DNA of 64,000 nt, taken from contig MEOH01000011.1 of assembly GCA_001769535.1 (NCBI GenBank), forward strand, positions 124,001-188,000, in the 5' to 3' direction. The translations under genes were made by a program, and so were the position numbers. Shown here one piece after another: positions 1 to 64,000 of the stretch (the first letter of the stretch is position 1; every line of letters begins with the position of its first letter). The DNA is from Bacteroidetes bacterium GWF2_38_335 (GTDB lineage: Bacteria > Bacteroidota > Bacteroidia > Bacteroidales > GWF2-38-335). The notes beneath the pieces are model-generated. The model did not search any database. It was not told the DNA's origin and saw only the letters and a list, made by a program, of their open reading frames with translations.

Positions 1-1
1 C

Positions 2-3000
2 GGGTATAATACAGCAGGAACAGCAAATATCGGTTTTCAGTATGATAATAATATATTCAGCTTAGAAGGGGATAAAGTCGAAAAATCCGGACGTTTGGCA
101 ATGACTCTGGGCAGTATGGAACTTGACTTATCGGCCAATGCAACTGAAAAATCAGCATCCCTGCTTTTCAATTATCCCGGAATTGGCATTGATATTTCCG
201 GCAAAAAAGATGTTGGTGGCGCCTTTCATCTAGCTACCACTGATTTTAATGTAGATGTGGAATGTGATCTCCCCTCAAAAACAGGATCACTGGGTTTTTC
301 TTTCGATGGAGGCAATAAAGCTTTTCACGCCGGACTTGATGGCGGGTCACAGGGTTCACTGAGTTTCAAGAACGGGTCACAGGAGTTTGGAATATCAGGA
401 AATGCTGATGGTTCGGCTGGCAGTGTAAGCTATAAAGACGGAACAAATGAGTTTTCTGTTGCTGCTGACCGTATTGCACGAACAGGATCACTCACTTTAA
501 TGTTAGGCGGAAACGGCATCTCTTCAGCACTCACACCCGATTCGGCCTTTGTTAATTTCAACTATAACAATTATTTATTCAGCGCCGGAGCATCATCTGC
601 CGGAACAGGTGGATTGAATTACAGTGATGGCAGCAATTCCTTTGGAATCTATGGAAACCCCTCACAAAAAAGAGGTTCCTTTGACCTGCAATGGAGTGGC
701 AACCAGGTGGCCCTGTCAACCGATATACCAAACAACGAACATTCCATCAAAGTGGATGTAGGTGAGTTTTTACTTGATGGGAAAATAAGCAATGAATCTG
801 ATGAGCTTTCTGTTGGATACCAGAATTACCTCGTAAAGCTTGCTAAAACACAGAGCAGCGCAGGCTCTGGCGGGGCAGCCGGCAGCGTTTCCTATGCCGA
901 TGGCACAAATAATATTGCCCTCAATGCTGATCCCGATGCCAATTCCGGTTCTTTGGTTATTGACCTGAATGGTAATGGAGTTAACTCTTCCGTAAACAAT
1001 GACACTGCTTTTTTGAATTTAAACTATGAGGGATATGCTTTTTCAACCGGAGTTTCGGCCGAAGGATCAGGAGCAGTCAAGTTTTCCGGTCCGGGTAATT
1101 CATTCAGCTTAAGCGGAAACCCAAGTCAGCAAAAAGGTGCCGTTGATCTTACCTTTGGCAGTAATCACATTGCCGTTAGTACTGATATTCCCGATCAGCA
1201 ACATTCCATAAATGTTGAATCTTCAGGTGTTACATTCAGTGCATCAACTTCCCCTACAGATAAGTCAATTGATGCAAGCTATAATGGCTATGCGGTTCAT
1301 GCAAGCAAAAAATCGGACGATTATCTGGTGGGGCTCACAATGGATGGAAAATCCATTGAAGGTGGTATAGAAAGCGGTGTTCCTCATGTGGCTTATTCCG
1401 ACGAAAACCTTGAAGTAAGCATCAGCACCGAAAAGATCATTCTTTCAGCCGGTGGAAATACCATGAATGTAACCGCAGATGGTATTACAGTGAATGGCTC
1501 ATCAGTCGAAGAGTTTTTAAGCACCGTCAATGCCAGTTTCACCGTAGCTGTTGGATCGGTTAACACAACCGTTGAACTTAATTCGGGTGTATATTCAGTC
1601 CTCTTTGCAAGCAATGGAAACAGTTTCAGGATTACAACCTCGGATTTTTCAAACGGTTCGCTGCTGCTGACAGTTAACGGTAACAACATCGGACTGACCC
1701 GTGAAAGCGGAAAATATACCCTGACAGTAAACGATATTGAGGCCAGTTATGAGCCCGGAATAATATCACTTAAAAAGGGATCAGAAAGACAGCTCATGCT
1801 CAATGGCGATGTCCTGAGCGTGGCTTACGACGGATATAATATGTCAGTTTCTCCATCTGAATTCAATTATTCTGATGGTCAGAATACAGCTAAGCTTTCC
1901 TCTGAAGGACTGGCGCTTGCCAAAGATGACAAAGAGCTTTTCGTCGGACCTGAAAAGTTCGGACTGAAACTGGGAACAGGAAAAAGTCTGGATCTCACAA
2001 AATCATCAATAGAGGTAAACTATGATAATTTTGCAGCCGAATACACTGTTGGTGAAAAAGTTTCTGCCTCATACGATGCCTATTCATTTGAATACGAAGC
2101 CGGTAAACTTACACTTAAAAGTGGCGAAGCCCGTAAACTCGAAATCAGCAACAGTGCACTGGGAGTCACTTTTGACGGATATATCTTCAATGCCGGCTCA
2201 AACGGATTTTCATATACCGACGGAACCAACACTGCAGCTATTCTTGACACCGGACTGTATGTTGCACGCGGCGCTAACAGTCTGTTTGTTGGCGAAAGCG
2301 GTTTTGGATTAAAAATTGGTGATACCAAACATGTTTACATCACAGGAAACTCACTTGATGTAAAATACGATAACTACGAGGCCTCCTTCAGCAGTTCCAA
2401 TGCACTTTCATTTACCGACGGGGTGCGCAGCTTTGCGCTTTCTACATCCGGACTGGAAATGAACGATGGTGATAAACATATTGCAGTCATTGATCAGGGA
2501 GGATATCCGGCTATTGAGCTTTCAAAGGGCGCAGACCTTTTCCAGTTAAGCCGTTCGGGTTTTGCAATTGAATATGGCGGAAAACGTTATGCTGTGAACG
2601 AAGAGGAATTCCTCAGAGTTGAAATTGACAACCAGCGACATATTGAGGTAATGAATAACGGGGCAAAATATGTTGACGGTGAGTATGAATTCATTCTTGG
2701 CGGAGATGAAAATCTTGTAGAACTAAAAAATGCTTCATACAGCATTGCCCTGTCGCAGGATGAAAAACTGGTGTTGAAGGGCGGAGTTTATACAGCTTCA
2801 CTCAGCAGGGATCTGACAGTTGAATTCAGTGATGGTGTAAGGGAAATAGCTTTATTCAAGGATTCGCATTATCTTTCATATGCCCAGGATGGTTACACTT
2901 TTGGAATTCGCGGTGCTAATGGCAGCTTGCCCGGAATAGATTTCTCCAATGGCGATTATACTTTCTTTGTTGAAGGACAGAGGAACAGTGATGTGACAAT

Positions 3001-3835
3001 CGGTGTTTCCAACTCACAATTCGGAACCATGAGTGCCTCAGTCAACAGCAAGATGGAAATAAGAACTACTCTGGCAACCGGACCCGAAAGCATTTACGGT
3101 TTTGCAGTTAAAAACGGAAATATTCAGCTGATTAATGGCACTGATACCGAACCGGTAGTAGAAAATCTGGAAGGTGCACCAACCATTCCTGCACAGGATG
3201 GCCCTGTGCATCTCACCAACAGCATTTCTGATGAAGCCGGCGGAAGCATCAAAGGTGAAGCTACGGTTTATTTTGATAGCCGCAATTCACGTTTCATGAT
3301 GACTGCAGCAGTTGCCGGCAACAATCCGGTTTGTATTAACGGTGCAATGGCTATGGATGTGTCGCCCGGCTCTTTTAACCTTGATATTGGTACCGAAACG
3401 CAGAGAGTTGAAGTGTATCCCACATGCAGCGGATTTGGCGGTGGCGGATGGTTGGGAATTCATAACACAAATGTAAATGTTGGTGTTTTTGCCGGATGGC
3501 GTGCAAGCGCATCTGTTTCAATTGGCAGCGATGCAGTGGGAGCCAGTCTGAGTGCTACTGCAAATGCCGAGTTGGGGGTGCGGGCAAATCTGGACCTTGA
3601 TCCGTTTAAAATTAACAATGCAGGAGTTTGGGTTGATATATATGCCGGTATTTATGCAAGATATTGGGCTGTGGGGGTATCAGGTTCACTCACAATTGCC
3701 GAGATCAGATTACATGGCGATTTGATGCTGTATTTCGCTGATAAAACACGTGTTGAGGGAAATCTCAACGGAAGTATTTGCATCCTGGATATTATTTCAG
3801 CAAGTTTTGATATGTCGTTTAGTTCTACTATTTAA
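2..3835 (+). CDS. Giant repetitive surface protein, 5' end outside window
   Basis: The reading frame is open from base 2, so the gene starts left of the window; the first internal ATG at 95 is probably not the start. At least 1277 residues are visible. Most of the protein is built from degenerate beta-rich repeats with recurring phrases such as YxDGxNxFSL, GNPSQxxGSxDL and STDIPxxxHSI, spaced about 30-100 residues apart. The last 170 residues differ: a Gly/Ala-rich stretch with alternating hydrophobic residues, ending SFDMSFSSTI, resembling a beta-sheet terminal domain. No enzyme motif and no T9SS sorting domain is seen. It lies 5 nt before the FN3 gene and looks like the first visible member of a long operon of exported proteins. 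Function is not recognised; a structural surface or secreted scaffold role is inferred from composition and neighbours. Confidence 0.85.
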   Translation, partial: GYNTAGTANIGFQYDNNIFSLEGDKVEKSGRLAMTLGSMELDLSANATEKSASLLFNYPGIGIDISGKKDVGGAFHLATTDFNVDVECDLPSKTGSLGFSFDGGNKAFHAGLDGGSQGSLSFKNGSQEFGISGNADGSAGSVSYKDGTNEFSVAADRIARTGSLTLMLGGNGISSALTPDSAFVNFNYNNYLFSAGASSAGTGGLNYSDGSNSFGIYGNPSQKRGSFDLQWSGNQVALSTDIPNNEHSIKVDVGEFLLDGKISNESDELSVGYQNYLVKLAKTQSSAGSGGAAGSVSYADGTNNIALNADPDANSGSLVIDLNGNGVNSSVNNDTAFLNLNYEGYAFSTGVSAEGSGAVKFSGPGNSFSLSGNPSQQKGAVDLTFGSNHIAVSTDIPDQQHSINVESSGVTFSASTSPTDKSIDASYNGYAVHASKKSDDYLVGLTMDGKSIEGGIESGVPHVAYSDENLEVSISTEKIILSAGGNTMNVTADGITVNGSSVEEFLSTVNASFTVAVGSVNTTVELNSGVYSVLFASNGNSFRITTSDFSNGSLLLTVNGNNIGLTRESGKYTLTVNDIEASYEPGIISLKKGSERQLMLNGDVLSVAYDGYNMSVSPSEFNYSDGQNTAKLSSEGLALAKDDKELFVGPEKFGLKLGTGKSLDLTKSSIEVNYDNFAAEYTVGEKVSASYDAYSFEYEAGKLTLKSGEARKLEISNSALGVTFDGYIFNAGSNGFSYTDGTNTAAILDTGLYVARGANSLFVGESGFGLKIGDTKHVYITGNSLDVKYDNYEASFSSSNALSFTDGVRSFALSTSGLEMNDGDKHIAVIDQGGYPAIELSKGADLFQLSRSGFAIEYGGKRYAVNEEEFLRVEIDNQRHIEVMNNGAKYVDGEYEFILGGDENLVELKNASYSIALSQDEKLVLKGGVYTASLSRDLTVEFSDGVREIALFKDSHYLSYAQDGYTFGIRGANGSLPGIDFSNGDYTFFVEGQRNSDVTIGVSNSQFGTMSASVNSKMEIRTTLATGPESIYGFAVKNGNIQLINGTDTEPVVENLEGAPTIPAQDGPVHLTNSISDEAGGSIKGEATVYFDSRNSRFMMTAAVAGNNPVCINGAMAMDVSPGSFNLDIGTETQRVEVYPTCSGFGGGGWLGIHNTNVNVGVFAGWRASASVSIGSDAVGASLSATANAELGVRANLDLDPFKINNAGVWVDIYAGIYARYWAVGVSGSLTIAEIRLHGDLMLYFADKTRVEGNLNGSICILDIISASFDMSFSSTI

Positions 3836-3840
3836 TTGAT

Positions 3841-5844
3841 ATGAAAAGGGTTATTTTATTTATAATGATTGTTGTTCCGTTGATTCTGAATGCCCAGCAG
3901 GATAAACTTGCTGAGGTTTTTTGTGCGGTGGATAACAGTGTTCAGAATGCCATCAGAATAAAATGGTTATATAAGACTGTATATCATCCGGGTGGATTCG
4001 ATATTTATCGTCAGGAAAAAGGAGGCTCTGAATGGGTAAAACTCAACAGTGATGCAATTAAACCAACAAAAGTCCTGCCTGCTTCAAATAATCTTGATAA
4101 AGAAGCAAAGGATCTGCATAAAGCAATGGTTGAGTCAAGTTTTGAAGAGTTCAGCACCAGCATCATTCGTGCATTTGTCCTGATCAAGGCCATTTATGAA
4201 AATGAACTGGCGGATTTTATTGGTGTGAGTTTTCTTGATAAAGCAGCACAAAATAATAGGGAATATCAGTATAAAGTATGTCTTGCCGGCAGTACTGAAC
4301 CGTTGGGCATAAGTAAACCATTTGTTTTTGAGGAATTCAGTCTTCCCGGGTGCCCTGAGGGTGTTAAGCTGATCAGGTCAAAAAAACGGGTTGATATCTC
4401 ATGGAAGCCCGATATTTACAGATATTATGCAGTTGATGTTTACCGTCGGTCGGATATTGATACCAGTCTGGTAAAACTAACCAAAGTTCCCCGTGCCATT
4501 CAAAAAGAGCAGGCAGATAAATATTCTGAAAATTCTGTTTTTTATCAGGATACAGCCATAGATTATAATGCAAATTATTATTACCGGTTCAAAGCTATTG
4601 ATTATTTTGGCCAGTCATCAGGCCTCTCATCTGAATTCAGCGCTCCGGCTGCCGATTTTATCCCGCCTGCCCAGCCATTTTCAGTTACCCCTACATCTTC
4701 CTCATTAAATTTATTGGTGCGCCTCGATTGGAAGGTAATCGATGAAAAAGATCTTGCAGGCGTAAATATTTATTGGAGCAATTCGCCCGATAAAAAATAT
4801 GAGAAGGTAAATAAAGAGCTGATTCCGAAAACAACCCTTACTTATAATCACACAAGCGTGCCAGTCGGAAGTAATTATTACTGGGTTGCAACAGTTGACC
4901 TTGCAGGAAACGAAAGTGTAAGTCCGCCCGTTTTTACCGAAATCCGCGATGTTACTCCGCCCGCTAAACCAACCGGATTGGAGTCCGAGGCAGGAGAGGG
5001 GTTCATAAATTTAAAATGGAAAGCAAACAGCGAACCTGATCTAAAAGGTTACCACGTGCAGCGTTCCCTTAAAATAAAAAGTGACATTGGAAGCAGTTAT
5101 ATTAATGTTACAAAAGAACCCATCGTACAGACAAATTATTCTGAAAAACTGCCAAAAAATGTCCGTAATGAGTTTGTTTACCGGGTTGTGGCTATTGATA
5201 CCAATTTTAACCGCAGCATTCCATCAGATAACACATTGGCAAAAATGCCTGATGTAACCCCGCCATTGCAACCGGTAATAAAAAGCGCTTCCGCCGATAC
5301 AGCAAACGCCAAAGTTTCATGGCTTGCAAATGCCGATGCTGACCTTGCCGGATACAACCTTTTCAGGACACTCTCAGGCGATACTTTGACAATGGCAAAG
5401 GTGAATTTCAACCTCATTCCATCAGACATGTCAACCTATACCGACCGTGATATAAAGCCCGGAAGCGAATATGACTATTATCTGGTGGCTGTTGACAGTA
5501 GTGGGAATAGTTCAGAAAAATCCCAGGGTTTTGGCTGCAAAACACCTGAAAAAAAGATCACAGGTACGGTAAAGATAGATTCAAAAAACTTCAATGTTAA
5601 GAAAGGTTTGCTCAAGCTTGAATGGACTGCACGACTTAACGAAGATGTAAAGGGATATGTGGTTTATATGCAGGTTAAACCCGATTTGCCATTTAAGCCT
5701 GTAACAGGCATGCTGACAGATAATTATGCTGATATTTCAGTAAATGACAATGTTAACGGACTGTTTTATATTAAATGTTATACAGTGAACGGAAAAATAG
5801 TTCAATCTGAGACTTTTGGGATTCAGAATGAAAAAAAGGAATAA
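3841..5844 (+). CDS. Secreted fibronectin type III repeat protein
   Basis: The protein has 667 residues. It starts with a clear signal peptide (MKRVILFIMIVVPLILNAQQ), cleavage expected near A-Q. From about residue 170 there are roughly five FN3-like modules, each with the DxTPPxxP linker (PPAQP, PPAKP, PPLQP), a W-x-x-x-x-E/A-D-L-x-G-Y/V strand, and Y-Y-Y-x-V-x-A-x-D strands near the end. No catalytic motif and no T9SS sorting domain is visible, so it may stay in the periplasm or be held by the operon's PorP/SprF protein. It sits 5 nt after the giant repeat protein and 6 nt before the first collar protein, which implies co-transcription. A binding or spacer role in a surface complex is an inference. 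Confidence 0.85.
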   Translation: MKRVILFIMIVVPLILNAQQDKLAEVFCAVDNSVQNAIRIKWLYKTVYHPGGFDIYRQEKGGSEWVKLNSDAIKPTKVLPASNNLDKEAKDLHKAMVESSFEEFSTSIIRAFVLIKAIYENELADFIGVSFLDKAAQNNREYQYKVCLAGSTEPLGISKPFVFEEFSLPGCPEGVKLIRSKKRVDISWKPDIYRYYAVDVYRRSDIDTSLVKLTKVPRAIQKEQADKYSENSVFYQDTAIDYNANYYYRFKAIDYFGQSSGLSSEFSAPAADFIPPAQPFSVTPTSSSLNLLVRLDWKVIDEKDLAGVNIYWSNSPDKKYEKVNKELIPKTTLTYNHTSVPVGSNYYWVATVDLAGNESVSPPVFTEIRDVTPPAKPTGLESEAGEGFINLKWKANSEPDLKGYHVQRSLKIKSDIGSSYINVTKEPIVQTNYSEKLPKNVRNEFVYRVVAIDTNFNRSIPSDNTLAKMPDVTPPLQPVIKSASADTANAKVSWLANADADLAGYNLFRTLSGDTLTMAKVNFNLIPSDMSTYTDRDIKPGSEYDYYLVAVDSSGNSSEKSQGFGCKTPEKKITGTVKIDSKNFNVKKGLLKLEWTARLNEDVKGYVVYMQVKPDLPFKPVTGMLTDNYADISVNDNVNGLFYIKCYTVNGKIVQSETFGIQNEKKE

Positions 5845-5850
5845 AAACCA

Positions 5851-6972
5851 ATGGTTATGAGAAGATCATTTTTAGCGATTATCGCAATGATGACAATAAG
5901 CCTGAGTATTTCAGCACAGGTGGGAATTGGTCAGACGCCAAAACCGGGGAGTATCCTCGATTTGACGAATGTTAATAACAAATATCTGGTGTTGCCGGTT
6001 TCAATTTCGGAGCCAACGCCGATTATAATGACAGACTCTGCTGCTGTTTTATACTATAATGGGAATGTTTATGTGAAAACGTCAACCGGAATTAAGGTTT
6101 ATACACCGTGGGACTGGGATGGAGACAATTCCCATCCGATTTCATCACCCGCTGGTGCACCGGTCGGGATTGGAGCAACACCCGGAATAGGAGATCCCTT
6201 CCGGCTTTTGGTTGCCGATGCTCCGGCCGAAGTGACCCCCATAGGAAGCAATGCATCAATAATTGTCGGAAATCCCAATTCGTATCACCTTGCCATAGAC
6301 AACAACGAAATCATGGCGAAAAAAGATGCTACAACCGCTGAAGTGTTGAAATTACAGGAAGAAGAAGGTACTGTTGAAATCAGAACCGGTGCAGCCACAA
6401 CAACCAATACTGTTCTCAATGTTAATGGAAGTGTTAATTCAGTTGGCAAAGTGAGGGAAAACGGCAATGATCTATTACCAGCCGGCTCAATTATCATGTG
6501 GAACGGAACAACACCTCCCGCCGGCTGGGTTTTGTGCGACGGTCAACGGTACAATTCCTCAGGAGTGGTAGTCCCGTCAGGAGGAATCCTCACCCCAAAC
6601 CTCAAAGAGCGATTTATTGTCGGTTATGGAAACAATGCGGCTTTGCCTGGCGGACCGTATAATTCAGTTGGGCTGACAGGTGGTAAAGACTCTGTAACAT
6701 TAACAACCGGACAGATGCCAAACCATAATCATCCAATTACAACAGATGGCAGTCACACACACAGTTTAGAAGCAAGTTCAAGTGAAGGAGGAGACGGAGA
6801 TGCAACTATCCTTACTGATGACGGAATAGGTTCTTATTACGGTTGGATTATTGGGGATGATCGTATTGGTTATGCCGGATCACACACCCATACATTAACA
6901 GCCACTGGTGGCGGCCATGCTCATGAAAATCTTCCACCGTATTATGTTTTGGCGTTTATTATGAAATTATAG
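5851..6972 (+). CDS. Secreted phage-tail-collar (microcystin-dependent-type) protein 1
   Basis: The protein has 373 residues. An N-terminal signal peptide ends at SISAQ. It is followed by the VGIG-x-TPKPGSILDL module common at the mature N-terminus of Bacteroidota surface proteins. The C-terminal half matches the tail-collar fold: GSIIMWNGTTPPAGWVLCDG (near residue 212), LTPNLKERFIVGYG, LTTGQMPNHNHPI, a His-rich GSHTHS / GSHTHT stretch, and the closing PPYYVLAFIMKL typical of short tail fibres. ATG 5851 (MVMRR) is used; ATG 5857 is equally possible. This is the first of three tandem paralogues. Tail-collar domains trimerise at fibre tips in phages; here the signal peptides and T9SS-rich neighbours suggest a cell-surface fibre or tip. 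That role is inferred. Confidence 0.85.
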   Translation: MVMRRSFLAIIAMMTISLSISAQVGIGQTPKPGSILDLTNVNNKYLVLPVSISEPTPIIMTDSAAVLYYNGNVYVKTSTGIKVYTPWDWDGDNSHPISSPAGAPVGIGATPGIGDPFRLLVADAPAEVTPIGSNASIIVGNPNSYHLAIDNNEIMAKKDATTAEVLKLQEEEGTVEIRTGAATTTNTVLNVNGSVNSVGKVRENGNDLLPAGSIIMWNGTTPPAGWVLCDGQRYNSSGVVVPSGGILTPNLKERFIVGYGNNAALPGGPYNSVGLTGGKDSVTLTTGQMPNHNHPITTDGSHTHSLEASSSEGGDGDATILTDDGIGSYYGWIIGDDRIGYAGSHTHTLTATGGGHAHENLPPYYVLAFIMKL

Positions 6973-6988
6973 AATTAAAAAACTAAAT

Positions 6989-8083
6989 ATGAAAAAAGTT
7001 ATCAGCTTTTTTGTTGTATTGGCAATGATAGGTGTTTCAGTTAGTGCACAGGTTGGCATAGGTAATACCCCAAAGCCCAAAAGCATACTTGATCTGTCAA
7101 ATTCAAATGACAAGTATCTGGTAATGCCAGAAACAGCGGGGGATCCTTTTTTCCTGCTTACCGATACGGCTGCAGTTATTTATTATAAAGGAAACCTTTA
7201 CATGAAAACCGATAACGGTATTAAGGTTTTTACACCATGGAAATGGGACGGTGATTCAACCCATTTCATCTCATCCCCTACGCAGGCCACAGTAACCATC
7301 GGAATGTATCCAGATACTCCGGTACCATATAAACTTCAGGTGGCCGATGCAGGTGAAATAACTACGGCAGGGGCTAGTCCGGCTTCGATTGTTATCGGTG
7401 AAGTCAATAGTAATCCTATTTGTCCTCATGTACTGATCGGTTCGGATGAGATCATGGCTAAATCAAACGCTACAACTGCCGGAACACTTAAGTTTCAGGA
7501 AGAAAGTGGTGTGGTTGAGATCCGTAGCACTGCAACTGATGCCGGAACTTCAAATGTGCTTAAAGCATATGGAGGTATTGAAGCCAACAACGTCAATGCA
7601 ACAGGGAAAATTCAGGAAGGAGGCAATGATTTATTGCCTCAGGGCTCTATAATCATGTGGAGTGGTGCAGTGGTACCCAATGGTTGGACTCTATGCGACG
7701 GGGTTAATCATGGCTCTCTTATTGTACCTGATTTGAGGGATAAATTTATTGTAGGATCCGGAAATGGCTATGATAACGGCGATACAGGCGGGGAGGATGT
7801 CAATAATCACAATCATACCATAAATTTTAATCCGTTTTTGACTTCTGCAACAGAAGGTAATCACGGACATTCAGGAACTACTGGTGGTCCCAGCGGAACA
7901 ATGACAAGATGCTGGTGTATAGATGGACATGTTGGAGATGGTTCGCATACTCATGGATTTTCTGTTTCCGGACAAGGTGACCATCAACACACAATTAGTG
8001 TACCGGTTGCTACAACCCTGGCACCTTCTGATAACGAAAATCGACCTCCGTATTTTGCCTTAGCATTTATTATGAAACTGTAA
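6989..8083 (+). CDS. Secreted phage-tail-collar protein 2
   Basis: The protein has 364 residues, with a signal peptide ending VSVSAQ and a mature start VGIGNTPKPKSILDL. The N-terminal 170 residues are almost identical to those of protein 3, with the shared phrases LLTDTAAVIYYKGN and FTPWKWDGDSTH. The collar domain begins GSIIMWSGAVVPNGWTLCDG and continues VPDLRDKFIVGSGNGYDNGD. The His-rich loop here contains a Cys pair (TRCWCIDG), which paralogue 1 lacks. It ends ENRPPYFALAFIMKL. The gene is 16 nt after paralogue 1 and 10 nt before paralogue 3. Fold assignment is confident; the biological role (surface fibre tip, glycan or surface binding) is inference. Confidence 0.85.
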   Translation: MKKVISFFVVLAMIGVSVSAQVGIGNTPKPKSILDLSNSNDKYLVMPETAGDPFFLLTDTAAVIYYKGNLYMKTDNGIKVFTPWKWDGDSTHFISSPTQATVTIGMYPDTPVPYKLQVADAGEITTAGASPASIVIGEVNSNPICPHVLIGSDEIMAKSNATTAGTLKFQEESGVVEIRSTATDAGTSNVLKAYGGIEANNVNATGKIQEGGNDLLPQGSIIMWSGAVVPNGWTLCDGVNHGSLIVPDLRDKFIVGSGNGYDNGDTGGEDVNNHNHTINFNPFLTSATEGNHGHSGTTGGPSGTMTRCWCIDGHVGDGSHTHGFSVSGQGDHQHTISVPVATTLAPSDNENRPPYFALAFIMKL

Positions 8084-8093
8084 AACAGTATAT

Positions 8094-9227
8094 ATGAAAA
8101 AGCTTTTCGCAACTTTGATTATAATTCTTGCTGTTAATTTAATAACAATAGCACAAGTTGGTATTGGAAATACTCCAAAGCCCAAAAGCATTCTTGACTT
8201 GTCAAATTCAAATGACAAGTATCTGGTTATGCCCAAAACAACGGTTGATCCTTTTTCCCTGCTTACCGACACGGCTGCAGTAATTTATTATAAAGGCAAC
8301 ATTTATATGAAAACCGAGGATGGCATTAAGGTGTTTACTCCATGGAAATGGGACGGTGATTCAACACATGCCATCTCATCTCCCACCCAAGCCACTGTAA
8401 CCATTGGTATGTATCCTGATGTTCCGGTTCCATATAAACTCCAGGTGGCAGGAACAAGTGAAATCACTACCGCAGGAAACAGTCCGGCCTCCATTGTAGT
8501 CGGTGAAGTCAACAGCAACCCATCCTGCCCGCATGTTTTAATTGGTTCAGATGAAATTATGGCCAAATCAAATGCTACGACAGCCGGAGTGCTGAAAATT
8601 CAGGAAGAGGAAGGAACGGTTGAGATAAGAACATCTTCACCAACTACAACAAATACTGTTCTGACAGCTAATGGAAGCATTAATGCAGCTGGAAATGGTA
8701 GTATAAAAGAAAACGGATTCGATTTGGTCCCTTCAGGTACTATTGTGATGTGGTTCGGAACATGTGATATAAGTGGCTATCCTTTGATGGCTGGTGTGGC
8801 AAATACCAACTGGCATATTTGCGATGGCACTGCCGGAACACCAGACTTAAGGGAACGGTTTATTGTCGGAGCTGGAGGAGACAATCCTTTGGTTTTAGGA
8901 ACTTCCGGCTATTCACTTAATTCAACAGACGGTCTGAATACTGTTGGATTAACGATAAATGAAATGCCAACCCACGATCATCCTGCCTCAAGCTCAACCG
9001 ATGGTAATCATTCCCATTCCACAGGGAGTATCCCAAATTGTGGTGAAGGATATGTTGCTGCTTATAATGGTAATAATGAGGTTTTTGATTGGGACTGTAC
9101 CGGTGCGGTTACCAGTTCGACTGATGGAAATCACAGCCATACAATAACTGTATCTGATAATGGTTCAGGAACAGCACACGAGAATCGTCCACCTTTTTAT
9201 GCATTAATTTATATAATGAAACTTTAA
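8094..9227 (+). CDS. Secreted phage-tail-collar protein 3
   Basis: The protein has 377 residues with a signal peptide ending LITIAQ. The N-terminal module matches paralogue 2, but the middle (LKIQEEEGTVEIRTSSPTTT, ending in TVL-x-x-NGS-x-N) matches paralogue 1 better. This suggests the three genes have exchanged segments. The collar domain starts GTIVMWFG and contains NWHICDGTAGTPDLRERFIV, LTINEMPTHDHPASS, two DGNHSH repeats, and the terminal RPPFYALIYIMKL. Compared with paralogue 1 it has an insertion between the MWFG and CDG motifs with two Cys. A 52-nt gap separates it from the next gene, the widest gap in this operon, so a secondary promoter or processing site there is possible. Confidence 0.85.
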   Translation: MKKLFATLIIILAVNLITIAQVGIGNTPKPKSILDLSNSNDKYLVMPKTTVDPFSLLTDTAAVIYYKGNIYMKTEDGIKVFTPWKWDGDSTHAISSPTQATVTIGMYPDVPVPYKLQVAGTSEITTAGNSPASIVVGEVNSNPSCPHVLIGSDEIMAKSNATTAGVLKIQEEEGTVEIRTSSPTTTNTVLTANGSINAAGNGSIKENGFDLVPSGTIVMWFGTCDISGYPLMAGVANTNWHICDGTAGTPDLRERFIVGAGGDNPLVLGTSGYSLNSTDGLNTVGLTINEMPTHDHPASSSTDGNHSHSTGSIPNCGEGYVAAYNGNNEVFDWDCTGAVTSSTDGNHSHTITVSDNGSGTAHENRPPFYALIYIMKL

Positions 9228-9279
9228 AAGCGTAATCGCCCATGCTTTGCTGTTTGAATAATAATTAAAAAAACCAGAA

Positions 9280-12200
9280 ATGGAAAAGAAGAAAAAACTA
9301 CCGGACAGGATATTAAGAAAGCAAACATTGCTTTTTGCCCTCCTGTTGTTTTCACTCATTGTACCGGCACAACAAAATGTGATCCATACGGGTGAAAGAA
9401 TTCAGGTTATGAACGGAACTAATGTGTTTATCATGGGTTCTTTAAAAGATACAACTACTGCTTCGGGCGATTATATTATTAATCAGGGGACAATCAATAT
9501 TCAGGGCGATTTAATGAATAACAGTCCGCATTACCTGTTTAACAGCAACATTGCATTTCCTCCGACTGCCGGAACGCTTAGGTTTTTTGGCGGATCACCC
9601 GGAAACGATGCCCGCATCCTCGGAAATACCATCAACCTGAAAGGTTTTGAAATTAACTTGAACAATTATGCCTTGACAAGTAATGTGCTGCTCAGAACCC
9701 AAACACTTAACGCTTATGGAAATCTGAATTTTTATAGGGGCGGATTTGATCTTGATACCAACCATTTGATATTGATTCATGATCCCTTGAATATTAGCGA
9801 TGGTATCGAACGTGAATCTGATACAGGAAGAATTCTATTGCTTTCAAATAACACCGAAGGAAAAATATCCCTTCAGAATTTTCCTTTTATTTCGGGATCA
9901 TCTTATGACAACCTTAAAGGTATGGGCTTGGGCTTTACCCAACCCGAATCTTTGGGCGGGACTCCGGTTTTTACCCGGACTTTCGTTCCCTTGCCCTGCG
10001 GCGACAGTATTGGCCATATCGGCAGTATTCAAAGGGTTTATAAACTCGAAAACAACTCGTATGCTGCTCAGCTCCGAAACCCCAGAATTGATTTTTTACC
10101 TTCTGAACTTGCCGGCAATCCATACGGAGATTCATTGCTGATATTTGTTAGTAAGGACAAAGGTCAGAGCTGGAGGCAGATCAGGGGTGGATCGGATGAT
10201 ACCCTGACATACAGTTTTGGAACTTCTGAATTCTCAGTGCCATCTAACTATTCGGTTATAACTGCTGCAACTAATCCCTGTGATGGTTTGCCTCCCATTC
10301 AGGTCAATCAGATTTTTACCGGCATCTACCCGAATGACACTTTGACCGATATCAATGAGATAAGGGTTTGCAATGCTGCTTACCTTAATGCCAGAGTGTA
10401 TGCAACAGGCGAAGAAGGTGCTGTTTTTGAATGGAAAAACCTTGCCGGCTATTATCTTCCTCAGGAACCCATTGGGTACTTTGATATTACAGCTCTGGGA
10501 ACGTATTGGGTAAAAATGACAAACATCAGAGGATGTACTGATTCTGTTGCTATCCCTGCTGTCACTGCTCCTCAGGCCAACTCAGATTTTACCATAACAC
10601 CCGGCTCGGCCTGTCTTGGTGATTTTATCTCAGTTGCTCCGACCGTAATTGATCCCACTGTTTCCTATGAATGGGATTTTGGTGACGGAGGAACTTCAGT
10701 TTTGGATTCTGATACGCATTTATATACTGTTCAGGGTACTTATACCATTACTCTAAAAGCTGTGACTGCTGATAGTTGTATGTCCGAGACTTCAAAGAAT
10801 GTTGTGATTTATTCCATTCCTGTTGCCGGGTTTTCAGCCGGAACAGCATGCCCCGGAGTCAGCATTGATTTTATCAACAGCACAATTGTGAATTCGGCCC
10901 CGACATGGGTTACGCTCACATGGGATTTTGGCGACGACTCGATTGCTACCCCGCCCGATTATTACAACAACGGAATTCCGGGTGCTGGCGATATTTCACA
11001 TGTTTACACTTCAGGCGGTACATATAATGTGACTCTGATTGCCGAAGCAAACGGCTGTTTTTCTGATCCGGTAATATTGCCTGTCACCATTAACCCCAAT
11101 CCGGTTGCCGCATTCTCTTATAGTCCGGCCTGCGAAGGAACCTCAATCTCATTTACCAATGAATCTTATGTTTCCGATTTAAGCCCGCTCAGCTATTTGT
11201 GGGACTTTAGCGGAGGAGCCGGTCCTACAAGCACCACCGAAAATCCCGAATATACTTATAACACAGAAGGTTCATATTCAGTTTCTTTATCCGTGACAAG
11301 TGCTTATGGCTGCTTTGACGAAATAACAATTCCTGTTTCCGTTTATGAAAATCCTGTTGCCGGATTTACCTCTGCAAATGCATGCGTTAACAGTCCGGCC
11401 TCCTTTGCCAATACATCTGTTCAGGATCCGGGTCTGACTTATTCTTTTTCATGGAATTTTGGTGATAGTGAAACAGGTACCCTTGAGAATGAATCTCATG
11501 TTTACACAACCTCCGGTACTTTTGAGGTTTCAATGACTATCACATCTGAATTTGGCTGTTTTGATGCTACATCAGGTAGTGTGACCATTTATCCCGAACC
11601 AATTGTTTCGTTCTCTGCCTTAAGTAATTGCGTCAATTCGTCAATTAACTTTATCAACACATCAACCGGTGCGGCTTCTTTTCTCTGGGATTTTCCGGTT
11701 TTAAGTACTACCGAAACTTCGGTGAATACTGTCCAGACTTTTGATGTGGCAGGCACTTTCCCCGTTTACCTGACTGGTACATCGAGTTATTTATGCAGCA
11801 CTACCGATACCGGTTACATCACCATTTACCCGCTTCCCGAAGTTGATCTGGGTGATTTGGCCTCTACCTGCGGATCTTCTTATATTCTTGAGGTGGATAC
11901 AACCGGAGTAAATTCGGGCTGTTCGTATGCATGGTCAAACGGAAGTACTGATTATCAGTTAACTGCCTTGTATAACGGAAATTTCAGCGTTTCTGTGACC
12001 AGTCCTTATGGTTGCACTTCTACGGATGATGTGACCGTGGTCCTCAATGAAGCGGTTGTTCCCGAGCTTGGCACCGACAGCGTTTTTTGTGATTTTACCG
12101 TTCTTGATGCGGGATATCCTTCTCCGTTGACTCAGTATATCTGGAGTACCGGAGCAATAACTCAAACCATTGATGTTTTAACTTCAGGTACCTACTCGGT

Positions 12201-13683
12201 TACAGTAACCGACCAGAATAACTGCACAGGTACATCATCTATCAATATTACAATTTACTCCAGCTCACCTTTGTCTTTAGGTGCTGATACAACTGTGTGC
12301 GATTCGGACGGTTTGACTCTGGATGCCGGAACCGGTTCAGATTTTCTGTGGAACGACGGCTCTACTGAACCAACCCTTGTAGTTGAAGCAACTGGTTATT
12401 ATTGGGTGCAGGTTACCAATGGGGCGGGTTGTAATTCATCCGATACTATTCATGTCGTTGTCAATCTGGCTCCCGTGTTTACCCTTGGCGATGATCAGTT
12501 TATATGTGACCAGACGGTTCTGAATGCCTTTACAACCAATTGCAGTTATGAATGGAACACTGGAGCCACAACACCTGCAATATCGGTTTTTGAATCAGGT
12601 ACCTATTTTGTAACCCTGACCGATCTCACTTCTTCCTGTGTCGCTTTTGATACCGTCAATGTAGTCATTTATCCGCTGCCGGTTGTTGATTTGGGAAGTG
12701 ATACCATTTTATGCAGTTACCAGACTGTTTCCATCGATGCTGGAAATCCCGGTTCATCTTTTCAGTGGAACAGCGGCCAGACAACCCAGACAATAACAGT
12801 TGCTGCCGAAGGTGTTTATGATGTTGTGGTTACCGATATCAACGGCTGCTCAAGTGCCGACAATATGGTCGTGCAAATACAGCCGGTATTTACTATTGAT
12901 CTGGGACCGGAAAAGCAATACTGCCCGGGTTCAACAATTATACTCGATGCCGTTTTGACTACCACTGGAAATTCATTTGTCTGGGAAAACTCTTCTGAAA
13001 TTATTTCCTCTGAAGAAACTTATCAGATTGCTGATACAGGTATGTATTACCTGACAGTTACCGATATGTATGGATGTGTGGCGGAGGACTCTGTTAAAGT
13101 AATCCCGTCAAGCACCTCGCTGTTTGCCTATTTTCTTGCTGATTCAAAAATAGAGGTGGGCGATACCGTTAAATTCGTTAACCTTTCTTATCCAAAGCCA
13201 TTCAACTCCATGTGGTATCTTGATGACATGCTCGTTTCGACCGATTCTTGTCCCGAAATTCCGTTTAACATGACCATCAGTCCGCCATCCGATACCATAA
13301 TGGCCAAGCTTAGGGTATATAACGAATATTGTGTCTCTTATCTTTCCAAACCAATTATTGTCGATACCATGTCTGCGGCTCCGCCAATCGCTGAGGAACC
13401 GGATAAACCCAATGAAAATACACCGGTATTTATCAAACAGTTGACACTTTATCCAAACCCCAATACCGGATATTTCAACCTGTATGTTGAGCTTGACTAC
13501 GAAACTCCTTCACAGATTTTTATCACCAGTATGGACGGAGCTATCGTATTTTCTGAAAAACGGATGATGACTACCGGCTTATATTCATTCAGTCTGGATA
13601 ACTTAAGACCAAGCATGTATTTTCTGACCTTAGTGACCAAAAATGACCGACGCACCGTTAAATTTATTGTAATACCTAATTAG
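9280..13683 (+). CDS. Giant PKD-repeat protein with T9SS type A sorting domain
   Basis: The protein has 1467 residues. The signal peptide is long, with a charged n-region (MEKKKKLPDRILRKQ) and hydrophobic core ending VPAQQ. A beta-rich N-terminal region (about 30-410) is followed by five PKD modules (about 430-850) with variants of WDFGDG and H-x-Y-x-x-x-G-T-Y. Then come six shorter repeats of about 75 residues with the pattern LGxDxxxC ... LDAG ... W-x-x-G-x-T-T-x-T ... SGTYxVxVTD. The C-terminus is a type A T9SS sorting domain (LYPNPNTGYFNLYVEL near 1385, then MYFLTLVTKNDRRTVKFIVI). Evenly spaced Cys in the repeats suggest disulfides and an extracellular location. It ends 1 nt before the next PKD gene. 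An adhesin or surface-layer role is likely but not shown. Confidence 0.9.
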   Translation: MEKKKKLPDRILRKQTLLFALLLFSLIVPAQQNVIHTGERIQVMNGTNVFIMGSLKDTTTASGDYIINQGTINIQGDLMNNSPHYLFNSNIAFPPTAGTLRFFGGSPGNDARILGNTINLKGFEINLNNYALTSNVLLRTQTLNAYGNLNFYRGGFDLDTNHLILIHDPLNISDGIERESDTGRILLLSNNTEGKISLQNFPFISGSSYDNLKGMGLGFTQPESLGGTPVFTRTFVPLPCGDSIGHIGSIQRVYKLENNSYAAQLRNPRIDFLPSELAGNPYGDSLLIFVSKDKGQSWRQIRGGSDDTLTYSFGTSEFSVPSNYSVITAATNPCDGLPPIQVNQIFTGIYPNDTLTDINEIRVCNAAYLNARVYATGEEGAVFEWKNLAGYYLPQEPIGYFDITALGTYWVKMTNIRGCTDSVAIPAVTAPQANSDFTITPGSACLGDFISVAPTVIDPTVSYEWDFGDGGTSVLDSDTHLYTVQGTYTITLKAVTADSCMSETSKNVVIYSIPVAGFSAGTACPGVSIDFINSTIVNSAPTWVTLTWDFGDDSIATPPDYYNNGIPGAGDISHVYTSGGTYNVTLIAEANGCFSDPVILPVTINPNPVAAFSYSPACEGTSISFTNESYVSDLSPLSYLWDFSGGAGPTSTTENPEYTYNTEGSYSVSLSVTSAYGCFDEITIPVSVYENPVAGFTSANACVNSPASFANTSVQDPGLTYSFSWNFGDSETGTLENESHVYTTSGTFEVSMTITSEFGCFDATSGSVTIYPEPIVSFSALSNCVNSSINFINTSTGAASFLWDFPVLSTTETSVNTVQTFDVAGTFPVYLTGTSSYLCSTTDTGYITIYPLPEVDLGDLASTCGSSYILEVDTTGVNSGCSYAWSNGSTDYQLTALYNGNFSVSVTSPYGCTSTDDVTVVLNEAVVPELGTDSVFCDFTVLDAGYPSPLTQYIWSTGAITQTIDVLTSGTYSVTVTDQNNCTGTSSINITIYSSSPLSLGADTTVCDSDGLTLDAGTGSDFLWNDGSTEPTLVVEATGYYWVQVTNGAGCNSSDTIHVVVNLAPVFTLGDDQFICDQTVLNAFTTNCSYEWNTGATTPAISVFESGTYFVTLTDLTSSCVAFDTVNVVIYPLPVVDLGSDTILCSYQTVSIDAGNPGSSFQWNSGQTTQTITVAAEGVYDVVVTDINGCSSADNMVVQIQPVFTIDLGPEKQYCPGSTIILDAVLTTTGNSFVWENSSEIISSEETYQIADTGMYYLTVTDMYGCVAEDSVKVIPSSTSLFAYFLADSKIEVGDTVKFVNLSYPKPFNSMWYLDDMLVSTDSCPEIPFNMTISPPSDTIMAKLRVYNEYCVSYLSKPIIVDTMSAAPPIAEEPDKPNENTPVFIKQLTLYPNPNTGYFNLYVELDYETPSQIFITSMDGAIVFSEKRMMTTGLYSFSLDNLRPSMYFLTLVTKNDRRTVKFIVIPN

Positions 13684-13684
13684 T

Positions 13685-16600
13685 ATGAGAAGAATTCTTT
13701 TTGCTTTTCTGATTTTCTTTTTCGCGTTTACCAGCGGGGGATTTTCTCAGGCATGTCTGAGCAATTACCAATTCAGGGTTCCCGTCCGTATCACAAACCC
13801 GAATGGAGTCCTGTACAATTTCCAGGTAAAAGTTATTGTAAACACGCAGGACTTGTTAAGTTCCGACAAATTACGGCTTGACGGGGGTGATATTCGCTTT
13901 ACCAGTGAAAACGGAACAATCCTTTCATATTGGTTTGATCCTTCGACATTAAATACAACAACTACCGAGTTTTGGGTAAAAGTTGATGAATTGGAAGCGG
14001 TTGCCGATACAATTTACCTTTTTTACGGTAACCCTTCGGCTGCTTTCATGTCGAGCGGTGATGCCACCTTTGAGTTTTTTGATGAATTTGACGGTACTGC
14101 AATAGATTCTTATAAATGGACCCGCTGCGGGGATATATCAAATGTGAGCCTATCTGCCGGAACAATCTATTTTAATGATTCCAATACTAAACCTGACGGC
14201 ATCGTTTATTCAAATATCACTTTTATGAATAATGTGATAGTTGAGGCAGATGTCCAGAATGCAGCAAACGGTAAAGCTATTTTGGGTTTGGTTGACAATT
14301 CGAAGCAGGGATATGCTACCACCATGGAAAACACAGGTTCCATTGTCATGAAAATGTCAAAAGTCAGCAATGATGCCGGTGGCTGCCAGTTTCTTGATGA
14401 TGTTTTTCCTCCCACCGGCACTCCCGCTATCACAGGTGTATGGTCTTTTAAATGGCCTGCAGCTGCCAGTCAGGTCATCAACTGCTCGGGTGTTGAGCTC
14501 AATTATTCTGATGCCAGTTATTCTGGCGCATTCGGAAACCAGAAAAAGGTGATTCTGGGGACTCATCTCAATGATGCATCCAGCGCAGGTTCTCTCTCGG
14601 TTGACTGGCTCAGGGTGAGAAAACTTGCTGTTGACCCTGTGGCAACTCCGGGGTCTGAGGAAGAATTTCCTGTGTCACCCAATGCCTCAAATGACGGTCC
14701 GTTTTGCGGTGGTGATACCATTCATTTTAACTCCGTTCTGTTTGCTGGTGCCGATTATATCTGGTATAACCCATCAAATATACAGTTTGCAAACGTTTAC
14801 AATCCTACACTGGTAAGCACTCCGGCCATGTCAGGCGAATATAAACTCGAAGTTTCGGTTCCGGGTTGTCCTGCTGTTGTTTCCTATACAATAGTTGATG
14901 TCTCCCAGACTTCTGTAGCCGGCACCACATCAGGAAATGCCATTGTTTGCTCGAACAGCAATTCGGGGAATGTTTCGGTAACCGGAATCACCGGTGATGT
15001 GATACGGTGGGAGATGGCCAATGCGGCAACCGGACCATGGTACACCATTTCCGGAAATAACGATACCATCAGCTATTCAAATCTTTTGCAAAACACATAT
15101 TTCCGTCCGGTGGTCAAAACCAGCGCCTGTCCCGAAGCCATTGGCTCAGCTGCCATGATTACCGTAAACAACACTACTGTTGGCGGATTCATTTTGGGCA
15201 GCACTGCTGTTTGCTCCGGAACAAACGGAGGAACGCTCAATCTTGTTTATTCAACAGGAGCCATCAACAGGTGGTGGCGGTCAACAAACGGAACAGACTG
15301 GACTGAAATCATCAACAACAATACCAACTACAGTTTTACAAACCTCACTCAAACAACTTATTTTAAAGCTGAGGTTCAAAACGGCTCCAGTTGTCCGGTA
15401 ATGTTCTCCGATTCGGCAATTGTTACCGTTAACCCGCTTCCAGAGCCATCGTTCACTGCCACCACAGTTTGTGAAGGTCAGCCAACTGTGTTTACCAATA
15501 CATCTACCATTGCATCGGGCTCAATAAACAGCTATCAGTGGAACTTTGGAAACAGCAACAGCAGTATTTCTGCAAGTCCTGCCTATACCTACCCGTTGCC
15601 GGGATTGTATCTGGTTGAACTTACCGCTGAATCTGCTTCGGGCTGCACTGCCAGCGCCAGCATGCTGGATACCATTAACCCGCTGCCTGTTGTTAATTTC
15701 ACAGCCCCACCGGGTTGTTTGGGCAATCCCACTGTCTTTCAGGCACTGGTTACCGTTCCGGGAGGCACCGTTTCTTCCTATTTCTGGAATCATGACAACG
15801 GAACCTCATCAACATCCGGAACTCATTCTTATACCTATCCGGATGCCGGATTGTATGATGTTGTGCTTACTGTGACCACAAACAAAGGTTGTGTTGATTC
15901 TCTTTCAAAGCAGATCGAGGTTTCATCGCCTGTAAACGTTGGATATTTAGCCGACAGTGTTTGTTTTGGTGAATACATCACCTTCATTAATACATCTTCC
16001 AGCGGTTTGCCGGTTACCATTACCTATACATGGGATTTTGGCAATGGAGCTACTTCAAACCTGACCAGCCCCAATTACATTTATCCTGAGCCCGGTACTT
16101 ATGCTGTAATTTTGCAGGCACAGACCTCAGGATCATCATCTTCCTGCATTTCAATGCATCAGGATACTGTGGTAGTTTATGAGATTCCTTCCCCGGATTT
16201 TTCTTTCGAAAATGTTTGTCTTTCTGATTCGGCATCCTTCCTCAATTCAACGTTCTATAATGGTCTGCCGACCGATTTATCCTATAACTGGGCTTTCGGT
16301 GATGCTGTTTCAAATTCAGGGGTTAATCCTTCTCATTTGTATAATACTCCCGGCAACTTCAATGTCACTTTGACCGCCAATACCACTAACGGTTGTAGTG
16401 CCGATAAAACAAAACTGATTTCAATTTATCCCATGCCGGTTGCCAATTTCAGCGCCGATGATGTTTGTGATGAGAACAACGTGAATTTCATTTCAACATC
16501 CACAGTAAGCACCGGTACTCTGACATATTTATGGAATTTTGGCGACGAAGGAACATCTCCGGTGCAAAACCCGCTGCATTTGTATTCTGGCGAGGGAACC

Positions 16601-17677
16601 TATGATGTCACTCTGATCACCACCACCAATAACAATTGTACCGACACCATAATGAAAGCGGTAACAGTACATCCTTTGCCGGTGGTTGATTTTCTGAATT
16701 CACCGGTATGCGATGGGTTGCCAAGTTCTTTCTCGCAGAATGTGACCATTTCAAGCGGTTCCATTGTTTCCTATTACTGGGATTTTGGTGATGGTTCCAG
16801 TGCTGGTTCATCGGTTGCCGAACACCAGTATTCGGTTCCGGGTACCTATAATGTAAAATTAAGAGCTACATCAGATTTTGGCTGCATCCATGATACCACC
16901 AAATCGGTAATCGTGACACCTGTTCCGGTTGCAGGTTTTTCAGCGGAAAATGCCTGTCTCAATACACCGAATATTTTCACCAACAGTTCATCCATCCTGG
17001 GCGACAGTCCGCTCACCTATGCATGGTCTTTTGGTGAAGGCGGAACATCATCGCTCACATCACCGGGATATATTTATGACAGTCCGGGAATATACCAGGT
17101 GTGGCTGGTAACTTCATCGGGACCGGGATGCACCGATTCAATCATGCTCACCGCTCAGGTTTATGAATTGCCTGAAGTGAATGCCGGACGAGATACCACC
17201 ATCAGCAAGGGTGATGAAGTCATGCTCAACGGCTATGCACCTTCGGGAATTTACTATGCATGGGATCCGTTCTCAACACTCACCAGCTCCTCAATTCCAA
17301 ACCCCGTGGCCCGTCCGGATGAAACAACAACCTATGTGCTCGCCATGACCGATGTTTTTGGCTGTCAGAATACCGACAGCATCACGATTACGGTTGAAAA
17401 TGATTTTAAGCTTCTGATATATAACGTCATCACACCCGATGAAAATGGCCAGAACGATTACTGGGAGATAGAAAACATTGAGTTCTACCCCGATGCCAAA
17501 GTCCAGATTTTTAACCGCTGGGGTGAAATGGTATATGAAAAAACCGGCTATCAGAACGATTGGCAGGGAACTTACGAAAATGACCAGCTTCCTGATGGAA
17601 GTTACTATTATGTGATCTCATTTCCCGATACCGATTTTAACTACAGAGGCAGCATTACATTACTCAGAAACAAATAA
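13685..17677 (+). CDS. Giant PKD protein: DUF2341 head, gliding-motility-type (type B) sorting tail
   Basis: The protein has 1330 residues with a signal peptide ending GGFSQ. Residues about 30-120 match DUF2341 (VRITNP, LRLDGGDIRF, YWFDPS, FWVKVDEL, IYLFYGNPSA). A concanavalin-like stretch (EFFDEFDGTAID, YKWTRCGDIS) follows, then Ig-like repeats and seven PKD modules (about 580-1160) with WNFGN / WDFGDG cores. The C-terminus is the gliding-motility-associated CHU_C / T9SS type B domain: NVITPDENGQNDYW, VQIFNRWGEMVYE, W-x-G-T-Y-E-N-D, LPDGSYYYVI. Type B substrates usually pair with a PorP/SprF protein, and exactly such a gene follows 3 nt downstream. That coupling supports T9SS export and outer-membrane anchoring by the partner. 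Confidence 0.93.
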   Translation: MRRILFAFLIFFFAFTSGGFSQACLSNYQFRVPVRITNPNGVLYNFQVKVIVNTQDLLSSDKLRLDGGDIRFTSENGTILSYWFDPSTLNTTTTEFWVKVDELEAVADTIYLFYGNPSAAFMSSGDATFEFFDEFDGTAIDSYKWTRCGDISNVSLSAGTIYFNDSNTKPDGIVYSNITFMNNVIVEADVQNAANGKAILGLVDNSKQGYATTMENTGSIVMKMSKVSNDAGGCQFLDDVFPPTGTPAITGVWSFKWPAAASQVINCSGVELNYSDASYSGAFGNQKKVILGTHLNDASSAGSLSVDWLRVRKLAVDPVATPGSEEEFPVSPNASNDGPFCGGDTIHFNSVLFAGADYIWYNPSNIQFANVYNPTLVSTPAMSGEYKLEVSVPGCPAVVSYTIVDVSQTSVAGTTSGNAIVCSNSNSGNVSVTGITGDVIRWEMANAATGPWYTISGNNDTISYSNLLQNTYFRPVVKTSACPEAIGSAAMITVNNTTVGGFILGSTAVCSGTNGGTLNLVYSTGAINRWWRSTNGTDWTEIINNNTNYSFTNLTQTTYFKAEVQNGSSCPVMFSDSAIVTVNPLPEPSFTATTVCEGQPTVFTNTSTIASGSINSYQWNFGNSNSSISASPAYTYPLPGLYLVELTAESASGCTASASMLDTINPLPVVNFTAPPGCLGNPTVFQALVTVPGGTVSSYFWNHDNGTSSTSGTHSYTYPDAGLYDVVLTVTTNKGCVDSLSKQIEVSSPVNVGYLADSVCFGEYITFINTSSSGLPVTITYTWDFGNGATSNLTSPNYIYPEPGTYAVILQAQTSGSSSSCISMHQDTVVVYEIPSPDFSFENVCLSDSASFLNSTFYNGLPTDLSYNWAFGDAVSNSGVNPSHLYNTPGNFNVTLTANTTNGCSADKTKLISIYPMPVANFSADDVCDENNVNFISTSTVSTGTLTYLWNFGDEGTSPVQNPLHLYSGEGTYDVTLITTTNNNCTDTIMKAVTVHPLPVVDFLNSPVCDGLPSSFSQNVTISSGSIVSYYWDFGDGSSAGSSVAEHQYSVPGTYNVKLRATSDFGCIHDTTKSVIVTPVPVAGFSAENACLNTPNIFTNSSSILGDSPLTYAWSFGEGGTSSLTSPGYIYDSPGIYQVWLVTSSGPGCTDSIMLTAQVYELPEVNAGRDTTISKGDEVMLNGYAPSGIYYAWDPFSTLTSSSIPNPVARPDETTTYVLAMTDVFGCQNTDSITITVENDFKLLIYNVITPDENGQNDYWEIENIEFYPDAKVQIFNRWGEMVYEKTGYQNDWQGTYENDQLPDGSYYYVISFPDTDFNYRGSITLLRNK

Positions 17678-17680
17678 GCT

Positions 17681-19132
17681 ATGAAAAAGATACTCTATAC
17701 GCTCCTTATAATTGGAGCATCAATTTCAGCAAACGCGCAGCAGATTTTTACATCCGATCATTATCAGGTACAGCAATATTTGGTAAATCCTGCGGCAGCC
17801 GGTATGAACGGATCAAACCTGTTCCTCGATTACCGGAAACAATGGGCAGGATTTGTGGGCGCCCCCGAAACGCAGATTTTTTGCCTGGACGGTTCCGTCA
17901 ATCATGATAAGATCGGACTCGGACTGTCTGTGATCAATGATCAGGTGAATATTCTGGGATCCACAGGCGTGCTTTCCACATTTGCCTATCGCGTGAAGTA
18001 CGGTGAAGACCATTTTCTCAGGTTTGGATTGTCAGCAGGATTAAACAATAACCGCATAATTTTTGACCGTATTGTTGCCAAAGATCCTTCGGAATTGCAG
18101 TTGTTCAGCAACAACCAGAATGCCACTTCGTTTGATGCAGCAGGCGGACTTTTATATCAGTACCAGAGGTTTATTTTTGGTATTTCGGCATCCAATCTTT
18201 TTCAGCAGGACTTTTACTATGAAAACAATTTCAGTTCGAATAACCTTAATTTCCAGAACATCAGACATTACATGATCAATACACAATACCGCTTTAACCT
18301 GAACAAAGGAAAATGGGGTATTATGCCCTCGTTTCAGATGATGACAGCACAGGGTGTAAAATCATTGTTTGGCGGCGGAGTTACAGGTTTTTACAAGAAA
18401 GATGTGTGGCTCAAACTGGGCTACTCGCACAAAGTCGGGTACTCAGTGGGTTTGGGCGGAGTATTAGGCAATGTCATCATTGGTTATTCCTATACCCATT
18501 CCACAAACCTGGTGGGATACAATCAGGGAACCCATGATGTTATTCTGGGTTTGCGTTTAGGCGGTTCTTCGAAGCAGGGCGGGGGATATGGCGATCTGAA
18601 AGAAATCGATGATCTGAAAAACAAAAACAACGAACTGTACGAAACCACCGACATCCTGAAAAACAAAAACGAAGAGTTGAAAAAGGAAGTTGAACAAAAC
18701 AAAAAGGACATACTTGAATTGAGAAAGCAGCTCTCTGAATTAAATCAAGGTGGGGGGCTATCTGAGGAGGACCGGCTGATGCTGATGAAACTCAAATCGG
18801 AGTTTGAAGTTGATGCAAAAGAGCTGGATAAAATGAACAAGACCAATGAAAAAGACAATAATGTGTCCAATGCAAAATTCAGTTCCTATGATTACTGTGT
18901 TATCGTTGGTGCCTATACCGACATGGAAAACGCCAAAATAGGCCAGGATATACTCAAGCAGCAGTTCGGACTAGAAACCACCATCATTGGCAAGGAAAAC
19001 GGAAAGTACCTGTTCCTGTGCTCCGATTTCTTTGAAAGTCCCAAGGAAGTAAAAGCCGAATTCGAACGCCTTAAAAAACTCGACATTGAGAAATATATAA
19101 TTGGTGAGCCGTGGATTTATAAGGCGAAGTAA
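17681..19132 (+). CDS. PorP/SprF family outer-membrane protein with coiled coil and SPOR-like tail
   Basis: The protein has 483 residues with a signal peptide ending SANAQ. Residues 20-290 are the PorP/SprF beta-barrel family: DHYQVQQYLVNPAAAGM, DYRKQWAGFVGAPET, VNHDKIGLGLSVIND, then repeating barrel strands. Family members are usually about 300 residues. This one continues into a Lys/Glu/Asn-rich coiled coil (about 300-360) and a C-terminal domain of about 80 residues (YCVIVGAYTDMENAKIGQDI, then GKENGKYLFLCSDFF) resembling SPOR-type peptidoglycan-binding domains. A barrel joined by a rod to a wall-binding domain would link the outer membrane to peptidoglycan, as an OmpA tail does. It closes the operon and probably anchors the type B PKD protein encoded immediately upstream. 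Confidence 0.9.
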   Translation: MKKILYTLLIIGASISANAQQIFTSDHYQVQQYLVNPAAAGMNGSNLFLDYRKQWAGFVGAPETQIFCLDGSVNHDKIGLGLSVINDQVNILGSTGVLSTFAYRVKYGEDHFLRFGLSAGLNNNRIIFDRIVAKDPSELQLFSNNQNATSFDAAGGLLYQYQRFIFGISASNLFQQDFYYENNFSSNNLNFQNIRHYMINTQYRFNLNKGKWGIMPSFQMMTAQGVKSLFGGGVTGFYKKDVWLKLGYSHKVGYSVGLGGVLGNVIIGYSYTHSTNLVGYNQGTHDVILGLRLGGSSKQGGGYGDLKEIDDLKNKNNELYETTDILKNKNEELKKEVEQNKKDILELRKQLSELNQGGGLSEEDRLMLMKLKSEFEVDAKELDKMNKTNEKDNNVSNAKFSSYDYCVIVGAYTDMENAKIGQDILKQQFGLETTIIGKENGKYLFLCSDFFESPKEVKAEFERLKKLDIEKYIIGEPWIYKAK

Positions 19133-19213
19133 TTTTAATAAAGATCATAAATACACCTTCTTAAAAGGTAATTGTACAATAGTGTATTGGCCTTATAAAT
19201 GAGTATGATTTAA

Positions 19214-19281
19214 GAACAAGGAACACCGATTTTAGATTTATGAACAAAACTTCTAAAATCGAATATCGATGTTCCTTGTTC
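19214..19281. repeat. Inverted repeat around GAACAAGGAACA
   Basis: The left arm (19214-19236) starts GAACAAGGAACA and continues to ATTTTAGA. The right arm (19252-19281) reads TCTAAAAT, then GTTCCTTGTTC at its end. The arms are imperfectly complementary over about 23-30 nt with a short loop. The element lies just after the PorP/SprF gene, with no gene on either strand that I believe. A smaller hairpin (CTTGC/GCAAG, 19286-19300) adjoins it. It could act as a terminator-like structure for the long operon, but it has no T-run. A short non-autonomous repeat is the more likely reading. Confidence 0.6.
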
Positions 19282-19443
19282 CCTGCTTGCTGCAGGCAAG
19301 AATATTCATTTTTTAAAGGGTTGTATATTAAAGACAACGTTTCAAACGGTGGTAGTGTGCTTTTTTGCATTTGAATTATTTGATTAAAAATATTATTGTT
19401 TCTGAATAAAATGACAGAAAAAGTTACAAATAAGGAATAGTAC

Positions 19444-19468
19444 AACTATTCGAAATTTTCGAATAGTT
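19444..19468. repeat. 25-nt near-perfect dyad, 12-bp arms
   Basis: AACTATTCGAAA at 19444-19455 and its exact complement at 19457-19468 are separated by one base. The dyad stands alone in the 19.1-20.0 kb gap. It could be a regulator binding site or a hairpin. No promoter or gene directly beside it decides which. Confidence 0.6.
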
Positions 19469-19542
19469 CAAACTGAAGGAAAAAGAGAGGTAAATCGACA
19501 AGTAGAGCTTTACAGTTAGATGTAATATCATCTATAACAAAC

Positions 19543-19597
19543 TTTTTGAAAGCGATTTTGATTAAGCTGTAAAAAAAGGCCTCATGATACTAAAAAG
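19543..19597 (+). repeat. Direct repeat copy 1, pair with 20931-20988
   Basis: This segment (TTTTGAAAGCGATTTTGA, then AAGCTGTAAAAAAA, then TGATACTRAAAAA) recurs in the same orientation at 20931-20988 with small indels. The two copies bracket the region holding the reverse-strand beta-barrel gene at 20000-20830. The pair may mark the ends of an inserted or duplicated segment, or be a dispersed intergenic repeat. Confidence 0.6.
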
Positions 19598-19672
19598 TTT
19601 AAAATAGTTGAAATTCCGGATTGATTCCGGTTTATATTTATTACATAAATTTCAATGTAATACTATATCAAT

Positions 19673-28783: not shown

Positions 28784-29149
28784 AATATGAATTTAAATTA
28801 ATAAACCGCCGATTCAGATTTTTCGGAAATTCCTTAATTACTATTTTTTCTTTTTCTGTCATATTTGACACTGAATTTCTTAATCCAACAAGGTAACCTG
28901 ACTTTTAAATTACAAACATCAGTAAAAGTATTTTCTTTTTTCGAAACAGCAAAGTGAATTGTATTTTTTTAAGCAAGGGATGCCTTGCTGCTTTCATAAA
29001 AATCAGATAGCTTTTTGTCGGTTAAATTTGTTCTTTTTAAGATTTTGTTAATTGTTTTTTTTTTTTTGAAAAACAAAGCAAAATATTTTTGTGAATGTTG
29101 ATTGTTTTAATATATTTATACTCTGTAAATCTCAAAAAAAAAAATAGCG

Positions 29150-29740
29150 ATGAATAAAATCTGTCTTTTATTTATTATTCTGCTTTCGATTATCTCATCA
29201 GTTAATTCTCAGGATAGTAATACGGGAATATATATCGGCTACGAACAACTTAGGGGTGAAGATTATTATATATTTAAACCTGCTGTCAGTATTAATTATG
29301 AATATGAATCTGAGGGGTTTTTAGTCGGATTGGGTTATATGAAGTTTAAACCTGTAAGTGATACCTTTTTTTATATTGATACTACAAGTATTACAGGTTA
29401 CGGACAGGTTTCCTTTGAAGATCATTATGTAGTGCCTATTTATCTTGGATATATCAAATTTATTGAGGTTAATGAAAAGTTTTCTGTTAAACCCGGATTT
29501 CAGGGGGCATATTTTTTATCCTATTATGCCTATAACGGAAATACCAGTGTTGGAAGGTTTGGAGCTTCAGCCAGATTTGGTGCTACTTATAATTTATCTG
29601 AAAAATTTTATCTGAATATTATTATCAAATATACGGGAATGTTTGACCTTGACGGGGGATATATGGAGGAAGGTGCCTATACCCCAAGTTTTTTCCATCA
29701 TTATTTAACTATTGGAGGAGGACTGTCCTATGTGTTTTAA
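29150..29740 (+). CDS. Small outer-membrane beta-barrel-like protein
   Basis: The protein has 196 residues. A signal peptide (KICLLFIILLSIISSVNS, then QD) is followed by beta strands rich in Tyr/Phe/Gly (FLVGLGYMKF, YVVPIYLGYIKF, FGASARFGATYNLSEKFYLN) ending GGGLSYVF. This is the look of an 8- to 10-strand barrel of the OmpW/outer-membrane beta-barrel type. The family is not identified. The start follows an A11 run at 29134-29144. The next gene, a lipoprotein, overlaps its 3' end by 11 nt, so the two are co-expressed and may form a complex. Confidence 0.75.
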   Translation: MNKICLLFIILLSIISSVNSQDSNTGIYIGYEQLRGEDYYIFKPAVSINYEYESEGFLVGLGYMKFKPVSDTFFYIDTTSITGYGQVSFEDHYVVPIYLGYIKFIEVNEKFSVKPGFQGAYFLSYYAYNGNTSVGRFGASARFGATYNLSEKFYLNIIIKYTGMFDLDGGYMEEGAYTPSFFHHYLTIGGGLSYVF

Positions 29741-30695
29741 AAACTTATATAAGATTAGTGTTTCTGGCTTTGTTTTACTTGTTGCCTTTGTGTTCCCATC
29801 CTGTTTGCCACAAAACCCATTTCTTTCTGAAGAGGATGCGGAAGAGATTAAAAAACCTGACTATTTTAAATTGGCCTTAATAATCGATGACAATATTTAT
29901 CTTGTTTCTGATTATGCCTACAATGATCCCTTGCAGCTTACCTTTGACATTTCTGATAAAAAGGAAGTAAAAATAAACTGGTCGGGTGATAAAATTGCCT
30001 ACATAGACAACAATAGTGATGTTGTGATTATTAGCGATGACGGAACCGTGTTGGAACAGCAAAATCTGGAAAATCCTGTAAAACAAATTGATTGGATAAA
30101 TAACTCAACATTATATATGTTTGACGGTGCGAAAATTTATTATAGTAATGGAATTGTTGATGTTGTTGATTTACCTGTGCCCTCAGGCATTTCATCGTCA
30201 TTATATACATCTTCTTGGGTTAAAACAGCTTGTGTTAACAATAACTCGGAATTAATTTATGTCAGGGGATTTTTCAATTCATATACTTACGACAGATTTT
30301 TTAAGTTAATTGTGAAAAATTCTGTTAGTGAAAAATATTTTGCATTGCCTGATTATGATTACTGTTTAAAAGTTTTTTTTGATGGGGAGAAAAGACCTAA
30401 TATATGGCTTTCAGACAGCGAAACAGAAACATATATTTTTACTCAAAGAAAAATATTCGATGACTTTTATTCTCTCTTAAATGCAAGCGATATTTCATTT
30501 GAAAGCCTGTATAAAGATTATTTCGGCTATTATTGGCCCCAAAACAAAACCGTAACTTTATTGGGATATATAAATGAATATTCAGGTGGCACTGACCACT
30601 ATACTCTTGAAGTTACCGATTATGGGAAGGCCGATTATGAGCATCTTTTTGAAAGCAGTTCTCTTGAAGATAAAATATACTTTGATTTTAAATAG
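29730..30695 (+). CDS. Lipoprotein, unknown function (beta-propeller-like)
   Basis: The protein has 321 residues from ATG 29730. A TTG further upstream (29712) is in frame but less likely. A purine-rich GGAGGAGGA (29714-29722) precedes the ATG, an unusual Shine-Dalgarno-like feature for this phylum. The signal peptide ends with lipobox VFPSC (Cys near residue 25). The mature protein has WSGDKIAYIDNNSDVVIIS, IDWINNSTLYMFDGAKIYYS and similar units, resembling WD40/TolB-like blades that read out values. No known family is claimed. It overlaps the barrel gene by 11 nt, which suggests translational coupling. Confidence 0.75.
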   Translation: MCFKNLYKISVSGFVLLVAFVFPSCLPQNPFLSEEDAEEIKKPDYFKLALIIDDNIYLVSDYAYNDPLQLTFDISDKKEVKINWSGDKIAYIDNNSDVVIISDDGTVLEQQNLENPVKQIDWINNSTLYMFDGAKIYYSNGIVDVVDLPVPSGISSSLYTSSWVKTACVNNNSELIYVRGFFNSYTYDRFFKLIVKNSVSEKYFALPDYDYCLKVFFDGEKRPNIWLSDSETETYIFTQRKIFDDFYSLLNASDISFESLYKDYFGYYWPQNKTVTLLGYINEYSGGTDHYTLEVTDYGKADYEHLFESSSLEDKIYFDFK

Positions 30696-30834
30696 GATCG
30701 TTTGTAATTGAAAAAATGTTAAGTCGGAAGTCGGAAGTTGGAAGTCATTGTATTGAGTAATTAGTAGCAAGTTTAAGGTACTAAGTTAGAGGTTTTAAGT
30801 TCCAAATCAGGAACAATGAATAGTGAGTAGAAAG

Positions 30835-30987
30835 CAACTCCGGAGGAGTTCCCCAATCATAACCCCGGCATTCAGTCCGGGGAAGCTAACCGCCCATTGG
30901 TCACCAAAGGTTTGTCTTCAGACTTGCCAACGGTGATACGGCCGAAAAACCATTAAAACCATAAATGAAATTCCGGCGGAAATGAAT
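30835..30987 (+). repeat. Composite palindromic element, copy C
   Basis: Modules are: palindrome CAACTCCGGAGGAGTT (30835-30850), hairpin CCCCGG/CCGGGG (30863-30882), a diverged middle with TAACCGCCCATTGG and ACGGCCGAAAAACC, and TTCCGGCGGAAATGAA (30971-30986). The module order equals copies A and B. It lies just after the lipoprotein gene and abuts the stop of the reverse-strand GH13 gene. Degenerate AAGTCGGAAG units (30717-30746) precede it. Confidence 0.75.
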
Positions 30988-30997
30988 ATGAAAGTAA

Positions 30998-32713
30998 TTA
31001 CTTGCTATTTTCATCCCTCTCAGTAAGCATAAAAACCTCAGCCGAGCAGGGTGGGAGAGTCAGTTCAAACCGCGGACCGGGGAAACTGTCGACTCTTTCG
31101 CTTAACAGCTCGCAATATGTAATTGACTCATCGGTTTCGATGGTTTTTGTCAAATCTATATAAATGCGCTGCTCGTGGTAGATGTCAAAATTACATACCA
31201 CCAAAAAGCCGAAAAGCTGGCTTCCGGTGCTTTTCCTGAATGCAGCCAGAATGGCATCATGGCTGTTGTCCACAAAAACACAGTTGCCACCTCGTCTGAA
31301 TGCCGGATAATTGGCCAGAATGGCATTTATTTTTCCGATAAACAATCCAAAAACAGCTTCGGAGGGAAATTTCATCTTTGGTTTTTTCCCGATAAAGTCA
31401 ATCTTTTCTTCTTGTCCGTATTCCACTCCCTGAACCATTCCGCTTGCTCCGGTTCCCATCAGGGCAGCGGCAACATAGCGCGGAATTGTGGAGTAAATGC
31501 CTCCGAATTCCTGAGCCGGAGTGCCCGAATCGTGCGAGGTAACCGGCATAAAATATCTGATATGCATGGAGACACGATGAATGTAATTGAGATATTCCCT
31601 GAGCTGCGGAACAAATTTAAAGTTCCACGGAGTAGCCAGATTCAGGTTTAATCCCCATTTGGGCGCCGTATGCAGCATGATGTTTTCATCGGTGAAATAT
31701 TCAGCAATGATTCCAATATTGGGATATCTGGCATGAAGCTCTGAGGTCAGTCCCTGAATAAACTCAGGGTTGCTGCTGTGCAGATTGTCGAAACGTACAA
31801 AACCATTGGTGTCGTTGGCATATTTGGCCCAGAAAAGTGCATATTCGGTCATGTACGACCAAATCTCGGCCCTGATGGAATCCGAAGGATGTTCATAGTT
31901 TATCAGCACCAGATCTTCCCAAAACAGCCAGCCCTTTTCGCACCAGTAACCGGCACGTCTCAGTCCGTCGGAACGTTTGGGATCAGCCATGATCCAGTCC
32001 GGCGCCTGTTTCGACATGGTGCTGTTCAATCCGATGTGGTTAAGCACCAGATCAAAGCACAGTCTGATGTTGAGCGTCCTTGCTTCTTCGATAAAGTCCT
32101 CAAGCTGTTCCAGTCCGCTCAGTTTAGAATTCTTATCCAGATAGGATGGATCGATATGAAAAAAGTCTTTTGCCGAATACGGACTTTTTGAAGTATCCTG
32201 AAGTGTGAGCGGCAGCAGATGGATGGCGTTGAATCCCATCTCATTTATTCGTTTTAGATCGGCTTTCCAGTGGGCAATGGTGCCGGATATATTGGGAATG
32301 AGGGTGTACATGCGCAGACTGTCCACCTGTTGCGGATCGACCAGCACCCAGGCATCGGGAACGGTGTCGCGGAACCAGGTGGTGCCGTTATCCATGGAGA
32401 ATTCGGCTCTGAAGGAATGCAAACCGGGTCGTTTTGGTTTTAGCTCACATTCCATGGTTTTTTTGTGAGTACGCACAAAGGGAATTTTTTGCCATTCGTT
32501 GCCATCCTTCGAGTTCATTGTAGTTAAAATGTTGGCTTTGAGTTTAGGAGGCAGGCCTTCTTCCATGGTGATCACCAGCGACATATTTTTTCCTGTACAA
32601 GCCCTGGAAAAACTCTGTCTGCCCACAGGATAAGAACGAACGATCTGACGGGCAAAGGGATGGGTAACAGGACGGTTGGGTAAAACGGGAATGCGGCGGT
32701 GTTGGGTCTTCAT
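30998..32713 (-). CDS. GH13-family glucan hydrolase/transferase, resembling the GH13 part of glycogen debranching enzyme
   Basis: The protein has 571 residues with no signal peptide, so it is cytoplasmic. An N-terminal carbohydrate-module-like region (1-130) precedes a GH13 TIM barrel. Visible GH13 motifs are DLVLNHIGL (region I), FVRFDNLHS with the nucleophile D309 (region II), IIAEYFTDEN with acid/base E338 (region III), and PVTSHDSG with H394/D395 (region IV). The phrases INEMGFNAIHLLPL, RFDNLHS and AEYFT resemble the glucanotransferase part of eukaryotic-type glycogen debranching enzymes (GH13_25-like) more than alpha-amylases. The glucosidase half of such enzymes is absent. The likely substrate is alpha-1,4-glucan. 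No glycogen genes are adjacent, so the pathway assignment is tentative. Confidence 0.8.
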   Translation of the reverse strand: MKTQHRRIPVLPNRPVTHPFARQIVRSYPVGRQSFSRACTGKNMSLVITMEEGLPPKLKANILTTMNSKDGNEWQKIPFVRTHKKTMECELKPKRPGLHSFRAEFSMDNGTTWFRDTVPDAWVLVDPQQVDSLRMYTLIPNISGTIAHWKADLKRINEMGFNAIHLLPLTLQDTSKSPYSAKDFFHIDPSYLDKNSKLSGLEQLEDFIEEARTLNIRLCFDLVLNHIGLNSTMSKQAPDWIMADPKRSDGLRRAGYWCEKGWLFWEDLVLINYEHPSDSIRAEIWSYMTEYALFWAKYANDTNGFVRFDNLHSSNPEFIQGLTSELHARYPNIGIIAEYFTDENIMLHTAPKWGLNLNLATPWNFKFVPQLREYLNYIHRVSMHIRYFMPVTSHDSGTPAQEFGGIYSTIPRYVAAALMGTGASGMVQGVEYGQEEKIDFIGKKPKMKFPSEAVFGLFIGKINAILANYPAFRRGGNCVFVDNSHDAILAAFRKSTGSQLFGFLVVCNFDIYHEQRIYIDLTKTIETDESITYCELLSERVDSFPGPRFELTLPPCSAEVFMLTERDENSK

Positions 32714-32838
32714 ACGGGTAAAGTTTGTTAATTGAGGTCAAATTTAATAATTGTTTGCTTATCTCAATGATCAAATGATAATTTACCTGTTTCAAACTTT
32801 ATTTGCAGCAGAACAAAAGATATTCGCAATTTATCAGA

Positions 32839-33864
32839 CTATTCCTTTATAATCTTAAATACCCGAATGCTGCTGCCGTCTGATAATTTCACCAGATATA
32901 AACCGCTTTTATATTCAGAAATATCAATGGATGTTGCAATATCATCGGTATTCTTTCTGAATTTAATTTTACCCTCTGAATTTATAATTTCAATTTTAGC
33001 CTGATTACCTGTTTTTATATTAATTATGTTGGTTGCCGGGTTTGGAAAAACTACCCAGTCAGAACTAACCTCTGTTTTTGGTGTTTTAATACCAGTGATA
33101 TTACAATATGAAGGATCGGGAATTGGTGCTGAGGTACTTATGTATGACTCCGCACCGGTAAACATGGTTTCACAGGTATTGTAATCTACAAAAAAATGCC
33201 ACATATACCGGTTGATACAACCCGAAGGACAATCGTCCCATTTCACTGAAAACGTGAAAAATAAGTTATCTCCGATCCTGCTGTAATTAATTTGGTTTGC
33301 ATCACCAATGCCATAACTGGGTTCAGCATAAATAACCCCTTCATTTAGAGCCATCTGTTCACAAAAAGCAATCGCATTGATTAATTGATCTGTTTCCAGG
33401 GTGGCCACATCGCTAAATGACGAATAAGATACCACTGTAAAGCCATAAGTGTTTACAAGTTCATCAACTGCAGCATTTCCTGTAACTGTATTCAGACTGG
33501 CCCAAGCCAGAGGCCATCCGTATGATTCATTCACTTTTACCATGATTCTTTTGTAAATTTTTGAATTTATTGGGGATGAATTGTGAATACAATGAATATC
33601 AAAAACAGTATCTCTTTCAGGAATTGAAAATGAGTTAAAAATTGCTGCAAGACCAGCCCATACCGTATCCTGCCAGGCAGAAGGAATGTCAATTAATCCG
33701 GCATCCTCACTGTCAAAGTAAATAATTCTTTTCAGTGCAATATCTTTAACGTCCTTTTCATATTCTGATAATAGAATTGAAGGTGCAGTACAATCTGAGG
33801 TTACCTGAGAATATCCGGTAACAGAAAGTAATGTGATTATTAGTAGTAAATGTAATTTTTTCAT
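32839..33864 (-). CDS. T9SS type A sorting-domain protein, unknown function
   Basis: The protein has 341 residues with a signal peptide ending VTGYSQ. The central region (25-260) is not recognised; it contains Cys pairs (DDCPSGCINRYMW, YNTCETM) suggesting disulfides outside the cytoplasm. The C-terminal 80 residues are a type A sorting domain: WVVFPNPATNIINIKTGN, IEIINSEGKIKF, ISEYKSGLYLVKLSDG, IRVFKIIKE. It would be exported by the T9SS and released or attached at the surface. The gene is monocistronic. Similar sorting tails occur in several genes here, while the N-terminal domains differ. Confidence 0.85.
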   Translation of the reverse strand: MKKLHLLLIITLLSVTGYSQVTSDCTAPSILLSEYEKDVKDIALKRIIYFDSEDAGLIDIPSAWQDTVWAGLAAIFNSFSIPERDTVFDIHCIHNSSPINSKIYKRIMVKVNESYGWPLAWASLNTVTGNAAVDELVNTYGFTVVSYSSFSDVATLETDQLINAIAFCEQMALNEGVIYAEPSYGIGDANQINYSRIGDNLFFTFSVKWDDCPSGCINRYMWHFFVDYNTCETMFTGAESYISTSAPIPDPSYCNITGIKTPKTEVSSDWVVFPNPATNIINIKTGNQAKIEIINSEGKIKFRKNTDDIATSIDISEYKSGLYLVKLSDGSSIRVFKIIKE

Positions 33865-34013
33865 AGGGTTTCTTTTTTAGATTAACAATCTGTATCTGAT
33901 TATTAGACAAAAAATAACACCTGATGGTTGCCTGAAATTATATTATTAGTAAAACTAAATTTTTGAAAGTCATGGACATTCAAAGAATGTTTTTATAATA
34001 ATGAATTATGTTG

Positions 34014-34021
34014 TAGTTTTG
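34014..34021 (+). promoter_or_regulatory. -7 promoter element TAGTTTTG
   Basis: This fits the Bacteroidota -7 consensus TAnnTTTG, about 70 nt upstream of the gene at 34090. No clear -33 TTTG is present at the right spacing, so it is a moderate candidate. Confidence 0.45.
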
Positions 34022-34089
34022 CATTAAATCAATGGATTGATATGTAGAAAATACTTGTTGATTATATTACTAAGAAAGAACGTAAAATC

Positions 34090-34839
34090 ATGAAATGGAT
34101 TGGTCTGATAATATTAGCTTTAATTTGTATTGCTTATTATGATTCAATTTTTGTAAGTAAAGAAAACGAAGTGCAATATGAATATTATGAGACAGGAGAA
34201 CTAAAAATTGCTATGCCATTAAAGGACAATAAACCTCATGGACAAGGTGTTCTTTTTTCAAAGGAAGGTGATACTTTAGTTATTTTTCAATATTTACATG
34301 GGTTGAAAAATGGCATAGAAATACATTATCTATCAGATGGATTTGAAAAAAGATTTTATAAAAGGGATACTATTCAATGGTTAAGGGTATACAACGAAAA
34401 TGCAAATCTTGTTTTTTTTCAATTGTTTAAATATGGAATAGTAACACATGAATTTCATTATGATTCTTTAGGTGCAATAATCAATCCTAAGCCATTTATT
34501 TCATTTCAACCACCAGAGGATTCTTTTGTTTATGGTGTTGAAAATAAAGTTGATGTTTATGTCTTAAATTTCGATACAAATTCTCAGATTGATTTTGAAC
34601 TTTATAGGACTTTAAAACTGAAAGATTCCGTATCAAGAGAAAAATTAATATTTGATTATAAAATAAATAATACAGGTAGAATTACAATTATACCTCAAAA
34701 GCAGGGTAAATATTTTATGACTGCAGTTATTAAAGAAGATTTTCCAGAAGAAATTACTTCGATTAGTCAAGGGGATACTTCATTTAAACAGACAAGTATT
34801 AAAACATGGTATACTTTTGATGTTTATTTTAAAGATTAA
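34090..34839 (+). CDS. MORN-type repeat protein with N-terminal membrane segment
   Basis: The protein has 249 residues. The N-terminus (MKWIGLIILALICIAYYDSI) is a hydrophobic signal anchor. Residues about 30-130 contain MORN/YwqK-like units: YEYYETGELKIAMPLKDNKP, HGQGVLFSKEGDTLVIFQY, LKNGIEIHYLSDGF. The C-terminal half (YGVENKVDVYVLNF, TAVIKEDFPEEI) is beta-rich and unrecognised. It may be membrane-tethered, facing the periplasm. It is AT-rich and possibly monocistronic; the next forward gene starts about 115 nt downstream. Confidence 0.75.
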   Translation: MKWIGLIILALICIAYYDSIFVSKENEVQYEYYETGELKIAMPLKDNKPHGQGVLFSKEGDTLVIFQYLHGLKNGIEIHYLSDGFEKRFYKRDTIQWLRVYNENANLVFFQLFKYGIVTHEFHYDSLGAIINPKPFISFQPPEDSFVYGVENKVDVYVLNFDTNSQIDFELYRTLKLKDSVSREKLIFDYKINNTGRITIIPQKQGKYFMTAVIKEDFPEEITSISQGDTSFKQTSIKTWYTFDVYFKD

Positions 34840-34955
34840 CCGGCAACAAAAATTAGTTAAGTATGCTAACGCAGATGTTATAAGTAAAAACATTTTAAAA
34901 ACCGTTTTTATTATTGAAAATTACATTTATATTGCATTCTATATAAAAAAATAAC

Positions 34956-35633
34956 ATGTGGTATCTGATCGTAATATTGGTTTTGCTTGCAGGAATTTTC
35001 TTTACAAACAAAATTCATGCGCAGATAAAAAATGAGTCGGAAAAGGAACTCAAAACAAAGAAAAAATCTTCTGTGGAAAGCGATACCCTGACACCTCTTT
35101 ACACAAAAGAGCAAATTGAAGAAAAGCTCGATTATTTATGCAAAACTCCGCCCCCTGACGAATTGTCCTTCGGAGCAATGTGCTATTCGGTAATAGTTAC
35201 AGCCGTTCAGGAAAAGTACACTTATGTTTGTCCGGTGTGCGGAGAAAAAACAATTTACAGAAGAAGGAAAATGGAAGATGACAAATGGGGGGGGGGAAGT
35301 TTTTGGGCACTTGAATCAGGTTTAAATGCCTGTCGGCGCGAGGTTGAGAAAGTAAAAGGAATAAACATCAGATTGGATGAATCAGCGTTTTGCAAACATT
35401 GTTCACCCAAAATTGAAAAGCATGAAATTTGCTTATTGATAAATATTCAAGGCGAAAGTGATACAACACGGGTTTGTGACGTTGATTACGAGGACATTGT
35501 AATTATACAAGAGTTTCTTAGCGGTCAACTGATGCACAAAGGAGGAAATGACAGCAAATTGCCCTTGGTTAAAAATGCAGATCGGATAAAGCAATTGTTG
35601 GGGTTTGCATTTAAGGAGGAAAAAGCTGAATGA
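34956..35633 (+). CDS. Zinc-ribbon-like protein with N-terminal signal or anchor and a G10 tract
   Basis: The protein has 225 residues. A hydrophobic N-terminus (YLIVILVLLAGIFFTNKIHA, then Q) could be a signal peptide or anchor. Two Cys pairs, CPVCG (C92, C95) and CKHC (C146, C149), are placed as in a zinc ribbon with a long insertion. No family is recognised. A run of ten G (35287-35296) encodes W-G-G-G inside the coding region. Such a homopolymer is rare in this AT-rich sequence and could change length by slippage, switching the gene off. Confidence 0.7.
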   Translation: MWYLIVILVLLAGIFFTNKIHAQIKNESEKELKTKKKSSVESDTLTPLYTKEQIEEKLDYLCKTPPPDELSFGAMCYSVIVTAVQEKYTYVCPVCGEKTIYRRRKMEDDKWGGGSFWALESGLNACRREVEKVKGINIRLDESAFCKHCSPKIEKHEICLLINIQGESDTTRVCDVDYEDIVIIQEFLSGQLMHKGGNDSKLPLVKNADRIKQLLGFAFKEEKAE

Positions 35634-35769
35634 GTTTGATTTTGTACAGAGTCACTTTTATTAATTATTCAGTTACCCCGTTGAGATGGCTTGATCCATG
35701 CTATGGATAACATTCAAAGAATTTGCCTATACTTTTTTTGAATATTTGAAGGTCTTGAATGATTTTAAG

Positions 35770-37122
35770 TTAATCTTTAACACATCGGCAGCTAAAGCCA
35801 CTTTCTACTGCATAACTTGATCGTCCTACAACTGTTAAACTGTAATTTAACGCATGAACCCATGACATGAAAAAAGTTTCGGTGGTTGTCCAAAAGTAAG
35901 CACTTTGGCCAAAATCTTCGAAAACACCATTCCATGTATCTCCGCCGGGCAGAGCTGAAAATCCGGTCAAATTTGTTGCCCCGGTATTTGGAGCCCACCA
36001 GAAAGATGTGCAGGTTTCCTTCAGGTTGCCACCTTCGTCGGTTCCGAGCAGACTGATTGTTGATTCGTTATAAGGAAAAGCACTTGGGTTGCTTCCGGCA
36101 TTTCTTTCTAAAGTTGTCCACTCATAATGCGATGGAATATGCCAGCCATTTGGACACAATCCTTTTACAGGTGTTGAACACTTGTCGTTTGGCGGGGCAC
36201 CGGAGCCATTACATGGAGCGGATCCCTGCATGAGGTTTGACCATTCATACAATCCGCCCATTGGACAATCAGGATCGGCCTGACCGTAAACATCCATGCA
36301 AAATTTTGTTCCTGAAACCTGCGGACTTGTTACAGGAACATATGTGCCTGCGTTTAAGTTTTCTGCCATCCACCATTGATTTCCAATTTGAACAATGGTA
36401 TAGTTGTTTCCATCGGAATCTGTGCAGGGAATAAAGGTGAAATTAACAGTCTGGCTGGATGTAGGAACAATCATAAATACAGTGCGGTAAATGCCTGATA
36501 TTCCTGTAAGTTTTATAATATCTCCCGAATTATACTGCATTTGAACAACGGAGGTTGTGTTTTTTAAATTATTGGAGTTTTTAACGGTTTTGATTTTTTG
36601 GCTTTCAGAACCGTCGATTTTGGTGCTTTGAAGTTTGATTTCAGGAATACCTGCTTCTTCGGAAGTGCAAATAATTTTTCCGGAGCAGGTAAATGATTCC
36701 GATTTAATTTGAATTAAATACACACCAATGGATAAACCACTTAATCGGAAACTGTTTTTGCCCTTTTGTAAATCGTTTTGAATTCGGGTAACTATTTTGC
36801 CTGTCATGTCAGAAATTTCAATGATGGCATTAACTGAAACAGGGGTTTCAAATTCAATGTTGCAAAAATTAATAAAAGGGTTTGGGAAAATGCTTAATGC
36901 GCTGTTCCTGCTTTCAACAACATTGCCAATTCCTAATTCATTAACGAGATTTAAAATGTCATCTCCTAATATGCTTATACTGGTACACTGTGTCAGATTT
37001 TCAACTTTTACAGAGTCAATATCGGTTTCTGCCCCTGTTGCTGTAAAGCTGATCTGGTAATCCTGTGCCTGATTAAAAAAAGCAATTATTCCAAATATCA
37101 AAACAAATAATTTTGATTTCAT
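35770..37122 (-). CDS. FISUMP-domain secreted protein with an internal T9SS-sorting-like domain
   Basis: The protein has 450 residues from ATG 37122; an upstream in-frame ATG at 37146 would add a poor n-region. The signal peptide is MKSKLFVLIFGIIAFFNQAQ. After about 60 residues comes a stretch like a type A sorting domain (LSIFPNPFINFCNIEFETP, GVYLIQIKSESF). The C-terminal 200 residues are the Fibrobacter-succinogenes-major-paralogous (FISUMP) domain: YTIVQIGNQWWMAENLNAG, LCPNGWHIPSHYEWTTLE, GFSALPGG, AYFWTTTE, FSCRCVKD. The sorting-like domain normally lies at the extreme C-terminus, so its internal place is odd and may mean it is a structural Ig-like domain here. Confidence 0.85.
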   Translation of the reverse strand: MKSKLFVLIFGIIAFFNQAQDYQISFTATGAETDIDSVKVENLTQCTSISILGDDILNLVNELGIGNVVESRNSALSIFPNPFINFCNIEFETPVSVNAIIEISDMTGKIVTRIQNDLQKGKNSFRLSGLSIGVYLIQIKSESFTCSGKIICTSEEAGIPEIKLQSTKIDGSESQKIKTVKNSNNLKNTTSVVQMQYNSGDIIKLTGISGIYRTVFMIVPTSSQTVNFTFIPCTDSDGNNYTIVQIGNQWWMAENLNAGTYVPVTSPQVSGTKFCMDVYGQADPDCPMGGLYEWSNLMQGSAPCNGSGAPPNDKCSTPVKGLCPNGWHIPSHYEWTTLERNAGSNPSAFPYNESTISLLGTDEGGNLKETCTSFWWAPNTGATNLTGFSALPGGDTWNGVFEDFGQSAYFWTTTETFFMSWVHALNYSLTVVGRSSYAVESGFSCRCVKD

Positions 37123-37318
37123 TGTATTATGATTTAGGCTTCGCATAAAAAAAATGTCTTATGCTGTTTCATTAAAATAATGGTCTTAATTTCACACAAA
37201 TATAATGAAATGCAGCATTATAACAAGTTGGATTAGATAATTATACTTCATTAATAGAGATTCAAAAACAGAATTTATTTTTTTTTACAAAACATAATCG
37301 TGATAATGCAATATTCAG

Positions 37319-37326
37319 TAAATTTG
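37319..37326 (+). promoter_or_regulatory. -7 promoter element TAAATTTG
   Basis: This matches TAnnTTTG exactly, 38 nt before the ATG at 37365. No convincing -33 element is seen. Confidence 0.45.
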
Positions 37327-37364
37327 TAAATTCACAAGCAGTAGATTAATTGAAAAAAATGAGT

Positions 37365-38201
37365 ATGAAAAAAATTTATTTATCTCTGGTATTACTTCTT
37401 TTTATTATATTTTCAAACGCACAGGAGTTCGCTTTTCCCATATATTTTGAAGATGCAGCAGGTTACAAAGATACATTGGTCCTGGGATATGACATCACAG
37501 CCACTGATTCGGTTGACATTGCATTTGATGAAATCAATATTATCTCAGAGCCATTGAACGATGAGCTTGATGTGCGTGTCAGCAATGCTTTTTTCAGGGG
37601 TTACGGCGAATTGCCAGCAACATACCACACAAAAAAACAAATTATTAAAAACTCATGCGGTTATGGATTTCCTGTTTATCCGGTTATCTGTATTGACATC
37701 AAATCAAACCATTGGCCGGTAAATGTGATGTGGGACAGTACTTTATTTGTTGATACATGCGTTGCCGAGAGTCAGTTTGCAAGTTTTTTATATTGGAGTT
37801 GGGATATTACCTGGCCCAATGATTTTAATCTGTATTTAAACCAGCAAAGTTCGCAAATCGCCAAAACCGAAAGCGATCCTTCCGATGATTTGACTTATTA
37901 TATAAATGATAGCGGGGACACCATCCGGGTGTTTTTTATTGTGCTGGATGATGAGCAATACACCGAAAATATTGAAAGTCATGAAGTTTTTGATTTTAAA
38001 ATATTCAACAACAAAGAAATTCTCACAGTCAGTTCAGATCAATTTGTCATTGGTAAAATTGAAATACTCGATTTAGCAGGGAAAACCGTAATTGTTGAAA
38101 ATGCTAAAGCCATTAGCATTGCAGGTTTGCCTGAGGGATTGTATTTATGCAGGGTTTATGTCAGTTCCGGCATAATTAAGACTTTTAAATTTATAAAATA
38201 A
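37365..38201 (+). CDS. Secreted protein with T9SS type A-like C-terminus
   Basis: The protein has 278 residues from ATG 37365; ATG 37359 is possible. The signal peptide is KKIYLSLVLLLFIIFSNAQ. The mature protein starts with FPIYFEDAAGYKDTLVLGYD, a beta-sandwich-like start seen in secreted Bacteroidota proteins. The C-terminus (KIEILDLAGKTVIVEN, IAGLPEGLYLCRVYVSSG, IKTFKFIK) is a short type A sorting domain lacking the usual YPNP phrase. Function is unknown. It is monocistronic and preceded by a TAnnTTTG promoter element. Confidence 0.8.
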   Translation: MKKIYLSLVLLLFIIFSNAQEFAFPIYFEDAAGYKDTLVLGYDITATDSVDIAFDEINIISEPLNDELDVRVSNAFFRGYGELPATYHTKKQIIKNSCGYGFPVYPVICIDIKSNHWPVNVMWDSTLFVDTCVAESQFASFLYWSWDITWPNDFNLYLNQQSSQIAKTESDPSDDLTYYINDSGDTIRVFFIVLDDEQYTENIESHEVFDFKIFNNKEILTVSSDQFVIGKIEILDLAGKTVIVENAKAISIAGLPEGLYLCRVYVSSGIIKTFKFIK

Positions 38202-38247
38202 TTTTTAGGGCAAAAAAAACTTTTATCTACATGCCATTTATAATTTT

Positions 38248-38313
38248 CAGAAAAAAAAGAATGCTATATTAATTCCGAAACTGGTGAAGCTGATTAGGGA
38301 GTTTTTGGGGTAG
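38248..38313 (+). pseudogene. 3' fragment of a small HTH gene (copy of 60459-60646)
   Basis: In frame it reads QKKKNAILIPKLVKLIREFL then G-stop. This is nearly the same as the C-terminus of the small HTH protein at 60459-60646 (RKKRIRILIPKQVKLIREFL, G-stop). The last 30 nt are identical. The N-terminal HTH part is missing. Confidence 0.75.
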
Positions 38314-38314
38314 G

Positions 38315-38468
38315 TTATAAATAAATTCCAAATTCAAAATTTAAAGAAGGAGTATTTGTTTTTGAATAGTCTTTCTCAAGTGCATAAGTTAAACTTGTTT
38401 CAAAGGAAATATTACTATTAATAAAATAAGCATAACCAATTCCAGAGATTTTTTGTTATTGTTAACAA
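38315..38468 (-). pseudogene. 3' fragment of an outer-membrane beta-barrel gene
   Basis: On the reverse strand, after a stop, the frame reads QKISGIGYAYFINSNISF then ETSLTYALEKDYSK, ending NFEFGIYL-stop. This is a plausible last quarter of a barrel protein, similar in pattern to the end of the protein at 20000-20830. There is no start or signal peptide. It abuts the HTH fragment tail to tail, 1 nt between stop codons. Confidence 0.6.
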
Positions 38469-38526
38469 CATCTCTTATCATAAAATATTTTTTTAATATA
38501 AAAGGTTCTAAAAAAAAGAAAAATTA

Positions 38527-38534
38527 TATATTTG
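38527..38534 (+). promoter_or_regulatory. -7 promoter element TATATTTG
   Basis: This is an exact TAnnTTTG match, 39 nt before the ATG at 38574, in a strongly AT-rich stretch. The -33 element is not clear. Confidence 0.5.
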
Positions 38535-38573
38535 CCTCAAAATAATATTATCATAAAACAAGCAAAAGTTAAT

Positions 38574-39827
38574 ATGAATAAATACATTGAGCAACTAATT
38601 GAGCAGTTTGATGAATCAAAAAAAAGAATTGTCAGTCAGGAAGAAGCCATGTATATAATTAAAGGAACTAATCCTGATGAAATTGATTTTGAAGAAGTTG
38701 AAAACTATATTTATGGAGAAAGGACACCTTTATCTGAAATATTGGGAATAGATAAATCATCTTTGCCTGATGATTCACTGCTGGATGACAAACAGGTTGA
38801 AACCCTTGCTTTAGAATGCGAAGAATTATGGAATTGCTATAATTTTTATGCAGATTTTCCCGAAAATGTACCTCCAAGATTGCGATATAGAAAATTTAGG
38901 GAAAGCTGGGATGAGCCCTCTATGTATATGAGCAGCGGCCATTCTCATTTTGAATTTTGCAACTATGATAAGGAAGAATGTCCATTTCCTGAATATTGCA
39001 ATAAGTGCAGTGAATTAGAGGAAGAATATAAGTTGTATGAAAATCCCGTTCAGCCCGGGGATACCATCAGTGATTTTATCGAGAAACAAGGCGTAACTGA
39101 TGGACCGGGCAGGGTAAAGGTGTTAAAAGAAAAAATAAAGGATTTTGACCATGCCAAATGTATTCCGGGAATACACAATTATTGTGACAGATGGTGTGAA
39201 AGGTGCCAATTTACCGGAAATTGTACTGTGTTTCTGTTTGAAAAAGACATCAGTGAATCAAACCAGCAATCCAATGGGAATGATTTTCTGGATTATTTGT
39301 CCCTGATGTTTGAAGCAACGGGTGAAATATTATCGGAACAAATGAATAAGTTTAATGTTGAATTTCATGAAATAGTGCCGCCGCACCCGGATTTTATGCA
39401 CATTGATCATCCGTTGGTAAAATTTTCGGCAGGATATTCTGAAAAAGTAAACAATTGGTATAGATCAGGATGTTTTGATGTAATAAATAAAGAAAATCAA
39501 AATGAAATAAATTGTGAAGCGACAGAGGTTATTTTGTGGTATCACCTATTTATTACGGCAAAATTAGAAAGGGCTTGTCTGGATTTTAAAGATTTTGAGG
39601 AATTTGAGGAATATGATGGTGCCCAGTATGATTCCAATGGCTCCGCGAAAATTGCCATGATAGCCATTAAAAGGTCAATTGCCGCATGGGGATTATTGCT
39701 TGAAAAGCATTTAAACCATGAAGATGAGATATATTCGTTCCTGAAAATATTAGGTGAATTGCTCGGGAAAACAAAAACAGCTTTCCCCGATGCTGAATGT
39801 TTTATCAGACCAGGATTGGATGAATAG
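38574..39827 (+). CDS. Conserved hypothetical protein with CDRWCERC cysteine motif
   Basis: The protein has 417 residues from ATG 38574, acidic and cytoplasmic (no signal peptide). Two Cys clusters are seen: CNYDKEECPFPEYCNKC and, near the middle, HNYCDRWCERCQFTGNC. The second resembles a CDRWCERCxFTxxC motif recurring in uncharacterised bacterial proteins, suggesting a metal or Fe-S site. The C-terminal half is helical (ILWYHLFITAKLERACLDF, IAMIAIKRSIAAWGLLLEKH). Function is unknown. It is monocistronic with its own promoter and lies at the left border of the defence island. Confidence 0.75.
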   Translation: MNKYIEQLIEQFDESKKRIVSQEEAMYIIKGTNPDEIDFEEVENYIYGERTPLSEILGIDKSSLPDDSLLDDKQVETLALECEELWNCYNFYADFPENVPPRLRYRKFRESWDEPSMYMSSGHSHFEFCNYDKEECPFPEYCNKCSELEEEYKLYENPVQPGDTISDFIEKQGVTDGPGRVKVLKEKIKDFDHAKCIPGIHNYCDRWCERCQFTGNCTVFLFEKDISESNQQSNGNDFLDYLSLMFEATGEILSEQMNKFNVEFHEIVPPHPDFMHIDHPLVKFSAGYSEKVNNWYRSGCFDVINKENQNEINCEATEVILWYHLFITAKLERACLDFKDFEEFEEYDGAQYDSNGSAKIAMIAIKRSIAAWGLLLEKHLNHEDEIYSFLKILGELLGKTKTAFPDAECFIRPGLDE

Positions 39828-39972
39828 AAATAAAGTATTGTTTTAATCACTTGCTATTAATGTTTTGTGACGTTTTTTCTTTTTTATTCTTTGAAAGCAT
39901 ATATTCATGGGCTTTTTGTAGTCATTTAGGATGGGGCAGATCCATGAACCCACTCGTGTTTACAAAATAAAT

Positions 39973-40014
39973 GTCAGGTAATTACCGGTAGTTACCTGAC
40001 TTTTTATATCTTTG
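39973..40014 (+). promoter_or_regulatory. AbiE-1 operator and promoter
   Basis: A perfect 9-bp inverted repeat, GTCAGGTAA (39973-39981) and its complement (39992-40000), with a 10-nt spacer, is followed by -7 element TATCTTTG (40007-40014). The dyad covers the -33 region. AbiEi antitoxins are known to repress their operon by binding inverted repeats here, so this is the likely operator. Confidence 0.65.
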
Positions 40015-40032
40015 CATCAAATCTGATAAATA

Positions 40033-40758
40033 ATGAAAATGCCTGATATTATAGAAAGTAAGATACGACGCCTACCGGTTGGCTATGTTTTCACCTATGA
40101 GGATTTTGATATTCCGGTGGATAAGGTCGATGCCCTTACCAAAGCACTCAGTCGTATGGTACAGGATGGCAAAATTCGCAAGCTGTCACCGGGGCGTTTT
40201 TACAAACCCCGTTGTACAGATTTTGGCGAGTTAAAGCCTGAAGTTTACCAGGTGGTGAAAGACCTTTTGGAACAGAACGGTAATATTCTCGGTTACCTTA
40301 CTGGCTATTCTTCCTTCAATAAGCTTGGGCTTACAACACAAATCTCAAGCATCATTCAGATTGGTGCCAATGAACCTAAAAAAAGCATCACACGTGGCAT
40401 TTATAAAATCCGGTTTATTAAGCAGCCAAATACAATAACAAAAGAAAACATACCCTTGTTGCGCATTCTCGATGCTATCCGGAACATCAAAGAAATACCA
40501 GATACAACGGTGCAGGATTCATGCAAAATACTTATCAATATTGCAAAAAAAATCAACAATGATGACATAGAGATTATTGTACGGCTTGCAAAAAAATACA
40601 ACCCTGCCACCCGTGCTTTATCGGGTGCAATTATTGATTTGTGCTACGGCGGGAAGGTTGCAGAACCTTTGCTAAAATCATTAAACCCATCCTCAGAATA
40701 TGAGTTTGGAATATCAGACAACATATTGCCCAACAAACTTAAATGGAACATAAGATGA
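40033..40758 (+). CDS. abiEi: AbiEi/DUF6088-type antitoxin (AbiE system 1)
   Basis: The protein has 241 residues. It has an N-terminal winged HTH (IESKIRRLPVGYVFTYEDF, ALTKALSRMVQDGKIRKLSP, GRFYKPR) and the C-terminal antitoxin domain with GYLTGYSSFNKLGLTTQIS. This matches the DUF6088 group of AbiEi-like antitoxins of type IV toxin-antitoxin systems. Its stop overlaps the toxin start by 4 nt (ATGA), giving translational coupling. AbiEi antagonises the toxin and represses the operon. ATG 40033 is used; ATG 40039 would also fit. It is similar in plan to the protein at 42548 but clearly diverged, so this is an independent module rather than a recent duplicate. Confidence 0.85.
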   Translation: MKMPDIIESKIRRLPVGYVFTYEDFDIPVDKVDALTKALSRMVQDGKIRKLSPGRFYKPRCTDFGELKPEVYQVVKDLLEQNGNILGYLTGYSSFNKLGLTTQISSIIQIGANEPKKSITRGIYKIRFIKQPNTITKENIPLLRILDAIRNIKEIPDTTVQDSCKILINIAKKINNDDIEIIVRLAKKYNPATRALSGAIIDLCYGGKVAEPLLKSLNPSSEYEFGISDNILPNKLKWNIR

Positions 40759-41714
40759 ACCTGCATAATGATAAAAATTCGTTTTTTGCTGCTGTTCAGG
40801 CAACTTCCGATAAACTGGAAATATTACCTGTGTTTATCGAAAAGGATTACTGGATAACATTGGTTCTAAAACGGCTCTCTGAGAGTAAATTCAACGATGG
40901 GGTAGTGTTCAAGGGTGGAACATCTCTGTCAAAAGGGTACAAATTGATAGACCGTTTTTCTGAGGACATTGATATTGCTGTACTGAATGTTTCCGAATTG
41001 TCTGGCAATCAGGTAAAGAATCTTATTCGTGACGTTGTAAGGGATATATCTGTTGATCTTACAGAAATTCCTGACCATCCCGGAACAAGTAAGGGCTCAG
41101 GTTTTCGCAAATCATATTTCACTTATTCTAAAACTGGTGATTCTCGTTTCTATGAAGGTTTTTCAGACAAACTTATCATCGAAATAAATTCTTTTGCAAA
41201 TCCCTTTCCATATGAAAAAAGGGAAATAAACTGTCTGATAAGTACATCGCTTGCAATGAACAATCAAAATGATCTGATAAAAAAATATGAATTACTTCCT
41301 TTCAGGATTAATGTTCTGAATAAACAACAGACTATGATTGAAAAACTGGTTTCTTTGTTTCGTTCTTCTTTTGAAGAAAATCCGAATACAGGTGTATTAG
41401 CCAAGATTCGTCATTTTTACGATTTGTATTTTCTTTTAGCAGACAAGGATTGCAGGGTGTTTATTGATTCTTCTGATTTTGCAAAACAGTTCAGTGAAAT
41501 ATGGCTGCATGACCAGACTATTTTTGATGACCCCACCGGGTGGAAAGGTCAAACTGTTTCTCAATCACCGTTATTCAATGATCTTTTGGCAATATGGGAT
41601 TCTGTAAAATCGACGTATAGACGTGAATTATCTGGTTTTGTATTTAAACAAATACCTAATGAAGAATTGATTATTGATTCTATTTACTACATTATTAAAA
41701 AGTTACCAAAATAA
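40755..41714 (+). CDS. abiEii: AbiEii nucleotidyltransferase toxin (AbiE system 1)
   Basis: The protein has 319 residues from ATG 40755, chosen because it gives the typical 4-nt overlap with the antitoxin. The nucleotidyltransferase core is clear: KDYWITLVLKRL, GGTSLSKGYKL (G54-G55...K60), RFSEDIDIAV with metal-binding D71 and D73, and downstream MIEKLVSLFRSS and IRHFYDLYFLL typical of AbiEii/AbiGii. Such toxins transfer nucleotides (shown for relatives on tRNA or protein targets) and cause abortive infection on phage attack. All recognisable catalytic residues are present, so the toxin looks active. Confidence 0.9.
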   Translation: MNLHNDKNSFFAAVQATSDKLEILPVFIEKDYWITLVLKRLSESKFNDGVVFKGGTSLSKGYKLIDRFSEDIDIAVLNVSELSGNQVKNLIRDVVRDISVDLTEIPDHPGTSKGSGFRKSYFTYSKTGDSRFYEGFSDKLIIEINSFANPFPYEKREINCLISTSLAMNNQNDLIKKYELLPFRINVLNKQQTMIEKLVSLFRSSFEENPNTGVLAKIRHFYDLYFLLADKDCRVFIDSSDFAKQFSEIWLHDQTIFDDPTGWKGQTVSQSPLFNDLLAIWDSVKSTYRRELSGFVFKQIPNEELIIDSIYYIIKKLPK

Positions 41715-41881
41715 AAAATATAATTTATCAGGAATGATGCACAATTTTGCATTAAATTACTGATACTTTGCAGGCCGGAAAAGTGCTAGCAAAAATAAAC
41801 AGGCACTATACCATGATCTTGAGCAAAATGGGTTTTACTTTTGAGATTATTCCTTGGTCCTATTAGAAGTGTCCCACCAAC

Positions 41882-41906
41882 AAAAAAGCCCACCCTTCGG
41901 GCAGGC
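41882..41906 (-). terminator. Rho-independent terminator, reverse strand
   Basis: Read on the reverse strand: an imperfect hairpin GCCTGCCC-GAAG-GGTGGGC, followed by TTTTTTG. It directly follows the tRNA-Ser-like 3' fragment at 41918-41944 and is probably that gene's former terminator. The 41.72-42.40 kb gap has no credible gene; an in-frame remnant (KINRHYTMILSKMGFTFEII, ending at TAG near 41865) is probably a decayed ORF. Confidence 0.6.
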
Positions 41907-41917
41907 ATTTTTAGGTT

Positions 41918-41944
41918 GCGGAGAGGGGGGGACGTTGAACCCTT
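41918..41944 (-). tRNA. Degenerate 3' end of a tRNA-Ser gene (fragment)
   Basis: On the reverse strand the fragment reads AAGGGTTCAACG, then TCCCCCCCTCTCCGC. This corresponds to a T-arm (TTCAA loop) and the acceptor 3' strand CCTCTCC plus discriminator G, as in tRNA-Ser genes of this phylum. No anticodon or 5' half follows, and the T-stem is damaged. A terminator hairpin with T-run sits just downstream. Isolated tRNA 3' ends are the usual footprint of tyrosine-recombinase integration. No integrase is in the window. Confidence 0.5.
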
Positions 41945-42403
41945 CCCTAACCGATTATATTATAATATTTTACAGCAATGCAAAAAATAGGCCTACCGAT
42001 TTGCACACCTGATTTTTGCAAAATTTTTATTTTATGTTAATGAACCTTTTACGTCGTTTTGCAACGTGTTGACAAATATATAAATAAAACTTTTTCCGAA
42101 CAAATAATTTTGGGTTCATTTTTTTGAAAAATAAGCGTCTCCCCTATTTTTGCGATTGTATTATGCAGATAATCTGTTAGTTATTTTTAGTATTAAAGTA
42201 TATGTGCTGGGGACGGTAAATTTTGGGCGTTTTTTTCAGCGAGGATTTATATCGAAAAAATAGATCATAAGATGTGATAATTTTTCAATTCATTTTGTGG
42301 ATATTTTAAGAAGTAAATTTAATCCATTAATAAACAAATATTTAAAGATTTAATTAGATTATTATATTGAAATACAATATGATGTGAGTTATTAATAAGT
42401 GAC

Positions 42404-42488
42404 GCAAATAAGTGTAATTCAATGTATTTTTGTAAATACCAAAAAATCATGGCAGCGCATTGACGTTAATGTGCTCGGAGATCATTAA
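42404..42488 (+). pseudogene. Promoter and N-terminal remnant of an RteC-like gene (copy of 44493-44610)
   Basis: 42404-42441 equals 44493-44530 at 36 of 38 bases, including -7 element TATTTTTG. 42450-42482 equals 44578-44610 at 29 of 33. It reads TKKSWQRIDVNVLGDH-stop, the start of the 44563 protein (TKKPWQRIDVNLLGD). The start codon and 39 bp are missing, apparently by deletion between two ACCA repeats. Homology stops at about 42482, where the AbiE-2 operator begins. Confidence 0.8.
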
Positions 42489-42543
42489 ATTGTCAAGTTT
42501 TTTGCTCCATAAACTTGACAATTAGAAAAAATAATTATCTTTG
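42488..42543 (+). promoter_or_regulatory. AbiE-2 operator and promoter
   Basis: A perfect 13-bp inverted repeat, AATTGTCAAGTTT (42488-42500) and its complement (42511-42523), with a 10-nt spacer, is followed by -7 element TATCTTTG (42536-42543). The right arm contains the -33 position. The ATG at 42548 is 4 nt after the -7 element, so the mRNA should be leaderless or nearly so. Confidence 0.7.
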
Positions 42544-42547
42544 CAAT

Positions 42548-43276
42548 ATGAATTTGGCTTCACAAATAAGAAATAGAATTAAACAATTACCCGAAGGCAA
42601 AACTTTTGGGTATGAAGATTTACGTATTGCAAAGGAAGAATACTCCACAGCCGCCAAGGCACTGGAACGCATGCAAAAAGAAGGTTTGATTAAGAAAGTT
42701 TCCAAGGGTGTGTTTTATAAACCTGAACAAACTGTATTTGGAGAGTTGAAACCAGATTATAGTGAATTACTTAGACCCTTTTTGTTTGAAAATGGTAAAC
42801 GCGTGGCGTACGAAACGGGCACATCCCTGTATAACCGTTTGGGTTTGACAACTCAAATGGCTTTTCGAATTAAAATTGCCAGCCGGGGCAAACGTATTTA
42901 TATTAATCGTGGATCTTTAAAAGCAGATGCCGTAAAAAGCTATGCCGAAGTAACCGAAAGTAATTATGAAATTTTAGGGTTGCTGGATGCTTTTAAAGAT
43001 ATCAAACGCATTCCGGATTGTACTTTGGTCCAGGCAGTCCGTAGGTTGAGTGCAATTTTAAAGAAGCTCGGCGAAAAGCAAATCGAATCATTGATTAAAT
43101 ATGCTTTGGTCTATCCGCCCAGAGTAAAAGCATTGGTTGGGGCAGTTTTGCAAAATAACGGCTATGAAGGAAAAGGATTGGAAAAATTGAAAAACAGTCT
43201 TAATCCATTAACCACTATAAAATTGGGAATAAAGGAGATAGATTTACTCACAAAAAATAATTGGTATATCGAATGA
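42548..43276 (+). CDS. abiEi: AbiEi/DUF6088-type antitoxin (AbiE system 2)
   Basis: The protein has 242 residues from ATG 42548. The N-terminal wHTH is IRNRIKQLPEGKTFGYEDLR, ALERMQKEGLIKKVSKGVFY. The C-terminal domain has ETGTSLYNRLGLTTQMAFRI and LVYPPRVKALVGAVL. The plan is identical to the first antitoxin, including the spacing of motifs, but the sequences differ widely. The stop overlaps the toxin start by 4 nt. An upstream in-frame TTG at 42515 lies inside the operator and is rejected. The close -7 element implies a leaderless transcript. Confidence 0.85.
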   Translation: MNLASQIRNRIKQLPEGKTFGYEDLRIAKEEYSTAAKALERMQKEGLIKKVSKGVFYKPEQTVFGELKPDYSELLRPFLFENGKRVAYETGTSLYNRLGLTTQMAFRIKIASRGKRIYINRGSLKADAVKSYAEVTESNYEILGLLDAFKDIKRIPDCTLVQAVRRLSAILKKLGEKQIESLIKYALVYPPRVKALVGAVLQNNGYEGKGLEKLKNSLNPLTTIKLGIKEIDLLTKNNWYIE

Positions 43277-44250
43277 GATTGCACGAAAACAAAAACTTAT
43301 ACAAGGATGCCATTAGGTTTACCGCACAACAAATGAATCTGAAACCAGAATATGTTGAAAAAGACTATTGGATTACATTTGCTTTGTATACTGTTTACCA
43401 TCATGAAATTGGAAAAGACATGGTATTTAAAGGGGGAACGGCACTATCCAAATGTTACAAAATGATAGACCGTTTTTCTGAAGATATTGACTTGGTAGTA
43501 ATAAGACGAGAAGGAGAGTCAAACAATAAACTGACTACAAAAATCAGAAAAATTAGCGATATTGTTAATGCCGTCTTGCCGGAAGTAATTATTGAAGGAA
43601 TTACACATAAAATGGGAATGAACCGTAAAACAGCACACTCATACAACAAAGAATTTTCTGGTGATTACGGACAAGTAAGAAATGTTATTGTGGTAGAAGC
43701 AACCTGGTTGGGTTATTACGAACCTTTTACCACAAAAAGCATTGTTTCCTTTGTTGGTAGTATGATGCTTAATAACGGACAAACAGAAATAGCCCAGGAA
43801 TACAATTTAATTCCTTATGACCTGCAGGTATTAGAGCCCATAAGAACTATTTGTGAAAAGATAATGAGTTTGGTTCGTTTTTCATATAGCGAAAATCCTT
43901 TGGAAGATCTGAAAAATAAAATCAGACACACCTATGACTTAAATCAGTTATTGAGGCAGAAAGAATTTTCCGTTTTTATTGATTCTCCGGTTTTTGATGA
44001 AATGTTGTTGAAGGTGGCAAAAGATGATGTGGTAAGTTTTAAAAGTAATAATGAATGGCTAAATTATCATCCAGGTGAATCTTTGTTTTTTAAAGATCTT
44101 GATAATATTTGGAATGAATTGAAAGTTGTTTATAACGGAGAATTTAAAAATTTGGTTTACGGAGAATTACCAAATGAAGAAGAAGTCTTTAAGACTATGA
44201 TCAGAATCAGGGAAAGGTTAAAGCCGGTTATTTGGAATATAAAAATTTAA
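43273..44250 (+). CDS. abiEii: AbiEii nucleotidyltransferase toxin (AbiE system 2)
   Basis: The protein has 325 residues from ATG 43273 (ATGA overlap with the antitoxin). Core motifs are KDYWITFALYTV, VFKGGTALSKCYKMIDRFSE, then DIDLVV with D71 and D73 in the same numbering as toxin 1. IRTICEKIMSLVRFS and IRHTYDLNQLL mark the helical C-terminal part. The catalytic residues are intact. The operon lies between a broken and an intact copy of the start of the RteC-like gene, so it was probably acquired as a cargo module. Two non-identical AbiE systems in one island can avoid cross-neutralisation. Confidence 0.9.
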   Translation: MRLHENKNLYKDAIRFTAQQMNLKPEYVEKDYWITFALYTVYHHEIGKDMVFKGGTALSKCYKMIDRFSEDIDLVVIRREGESNNKLTTKIRKISDIVNAVLPEVIIEGITHKMGMNRKTAHSYNKEFSGDYGQVRNVIVVEATWLGYYEPFTTKSIVSFVGSMMLNNGQTEIAQEYNLIPYDLQVLEPIRTICEKIMSLVRFSYSENPLEDLKNKIRHTYDLNQLLRQKEFSVFIDSPVFDEMLLKVAKDDVVSFKSNNEWLNYHPGESLFFKDLDNIWNELKVVYNGEFKNLVYGELPNEEEVFKTMIRIRERLKPVIWNIKI

Positions 44251-44492
44251 ACTTAGAATTGAGATTTAGAAATAATTTATAAAAATCATACAATTCAAAA
44301 TTTCGGCAAAAAAAAGAATTGTTTGCCATTGTTTTGTGTATTGGCTTTTATTCCGGTAATAAATCATAATCACCTTGATTAAAGCAACTTGTTCGCTGTT
44401 AATAAAATTTTCTTTTTAAAAATCAGATCATTAGAAAAACAGATATATTATTAAATTGATTTACAGTAGTGTATGATTTATTAACAAACTAA

Positions 44493-44610
44493 GCAAATAA
44501 GTGCAATTCGATGTATTTTTGTAAATACCATTAAATATTTTTTACAGAAATAACATTGTACGATGACCAAAAAACCCTGGCAACGCATTGACGTTAATTT
44601 GCTTGGCGAT
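44493..44610 (+). repeat. Intact copy of the promoter/N-terminus repeat, with -7 element
   Basis: This is the partner of 42404-42488. It includes the -7 element TATTTTTG (44514-44521) and the first 16 codons of the RteC-like gene. The two copies bracket the AbiE-2 operon in direct orientation, about 2.1 kb apart. The 44.25-44.49 kb gap before it is AT-rich and holds no gene. Confidence 0.75.
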
Positions 44611-45537
44611 ATTACTAAAAAGGAATATTGTGAAGATGCAAACAGCGGGAATCCTAGGAACCTGCTGGAAATTATTCAGAGGATACATTCTATTGAAATT
44701 ATTATTTCCGGATTGGACTTAAACAAAAGAAAAGAATTCGATAAGATAAATATCAAAGAGTTTGGATTCAGAGAAAGAAATGATGTAAAATTTGACATGA
44801 TTCCAGATGTTTTTGCATGTGAATCTAAAATTACTATGATTCCAAAAACTGTTTATTACTTGGAGGATAAAATCATTCTACCGGATCCATTTAGCAAAAA
44901 AGGTGAAATGTGGTTGTCTGTTATGGCAGATGCATTTGAAAGACTTAAAGTCAAAGCCGAAAACATTTTGCATTCTGCCGATAATTTTAAGAATATTGAA
45001 TTGTATGCGGTAAAAAATATTCAGATGGCTCGCCGCATGTGTTATGAATCAAAAGTAAAAATGGAGAAGATACAGAAACACGGGTCAAAGGAAGCAATGT
45101 TTATTGTTTATATTCAAAATTTGTTTATTATCAATGTGTTGATGTATATGCAGAATATGTTTAGTAATTTTTATTCTGAGGAAGTTCACTCTAAATATGA
45201 TTTAAAATTAGAACTATTTGAGACAATGAATATGGGAAAGATTATGGAACCTGAAGTAGATTATATTAAAAAAACAGACAATACTGAAAAGGAAATGAAG
45301 TTTAAATGGAACGGACAGATAAATACTCTGGTTACATATTTATATGATCTTATGAATATGAAAATTGATAATGAATTTCTTCTTGAAACAACAAATAATG
45401 ATGTTGTGCATCTTCTTACAAATTTCTTTGTTGACAAAAATGGAAATCCTATGAAAGAATCAACCGTTTCCACATGTCTGAAGGACGGTAAGGTTGAAAA
45501 AAGAGTAAAAGGAAAAAAGAGAATTGAGATAAAATAA
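44563..45537 (+). CDS. Possible RteC-like mobile-element regulator
   Basis: The protein has 324 residues, cytoplasmic, with a mostly helical N-terminal two-thirds. The C-terminal 80 residues (KFKWNGQINTLVTYLYDLM, VVHLLTNFFVDKNGNPMKES, STCLKDGKVEKRVKGKKRIE) recall the C-terminal domain of RteC, which controls excision of conjugative transposons: a W-x-G start, a helical pair, a F-x-x-K/D-x-G loop, and a basic tail. The resemblance is by eye and partial. Position beside an excisionase-type HTH and a VapE primase supports an element-regulatory role. A truncated paralogue lies at 42404-42488. Its own -7 promoter is at 44514-44521. Confidence 0.5.
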   Translation: MTKKPWQRIDVNLLGDITKKEYCEDANSGNPRNLLEIIQRIHSIEIIISGLDLNKRKEFDKINIKEFGFRERNDVKFDMIPDVFACESKITMIPKTVYYLEDKIILPDPFSKKGEMWLSVMADAFERLKVKAENILHSADNFKNIELYAVKNIQMARRMCYESKVKMEKIQKHGSKEAMFIVYIQNLFIINVLMYMQNMFSNFYSEEVHSKYDLKLELFETMNMGKIMEPEVDYIKKTDNTEKEMKFKWNGQINTLVTYLYDLMNMKIDNEFLLETTNNDVVHLLTNFFVDKNGNPMKESTVSTCLKDGKVEKRVKGKKRIEIK

Positions 45538-45567
45538 ATTCCGGGATCAATAAAGTTCTTGCTGACA

Positions 45568-46146
45568 CTACATATAAGCAGCATATGAAATGATTACTTC
45601 GCAGTTAGGAAAAAGTGATTCAATTTTTTCAACTTCTTCATCAGGAAGACTGCCTTTGATTTTTAAAAGTTTAAGCTTGGGAAAACCTGAAATAATTTTT
45701 ATCATTTCATCATCTATGACCGGAAGGGAAATTTTCAAAACTTCAAGGTTGTCGGGATAAATCTTTTTAAGTTCGGTTTTTAAATCAAAATCAATTAATC
45801 CCATAAGATCAAGCTCTTTTAGCTTTTTGAAGTTTATAAACCAGTCCGGAAGTGATTTTATTGAAGATGCCTCAAAACCTACAATGCAGGGACGATGACC
45901 AGATGGCATTGCCCACATGTTTATTCTTGGTCTTAATGATATGTATTCAAGATTGTAACACCTTTTAATACGTGTGGGGACTTTTGTTTTTTTACATACA
46001 ATCTCTGATAATTCAACTCTTATAACACGGTGTTTTCGGAATGAATCTCTGGCTTCCTTATAACTATAAATATAAGTGGAATCAAATTGAGAAAATGAAT
46101 TCAAAATAGTAAATGAAAGAAATGCCATTAAAAAAATAATTCTCAT
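45568..46146 (-). CDS. Secreted LRR-like protein, unknown function
   Basis: The protein has 192 residues with a signal peptide (IIFLMAFLSFTILNSFSQ). It contains three or four irregular leucine-rich units: FKKLKELDLMGLIDFDLKTE, NLEVLKISLPVIDDEMIK, PKLKLLKIKGSLPDEEVEKI. It is convergent with the RteC-like gene, 30 nt between stops, and transcribed away from the HTH/VapE genes. A secreted LRR protein is unexpected in a replication module; it may be cargo. The region upstream of its start carries the GGGGACTTTT repeats. Confidence 0.7.
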   Translation of the reverse strand: MRIIFLMAFLSFTILNSFSQFDSTYIYSYKEARDSFRKHRVIRVELSEIVCKKTKVPTRIKRCYNLEYISLRPRINMWAMPSGHRPCIVGFEASSIKSLPDWFINFKKLKELDLMGLIDFDLKTELKKIYPDNLEVLKISLPVIDDEMIKIISGFPKLKLLKIKGSLPDEEVEKIESLFPNCEVIISYAAYM

Positions 46147-46200
46147 TGTGTTTCTTGCTTTCTAATAAGACAAATCGAGTATCGAAATGGTTGTATGGTC

Positions 46201-46386
46201 GGGGACTTTTTAAAATTTTCCGGGGACTTTTTTCTTGTTAATAAATTATTAGTTTGTAAATCAATTGAATATAAAAAAAACAGTCCCCAAAACACCTCGG
46301 GGACTTTTTTAGACCAAAAAAAGTTTGATTTCTGAAATACAATCAATTAAAAATATTTTTTATTTTTTTTAGAAAAGGGACTTTTT
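46201..46386 (+). repeat. GGGGACTTTT direct repeats upstream of HTH/VapE genes
   Basis: GGGGACTTTT occurs at 46201-46210, 46222-46231 and 46299-46308. A weaker AGGGACTTTT lies at 46377-46386, and an inverted GTCCCC at 46283-46288. The spacing of the first two is 21 bp, two helical turns. The 46.15-46.50 kb gap also has a perfect 16-bp palindrome (TTTTGTTGCAACAAAA, 46420-46435). These look like binding sites for a replication or regulatory protein of the element. Confidence 0.6.
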
Positions 46387-46496
46387 AGACTTTTTCACTT
46401 CCATAATATTGCAAAAGGTTTTTGTTGCAACAAAACGATATTTGGTTCTGGTGAAGGCCAAGCCGGACCATAGTATTAATTCAAAAACTTAATAAA

Positions 46497-46793
46497 ATGG
46501 ATGTAATAACAATTGAAACTGTTGCCTTTACACAGATTATGGCTAAACTTCAAAGTCTTGAAGAAAAATTTATAGAACTAAAAGAACAAGCATCATGTCC
46601 TTTAAATGAAAAATGGCTTGATAACCAGGATGTAATGCTATTGTTGAAATTGAGCAAAAGAACTCTTCAGAGTTATAGAGATGAAAAGAAAATTCCTTTT
46701 TCTCAAATAGGTGCAAAAATATACTATAGAGCATCTGATTTTGACAAGCTTCTGAAAAAGAACTATCAAAAAACAATTACAAATGGTTTATAA
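46497..46793 (+). CDS. Excisionase-type helix-turn-helix protein
   Basis: The protein has 98 residues. After an N-terminal helical part (TIETVAFTQIMAKLQSLEEK), residues about 40-95 form the HTH_17/MerR-like winged helix typical of Bacteroidota mobile elements: WLDNQDVMLLLKLSKRTLQS, YRDEKKIPFSQIGAKIYYRA, DFDKLLKKNY. Proteins of this type accompany integrases and VirE/VapE primases in conjugative and satellite elements and regulate excision or replication. Its stop is 1 nt before the preferred VapE start, so the two are one transcription unit. Confidence 0.85.
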   Translation: MDVITIETVAFTQIMAKLQSLEEKFIELKEQASCPLNEKWLDNQDVMLLLKLSKRTLQSYRDEKKIPFSQIGAKIYYRASDFDKLLKKNYQKTITNGL

Positions 46794-46794
46794 A

Positions 46795-48860
46795 ATGACC
46801 GAACTAACAATCTTCCAAAACTTCACAAAAGTTGTAGCCAACCTAAGCATTGAAAAAATTGTTGCTGTTATAAAAAGCAATAAATACAAAGCTCAGGTTG
46901 CAAAGCTCCAACTTTTGTTGAAGCAAGGAAAAGATAAGGAGTACGCCCAAAGCAAAAAGTCGCTGCCGGCGTTTACTCCTTCGGGAAAATTCAAGGATGG
47001 AAGAAAAATGGAATTCCTCCAGGAATATTCCCGCATTATCATTCTCGACATTGATAAGGTTGAAAATATTACCGAAATCAGAAAAAAAGCAGAAAACTGT
47101 GTGTTTACTCATGTTTGCTTTATCAGCCCCAGCGGAAACGGCTTAAAAATCCTTGTAAAAACAGATAATTCTGTATCAAAACACAGGGAAGCTTTTTTGG
47201 AGGTCCAGGAATACTACGAAAAACTCTTGAACATTAAAATTGACCCATCAGGCAAGGACGTTAGCCGTCTTTGCTTTTTTTCATGGGATCCGGAAATTTA
47301 TGTGAACAATGAATCTGAAATTTTTAAAACAAAAAAAGAAATGAGTATAAAAAGTGATATTGAAAATCTGATTGAACAGATTGACGGAAAAAAGGTGGAT
47401 ATAACCGGTGATTACGATGAATGGATAAAAATTGGCTTTGCCCTGGAATCGGAGTATGGCGAATTTGGCCGACCATATTTTCACGACATCAGCCGGCACA
47501 ACCATACCTATAATGCCGAAGCATGCAATGAACAGTACACAAAATGTCTGAGGAATAACCGTTTCGGGATAACTATTAGAACATTGTTTCATATTGCAAA
47601 GAAGTATGGAGTGGTTGTTAAATCCATTAATAAACGAGTGGAAAATAATGAAAAGGAGGAGGATAATTTTCCGGTAAAGGAATCTAAAACAGTTAAAATT
47701 AAGGAGAGGAAAAAGATCACTTCAAACAAATTCAATATAGCTGAAGAGTATTTAAATCAAAGGTATGATATCAGGTATAATTCTGTAAACAATAAATTTG
47801 AGTATAAGGAAAAGGATGCGAAAGAATATGAGGATCTGAATGAAAACAATCTGTACGTTAAGCTTCAGAAAGATAATATCAATTTGAGTTTGAATAATCT
47901 TGTGGCTTTGCTTAAATCGGATTTTGTGAACAAGCATGATCCTTTCCTTGAGTACTTTAAAAGTTTGCCTCAATGGGATGAAGCAACAGACTATGTTGAG
48001 CATCTTTGCAGTTTTGTAAAGGCAAAGGAACAGGAAAGGTTCAACCATCATTTTTTAAAGTGGTTGGTTAGAACTGTAAAAACAGCAACAAATCCGGATT
48101 CCTATAACAAACAGGCATTTGTTTTAGTAAGCAATCGCCAGAATTCCGGTAAATCTACATTTTGTCGTTTTCTTTGTCCGAAGGCATTATCCGGTTACAT
48201 TGCTGAAAACATCGGAACAGATAAGGACAGCCATGTGGCTATTACAGAAAACTTTTTGATTAACCTGGATGAACTTTCTCAGGCCGAAAAAGCAGAGATT
48301 AATGCTTTTAAATCAATGTTTTCAAAAGACAGAGTAAAAGCCCGGCTTACCTATGACAAAAGAGCTTCAATACATGTAAGGCGTGCAAGTTTTCTTGGTT
48401 CCACTGACAAATGGGAATTCCTTACCGATGAAAACGGAAGTGTGCGCTGGTTGTGTATGGAAATAGAGTATATTGATTGGAATTACAGCAAGGAAGTGGA
48501 CATGGATAATGTGTATTCAATGGTATGGCATCTGGCAAAGGACAAAGAGTTTGTTTCAGAGCTTACCAGAGATGAAATTGAAGAGAATGACAGGATAAAC
48601 AAGAAATTTCAGATTTCATCTCCTGAAGCAGATTTGGTAGAACGTTTTTTCGAGCCGGCTGGGGAGGACGAGGACGGTTTTTTTACAACGCCACCGAAAT
48701 CTTAGAGCATATTATGACAAAAACAGCCATAAAACTGGCTCCGGAAAAGGTGGGGAAAGCACTGAGGTTTCTTAATTATGAGCGCACAGCAAAAAGGATT
48801 AATGGTAAGTTAAAGCATGGCTATTATCTTAAAAATGTAAATGAAATTGCAAATAAATAG
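46795..48860 (+). CDS. VirE-N/VapE primase-helicase, frameshifted at a T7 run
   Basis: Two domains are seen. The N-terminal BT4734/VirE_N primase-like domain has FTPSGKFKDGRK, IILDIDKV, HVCFISPSGNGLKILVKT, DVSRLCFFSWDP. The C-terminal VapE (SF3-like P-loop ATPase) has NRQNSGKSTFCRFLC (about 448-462), FLINLDELSQ, RASFLGSTDKWEFL. The zero frame stops at 48705. The family C-terminus continues in the -1 frame from 48684 to 48860 (NATEILEHIMTKTAIKLAP, KVGKALRFLNYERTAKR). The switch lies on GGT-TTT-TTT, a U-UUU-UUU slippery site (48678-48684). It could be a real mutation, a sequencing error, or programmed slippage. ATG 46795 is preferred over 46783, which overlaps the HTH gene. Confidence 0.8.
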
Positions 48861-48867
48861 GGTATGT

Positions 48868-49076
48868 ACTTATAACCTTATATCAGTGGTTTGTAATTAT
48901 TTGAAATACAGAAAAATAAAGGTTGATATAAGTATAATATTTCTGCTTATATCAACCTTATAACTTATATCGATATAAGTTATAAGGTTGAAACAGGTCA
49001 AAAAAATAAAAAAATCTCTACTTATAACATTTGAATATCAATAACTTAAAAAGGGGTGATATAAGTGTATAAGTGG
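48868..49076. other. Putative replication origin: iterons and 40-bp palindrome
   Basis: ACTTATA-type units recur: 48868-48885 (ACTTATAACCTTATATCA), a 14-bp inverted pair at 48919-48932 and 48946-48959, a perfect 40-bp palindrome at 48952-48991 containing CTTATATC/GATATAAG, another unit at 49020-49029, and a double unit at 49057-49076 (TGATATAAGTGTATAAGTGG). A very A+T-rich stretch follows (49080-49140). The position directly after a primase-helicase gene matches origins of phage-satellite elements. Origin function is inferred. No gene is seen in 48.86-49.47 kb. Confidence 0.55.
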
Positions 49077-49398
49077 AAAATGCAAAAAAAACTTTTTTTT
49101 ATTATAAACACAAAAAATTAAAGTTGAGTAAAAATTATTGCCCTTTAAGAGATTTACAAATTGTCAGACAGTGTCTGATAAATTAAGAATAAAAACACAA
49201 ATTACTGAATTTAAAATGTTTAATTGAAAAATACTAATGAGTAAATTGCATTAGAAAATAAAATATAAGATATGGCATTAATAAGTAACTTCTTTAGGTA
49301 TGAGGTAAAAAGCAAGGAATTTATGATTATAAAAGAATAAAGGAATTACAGAAGTTTTTATCTTAATAAAGTAACATTAATTGAATGTGGTATTTTTA

Positions 49399-49429
49399 TT
49401 TGACAATATGGTTATAAATTGTAATTTTG
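49399..49429 (+). promoter_or_regulatory. Promoter of the type I restriction-modification operon
   Basis: -33 TTTG (49399-49402), 19-nt spacer, -7 TAATTTTG (49422-49429): an ideal Bacteroidota promoter. The start codon at 49473 leaves a leader of roughly 37 nt. Confidence 0.75.
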
Positions 49430-49472
49430 GAACTACGGATTTTGTCAAGATAAAATAGTCCGATTTTCTATA

Positions 49473-52271
49473 ATGTCAAAAACTGAAACTGAAACAAGGA
49501 AAGAGATAATTGACAACCGACTTAAGCAAGCGGGATGGAATATCAACGACCGTACTCAAGTGATGGAAGAATTTGATATAATTATTGACAAAAATTTAGT
49601 CCAAGAAGCACCAACTCCATACGCCGGACATCAATACAGCGACTATGTTTTATTGGGAAAGGATGGCAAACCACTTGCAGTTGTGGAAGCTAAGAAAACT
49701 TCAGTTAATGCAGCACTCGGACGGGAACAAGCCAAACAATATTGCTACAATATACAATCTACTCAAAGTGTAGAGTTGCCTTTTTGCTTTTATACTAATG
49801 GTCACGATATTTATTTTTGGGATTTAGACAATTATCCACCTAAAAAAGTATACGGTTTCCCGACCCGTGACGACCTTGAACGTTATTCCTACATTCGCAA
49901 AGCAAGAAAGCAATTAGCAGGTGAACTGATTAATACTAAAATTGCAGGACGCAATTATCAGATTGCTTCTATTCGTGCCGTAATGGAAGCTATTGAAAAG
50001 CGGAAGCGCAAATTTTTGTTAGTCATGGCGACTGGCACTGGAAAAACAAGAACTTGTATTGCTTTGGTTGATGCATTAATGAGAGCTGGTTGGGCGGAAA
50101 GGGTTTTGTTTTTAGTGGACAGAATTGCGCTTCGTGATCAAACATTGGAAGCATTCAAGGAACATTTACCCAATGAACCCCGCTGGCCAAAACAAAGTGA
50201 AAAAGAAATTGCAACAGACAGAAGGATTTATGTTTCGACTTATCCGACTATGTTGAACGTAATTAGACATGAAGAAAAATCGTTAAGCCCACATTTCTTT
50301 GACTTGATTGTGGTAGACGAAAGCCACCGTAGTATTTACAACACCTATCAGGAAATACTTGATTTTTTCAATACCATTACTCTTGGTTTAACAGCCACTC
50401 CAACGGATGTAATTGACCACAATACGTTTCAATTATTTGAATGCGAAGATGGCGTGCCGACTTTTGCATATTCCTATGACGAAGCAGTAAATCACATTCC
50501 GCCATTTCTGAGCAATTTTCAGGTAATGAAAATTAAAACCAAGTTTCAGGATGAAGGAATAAACAAGAGGACAATTTCATTGGAAGACCAACAAAAATTG
50601 ATGTTGGAGGGTAAAGAAATTGAAGAAATCAATTACGAAGGTACAGATATTGAAAAGAAAGTAATCAACCGGGGGACAAATGCCTTGATAGTCCGTGAGT
50701 TCATGGAAGAAAGCATCAAAGATGCCAACGGAGTATTACCAGGTAAAACAATTTTCTTTTGCATTTCAAAAGCACATGCAAGACGTGTTGAAGAAATATT
50801 CGATTCACTTTATCCCGAATATAAAGGCGAATTAGCCAAAGTATTGGTAAGCGAAGATCCAAGAGTTTACGGCAAAGGTGGTTTGCTTGACCAGTTTGTT
50901 CACAATGATATGCCACGAATTGCAATTAGTGTTGACATGCTCGACACTGGCATTGATGTTCGTGAGTTGGTTAATTTAGTTTTTGCAAAACCTGTTTACA
51001 GTTATACTAAGTTTTGGCAGATGATAGGCAGAGGAACTCGTTTACTCGAACCTGAAAAAATTAAACCATGGTGCACTCAAAAAGATAATTTCTTGGTTCT
51101 TGATTGTTGGGACAATTTTGAATATTTTAAACTCAACCCAAGGGGTAAAGAGATAAAAGGACAGATTCCTTTACCCGTTCGATTATTTGGTGTGCGATTA
51201 GATAAAATTGAAGAAGCCCAAACACAAAGCAAATTTGAGATTGTAAACAAAGAAATTCAGAAAATCAGAAAGCAGGTTGAGTTGCTTCCGAAAAACTCCG
51301 TGGTGATTATGGAAGCTCGAAACGAGTTACAGCGATTGGAAGATGAAAACTTTTGGAACAACCTGACTTCCGGCAAAATGGAATTTTTGGAAGCCGTTGT
51401 AAAACCATTGCTACGCACGGTTTCGGATGTTGATTTCAAAGCCATGCGATTTGAAAAAGACATTGTTGAAGTTTCGTTGGCTCATTTATCTGGTGAAGCA
51501 GAAAAATTTGAAACGCTAAAAGAAAGCATCATTGAAGAAATTGGCGAACTGCCTTTGAGTATTAATATTGTGGCACGAGAGCAGGAATTAATTCGTCAAG
51601 CACAAAGCAATCATTATTGGTCAACCATCAATGAAGATAAGTTTGAAGAACTGATTCTAAAACTTTCACCTTTGATGAAATTTCGTGAAGCTGTTATTCC
51701 TTTAGCACCTGCAAAATTCAACCTAAAAGATATTGTTGCTGAAAAAGAATTTATTGAGTTTGGGCCACAACACGAAGCATTGAGCGTAGCTAAATACCGA
51801 GAACTGGTTGAAAAGAAAATCAATGAATTGGTTACAGGCAGTCCGATTCTACAAAAACTAAAACAAGGGCAAGAAATTACATCAGATGAAGCTGAACAAT
51901 TAGCCGAGGAACTACACAACGAACATCCGCATATTACCATTGATTTACTTCGCAAGGTTTACAACCACCGCAAAGCTGCATTAGTGCAATTTATCAAACA
52001 TATTTTGGGTATTGAGCAGCTGGAAACTTTTGCAGAAACTGTTTCTAAAGCATTTGATGATTTTATTTCAAAACATAGTTACCTTACCAGCAGACAACTT
52101 CAATTTCTTGACTTGCTAAAGAATTTTGTATTGGAAAAAGGCGATGTAAGTAAGCGCAATCTGATTGAATCTCCCTTTACAATGATTCATCCCGAAGGCA
52201 TTAGAGGAATATTTAATCAAAAAGAGATTGACGAAATTTTAAGTTTAACGGAAAAAGTATTAGCAGCATAA
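49473..52271 (+). CDS. hsdR: Type I restriction enzyme, R subunit
   Basis: The protein has 932 residues. The N-terminal PD-(D/E)xK nuclease is SDYVLLGKDGKPLAVVEAKK (D57, E72, K74). The SF2 translocase has Walker A MATGTGKT (185-192), DESH box at 282-285, motif III GLTATP, and motif V-VI ISVDMLDTGIDV / QMIGRGTRL. The C-terminal part (EcoEI R_C-like) is helical. It cleaves DNA lacking the modification set by HsdM/HsdS. All catalytic motifs are intact, so restriction should be active. It has its own strong promoter and is first in the operon hsdR - Bro-N gene - hsdM - hsdS - DUF4917. Confidence 0.96.
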   Translation: MSKTETETRKEIIDNRLKQAGWNINDRTQVMEEFDIIIDKNLVQEAPTPYAGHQYSDYVLLGKDGKPLAVVEAKKTSVNAALGREQAKQYCYNIQSTQSVELPFCFYTNGHDIYFWDLDNYPPKKVYGFPTRDDLERYSYIRKARKQLAGELINTKIAGRNYQIASIRAVMEAIEKRKRKFLLVMATGTGKTRTCIALVDALMRAGWAERVLFLVDRIALRDQTLEAFKEHLPNEPRWPKQSEKEIATDRRIYVSTYPTMLNVIRHEEKSLSPHFFDLIVVDESHRSIYNTYQEILDFFNTITLGLTATPTDVIDHNTFQLFECEDGVPTFAYSYDEAVNHIPPFLSNFQVMKIKTKFQDEGINKRTISLEDQQKLMLEGKEIEEINYEGTDIEKKVINRGTNALIVREFMEESIKDANGVLPGKTIFFCISKAHARRVEEIFDSLYPEYKGELAKVLVSEDPRVYGKGGLLDQFVHNDMPRIAISVDMLDTGIDVRELVNLVFAKPVYSYTKFWQMIGRGTRLLEPEKIKPWCTQKDNFLVLDCWDNFEYFKLNPRGKEIKGQIPLPVRLFGVRLDKIEEAQTQSKFEIVNKEIQKIRKQVELLPKNSVVIMEARNELQRLEDENFWNNLTSGKMEFLEAVVKPLLRTVSDVDFKAMRFEKDIVEVSLAHLSGEAEKFETLKESIIEEIGELPLSINIVAREQELIRQAQSNHYWSTINEDKFEELILKLSPLMKFREAVIPLAPAKFNLKDIVAEKEFIEFGPQHEALSVAKYRELVEKKINELVTGSPILQKLKQGQEITSDEAEQLAEELHNEHPHITIDLLRKVYNHRKAALVQFIKHILGIEQLETFAETVSKAFDDFISKHSYLTSRQLQFLDLLKNFVLEKGDVSKRNLIESPFTMIHPEGIRGIFNQKEIDEILSLTEKVLAA

Positions 52272-52276
52272 AAATG

Positions 52277-52301
52277 AAACCGTGACAATTCGTCACGGTT
52301 T
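52277..52301 (+). promoter_or_regulatory. Hairpin between hsdR and the Bro-N gene
   Basis: A perfect 10-bp stem AAACCGTGAC / GTCACGGTTT with a 5-nt loop, right after the hsdR stop. No T-run follows, so it is unlikely to end transcription fully. It may protect the hsdR message end or tune downstream expression. Confidence 0.5.
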
Positions 52302-52327
52302 GAATAAACTGAAAACGAACAGAGTAT

Positions 52328-53185
52328 ATGGAAAAGAAAAATGAGATAAAAATATTTGAAGACAGGAAAGTAAGGACTTTATGGGATAATGAACATGAAA
52401 AGTGGTATTTCTCGATTATTGATGTAATTGAAGTGTTAACTGACAGTCCAAGACCACGAAAATATTGGAATGCCTTAAAAACAAAACTTAAAGCTGAAGG
52501 AAGTGAGTTGTCCCAAAATTTGGGACAACTGAAAATGCAATCGGCTGACGGGAAGTTTTACCTTACCGATGTAGCTGATACCGAACAACTTTTCCGATTA
52601 ATACAATCAATCCCATCACCCAAGGCCGAACCCTTTAAGCAATGGCTGGCACAGGTAGCAGCAGAACGATTGGACGAAATGCAAGACCCCGAACTCAGTA
52701 TTGACAGGGCACTAGAACAATACCTAAAACTTGGCTATTCAGAAAATTGGATTAACCAACGCCTCAAAAGCATTGAGATAAGAAAAGAACTAACAGACGA
52801 ATGGAAAAAAAGGGGATTGAAAGAAGGTGTTCAGTTTGCTACGCTTACCGATATTATTACCAAAACCTGGAGCGATAGAACCACCAAAGAATACAAAATT
52901 CTGAAAGGTTTGAAAAAGGAAAACCTACGGGATAACATGACCAATACAGAACTCATCTTAAACATGCTTGCCGAGGCATCCACAAAAGACATATCAGCCG
53001 CAACCAATCCGAAAGATTTTGAAGAAAGTAAGAAAGTTGCAAAACAGGGTGGCAATGTAGCAAAGGTAGCACGTAAAGAACTGGAAGCTAAAACCGGTAA
53101 AAAGGTAGTTACTGCTCTAAATGCCAAAACCGCATTGCAATTGAATGAAGGTGGCAAGAAAAAAACGAAAAGCAAAAAGAAGTAG
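52328..53185 (+). CDS. Bro-N domain (antirepressor-type) protein in the hsd operon
   Basis: The protein has 285 residues. An N-terminal Bro-N domain (FEDRKVRTLWDNEHEKWYFS, IIDVIEVLTDSPRPRKYWNA, LTDVADTEQLFRLIQSIPSP, KAEPFKQWLAQVAAERL) is followed by a DinD-like helical part (LGYSENWINQRLKSIEIRKE, GLKEGVQFATLTDIITKTW) and a Lys-rich tail. Bro-N proteins of this type are common passengers in type I loci and may regulate them or respond to DNA damage. It ends exactly where hsdM begins (0-nt gap). A perfect 25-nt dyad lies inside the gene at 52506-52530. Confidence 0.85.
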   Translation: MEKKNEIKIFEDRKVRTLWDNEHEKWYFSIIDVIEVLTDSPRPRKYWNALKTKLKAEGSELSQNLGQLKMQSADGKFYLTDVADTEQLFRLIQSIPSPKAEPFKQWLAQVAAERLDEMQDPELSIDRALEQYLKLGYSENWINQRLKSIEIRKELTDEWKKRGLKEGVQFATLTDIITKTWSDRTTKEYKILKGLKKENLRDNMTNTELILNMLAEASTKDISAATNPKDFEESKKVAKQGGNVAKVARKELEAKTGKKVVTALNAKTALQLNEGGKKKTKSKKK

Positions 53186-54754
53186 ATGTTACAAAATAAT
53201 GCACAATTAAAATCGCTTATTGAAAAGCTTTGGCAGAACTTTTGGGAAGGTGGCATTGCCAACCCTTTAACTGCCATTGAGCAAATTACCTATCTTATTT
53301 TCATGAAACGTTTGGACGATTTAGAAGCCAAACGAGAGCGTGATGCCGAGTTTACAGGAGAAAAATACGTTTCGCGATTTGCAGGGAAATTCAACGTTCC
53401 GGGCAGTACCGAAAGCATCGATAAAAATGAATTACGTTGGAGCGTATTTAAACACAAGCCGGCAGATGAAATGCTATTCCATGTGCAAATGAAAGTGTTC
53501 CCATTTCTTAAGGATTTGAACGGTGAAACTTCACCTTTCACCAAACACATGGCAAATGCTGTGTTTATAATGCCCAAAGCAAGTTTGCTGGTTTCTGCCA
53601 TCAACATTGTAGAAGATATTTTCAAGGAGATTGAAAAAGATGCCACCGAAGGCGGACATGCATTTCAGGACATTCAGGGAGATGTTTATGAAATGCTTTT
53701 GAGTGAGATTGCTACAGCAGGTAAAAATGGACAGTTCCGCACACCTCGGCACATTATTAAACTGATGGCTGAGCTAGTTGCTCCCCAATTGGGACAACGC
53801 ATTGCTGACCCTGCCTGCGGAACAGGCGGTTTCTTGCTTGGCGCTTATCAATACATTCTCACCGATTTAGTGAGGAAAAAAGACCCTGCAAAACTGAGCA
53901 AAGACGAAGACGGATTTGAACGTGCCGCTATTAGTGCGGTTTTAACTCAAAAAGTAAAAACCATTCTCGACCAAAGTTTTGTGGGCTATGATATTGATAC
54001 CACCATGGTACGTTTGGGTTTAATGAATCTTATGATGCACGGCATTGACGAGCCCAAAATTGACTATAAAGACACCCTGAGCAAAAGCTACAACGAAGAC
54101 AGCCAATTCGACATTATTATGGCAAATCCGCCATTTACTGGGAATATTGACAAAGGCGACATTAATGAAGGGTTAAAACTACCCACCACCAAAACGGAAC
54201 TACTCTTTGTAGAACGTATTTTTAACATGCTCAAAATGGGTGGAACGGCTGCCGTTATTGTACCAAGTGGTGTAATACAAAACAGCGGTAAAGCATTTGA
54301 AGCCTTACGGAAAATGATAATTGAAAAAGCCGAACTAAAAGCCGTAGTAGCTGTTCCAAGTGGAGCCTTTAAACCTTATGCAGGCGTAAGCACAGCCATA
54401 TTGATTTTTACCAAAGGCGGAGAAACCAATAATGTATGGTTTTACGACATGCAATCAGACGGCTATAGCTTAGACGACAAACGAAACAAAATAGCTGAAA
54501 GTGATTTGCCCGACATTGTGCAACGCTACAAAAGTAGAGATGCCAAAAAAGATAGCGACCGCAAGTTGAAATATTTTATGGTTCGGAAAAAGGAGATTGT
54601 AGAAAACAATTACGACCTCAATCTGAGCACCTACAAAGAGGAAGTGTATGAAGAAGTGAAATATGAGAAGCCCAATTTGATTTTCAAGAAACTTGAAACC
54701 TTAGAAGAAAGTATTCAAAGTGGATTAAAAGAACTAAAGCCGCTTATTCAATGA
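53186..54754 (+). CDS. hsdM: Type I DNA adenine methyltransferase, M subunit
   Basis: The protein has 522 residues. An N-terminal helical HsdM_N (LKSLIEKLWQNFWEGG, YLIFMKRLDDLEAKRE) precedes the methylase core. AdoMet motif I is DPACGTGG (208-215), the catalytic motif IV is NPPF (314-317), and FRTPRHIIKLM precedes the core as in HsdM proteins. It methylates adenine at the site read by HsdS and forms the M2S enzyme, adding R for restriction. It abuts the Bro-N gene and overlaps hsdS by 4 nt (ATGA). All motifs are intact. Confidence 0.96.
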   Translation: MLQNNAQLKSLIEKLWQNFWEGGIANPLTAIEQITYLIFMKRLDDLEAKRERDAEFTGEKYVSRFAGKFNVPGSTESIDKNELRWSVFKHKPADEMLFHVQMKVFPFLKDLNGETSPFTKHMANAVFIMPKASLLVSAINIVEDIFKEIEKDATEGGHAFQDIQGDVYEMLLSEIATAGKNGQFRTPRHIIKLMAELVAPQLGQRIADPACGTGGFLLGAYQYILTDLVRKKDPAKLSKDEDGFERAAISAVLTQKVKTILDQSFVGYDIDTTMVRLGLMNLMMHGIDEPKIDYKDTLSKSYNEDSQFDIIMANPPFTGNIDKGDINEGLKLPTTKTELLFVERIFNMLKMGGTAAVIVPSGVIQNSGKAFEALRKMIIEKAELKAVVAVPSGAFKPYAGVSTAILIFTKGGETNNVWFYDMQSDGYSLDDKRNKIAESDLPDIVQRYKSRDAKKDSDRKLKYFMVRKKEIVENNYDLNLSTYKEEVYEEVKYEKPNLIFKKLETLEESIQSGLKELKPLIQ

Positions 54755-55929
54755 CATTACTGAAAGACATAGCTCAAATAGAGAAGGGAAGAAAATACAA
54801 CTTACTTGAAGAAAATCAAGAAGGTGCAATTCGTGTGTTTCAGGCAAATGATTTCAGAAATGAAAACAAACCGCTTTACACTTTAGATGATGATGGAGTT
54901 TTAGCACAAGAAGATGATATTATGATGGTTTGGGACGGTTCTGTTGGGCAAATGGGTTTTGGTAGAAGCGGTTATGTGGGAAGCACGATGGTAAAATTGA
55001 AAGTGAAAAACAAAAAACAATTTTCGCCATTTTTTATTTACAGATTTCTTCAGACCAAATCGGAATATCTAAAACGTAAAGCTACAGGGGCAACCATCAT
55101 GCACATAAACAGGAAATCATTGGAACAACTTATAATTCCTGAATTAGATTTATCAGACCAACTCCACATCGCCAATCTCCTCAGCAAAGCCGAAAACCTG
55201 ATAAGCCAACGCAAAGAAAGCATTCGTCTGTTGGATGATTTTCTGAAAAGCACGTTTTTGGAGATGTTTGGAGATATACAAAAAATGAAGGAAATGAAGT
55301 CTGAAAATTTTTCAGATCACATTGAGTTCTTAACAAGTGGTTCAAGAGGTTGGGCAAAATACTATTCAAATACTGGTGCAAAATTTTTAAGAATACAGAA
55401 TGTTTGGAAAGGGGCATTGAGGATTGATGAACTGCAATATGTAAATGCTCCAAAAACACAAGAAGCAATCAGAACAAAGGTGCAAGAAGGAGACCTGCTT
55501 ATTACAATTACAGCGGATTTGGGTAGAACAGCAGTAGTTCCAAAAAATTTTGGAGAAGCATACATCAATCAACATATTGCTCTTGTTAGGCTAAAGAAAT
55601 CTGTTAACCCGACCTATGCTGCATTCTATTTTTTCATGCCTTTTGGATATTCAGCAATTCAAAAGAAAAATAAATCAGCGGTCAAATCAGGCTTAACTTT
55701 TAATGATATTAAAACATTACCAATAATAGTTCCTCCTATCAAACTCCAAATCCAATTTGCCCAAATCGTAGAAAAAACAGAAGCCCTCAAAATACAATAT
55801 AAACAAAGCTTGCAGGAGTTGGAGAATTTGTATGGGAGTTTGAGTCAAAGGGCGTTTAGGGGGGAGTTAAGCATAAAAGATGAAAGTTTGTTAATGGCTG
55901 CGGAGCCGGAAACTAAATACGGTGAATAA
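54751..55929 (+). CDS. hsdS: Type I specificity subunit S
   Basis: The protein has 392 residues. It has two target-recognition domains: TRD1 (1-145, with MMVWDGSVGQMGFGRSGYVG and IMHINRKSLEQLIIPE) and TRD2 (about 190-345, with LITITADLGRTAVV and VKSGLTFNDIKTLPIIVPP). They are separated by the conserved helix (HIANLLSKAENLISQRKESI) with a matching helix at the C-terminus (FAQIVEKTEALKIQYKQSLQ). It sets the bipartite DNA target, which cannot be read from sequence. No second hsdS or invertase is present, so phase-variable shuffling is not indicated. Confidence 0.94.
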   Translation: MTLLKDIAQIEKGRKYNLLEENQEGAIRVFQANDFRNENKPLYTLDDDGVLAQEDDIMMVWDGSVGQMGFGRSGYVGSTMVKLKVKNKKQFSPFFIYRFLQTKSEYLKRKATGATIMHINRKSLEQLIIPELDLSDQLHIANLLSKAENLISQRKESIRLLDDFLKSTFLEMFGDIQKMKEMKSENFSDHIEFLTSGSRGWAKYYSNTGAKFLRIQNVWKGALRIDELQYVNAPKTQEAIRTKVQEGDLLITITADLGRTAVVPKNFGEAYINQHIALVRLKKSVNPTYAAFYFFMPFGYSAIQKKNKSAVKSGLTFNDIKTLPIIVPPIKLQIQFAQIVEKTEALKIQYKQSLQELENLYGSLSQRAFRGELSIKDESLLMAAEPETKYGE

Positions 55930-55931
55930 AA

Positions 55932-56987
55932 ATGGCAGGTGAAGAATTAATGACATATCAACAAGTGATAGAATCTTTGAATAAAAAAGGACGACAGAAA
56001 CATTTGTTGCTTGGGAATGGATTCAGTATGTCTTATGATTCAGGTATTTTCTCATACAATGCATTAAGTGAGTTTCTTGAAAACTTGGATAATGACGTAC
56101 TTCAAAAGCTTTTTCAGATAATCAAAACAAGCAACTTTGAATTATTGATGGAGCAACTCGATAATGTAGCTCAAATAGCAGAGGTTTTTGAGGCAGATAA
56201 AAAGGTTGTTGCTAATATTCGGAAAGCCACAGAAACACTTAAAGAAAGTCTGATTGATGCCATTAAAGAACTGCATCCTGAACATGTATTTGAAATTCCT
56301 GAAAAAAAAAGTAAAGCATGTGCAATTTTCCTGAATGAGTACCTGTCAAAAGAAGGTAACATCTTTACCACAAATTACGATTTATTGCTTTATTGGGTGT
56401 TAATGAGAAACCAACTTGACCGAATAGGCGATGGGTTTGGGAGAGAAACAGATGATACTGATGAATGGATTGCGCCCGAAGATAGAGATTGGTCGGAATT
56501 GCGTTGGGGCAAAAACAGCGACACACAATCTATTTTCTATGTTCATGGTGCTCTTCATTTGTTCGATACTGGAATTTATGTTATCAAAGAAGAATACAAT
56601 AATGAACATGTTTTGCTTGAGAATGTGAAAAGAAGAATGGAACGGAAAGAATATCCAATTTTTGTAACTGCCGGAAACGGAGAAGAAAAGCTAAGTCACA
56701 TTCGCCACAATCGTTATTTATCATATTGCTACGAAACGCTTTCAAACATTGAAGGAACTTTGATTTGTTTTGGTTTTGGTTTCGGTGCATATGACGAACA
56801 TATTATTGCTGCCATCAATAAAGCTGCAAAAAAGAAGAAAGATAAAGATGGTAAATGGCACATATTAAATAGTATTTACATCGGCGTTTATTCTGATACA
56901 GATATGAAGCACTTAAAATCAATAGAAAACAAGTTTAAATGCTATGTCAGATATTTTGATGCAAAAACTGTAAATGTATGGGAATAA
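55932..56987 (+). CDS. DUF4917 family protein, SIR2-like candidate effector
   Basis: The protein has 351 residues, cytoplasmic. Motifs fit a SIR2-like Rossmann fold: LLLGNGFSMSYD (G28-N29-G30-F31-S32), FTTNYDLLLYW (T146-T147-N148-Y149-D150), YVHGALHLF (H205-G206), FGFGFGAYDEHI (about 279-290). In SIR2 proteins the corresponding N and H residues act on NAD+. DUF4917 genes are seen with restriction systems, and SIR2-type partners in other defence systems deplete NAD+. It begins 2 nt after hsdS, so it belongs to the operon. The NADase role is inferred from the motif pattern only. Confidence 0.75.
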   Translation: MAGEELMTYQQVIESLNKKGRQKHLLLGNGFSMSYDSGIFSYNALSEFLENLDNDVLQKLFQIIKTSNFELLMEQLDNVAQIAEVFEADKKVVANIRKATETLKESLIDAIKELHPEHVFEIPEKKSKACAIFLNEYLSKEGNIFTTNYDLLLYWVLMRNQLDRIGDGFGRETDDTDEWIAPEDRDWSELRWGKNSDTQSIFYVHGALHLFDTGIYVIKEEYNNEHVLLENVKRRMERKEYPIFVTAGNGEEKLSHIRHNRYLSYCYETLSNIEGTLICFGFGFGAYDEHIIAAINKAAKKKKDKDGKWHILNSIYIGVYSDTDMKHLKSIENKFKCYVRYFDAKTVNVWE

Positions 56988-57112
56988 GCAATGATTGTAA
57001 TATGAAAAATCTTTAAATAGGAGTCGACTTTAAAAGATAAAAGTTTTCAATGGCAGTGGATCCTGAAATGAAATATGGAAAAATAAATAATAAAAAAAGT
57101 AATTATGAATTT

Positions 57113-57469
57113 GTGAGCAGTTGAAGAGCTGAAGTATGCGTTTTAAGGTATAAACGAAAGTTTTGTCTCGCCCAACACGAAAAACTGTTGGTGGAAAGGT
57201 ATTTCAGAAATGCAAGGATATAATGAATTTATTTCATTTACTCCTAAAGCAATAAGCTGAACCAGTAAGTTAACAACTAACTGGATTACCTTAACGATTG
57301 GATGTTTCTTTAAGTTCATATTTGAATTTATAAGTAAATATACAATTAATATTTCGCTACCCAGCTTGAGTCGGAGCGGCACTTAGGTGTCGAAAAAGCA
57401 TGCATACTTCGGGATTTGGGTAACCAAATCTAAAAGCAAATAGCTTCGCATTGGGTCTTCACTGCTCAC
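57113..57469 (+). ncRNA. Candidate structured RNA template/partner of the reverse transcriptase
   Basis: The 500-nt gap before the RT gene is non-coding on the forward strand and highly structured. The closing stem is 57113-57121 with 57461-57469 (9 bp), continued by 57123-57126 with 57457-57460. The second long-range stem is GAAGTATGC 57131-57139 with 57402-57410. The third is TTAAGGTA 57143-57150 with 57287-57294. Local hairpins are 57172-57177/57186-57191, 57262-57271/57275-57284 (one mismatch), and 57413-57419/57424-57430 with a GUAA tetraloop. The 3' stem end is 17 nt before the RT start. The upstream TGAATTTG (57106-57113) is a weak -7 element. Confidence 0.7.
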
Positions 57470-57486
57470 TTCTTTTTGAAAATTAA

Positions 57487-59037
57487 ATGTTAAAGAAAAA
57501 GGAAAAAGATTGGTTCAAGATTAAACGGTATCCTCATATTGGGTTGCCCTTAAACCCTAATGACCGATACAAATGGATTGAAAAATATGTAACCGACCCT
57601 GAATCGGTTGCAATTCATTCCTTTTTGCCTTTTATTCACAAAACATCAAGAGTTAAGAAATTCCGAAAGGTATATTCTAAAGAAAACGGTAAAATAAATT
57701 CTGACTTTGTTAAGGGTTATAAAATACTTCGAAATCCCAATGAAAAGAAAAGGGAGCTTTTTTACGCAAGTCATTTAGATTCATTGATATTCAGTTATTA
57801 TGCAAAAAAACTTTCTGAACAATACGAAATAAAACTAAAAAGCAAAGAATATAATTTAAATGAGGTTGTAAATGCATATCGTTCAATCCCAATTAATCCT
57901 AAGGATGAAAATAGTCCTAGCAAATGCAATATCAATTTCGCAAACGACATTTTTAAATACATACTTAATTATCCGGAAAATCAATTTACAGTAATAGCAT
58001 TTGACATTTCAAGTTTCTTTGATAATCTGAACCATAAATTACTCCGTGACCGATGGTGTGATGTTTTAGAAGTTGACAAACTGCCGCCAGACCATTTCAA
58101 CGTTTACAAAAACATTACACGTTTTAGCCATGTTGATATCGTAGATATTTTTAAGGAGTTCGAAAACAGAATTTATACTCGCAAAATAAATAAATTTGGA
58201 AAACCGTTAGAAATCAACCAAAAACCAGTTGAAAAGCTAAAATTTCTTCGCAATCAAAATGCTATTGCTTTTTGTAAGGAAAAGGAATTCTTTAAAGTTA
58301 AGGGTAAACTTATACAGCCATCGAAGACAAAGAAATTAAAAGATGGAACGATTGTTTATCGCGATTTTGGAATTCCTCAAGGTTCTCCAATAAGTTCCAT
58401 TTTAGCAAATATATACTTATTGGAATACGATAAGAAGATTAACGATTTTATTCAGGTTAATGGTGGCATTTATCGCCGTTATTCCGATGATATGGTTGTT
58501 GTTTGTCCTACACATGCAAAAGATGAAATTACTGAATTGATTAGCAAAGAAATATTAGAATATAAACTTGAAATTCAGGATACAAAAACACAAGGTTTCC
58601 AATTTAAACGTGAGGGTGATAGATTAATTTGCGGACAGGAATTTCCTGAAGGGATAAATTGGAATAAAAATCTTATATATTTAGGTTTTGAATTTGATGG
58701 CCAAAATGTTTTATTAAAATCAGCAAGTTTATCAGGTTTTTATAGAAAAATGAAACGCTATGTCAGGCGAGCAAAACGATATTCGAAATATAAACATGCA
58801 AAAAATAACGGTGAAATTTTCAAACATAGAATTTTCAAGAAGTTCTCATACAGAGGAGCTAAACGGATTCGAAAATACATTTGGAGTAAAAAGGAAAATA
58901 AATTTGAGCGAAGCGAATCATATAATTGGGGCAACTTTCTTTCTTACACTAGAAAAGCCGCCAAGTACATGGTAAATAATAAGATTAATCAACAAACAAA
59001 AAGACATTGGAATATTTTAAATGAACTTATTAAATAG
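57487..59037 (+). CDS. Defence-type reverse transcriptase (DRT2-like candidate)
   Basis: The protein has 516 residues. RT motifs are: A VIAFDISSFFDNLNH (D173), B GIPQGSPISS (295-304), C RRYSDDMVV (Y332-S-D-D335), D EIQDTKTQGF, E LIYLGFEFDG. The N-terminal region (KRYPHIGLPLNPND, HSFLPFIHKTS, ELFYASHLDSLIFSYYAKKL) is not that of group II intron maturases, and no X/HNH domains are present. The C-terminus is Lys/Arg-rich and helical. Retron NAxxH and VTG motifs are not evident. By eye the pattern is closest to unknown-group RTs of the DRT2 type, which act alone with an upstream ncRNA. Catalytic Asp residues are intact. It follows a type I RM operon and a SIR2-like gene. Confidence 0.85.
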   Translation: MLKKKEKDWFKIKRYPHIGLPLNPNDRYKWIEKYVTDPESVAIHSFLPFIHKTSRVKKFRKVYSKENGKINSDFVKGYKILRNPNEKKRELFYASHLDSLIFSYYAKKLSEQYEIKLKSKEYNLNEVVNAYRSIPINPKDENSPSKCNINFANDIFKYILNYPENQFTVIAFDISSFFDNLNHKLLRDRWCDVLEVDKLPPDHFNVYKNITRFSHVDIVDIFKEFENRIYTRKINKFGKPLEINQKPVEKLKFLRNQNAIAFCKEKEFFKVKGKLIQPSKTKKLKDGTIVYRDFGIPQGSPISSILANIYLLEYDKKINDFIQVNGGIYRRYSDDMVVVCPTHAKDEITELISKEILEYKLEIQDTKTQGFQFKREGDRLICGQEFPEGINWNKNLIYLGFEFDGQNVLLKSASLSGFYRKMKRYVRRAKRYSKYKHAKNNGEIFKHRIFKKFSYRGAKRIRKYIWSKKENKFERSESYNWGNFLSYTRKAAKYMVNNKINQQTKRHWNILNELIK

Positions 59038-59069
59038 GCAATCCACATTTGCAAGCCCCCACGAAACAA

Positions 59070-59122
59070 AGCTCAAAACAAATTTTGCGACAAGTGAGGG
59101 CATAGCTAAACTTGTTTGAGCT
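59070..59122. repeat. Imperfect inverted repeat downstream of the RT gene
   Basis: AGCTCAAAACAA (59070-59081) pairs with TTGTTTGAGCT (59112-59122), one bulged A. It lies 33 nt after the RT stop. It could be a 3' processing or terminator-like hairpin, without a T-run. Confidence 0.5.
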
Positions 59123-59133
59123 ACACACATTAG

Positions 59134-59164
59134 TTGGAATTAATAAAAATACAATTTACCTTTG
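59134..59164 (+). promoter_or_regulatory. Promoter of the small lipoprotein gene
   Basis: -33 TTG (59134-59136) and -7 TACCTTTG (59157-59164) with a spacing within the Bacteroidota range. The start codon lies 43 nt downstream. Confidence 0.55.
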
Positions 59165-59206
59165 ATAAGTATACTTGTCAAGTATTAATAATAAAATAAA
59201 AGGAAC

Positions 59207-59635
59207 ATGAAAATTGCAAATGTTATTTATGTTATTTTGATTTTTTCTGTTTTCATTGGTTGTAAAAAGGAAAATGAGCCATTTATTAATACCTTAAATA
59301 TTAAAATATTAAATGAGTCTGGGAAAAATATTGATTCAATATCCATTTGTAGTGAACAATGGGATCTTGCTGGTTCAGAAAAAGCAAAATATTATAATAT
59401 TGAAAATAATTGTGAAGGTAATTTTATTGAATTTATAAACTTAAAGTCTGATTTTTTATTTATTACTTATTTTGATAGTACTTTTTATAAAATCATGTGG
59501 ACAAATCCTGGATCTGAATTAGATAAAGAAACAAGGACTAGGTATATGCCAAGTGGTTATTACACATATACATTGTTTGATTATGATTCTACAAATTCCT
59601 CAATAAGTATTGGTTTGACTGATTATTACAATTAG
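59207..59635 (+). CDS. Small lipoprotein, unknown function
   Basis: The protein has 142 residues. A lipoprotein signal peptide ends with lipobox VFIGC (Cys near residue 19), followed by KKENEP. The mature protein is beta-rich (INTLNIKILNESGKNI, NFIEFINLKSDFLFITYFD) and ends with many Asp/Tyr/Ser. No family is recognised. It has its own promoter and is convergent with the exonuclease-like gene, 20 nt between stops. Confidence 0.75.
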   Translation: MKIANVIYVILIFSVFIGCKKENEPFINTLNIKILNESGKNIDSISICSEQWDLAGSEKAKYYNIENNCEGNFIEFINLKSDFLFITYFDSTFYKIMWTNPGSELDKETRTRYMPSGYYTYTLFDYDSTNSSISIGLTDYYN

Positions 59636-59655
59636 GGGTTGGTGATGTTTTTAAT

Positions 59656-60159
59656 TCACCAAACCACCCCCTCCAACCACCCCTCCCCAACCCCATAAAC
59701 CTCAAAAATCTCCCGTTTCAACCTTACCAAATTCACCACATCCTCCAAATTATACTTCAGCACATTCTGCTTTTTATAAGGATTACGCCAGTCTTCCATG
59801 AGTTTGAAGATATTGGTTTTGTATTGCCGCTGCGTGCGTTTAATCTCAAACATATCTTCGAAAGAAGAGAGCCGGTATGATTCCATGCCGGGCATTATTT
59901 GTCTGAAAACTTTCAGGAGGTTGACGCAGCGGTAGTTGTTTCGGATGTCTAGACCGGTGCATTTTTCGAGCATTCCGATATCCGGACCGTAAAAGTATAT
60001 GTATCCGTCAACGGGCTGGAGGATTGTGAGGATGTTTTCTATGGTCAGGGTTTCGTCGTAGAGCTGGCCGTGGTCGGTGATGGAGTATGCGTAGCCAACG
60101 AGAAAAAGCTCTTGGGTGAAAAACCATTCGAGATCGAGGTAAAGGTCTGTTTGCTGCAT
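59656..60159 (-). CDS. Small RNase H-like (DEDD exonuclease type) protein
   Basis: The protein has 167 residues from ATG 60159; an in-frame TTG at 60180 is rejected because it sits in a repeat. Visible motifs are DLYLDLEWFF (D-x-E, motif I), YGPDIGMLEKC (motif II Asp), CVNLLKVFRQIM, and KYNLEDVVNLVRLK (motif III Asp), the layout of RNase_H_2/YprB-type 3'-5' exonucleases. It is shorter than full-length members (about 200-250), so some loops are missing. A nucleic-acid-processing role is likely. The gene stands alone, next to a lipoprotein gene. Confidence 0.6.
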   Translation of the reverse strand: MQQTDLYLDLEWFFTQELFLVGYAYSITDHGQLYDETLTIENILTILQPVDGYIYFYGPDIGMLEKCTGLDIRNNYRCVNLLKVFRQIMPGMESYRLSSFEDMFEIKRTQRQYKTNIFKLMEDWRNPYKKQNVLKYNLEDVVNLVRLKREIFEVYGVGEGWLEGVVW

Positions 60160-60172
60160 AATATTCTTTTTT

Positions 60173-60352
60173 GATGTCAAATGTCAGATGTCAGACGTCA
60201 AATGTCAAATGTGGGTTTCTTGCTCATTATCATGTTTTTGCGAAAAAAATTAAGCAAAAGTTGTAATAAAGGCAGAAATCTATTTTTTATCAGTAATGCC
60301 GGTAAGAACAGAACATTTGACATCAGACATTTGACCTCATACATCTGACATC
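60173..60352. repeat. Inverted ATGTCAAATGTCAGATGTC-type repeats
   Basis: The left arm (60173-60212) consists of ATGTCAAATGTCAGATGTCA-like units; the right arm (60309-60352) carries the complementary ACATTTGACATCAGACATTT-like units. The arms could form a long imperfect hairpin around 100 nt of AT-rich sequence. It lies between the exonuclease-like gene and the small HTH gene. No gene is seen inside. Confidence 0.6.
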
Positions 60353-60458
60353 AAAATTAATCCATATTACATGGATTAATTTTGTCTCGGTGCGTTTGCG
60401 CTCGTATGGTTCCTTTTGCATTTTACTTTTATAATTGGATGCTGTAAATTTGTTCTCA

Positions 60459-60646
60459 TGGAAGAAAATCATTCTGCATACACGCTCAAAGAACTTGCAA
60501 AGTATTACAATGTTAATACCCGCACGTTATACTCCTGGCTGGTCCCCATCCGCCAACAATTGTTCGACATGAACCCCATCAGAAAAAAAAGAATCCGGAT
60601 TTTAATTCCTAAACAGGTGAAGCTGATTAGGGAGTTTTTGGGGTAG
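60459..60646 (+). CDS. Small HTH protein
   Basis: The protein has 62 residues from ATG 60459; an upstream in-frame ATG at 60416 would add a poorly supported extension. A MerR/HTH_17-like helix-turn-helix is seen (YTLKELAKYYNVNTRTLYSW), followed by a basic segment (NPIRKKRIRILIPKQVKLIR). Such tiny HTH proteins often occur in several copies per genome; a 3' fragment of a second copy lies at 38248-38313. A bidirectional terminator follows. The target is unknown. Confidence 0.7.
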
Positions 60647-60655
60647 GTGTGAAAA

Positions 60656-60686
60656 TAAAAAAGCCGATAATTAATCGACTTTTTTT
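60656..60686. terminator. Bidirectional terminator
   Basis: AAAAAGCCGAT-AATTA-ATCGACTTTTTT forms a short stem flanked by A- and T-runs, between the forward HTH gene and the end of the reverse T9SS gene. It suits termination from both sides. Confidence 0.65.
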
Positions 60687-60732
60687 AATCTAATTTGCTT
60701 TCGGTTACTTTTCCTTGACATTTTTTTTATTA

Positions 60733-62619
60733 TTAATGCTGTACATTCACTTTGATCGAGTTTTTGCTCCCTAGCTCTCCATCGGTTACAATATAGGTTC
60801 CAGTTGGCAGACTGCTTACATCAACTTGCTCAAACCCCATTTTGTCTTTAATTGGAATTGTTATTAGTTTCCTGCCCTGAAGATCATATATGTTAATTGA
60901 CCCTGAACCTGTTAAGGATATATATTCTATCTGTAAAATATCATTCACCGGGTTGGGAAATGCCTTAAAACTGATGTTTGGCTCTGAGATTTCCTCTACA
61001 TCATAAGTGTTGGAAAAAATTATTTTATATGAATACCAAGGACAGGAGTAATCAAAATAACCTTGAACGGATGATGAATAATATGTTGAATATGCAACAT
61101 AAACACTGTCCAAAGGCTCCCCAACGTTTGCTGCAACCAAACTGTCATAATTAATAAGGTAACTGCAAATGCTATCAATTGCGACAAACGGGTATTCCAC
61201 CCGAAGAATTGTTGTATGTTGTGAAGTCCTAAAGTACAAACAAATATTATATAGATACTCTTGTCTGTCTCCAAACAATCTAAACTGCAGATTATAGTCT
61301 GTTCCTATTTTTACAGTATCTGGCAAGTTGAGAAATTGAACATGGAATGTAGTATCGCAGGAACCAAAATTATCACAATAATCCTCATCCGTTTTAACCA
61401 ACCAAATATTTTGTGATGCAGGATAAATCTCATTTATTCCCGGGTTGATGGAAAAACCCACCAAAATTATTCCGTTTGGTTCCACAAGCAAATCTAAAAA
61501 ACAGTCATTCCATGCAACCATAGGGTAACCTTCTGTTCCAATTACAATTGAGTGGAACGGTCTTTTTTTTAATACTTCCCCGTTTGGAGAAAGCTCATAT
61601 AATTTTGGAAAAAACCTATATTGTTCTGGCAAATCAGCAGTCATATTTATTGTTAAAAGATTTCCATTGTCCATTTCAACAATTTTAGTGAATTTCGAAA
61701 AGTATGGATATTCTTCGTTATTGTAATTATAATATGGTTCTAAATATAATGTGTCTTTGATGACATTTTTATTTATATCAAACTTTAACAAACGTGAATA
61801 TGAAAAATTATCAACATAATCACTACCATAAGTCTTGCCTCCAACGGCAATAAAATTGCCATCCTGAGTCTGTATCAAATCATTGATATAACCATCATCG
61901 AAGCCGGGGTTTTGTATTATCCAGTCCCAAACCTGATTTCCTAAACTGTCGGATCGGATTATATACCAGTCGGATCGGTACATATCATATTTCCTACTGT
62001 CTCCCGCAAGCATGAAACCGCTGTCGGGGGTTTGGATCAGGCAAGTTGCACCATCTGTATTAGCATACCCATAGTATTTTACCCATTCTTGGTTTCCTAA
62101 ACTGTCCGTCTTTAATAAAAACACATTATAATCTGTTGTGTTTGAAAAAACTGCTCCACAAACTGCATAGCCCTTATCAATTGTTTTAATTATTTCAAAT
62201 GCTGCAATATCCATGGTATCTTTTAGATAATTGGCAAACCAAACTGTATCCAAATATTCATTCAGACAAGTAATAGTTATATTATTAGAGTCATTACTAT
62301 GGTTAAAATCCGTTGTTAAAAGAACCAACTGTTCCTTGTCATTAATAACCATAGGAGTTTTACCTCCTTCATAAATACTAAGTTGCTCAGGAACAATTAA
62401 TAATGAATCTATTTTATTAAAGATCTCGTCAAATTTATGAAGTTTTACACCCCTGAAATTACCGTCATCGCTTGAACAAACAATAAATGAAGAATCCATT
62501 TTCACAATGGCATTGCAAAATGTATTGTGGGTATCTGGAAACAGTTTATTAAATACAACCTGGGCATTTGTACTGCAAGCAGACCAAGCAAAAATTATGA
62601 CGGTTGTTAAAAGTTTCAT
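60733..62619 (-). CDS. T9SS type A sorting-domain protein, tandem paralogue 1
   Basis: The protein has 628 residues with a signal peptide ending ACSTNAQ. Residues 20-400 contain beta-propeller-like blades with repeated phrases (LIQTPDSGFMLAGDSRK, YIIRSDSLGNQVWDW, LIQTQDGNFIAVGGKTYG), the delta-60/PQQ-like repeat type. A linker with NFGSCDTTFHVQFLN follows. The C-terminus is a type A sorting domain (FKAFPNPVNDILQIEYISL, INIYDLQGRKLITIPI, LPTGTYIVTDGELG). It is exported and probably surface-bound. A partial tandem paralogue upstream at 62680 shares two near-identical blocks with diverged sequence in between. Confidence 0.88.
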   Translation of the reverse strand: MKLLTTVIIFAWSACSTNAQVVFNKLFPDTHNTFCNAIVKMDSSFIVCSSDDGNFRGVKLHKFDEIFNKIDSLLIVPEQLSIYEGGKTPMVINDKEQLVLLTTDFNHSNDSNNITITCLNEYLDTVWFANYLKDTMDIAAFEIIKTIDKGYAVCGAVFSNTTDYNVFLLKTDSLGNQEWVKYYGYANTDGATCLIQTPDSGFMLAGDSRKYDMYRSDWYIIRSDSLGNQVWDWIIQNPGFDDGYINDLIQTQDGNFIAVGGKTYGSDYVDNFSYSRLLKFDINKNVIKDTLYLEPYYNYNNEEYPYFSKFTKIVEMDNGNLLTINMTADLPEQYRFFPKLYELSPNGEVLKKRPFHSIVIGTEGYPMVAWNDCFLDLLVEPNGIILVGFSINPGINEIYPASQNIWLVKTDEDYCDNFGSCDTTFHVQFLNLPDTVKIGTDYNLQFRLFGDRQEYLYNICLYFRTSQHTTILRVEYPFVAIDSICSYLINYDSLVAANVGEPLDSVYVAYSTYYSSSVQGYFDYSCPWYSYKIIFSNTYDVEEISEPNISFKAFPNPVNDILQIEYISLTGSGSINIYDLQGRKLITIPIKDKMGFEQVDVSSLPTGTYIVTDGELGSKNSIKVNVQH

Positions 62620-62635
62620 ACGAGTGTTATATATT

Positions 62636-62659
62636 AGCAGGGGAATATATTCCCCTGCT
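62636..62659. repeat. 24-bp perfect palindrome between the two paralogues
   Basis: AGCAGGGGAATA and its exact complement (62636-62659) form a strong hairpin, followed on the forward strand by TTTTGTTT. It lies downstream of the 62680 gene and upstream of the 62619 start, so it may terminate the upstream paralogue or act as a regulator site. Confidence 0.55.
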
Positions 62660-62679
62660 TTTGTTTAACTTTTTTAGTA

Positions 62680-64000
62680 TTAATGCTGTACATTCATTTT
62701 TATTGAGTTTTTACTTCCTAACTCTCCATCGGTAACAATATAGGTTCCAGTGGGCAGACTGCTTACATCAACTTGCTCAAACCCCATTTTGTCCTTAATT
62801 GGGATTGAAATTTGCTTCCTGCCCTGAAGGTCATAAATGTTAATTGTCCCTGAACCTGTTAATGATATATATTCTATTTGTAAAATATCATTTACCGGAT
62901 TGGGGTAAACTTTTAAAGTTAGGTTGGGTATTGAAAGTTCGTTTACATTGTAGGTATCAGTAAATACAATTTTATTTGTGTACCAGGGACAGGAGTAGTC
63001 AGAATAACCTGAAACGGAATCGGAGTAATTTGTTGAATAAGAAACAAAAACACTATCAATGGCAATACCGTTATTAAAAGCGACCAAACTATCATAATCA
63101 ATAATATAATGGCATATTGTCGATAATTCTATGTTTGCAAACTGGACCGTATGAATTAATGAGTCTGTTGTACGAACCTTAAGATTCACATTATATAGAA
63201 ATTCTGCTCGATTGCCAAATAACTGCATCTGAAGATCAAACTCATTACTTCTATTAATTGTATCTGGTAAATTCAAAAATTCCACATGGTAAGTAGTATC
63301 GCAAGAGCCCCAGTTATCACAATAATCCAAGTTGGTTTTAACAATCCAAATATTTTGAGTTGCCGGATGTGGATTATAAATCCCAGAATGTGAGGAGAAG
63401 CCGCACATTATAACCCCTTCTGGTTCAATAACCAAATCAAGCAGACAGTCATAATAGGGTATTCCAATTGTAACGGAATGAAAAGATCTTTTCTTTAGAA
63501 GTATGCCATTTTTAGATAACTCATATAATTTTGGAAACGATGAAAACCTTTCTGGTAAATCTGACGTCATATTAATTACCAACAGATTTCCGTTTTCTAT
63601 TTCTTTGATTTTCAAGAACATTGACTCAAAGAGATATTCAGGACTGTCATCGTTATAATATGGTTCTAGGTACAAGGTATCAATAATAGTGTTCTTTTCA
63701 TCATCAAACTTTAACAAACGTGAATATGAAAAATTATCAACATAATCACTACCATAAGTCTTGCCTCCAACGGCAATAAAATTGCCATCCTGAGTCTGTA
63801 TCAAATCATTGATATAACCATCATCGAAGCCGGGGTTTTGTATTATCCAGTCCCAAACCTGATTTCCTAAACTGTCGATACGGATTATATACCAGTCGGA
63901 TCGGTACATATCGTATTTCCTACTGTCTCCCGCAAGCATGAAACCGCTGTCGGGGGTTTGGATCATGCAAAAGGCACCGTCAGAATTACTATAACCATAA
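62680..64000 (-). CDS. T9SS type A sorting-domain protein, tandem paralogue 2, 5' end outside window
   Basis: The frame stays open to the right edge (YGYSNSDGAFC precedes the first internal Met at 63966), so the start is beyond the window; at least 440 residues are visible. It shares with paralogue 1 the propeller block (YIIRIDSLGNQVWDW to GKTYGSDYVDNFSYSRLLKF) and the sorting domain (INIYDLQGRKQISIPIKDKM), while the middle has diverged (FLKIKEIENGNLLVINMTSD). It contains NWGSCDTTYHVEFLNLPD, as in paralogue 1. It is exported by the T9SS; function is unknown. Confidence 0.88.
   Translation of the reverse strand, partial: YGYSNSDGAFCMIQTPDSGFMLAGDSRKYDMYRSDWYIIRIDSLGNQVWDWIIQNPGFDDGYINDLIQTQDGNFIAVGGKTYGSDYVDNFSYSRLLKFDDEKNTIIDTLYLEPYYNDDSPEYLFESMFLKIKEIENGNLLVINMTSDLPERFSSFPKLYELSKNGILLKKRSFHSVTIGIPYYDCLLDLVIEPEGVIMCGFSSHSGIYNPHPATQNIWIVKTNLDYCDNWGSCDTTYHVEFLNLPDTINRSNEFDLQMQLFGNRAEFLYNVNLKVRTTDSLIHTVQFANIELSTICHYIIDYDSLVAFNNGIAIDSVFVSYSTNYSDSVSGYSDYSCPWYTNKIVFTDTYNVNELSIPNLTLKVYPNPVNDILQIEYISLTGSGTINIYDLQGRKQISIPIKDKMGFEQVDVSSLPTGTYIVTDGELGSKNSIKMNVQH

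Follow-up and report, generated by a model that had tools for sequence, protein, structure and literature searches.

A primase-helicase gene flanked by two repeat arrays in a Bacteroidota genome: a probable P4/SaPI-type replication module in a provirus-like or satellite-like element

The window analysed here is a stretch of 64,000 nucleotides (positions 124,001 to 188,000 of contig MEOH01000011.1, hereafter C11) from Bacteroidetes bacterium GWF2_38_335. It contains a locus in which three open reading frames, all in one direction, encode the protein C3, a small HTH_17 protein and a VapE-type primase-helicase, with two repeat arrays, U and D, flanking the HTH-helicase pair (Table 1). Within 3 kb, the GGGGACTTTT sites of array U are followed by the HTH_17 gene, by the BT4734-N, PriCT_2 and VapE domains, by ACTTATA iterons with a 40-bp palindrome and by an A/T tract. 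A first-pass annotation had read this set as a self-replicating satellite or mobile island lacking its integrase in the window. Its excisionase-type HTH gene is confirmed by the HTH_17 match and also matches the excisionase/regulator family phrog_66 of PHROGs (1.1e-5), while the palindrome is indeed perfect. The AT-rich tract is present, but just past the end of the span then delimited, because array D extends to 49074. Both of the repeats it listed are real; the GGGGACTTTT and ACTTATA sites, however, belong to two different arrays. A search of Rfam with 45500-49500 gave no match. The LRR-like open reading frame between C3 and array U has no counterpart at that position in the relatives examined. 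A diverged copy of the start of C3 and its upstream region (42327-42482, compared with 44416-44610) is located just before the second AbiE pair, looking as if this pair had been inserted beside a duplicated C3 start.

Table 1. Features of the locus, in window coordinates.
Feature	Coordinates	Strand	Remarks
3' fragment of small HTH gene	38251-38315	+	Partner copy of the 65-bp repeat
Two tandem AbiEi/AbiEii pairs	40033-41714 and 42515-44250		Precede C3
C3 open reading frame	44563-45537	+	324 aa; no named family; genetic link with array U; in the place of RteC of other elements
LRR-like open reading frame	45568-46146	-	Between C3 and array U; LRR_14 match below cut-off
Array U	46201-46394		GGGGAC at 46201(+), 46222(+), 46283(-) and 46299(+); degenerate copy at 46377
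HTH_17 gene	46497-46793	+	Small DNA-binding protein, excisionase-like; Pfam 7.1e-12
PrimPol (BT4734-N) + PriCT_2 + VapE SF3 helicase	46783-48705	+	640 aa up to the frame change
T7 run	48678-48684	+	Frame-change site; winged-helix C-terminal domain continues in a different frame as far as its stop codon (48858-48860)
Array D	48868-49074		11 CTTATA sites, orientation string >><>>><<><<
Perfect 40-bp palindrome	48952-48991		Head-to-head centre of array D
A/T tract	49075-49106		Adjoins the last reverse dimer of array D
Defence cargo slot	49107-59655		Limits set by the alignment of L078 with L092
Type I RM with BRO-N gene	49473-55929		In defence slot
SIR2-like PDC-S21	55932-56987		In defence slot
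DRT2 reverse transcriptase	57487-59037		In defence slot; followed by a small open reading frame
RNase_H_2 gene	59656-60180	-	Pfam 4.4e-9; right limit of the defence slot
Small HTH gene	60458-60646	+	DUF4248-like, match below cut-off
65-bp repeat	60584-60648	+	3' end of the small HTH gene; partner at 38251-38315, 85% identical, with identical core

The VapE-type gene contains the BT4734-like_N, PriCT_2 and VapE-like domains (Pfam) that had earlier been called a VirE/VapE primase-helicase, but its open reading frame is not intact. At the T7 run the frame shifts and the final 55 or so codons, which are in frame in the relatives compared, continue in another frame up to 48860. As the out-of-frame domain contains no stop codon and keeps conserved residues, the shift is either recent or an assembly error, the latter being possible because the assembly is a draft. 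Barring such an error, the window copy of the module may be disabled, since its VapE changes frame. In the predicted structure of an intact relative, L075 (mean pLDDT 84.2), the part that is out of frame in the window forms a winged helix (residues 611-673). The best fold match of this model is the SaPI protein PriRep1 (PDB entry 7pds), with a Z-score of 23.5 and an r.m.s.d. of 4.9 over 369 aligned residues, followed by the C-terminal region of the NrS-1 protein (Z 15.5) and the SaPI5 primase-helicase (Z 13.4); a profile of 20 VapE relatives also matches 7pds (4.5e-17). The model and profile support the view that the VapE-type protein is a replicative primase-helicase. In the Labilibaculum/Marinifilum relatives L099, L101, L102, L104 and L105, VapE is split into three open reading frames at the same places, with array D retained.

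The frame change also fits a possible, though doubtful, reading in which the window holds a decayed remnant inside a chromosomal defence island, its parts being relics with no present function. The LRR-like open reading frame between C3 and array U, the absence of an integrase from the contig and the number of exact U sites (four in the window; the 11 relatives that have such sites contain 7-9) point the same way. Decay sits less well with a displaced domain that has gained no stop and keeps conserved residues, and with an array D whose 11 sites are all present and whose palindrome is perfect. Such a remnant would be compatible with a working module in the relatives.

Array D is located 3' of the VapE gene and is made up of 11 copies of CTTATA. 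The longer word ACTTATA, which the first-pass annotation had named as the iteron, is present 20 times in the window, where a mean of 9.04 is expected and none of 100 shuffles reaches 20; seven of the copies lie in array D. The repeat coverage 3' of the window VapE is above that of all 100 shuffles (z 5.5). A VapE match is found in 101 of the 393 genomes of the order. A scan of the genome contigs yielded 79 loci, of which 61, with a match reaching about residue 620, were used and 18 dropped; two more had too little sequence past the stop, leaving 59 for the test of array D. A significant array (one reached by at most four of 100 shuffles) follows VapE in 37 of these 59 loci, which are not phylogenetically independent. 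Iterons are present at homologous loci, then, and the pairing of primase-helicase and iteron array noted earlier is both real and conserved among the relatives. In a sliding scan over whole loci, the best-scoring 300-bp repeat segment falls at the 3' end of VapE in 17 of the 59 and ahead of the HTH gene in another 9, with 3.2 expected for both places together.

Array D accompanies VapE whatever gene stands upstream. In six of the closest relatives (L073, L074, L075, L082, L083 and L090) no significant array directly follows VapE, and relatives without array D have what, by eye, is a terminator-like hairpin there. With the window VapE protein alone as query no relative was found in viral contigs, while the VapE alignment found 29; an array follows the stop of 13 of 16 distant VapE genes on IMG/VR contigs, several of these contigs being near-duplicates. 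The VapE locus of a Bacteroides plasmid has no significant array after the stop. A constant box after array D was sought and is present in only 9 of 36 cases.

Array U is located between C3 and the HTH gene. As the first-pass annotation had pointed out, GGGGACTTTT is repeated: four exact copies are present in the window (45976, 46201, 46222 and 46299), compared to a mean of 0.16 expected, and none of 100 shuffles reaches four. An inverted core is located at 46283, and the copy at 45976 lies inside the reverse-strand LRR-like open reading frame, outside the array. The first two sites of the array are spaced 21 bp, and direct U sites are generally about 21 bp apart; the words used among the relatives are GGGGAC, GAAGAC or GGGAAC. 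In the window, the array is reached by none of 200 shuffles when the LRR-like open reading frame is left out and by 28 of 200 when it is included. Among loci that are not phylogenetically independent, array U is significant in 14 of the 16 with C3 and in 2 of the 29 others (Fisher test, 7.6e-8), the two C3 loci without it being the window, counted with the LRR-like open reading frame, and L094. No significant upstream array was found in L082.

C3 has tblastn matches in L035, L039 and L040, and 15 C3 sequences were aligned. Its model is helical (pLDDT 82.5), and a fold search gave only middling helical matches; no match was found above cut-off in Pfam or NCBIfam, nor in PHROGs or in phages. Although C3 occupies the same place as RteC, it is not called RteC here, because comparison of the two profiles gave a probability of 0.1.

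The words of array D are specific to each element (CTTATA, TTACAA, TACTAC and CTTACC), while the order and orientation of the sites are conserved. A direct pair with 8-bp spacing follows the stop, and is itself followed by a single inverted site; then comes a direct triple, head to head with an inverted pair (the palindrome, in the window), a direct site and an inverted pair. The complete 11-site string is common to the window (CTTATA), L078 (TTACAA) and L114 (TACTAC). In the set of arrays reached by at most one of 100 shuffles, plus the window, 27 of 30 start with a forward site and finish with a reverse site. The grammar was compared for 25 arrays that have six or more exact sites, against a null in which spacings and orientations were shuffled: in 251 pairs with unlike words, 0.576 of the sites are in register as against 0.412 (s.d. 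0.006), a value that none of 200 nulls reaches, and in 43 different-word pairs among 11 U arrays the figures are 0.524 and 0.382 (none of 300 nulls); as the arrays are related by descent, what both comparisons show is that a layout persists when the word is replaced; they do not tell how often such a replacement took place. Across 34 loci, the D word is correlated with the C-terminal domain (0.32) and with the helicase (0.36). A partial Mantel test gave r 0.09 (p 0.061) for the C-terminal domain given the helicase and r 0.21 (p 0.005) for the helicase given the C-terminal domain, which favours the helicase; the winged helix does not stand out as the reader of array D.

The arrays could also be transcriptional operators or attenuators. 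Array U would then control the HTH-helicase operon, bound by C3 or by the HTH protein, array D would control or end transcription, and replication would start elsewhere or not at all. Array U occupies precisely the intergenic stretch in front of the operon and goes together with C3, its inverted copies resemble a terminator (46305-46282), and the hairpin seen where array D is missing suits the same idea. It would however be unusual for an operator to have 11 sites spread across 207 bp in a dyad-like order downstream of the last gene, the sites occur in both orientations, and such arrays follow VapE even in viral contigs; we consider this explanation unlikely.

Beyond the A/T tract, the window contains the defence slot. 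In relatives, the slot holds type I or type III RM, DUF1016/PDC-S02, AbiE or helicase-methylase genes, and all of ten slot proteins picked from six elements match PADLOC models at 1e-10 or better. The loci L078 and L092, on two contigs from the same bin, are 84% identical as far as some 230 bp beyond the VapE stop and 94% identical from the RNase-H gene onward; between the aligned parts, one contains AbiE genes and the other a DUF1016 gene. Because the two differ just there, the region between array D and the RNase_H_2 gene is regarded as an exchangeable slot.

The RNase_H_2 gene is also found downstream in L078, L081, L082, L083, L087 and L092, and together with the small DUF4248-like HTH gene it follows the slot in seven loci, the window included, and in further contigs. 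At 60733-62619 and 62680-63966 (to C11:188542), two adjacent paralogous genes encode secreted proteins with T9SS-type C-terminal ends. To the right of the window, at C11:188842-199500 (4842-15500 of L058), a block of about 18 genes is located. Their order is conserved: membrane proteins, a transglutaminase-like protein, a 213-residue protein, a holin-like protein, a peptidoglycan-binding protein, a glucosaminidase and RadC. Nine contigs (the window's own and those of L073, L074, L075, L076, L078, L082, L083 and L092) have the block at 2.4-19.5 kb downstream of VapE; it is absent within 9.3 kb in L081, and the contig of L087 ends too early. It is not obligatory, as genome G090, with several C3-type copies, has no match to the 213-residue protein. 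In L224 and L228, the block is near open reading frames that resemble integrases by their start. The 213-residue protein, a candidate capsid protein, is encoded in 17 of the 393 genomes; it has no match in Pfam, the PDB, the viral contigs or phages, and its 14 homologues gave only two stray, weak PHROG matches.

Salisaeta icosahedral phage 1 is tailless and bears a membrane. The profile of the transglutaminase-like protein matches its gp34 (2e-6 by tblastn and 7.9e-22 by hmmsearch against 22 phage proteins), which is annotated as a structural protein (record JN880423); the other block profiles have no match to this phage. The transglutaminase-like protein has no match in the viral contigs, and a distant homologue, used as query, has none in phages. 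Judging from these sequences, the block may be called virion-like, not proven to encode a virion. Tentatively, the elements could be a lineage of temperate tailless Bacteroidota viruses, kin to Salisaeta icosahedral phage 1 through the transglutaminase-like protein, with a primase-SF3 helicase acting on two arrays of drifting words and conserved grammar, no integrase of their own and an exchangeable defence slot between the origin and the virion genes.

That the integrase simply lies beyond the edge of the window is not supported: no tyrosine integrase is present on the 204-kb contig C11. The genome has 14 Phage_integrase matches elsewhere, and no serine recombinase was found in it. Where enough sequence is available, a same-strand tyrosine integrase is located upstream in 2 of 15 C3-type loci, 3 of 4 RteC-type loci and 20 of 33 others. 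Since many relatives carry such an integrase, the module belongs to mobile elements, as the first-pass annotation had held. The satellite island it proposed is only one of several readings, because in close relatives the module precedes the defence slot and the virion-like block. A free-standing satellite island, with its integrase lost or elsewhere, would be in keeping with the integrase upstream of 23 of the 37 related modules outside the C3 clade, with defence cargo typical of satellites and with a 65-bp repeat that brackets 38251-60648. In the C3 clade, however, lacking an integrase is the rule (13 of 15), and the same RNase-H, HTH and virion-like block, which a satellite would not carry, follows module and slot in nine contigs. 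We regard a free-standing satellite as quite improbable.

The 65-bp direct repeat (85% identity) has other copies at C11:36103 and 38548. Its left copy is possibly an integration scar or an attachment site. The repeat may be the attachment site of the element; comparable 3' fragments are present at other places on the contig and in genome G395, but not around the other elements. In G395 (L179, C43:50568-56803), three 3' fragments come after an intact small HTH gene, at intervals of 1.7-2.1 kb that each contain one or two genes, like stepwise insertions. Outer direct repeats were sought around module and block in six contigs, two of them with little flank, and none of note was found except in G394 C140. 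There, a duplicated region (3958-5720 and 46203-47998) with ArdC-like open reading frames brackets the VapE module and block of L188, L198 and L199.

Taken together, we propose that the locus is a P4/SaPI-type replication module with two arrays, contained in a provirus-like or satellite-like element, and put the probability of this at roughly two in three. A provirus-like or satellite-like element is what the module most likely serves, because in the clade of the window it stands beside the defence slot and the virion-like block. From the anatomy of the locus and the fold of the protein, a mechanism can be suggested. The C-terminal winged helix of VapE, intact in relatives, or another protein of the element would bind the D sites at their 8-bp spacing, and the head-to-head centre of the array, here the palindrome, would nucleate assembly. 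The A/T tract beside array D would melt, the SF3 ring would be loaded and the primase domain would prime, as happens when P4 and SaPI replicate. Together with C3, array U would be a second cis element: a second origin or replication enhancer, or else the operator of the HTH-helicase operon. Drift of the word would let each element recognise its own arrays.

If this is correct, P4/SaPI-like replicons form a large family in the Bacteroidota, one that keeps its origin geometry fixed and lets the recognised word vary. Such a family would be a natural experiment on joint specificity change of initiators and origins, and would also supply origins that are compatible with one another. Anti-phage systems could predictably be sought in the slot beside the array, and the block farther on may represent virion genes missed by virus catalogues.

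Several known systems can be compared. In titles and abstract openings, which cover the literature in part, we found no description of this module; PMC12324425 and PMC5894146 describe other elements. Salisaeta icosahedral phage 1 is a free phage of 43.8 kb, and gp34 is its sole likeness to the block. In the DUF4248-BT4734 module of Bacteroides, seen in L239 (which has no significant array), a DUF4248 gene directly precedes a BT4734/BF3469 gene; in the window, HTH_17 precedes the BT4734 gene and the DUF4248-like gene is 11.6 kb away, so it is not of this type. The PLE satellite of Vibrio, as outlined in PMC7145576, encodes its own initiator, RepA, and has a repeat-bearing noncoding origin; unlike the VapE module, that initiator is a RepA_N protein without primase or helicase. 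P2-like phages and P4-like satellites, according to the abstract opening of PMC9122126, contain defence hotspots with variable anti-phage genes in a fixed slot. Here the element is a different one and the slot lies between an iteron array and the RNase-H gene.

The closest likenesses are to SaPI and P4, whose initiators, according to PMC7145576, combine both activities, P4 fusing helicase and primase. The SF3 helicase and C-terminal domain of VapE are like those of the SaPI replicon (PriRep1 and SaPI5 primase-helicase; PDB entries 7pds, 7om0 and 7ola) by profile and by fold. Unlike SaPI, the module has a BT4734-type PrimPol, a C3 gene, a second array U and a conserved 11-site grammar, and most of the C3 clade lacks an integrase. 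SaPIs are integrated elements with an initiator tied to nearby repeats. In the P4 alpha protein, primase, SF3 helicase and origin-binding domain form one chain, and ori and crr are two separate cis regions with short iterons in both orientations. Like P4, the module has primase and SF3 helicase in one chain and two separate cis regions, with short iterons in both orientations; unlike P4, it has Bacteroidota hosts, two arrays of different words per element and cargo beside an array. The integrase of its own that a PICI or satellite would have is not found on C11, while the parts of a P4/SaPI-type module are: a primase with an SF3 helicase, the winged helix being taken from the L075 model, and an iteron array beside the initiator gene.

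Follow-up and report, generated by a model that had tools for sequence, protein, structure and literature searches.

The DRT2 kind of anti-phage system is already known, and we compare our locus with KpDRT2 of Klebsiella (PMC11100668, PMC12039810; PDB 9c0i). KpDRT2 combines a reverse transcriptase (RT) with an upstream noncoding RNA (ncRNA) that consists of a 5' part, a template, and a 3' scaffold with a pseudoknot; a short direct repeat (ACA-1 and ACA-2, the jump repeat) lies on either side of the template; the repeat unit measures 111-129 nt, a multiple of 3; and a stop-free hydrophobic frame, neo, runs across the junction of successive cDNA repeats, where alone a promoter arises, of the sigma70 -35/-10 type with a 17-bp spacer (PMC12039810). 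Helical folds were reported for the Klebsiella Neo in the Tang 2024 preprint, whose authors also had difficulty annotating Neo in the more divergent clades of DRT2 and considered other mechanisms (PMC11100668). Two further systems bear comparison. DRT9 likewise couples a Class 2 UG RT to an ncRNA template, but it produces a deoxyadenylate homopolymer from a U tract, is protein-primed, forms a hexamer, and lacks neo (PMC12632851). DRT10 (UG17) also makes tandem-repeat cDNA from an ncRNA, by repeat addition, but is protein-primed and tripartite, its cDNA drops on infection, and it, too, is without neo (PMC12632851).

Here, we describe a locus from Bacteroidetes bacterium GWF2_38_335, contained in the 64,000-nt stretch of DNA that we analysed (hereafter, the window; contig MEOH01000011.1, positions 124,001 to 188,000). 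It shares with KpDRT2 the RT family and fold, the order of the RNA parts (with a pseudoknot that is only likely here), the flanking direct repeats, a unit length divisible by 3, a predicted hydrophobic open frame across the junction, and a predicted promoter that arises only there. We consider it very probable that the locus is a DRT2 anti-phage system, in which an ncRNA template is turned into a concatemeric cDNA that carries a junction promoter and an endless Neo. Its features are collected in Table 1.

Table 1. Coordinates of the RT, the ncRNA, and the predicted template and gene elements within the window.
Feature	Position	Strand	Basis
DRT2 ncRNA, 357 nt	57113..57469	+	boundaries by terminal-stem pairing; z -6.1; covariation; upstream of RT in 28 close relatives
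Terminal stem, 5' arm (partner 57462-57469)	57113..57120	+	double changes in 7/8 pairs
Long-range stem, 5' arm (partner 57402-57410)	57131..57139	+	97.9% of cells paired; double changes in 7/9 pairs
Hairpin immediately 5' of template	57172..57191	+	99% of cells paired; double changes in 4/5 pairs
Jump repeat 1, TATTTC, core ATTT, template 5' end	57200..57205	+	identical 6-mer at 57350-57355
Predicted template / neo repeat unit, 150 nt, 50 cDNA-strand codons, frame from 57349	57201..57350	-	same frame open in three clades
-33-like element CTTG, end of one cDNA repeat	57213..57216	-	junction motif analysis
ATG, predicted Neo translation start, within stop-free frame	57317..57319	-	frame analysis
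-7-like element TATATTTA, start of next cDNA repeat, 20-bp spacer over junction	57335..57342	-	consensus TAnnTTTG (PMC7366714, PMC9723704)
Jump repeat 2, TATTTC, immediately 3' of template	57350..57355	+	identical to 57200-57205
ACCCA, candidate pseudoknot 5' arm (partner TGGGT, 57452-57456)	57359..57363	+	partner segments co-change in most relatives; weak statistic
Scaffold hairpin	57378..57391	+	99% of cells paired; double changes in 4/5 pairs
GTAA-loop hairpin	57413..57430	+	78% of cells paired; double changes in 7/7 pairs
DRT2 reverse transcriptase, 516 aa	57487..59037	+	profile, PDB sequence, AlphaFold model and fold searches

The reverse transcriptase and its upstream RNA

The RT is encoded by a single intact ORF with the motifs IAFDIS, GIPQGSPISS, and YSDD, as an initial annotation of the window had reported. 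It belongs to DRT2 (UG2/Drt2), the assignment made alike by PADLOC, by NCBIfam, and by searches of the PDB with sequence and fold: PADLOC gave Drt2 464.8 bits, against 71 bits for the second family, RT_UG17 (DRT10); the NCBIfam Drt2 equivalog model scored 370.7 bits, slightly below its cut-off of 390; the best PDB sequence matches were the KpDRT2 chains (9c0i, 1.3e-55); and Foldseek, run with an AlphaFold model of mean pLDDT 82, placed 9c0i on top (E = 1.7e-35, TMt 0.82) and DRT9 second (5.5e-12). The RT groups neither with group II introns nor with retrons, scoring only 76.7 bits on the intron RT model TIGR04416 (cut-off 300) and only 50.2 bits on retron_St85 (cut-off 235), and Rfam returned no match over the whole window, intron RNA included. 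With the RT placed in DRT2, the question of a diversity-generating retroelement does not arise. The protein is ~90 aa longer than KpDRT2. This length, the NCBIfam score below the cut-off, and a jump repeat other than ACA could be taken to indicate a separate class of RT-ncRNA system, retron-like or new, as the initial annotation had contemplated. We consider that reading extremely improbable, given that DRT2 was far ahead in every profile and fold search, that the order of parts is the same and the logic of neo is retained, and that the additional length is made up of loops between conserved motifs. What endures of the initial interpretation is a DRT2-like RT of Bacteroidota with a cognate upstream ncRNA, in a defence island; its suggestion of a separate or retron-like class does not.

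The surroundings likewise bear out the island of AbiE and type I RM genes noted earlier. Two consecutive AbiEi/AbiEii pairs lie at 40033-44250, and a type I RM operon (49473-56987) adjoins the DRT2 RNA on its upstream side; in it, a BRO-N gene (PADLOC PDC-S13) separates hsdR from hsdM, and hsdS is followed by a DUF4917/SIR2-like gene (PDC-S21). Elsewhere in the window, a 640-aa primase-polymerase-like protein (46783-48705) matches PADLOC RTasVirE-PriCT2 and PrimPol, and two adjacent genes at 60733-63966, the result of a recent duplication, encode large proteins that are nearly identical and whose C-terminal sorting-like ends match.

A profile scan of bacterial genomes yielded 80 loci, nearly all from Bacteroidota. 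The RT tree comprised three clades, A (33 rows, including the window), B (16), and C (24), and the comparison set was the window plus 72 relatives. The window RT was most closely related to RTs from Flavobacteriaceae, Chitinophagaceae, and Cyclobacteriaceae, while the window genome belongs to the order Bacteroidales. An RT homologue was present in only 4 of the 99 genomes searched, its own included, where the system occurs as a single copy; such patchy distribution is common for defence genes. Scanning IMG/VR with the clade alignment returned 43 pattern matches, none of them a relative. In Moraxella caprae, a DRT2 close to the Bacteroidota type (L088:2761-4261) has a broken RT reading frame; upstream of it, the cDNA strand shows a TTGACA-like element in place of the Bacteroidota boxes.

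The folded RNA proposed upstream of the RT proved real, and its limits hold good as boundaries set by pairing. Region 57100-57490 folds to -116.1 kcal/mol (z = -6.1), a value equalled by none of 100 dinucleotide shuffles. In clade A, where the upstream regions can be aligned from the terminal stem through the RT start, the five stems named in the window pair in 90.9% of cells and show double changes in 29 of 34 pairs (21 relatives), so that the homologues do conserve an upstream structure. The covariation score of the five stems was 0.517, versus 0.230 after shuffling (0/500 as high) and 0.107-0.185 with slid partners. RNAalifold recovered, unaided, the long-range stem, the pre-template hairpin, and the scaffold hairpin. 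Compensatory changes, the check initially suggested for the terminal and long-range stems, were found in both. The GUAA-loop hairpin that had been singled out exists and has double changes in all of its pairs, yet only 78% of cells can form it, and no other structural element varies as much. A pseudoknot like that of KpDRT2 is likely, as judged from the pairing of ACCCA with TGGGT, which would cross the long-range stem 57131/57410. The corresponding arms co-vary in relatives (CCGACT/AGTTGG and CCAAAT/ATTTGG), and the mean pairing score was 12.7 for own versus 11.7 for swapped partners, a difference that is weak as a statistic.

Predicted template, reading frame, and junction promoter

The template, jump repeats, junction promoter, and neo frame had escaped the initial annotation, whose account was to that extent incomplete. 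Two conserved ATTT motifs flank the variable middle of the clade A RNA. They lie 108, 132, 141, 150, 153, 156, 159, or 162 nt apart in 25 of the 29 sequences, the window included, and each of these 25 gives a reverse-complement concatemer that is stop-free in the same frame, while the remaining two cDNA frames contain stops. After removal of redundancy, 18 of 21 clade A units were divisible by 3 and open in that frame; when one template end was displaced by 1 or 2 nt, only 1 or 2 of the 21 lengths stayed multiples of 3. Single units subjected to dinucleotide shuffling were open in the neo frame in 0.5-6.9% of cases. Because the relatives are not independent, multiplying these odds naively (1e-31) does not yield a p-value. 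The ORF test also passes junction shifts by 3, the base-exact junction being set solely by the repeats.

The other two clades follow the same rule with different repeats. Clade B has ATACC, units of 147-159 nt, and an open frame in 18/18; clade C has ATTC, units of 129-153 nt, and an open frame in 26/26, 22 of them with template ends anchored by alignment columns. In the remaining four (L059, L074, L082, and L096) the column anchors were wrong, and re-anchoring by their own repeat pairs, which in L096 is ATACC, restored lengths divisible by 3 and an open frame in each. Both template ends of L068 read TTTC where those of its relatives read ATTC. The units that obey the rule thus span 108-162 nt across clades A, B, and C, always with the same open frame. 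A sequence's own two ends matched each other better than ends swapped among relatives in clade A (p 0.0045) and clade C (p 0.013); for clade B, which is too uniform, p was 0.053. Taken over the three clades, in which its features recur, the comparison shows a predicted 150-nt template between two TATTTC repeats in the window.

The predicted concatemer of the window has one stop-free cDNA frame across the junction, encoding a 50-aa hydrophobic repeat, LIVYLLINSNMNLKKHPIVKVIQLVVNLLVQLIALGVNEINSLYPCISEI, with an in-frame ATG. Neo has a mean hydropathy of +0.8 to +1.0; the alternative cDNA frames score -0.1 to -0.5. AlphaFold modelled one Neo unit as two helices at low confidence (mean pLDDT 67). 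Clade B units, for example EIVIFVTKLINTSNMFRKLKRRTNLRVSTVIMLLITLSSLILSLEHLEIGI, are alike over most of their length. Amino-acid conservation in clade A is weak, and conservation of the Neo ends is partly due to promoter and repeat DNA. In a codon-position test, changes at third positions were mildly favoured over all pairs and clearly so in Sphingobacterium only; because this signal is mild, we do not claim selection at the amino-acid level for clade A.

At the junction, the cDNA strand of the window reads CTTG-N20-TATATTTA, followed 15 nt further by the ATG in the open frame. In the genome, the order of the two promoter halves is reversed, and only the cDNA repeat junction would join them correctly. 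In clade B the junction reads TTTG-N20-TATCTTTG, which equals the consensus of the Bacteroidota housekeeping sigma factor, -33 TTTG and -7 TAnnTTTG (PMC7366714, PMC9723704). With alignment anchors, the junction motif TTG-N17..23-TAnnTTT was found in 21 of 29 clade A units, 17 of 18 in clade B, and 21 of 26 in clade C, and the spacer was 20 bp in 56 of the 59 motif-bearing junctions; within a single linear unit, the same motif occurred in three cases in clade A and in none in B or C. These data show a putative Bacteroidota-type promoter that would be reconstituted over the repeat junction, in place of the sigma70 type of KpDRT2.

It is conceivable that template and concatemer are as described and that the product functions as a nucleic acid, DNA or RNA, with the open frame a by-product of base composition or structure. 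DRT9 and DRT10 work without a protein-coding product (PMC12632851), the RNA-sense frame is open too in part of the relatives, and the amino-acid conservation within clade A is weak. We nevertheless judge this very unlikely, as the neo frame of the cDNA is the only one that stays open in every unit obeying the rule and lengths vary solely in steps of 3 over three clades, besides the rarity of open frames after shuffling, the hydrophobic bias, the similarity of clade B Neo units over most of their length, and the presence of a promoter and an in-frame ATG. That the window holds a decayed, non-working copy strikes us as very improbable as well. The system is single in its genome, with few homologues among the genomes searched, and the window promoter is imperfect (CTTG at -33, and a -7 element ending in A); against this, the RT is intact with its catalytic motifs, all stems pair, the frame is open, and the repeats are identical over 6 nt.

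The favoured reading, a protein-coding neo, is also supported by a blind scan for a shared 4-mer, a length divisible by 3, an open cDNA frame, a junction TTG-N18..22-TAnnTTT, and an in-frame ATG. Of 93 upstream regions, 63 were positive, versus 0-6 of 93 in each of ten shuffles; the controls gave 3 matches on the wrong strand and 14 among 239 further pieces taken from these loci. Plasmid controls (L101-L103) also yielded candidate units, which are not proof because relatives are missing.

Proposed mechanism, exceptions, and implications

By analogy with KpDRT2, the RT would begin copying at the 3' repeat of the ncRNA and proceed as far as the 5' repeat, the nascent cDNA end GAAATA would re-pair with the 3' repeat, and the RT would go another round. 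The predicted concatemer consists of 150-bp tandem units, in which ...CTGAAAT at the end of one unit is joined to ATTAATTG... of the next. After phage infection, the second strand would be synthesised and the housekeeping sigma factor would read the promoter at every junction. Translation from the ATG would then give a long, hydrophobic, mostly helical repeat protein, which would arrest the cell before the phage spreads.

Two loci may hold natural records of such copying. In Capnocytophaga leadbetteri, two identical 132-nt units stand in tandem inside the RNA gene (L029:4583-4846), joined at ATTT, exactly at the modelled jump site, while the sister locus L037 has one unit. Recombination of a cDNA into the locus, a plain duplication from one repeat to the other, or an assembly that took in reads of cDNA could each explain the tandem, and each requires the same repeat pair. 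In oral taxon 338, a 43-nt stretch elsewhere in the genome (L100, G493:C1:2222623-2222665) is 91% like the Capnocytophaga template and is perhaps a captured piece of cDNA.

A few neo genes appear to be terminated, as judged from their predicted frames. Three Cyclobacteriaceae units of 148 nt (L021:4683-4830, L022:4677-4824, and L023:4684-4831), whose frames were read by eye, have in common an ORF of ~38-39 codons from the ATG, which in L022 reads MLKKKHTSHKVYRIVRRLLVHIVARLLLEIILRWFAFLE; its stop falls at the junction in L022 and at most 9 codons past it in L021 and L023, which puts the full length of this conserved ORF at ~38-48 codons. We tried junction shifts of -1 and +2 for these loci, and L023 still hit a TAG just upstream of the ATG; because this TAG remains, we read the three as terminated. 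The fourth apparent case, L033, has a length of 167, with five extra bases relative to L034 between the -7 element and the ATG.

We found no description of a Bacteroidota neo, of jump repeats other than ACA, of a Bacteroidota junction promoter, or of a terminated neo in the literature searched, which included the Tang work in its preprint form; the later Science article may cover part of this. Bacteroidota mostly lack Shine-Dalgarno sites, and the differences from the Klebsiella system would suit Bacteroidota hosts. We give roughly even weight to accepting or doubting a broader proposal, namely, that DRT2 gene synthesis is a general design whose repeat and promoter are retuned to the host, and that Cyclobacteriaceae make a terminated protein from a gene that exists only after copying. 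If true, an endless frame would not be required for a DRT2 neo. The approach finds genes that are invisible to ORF callers: with it, we predict some 70 hidden neo genes at single-nucleotide precision, in a phylum whose promoters are of another type, and they would allow direct tests of what the mechanism needs, i.e., whether any short repeat suffices, whether the promoter must be that of the host, and whether the frame must be endless.
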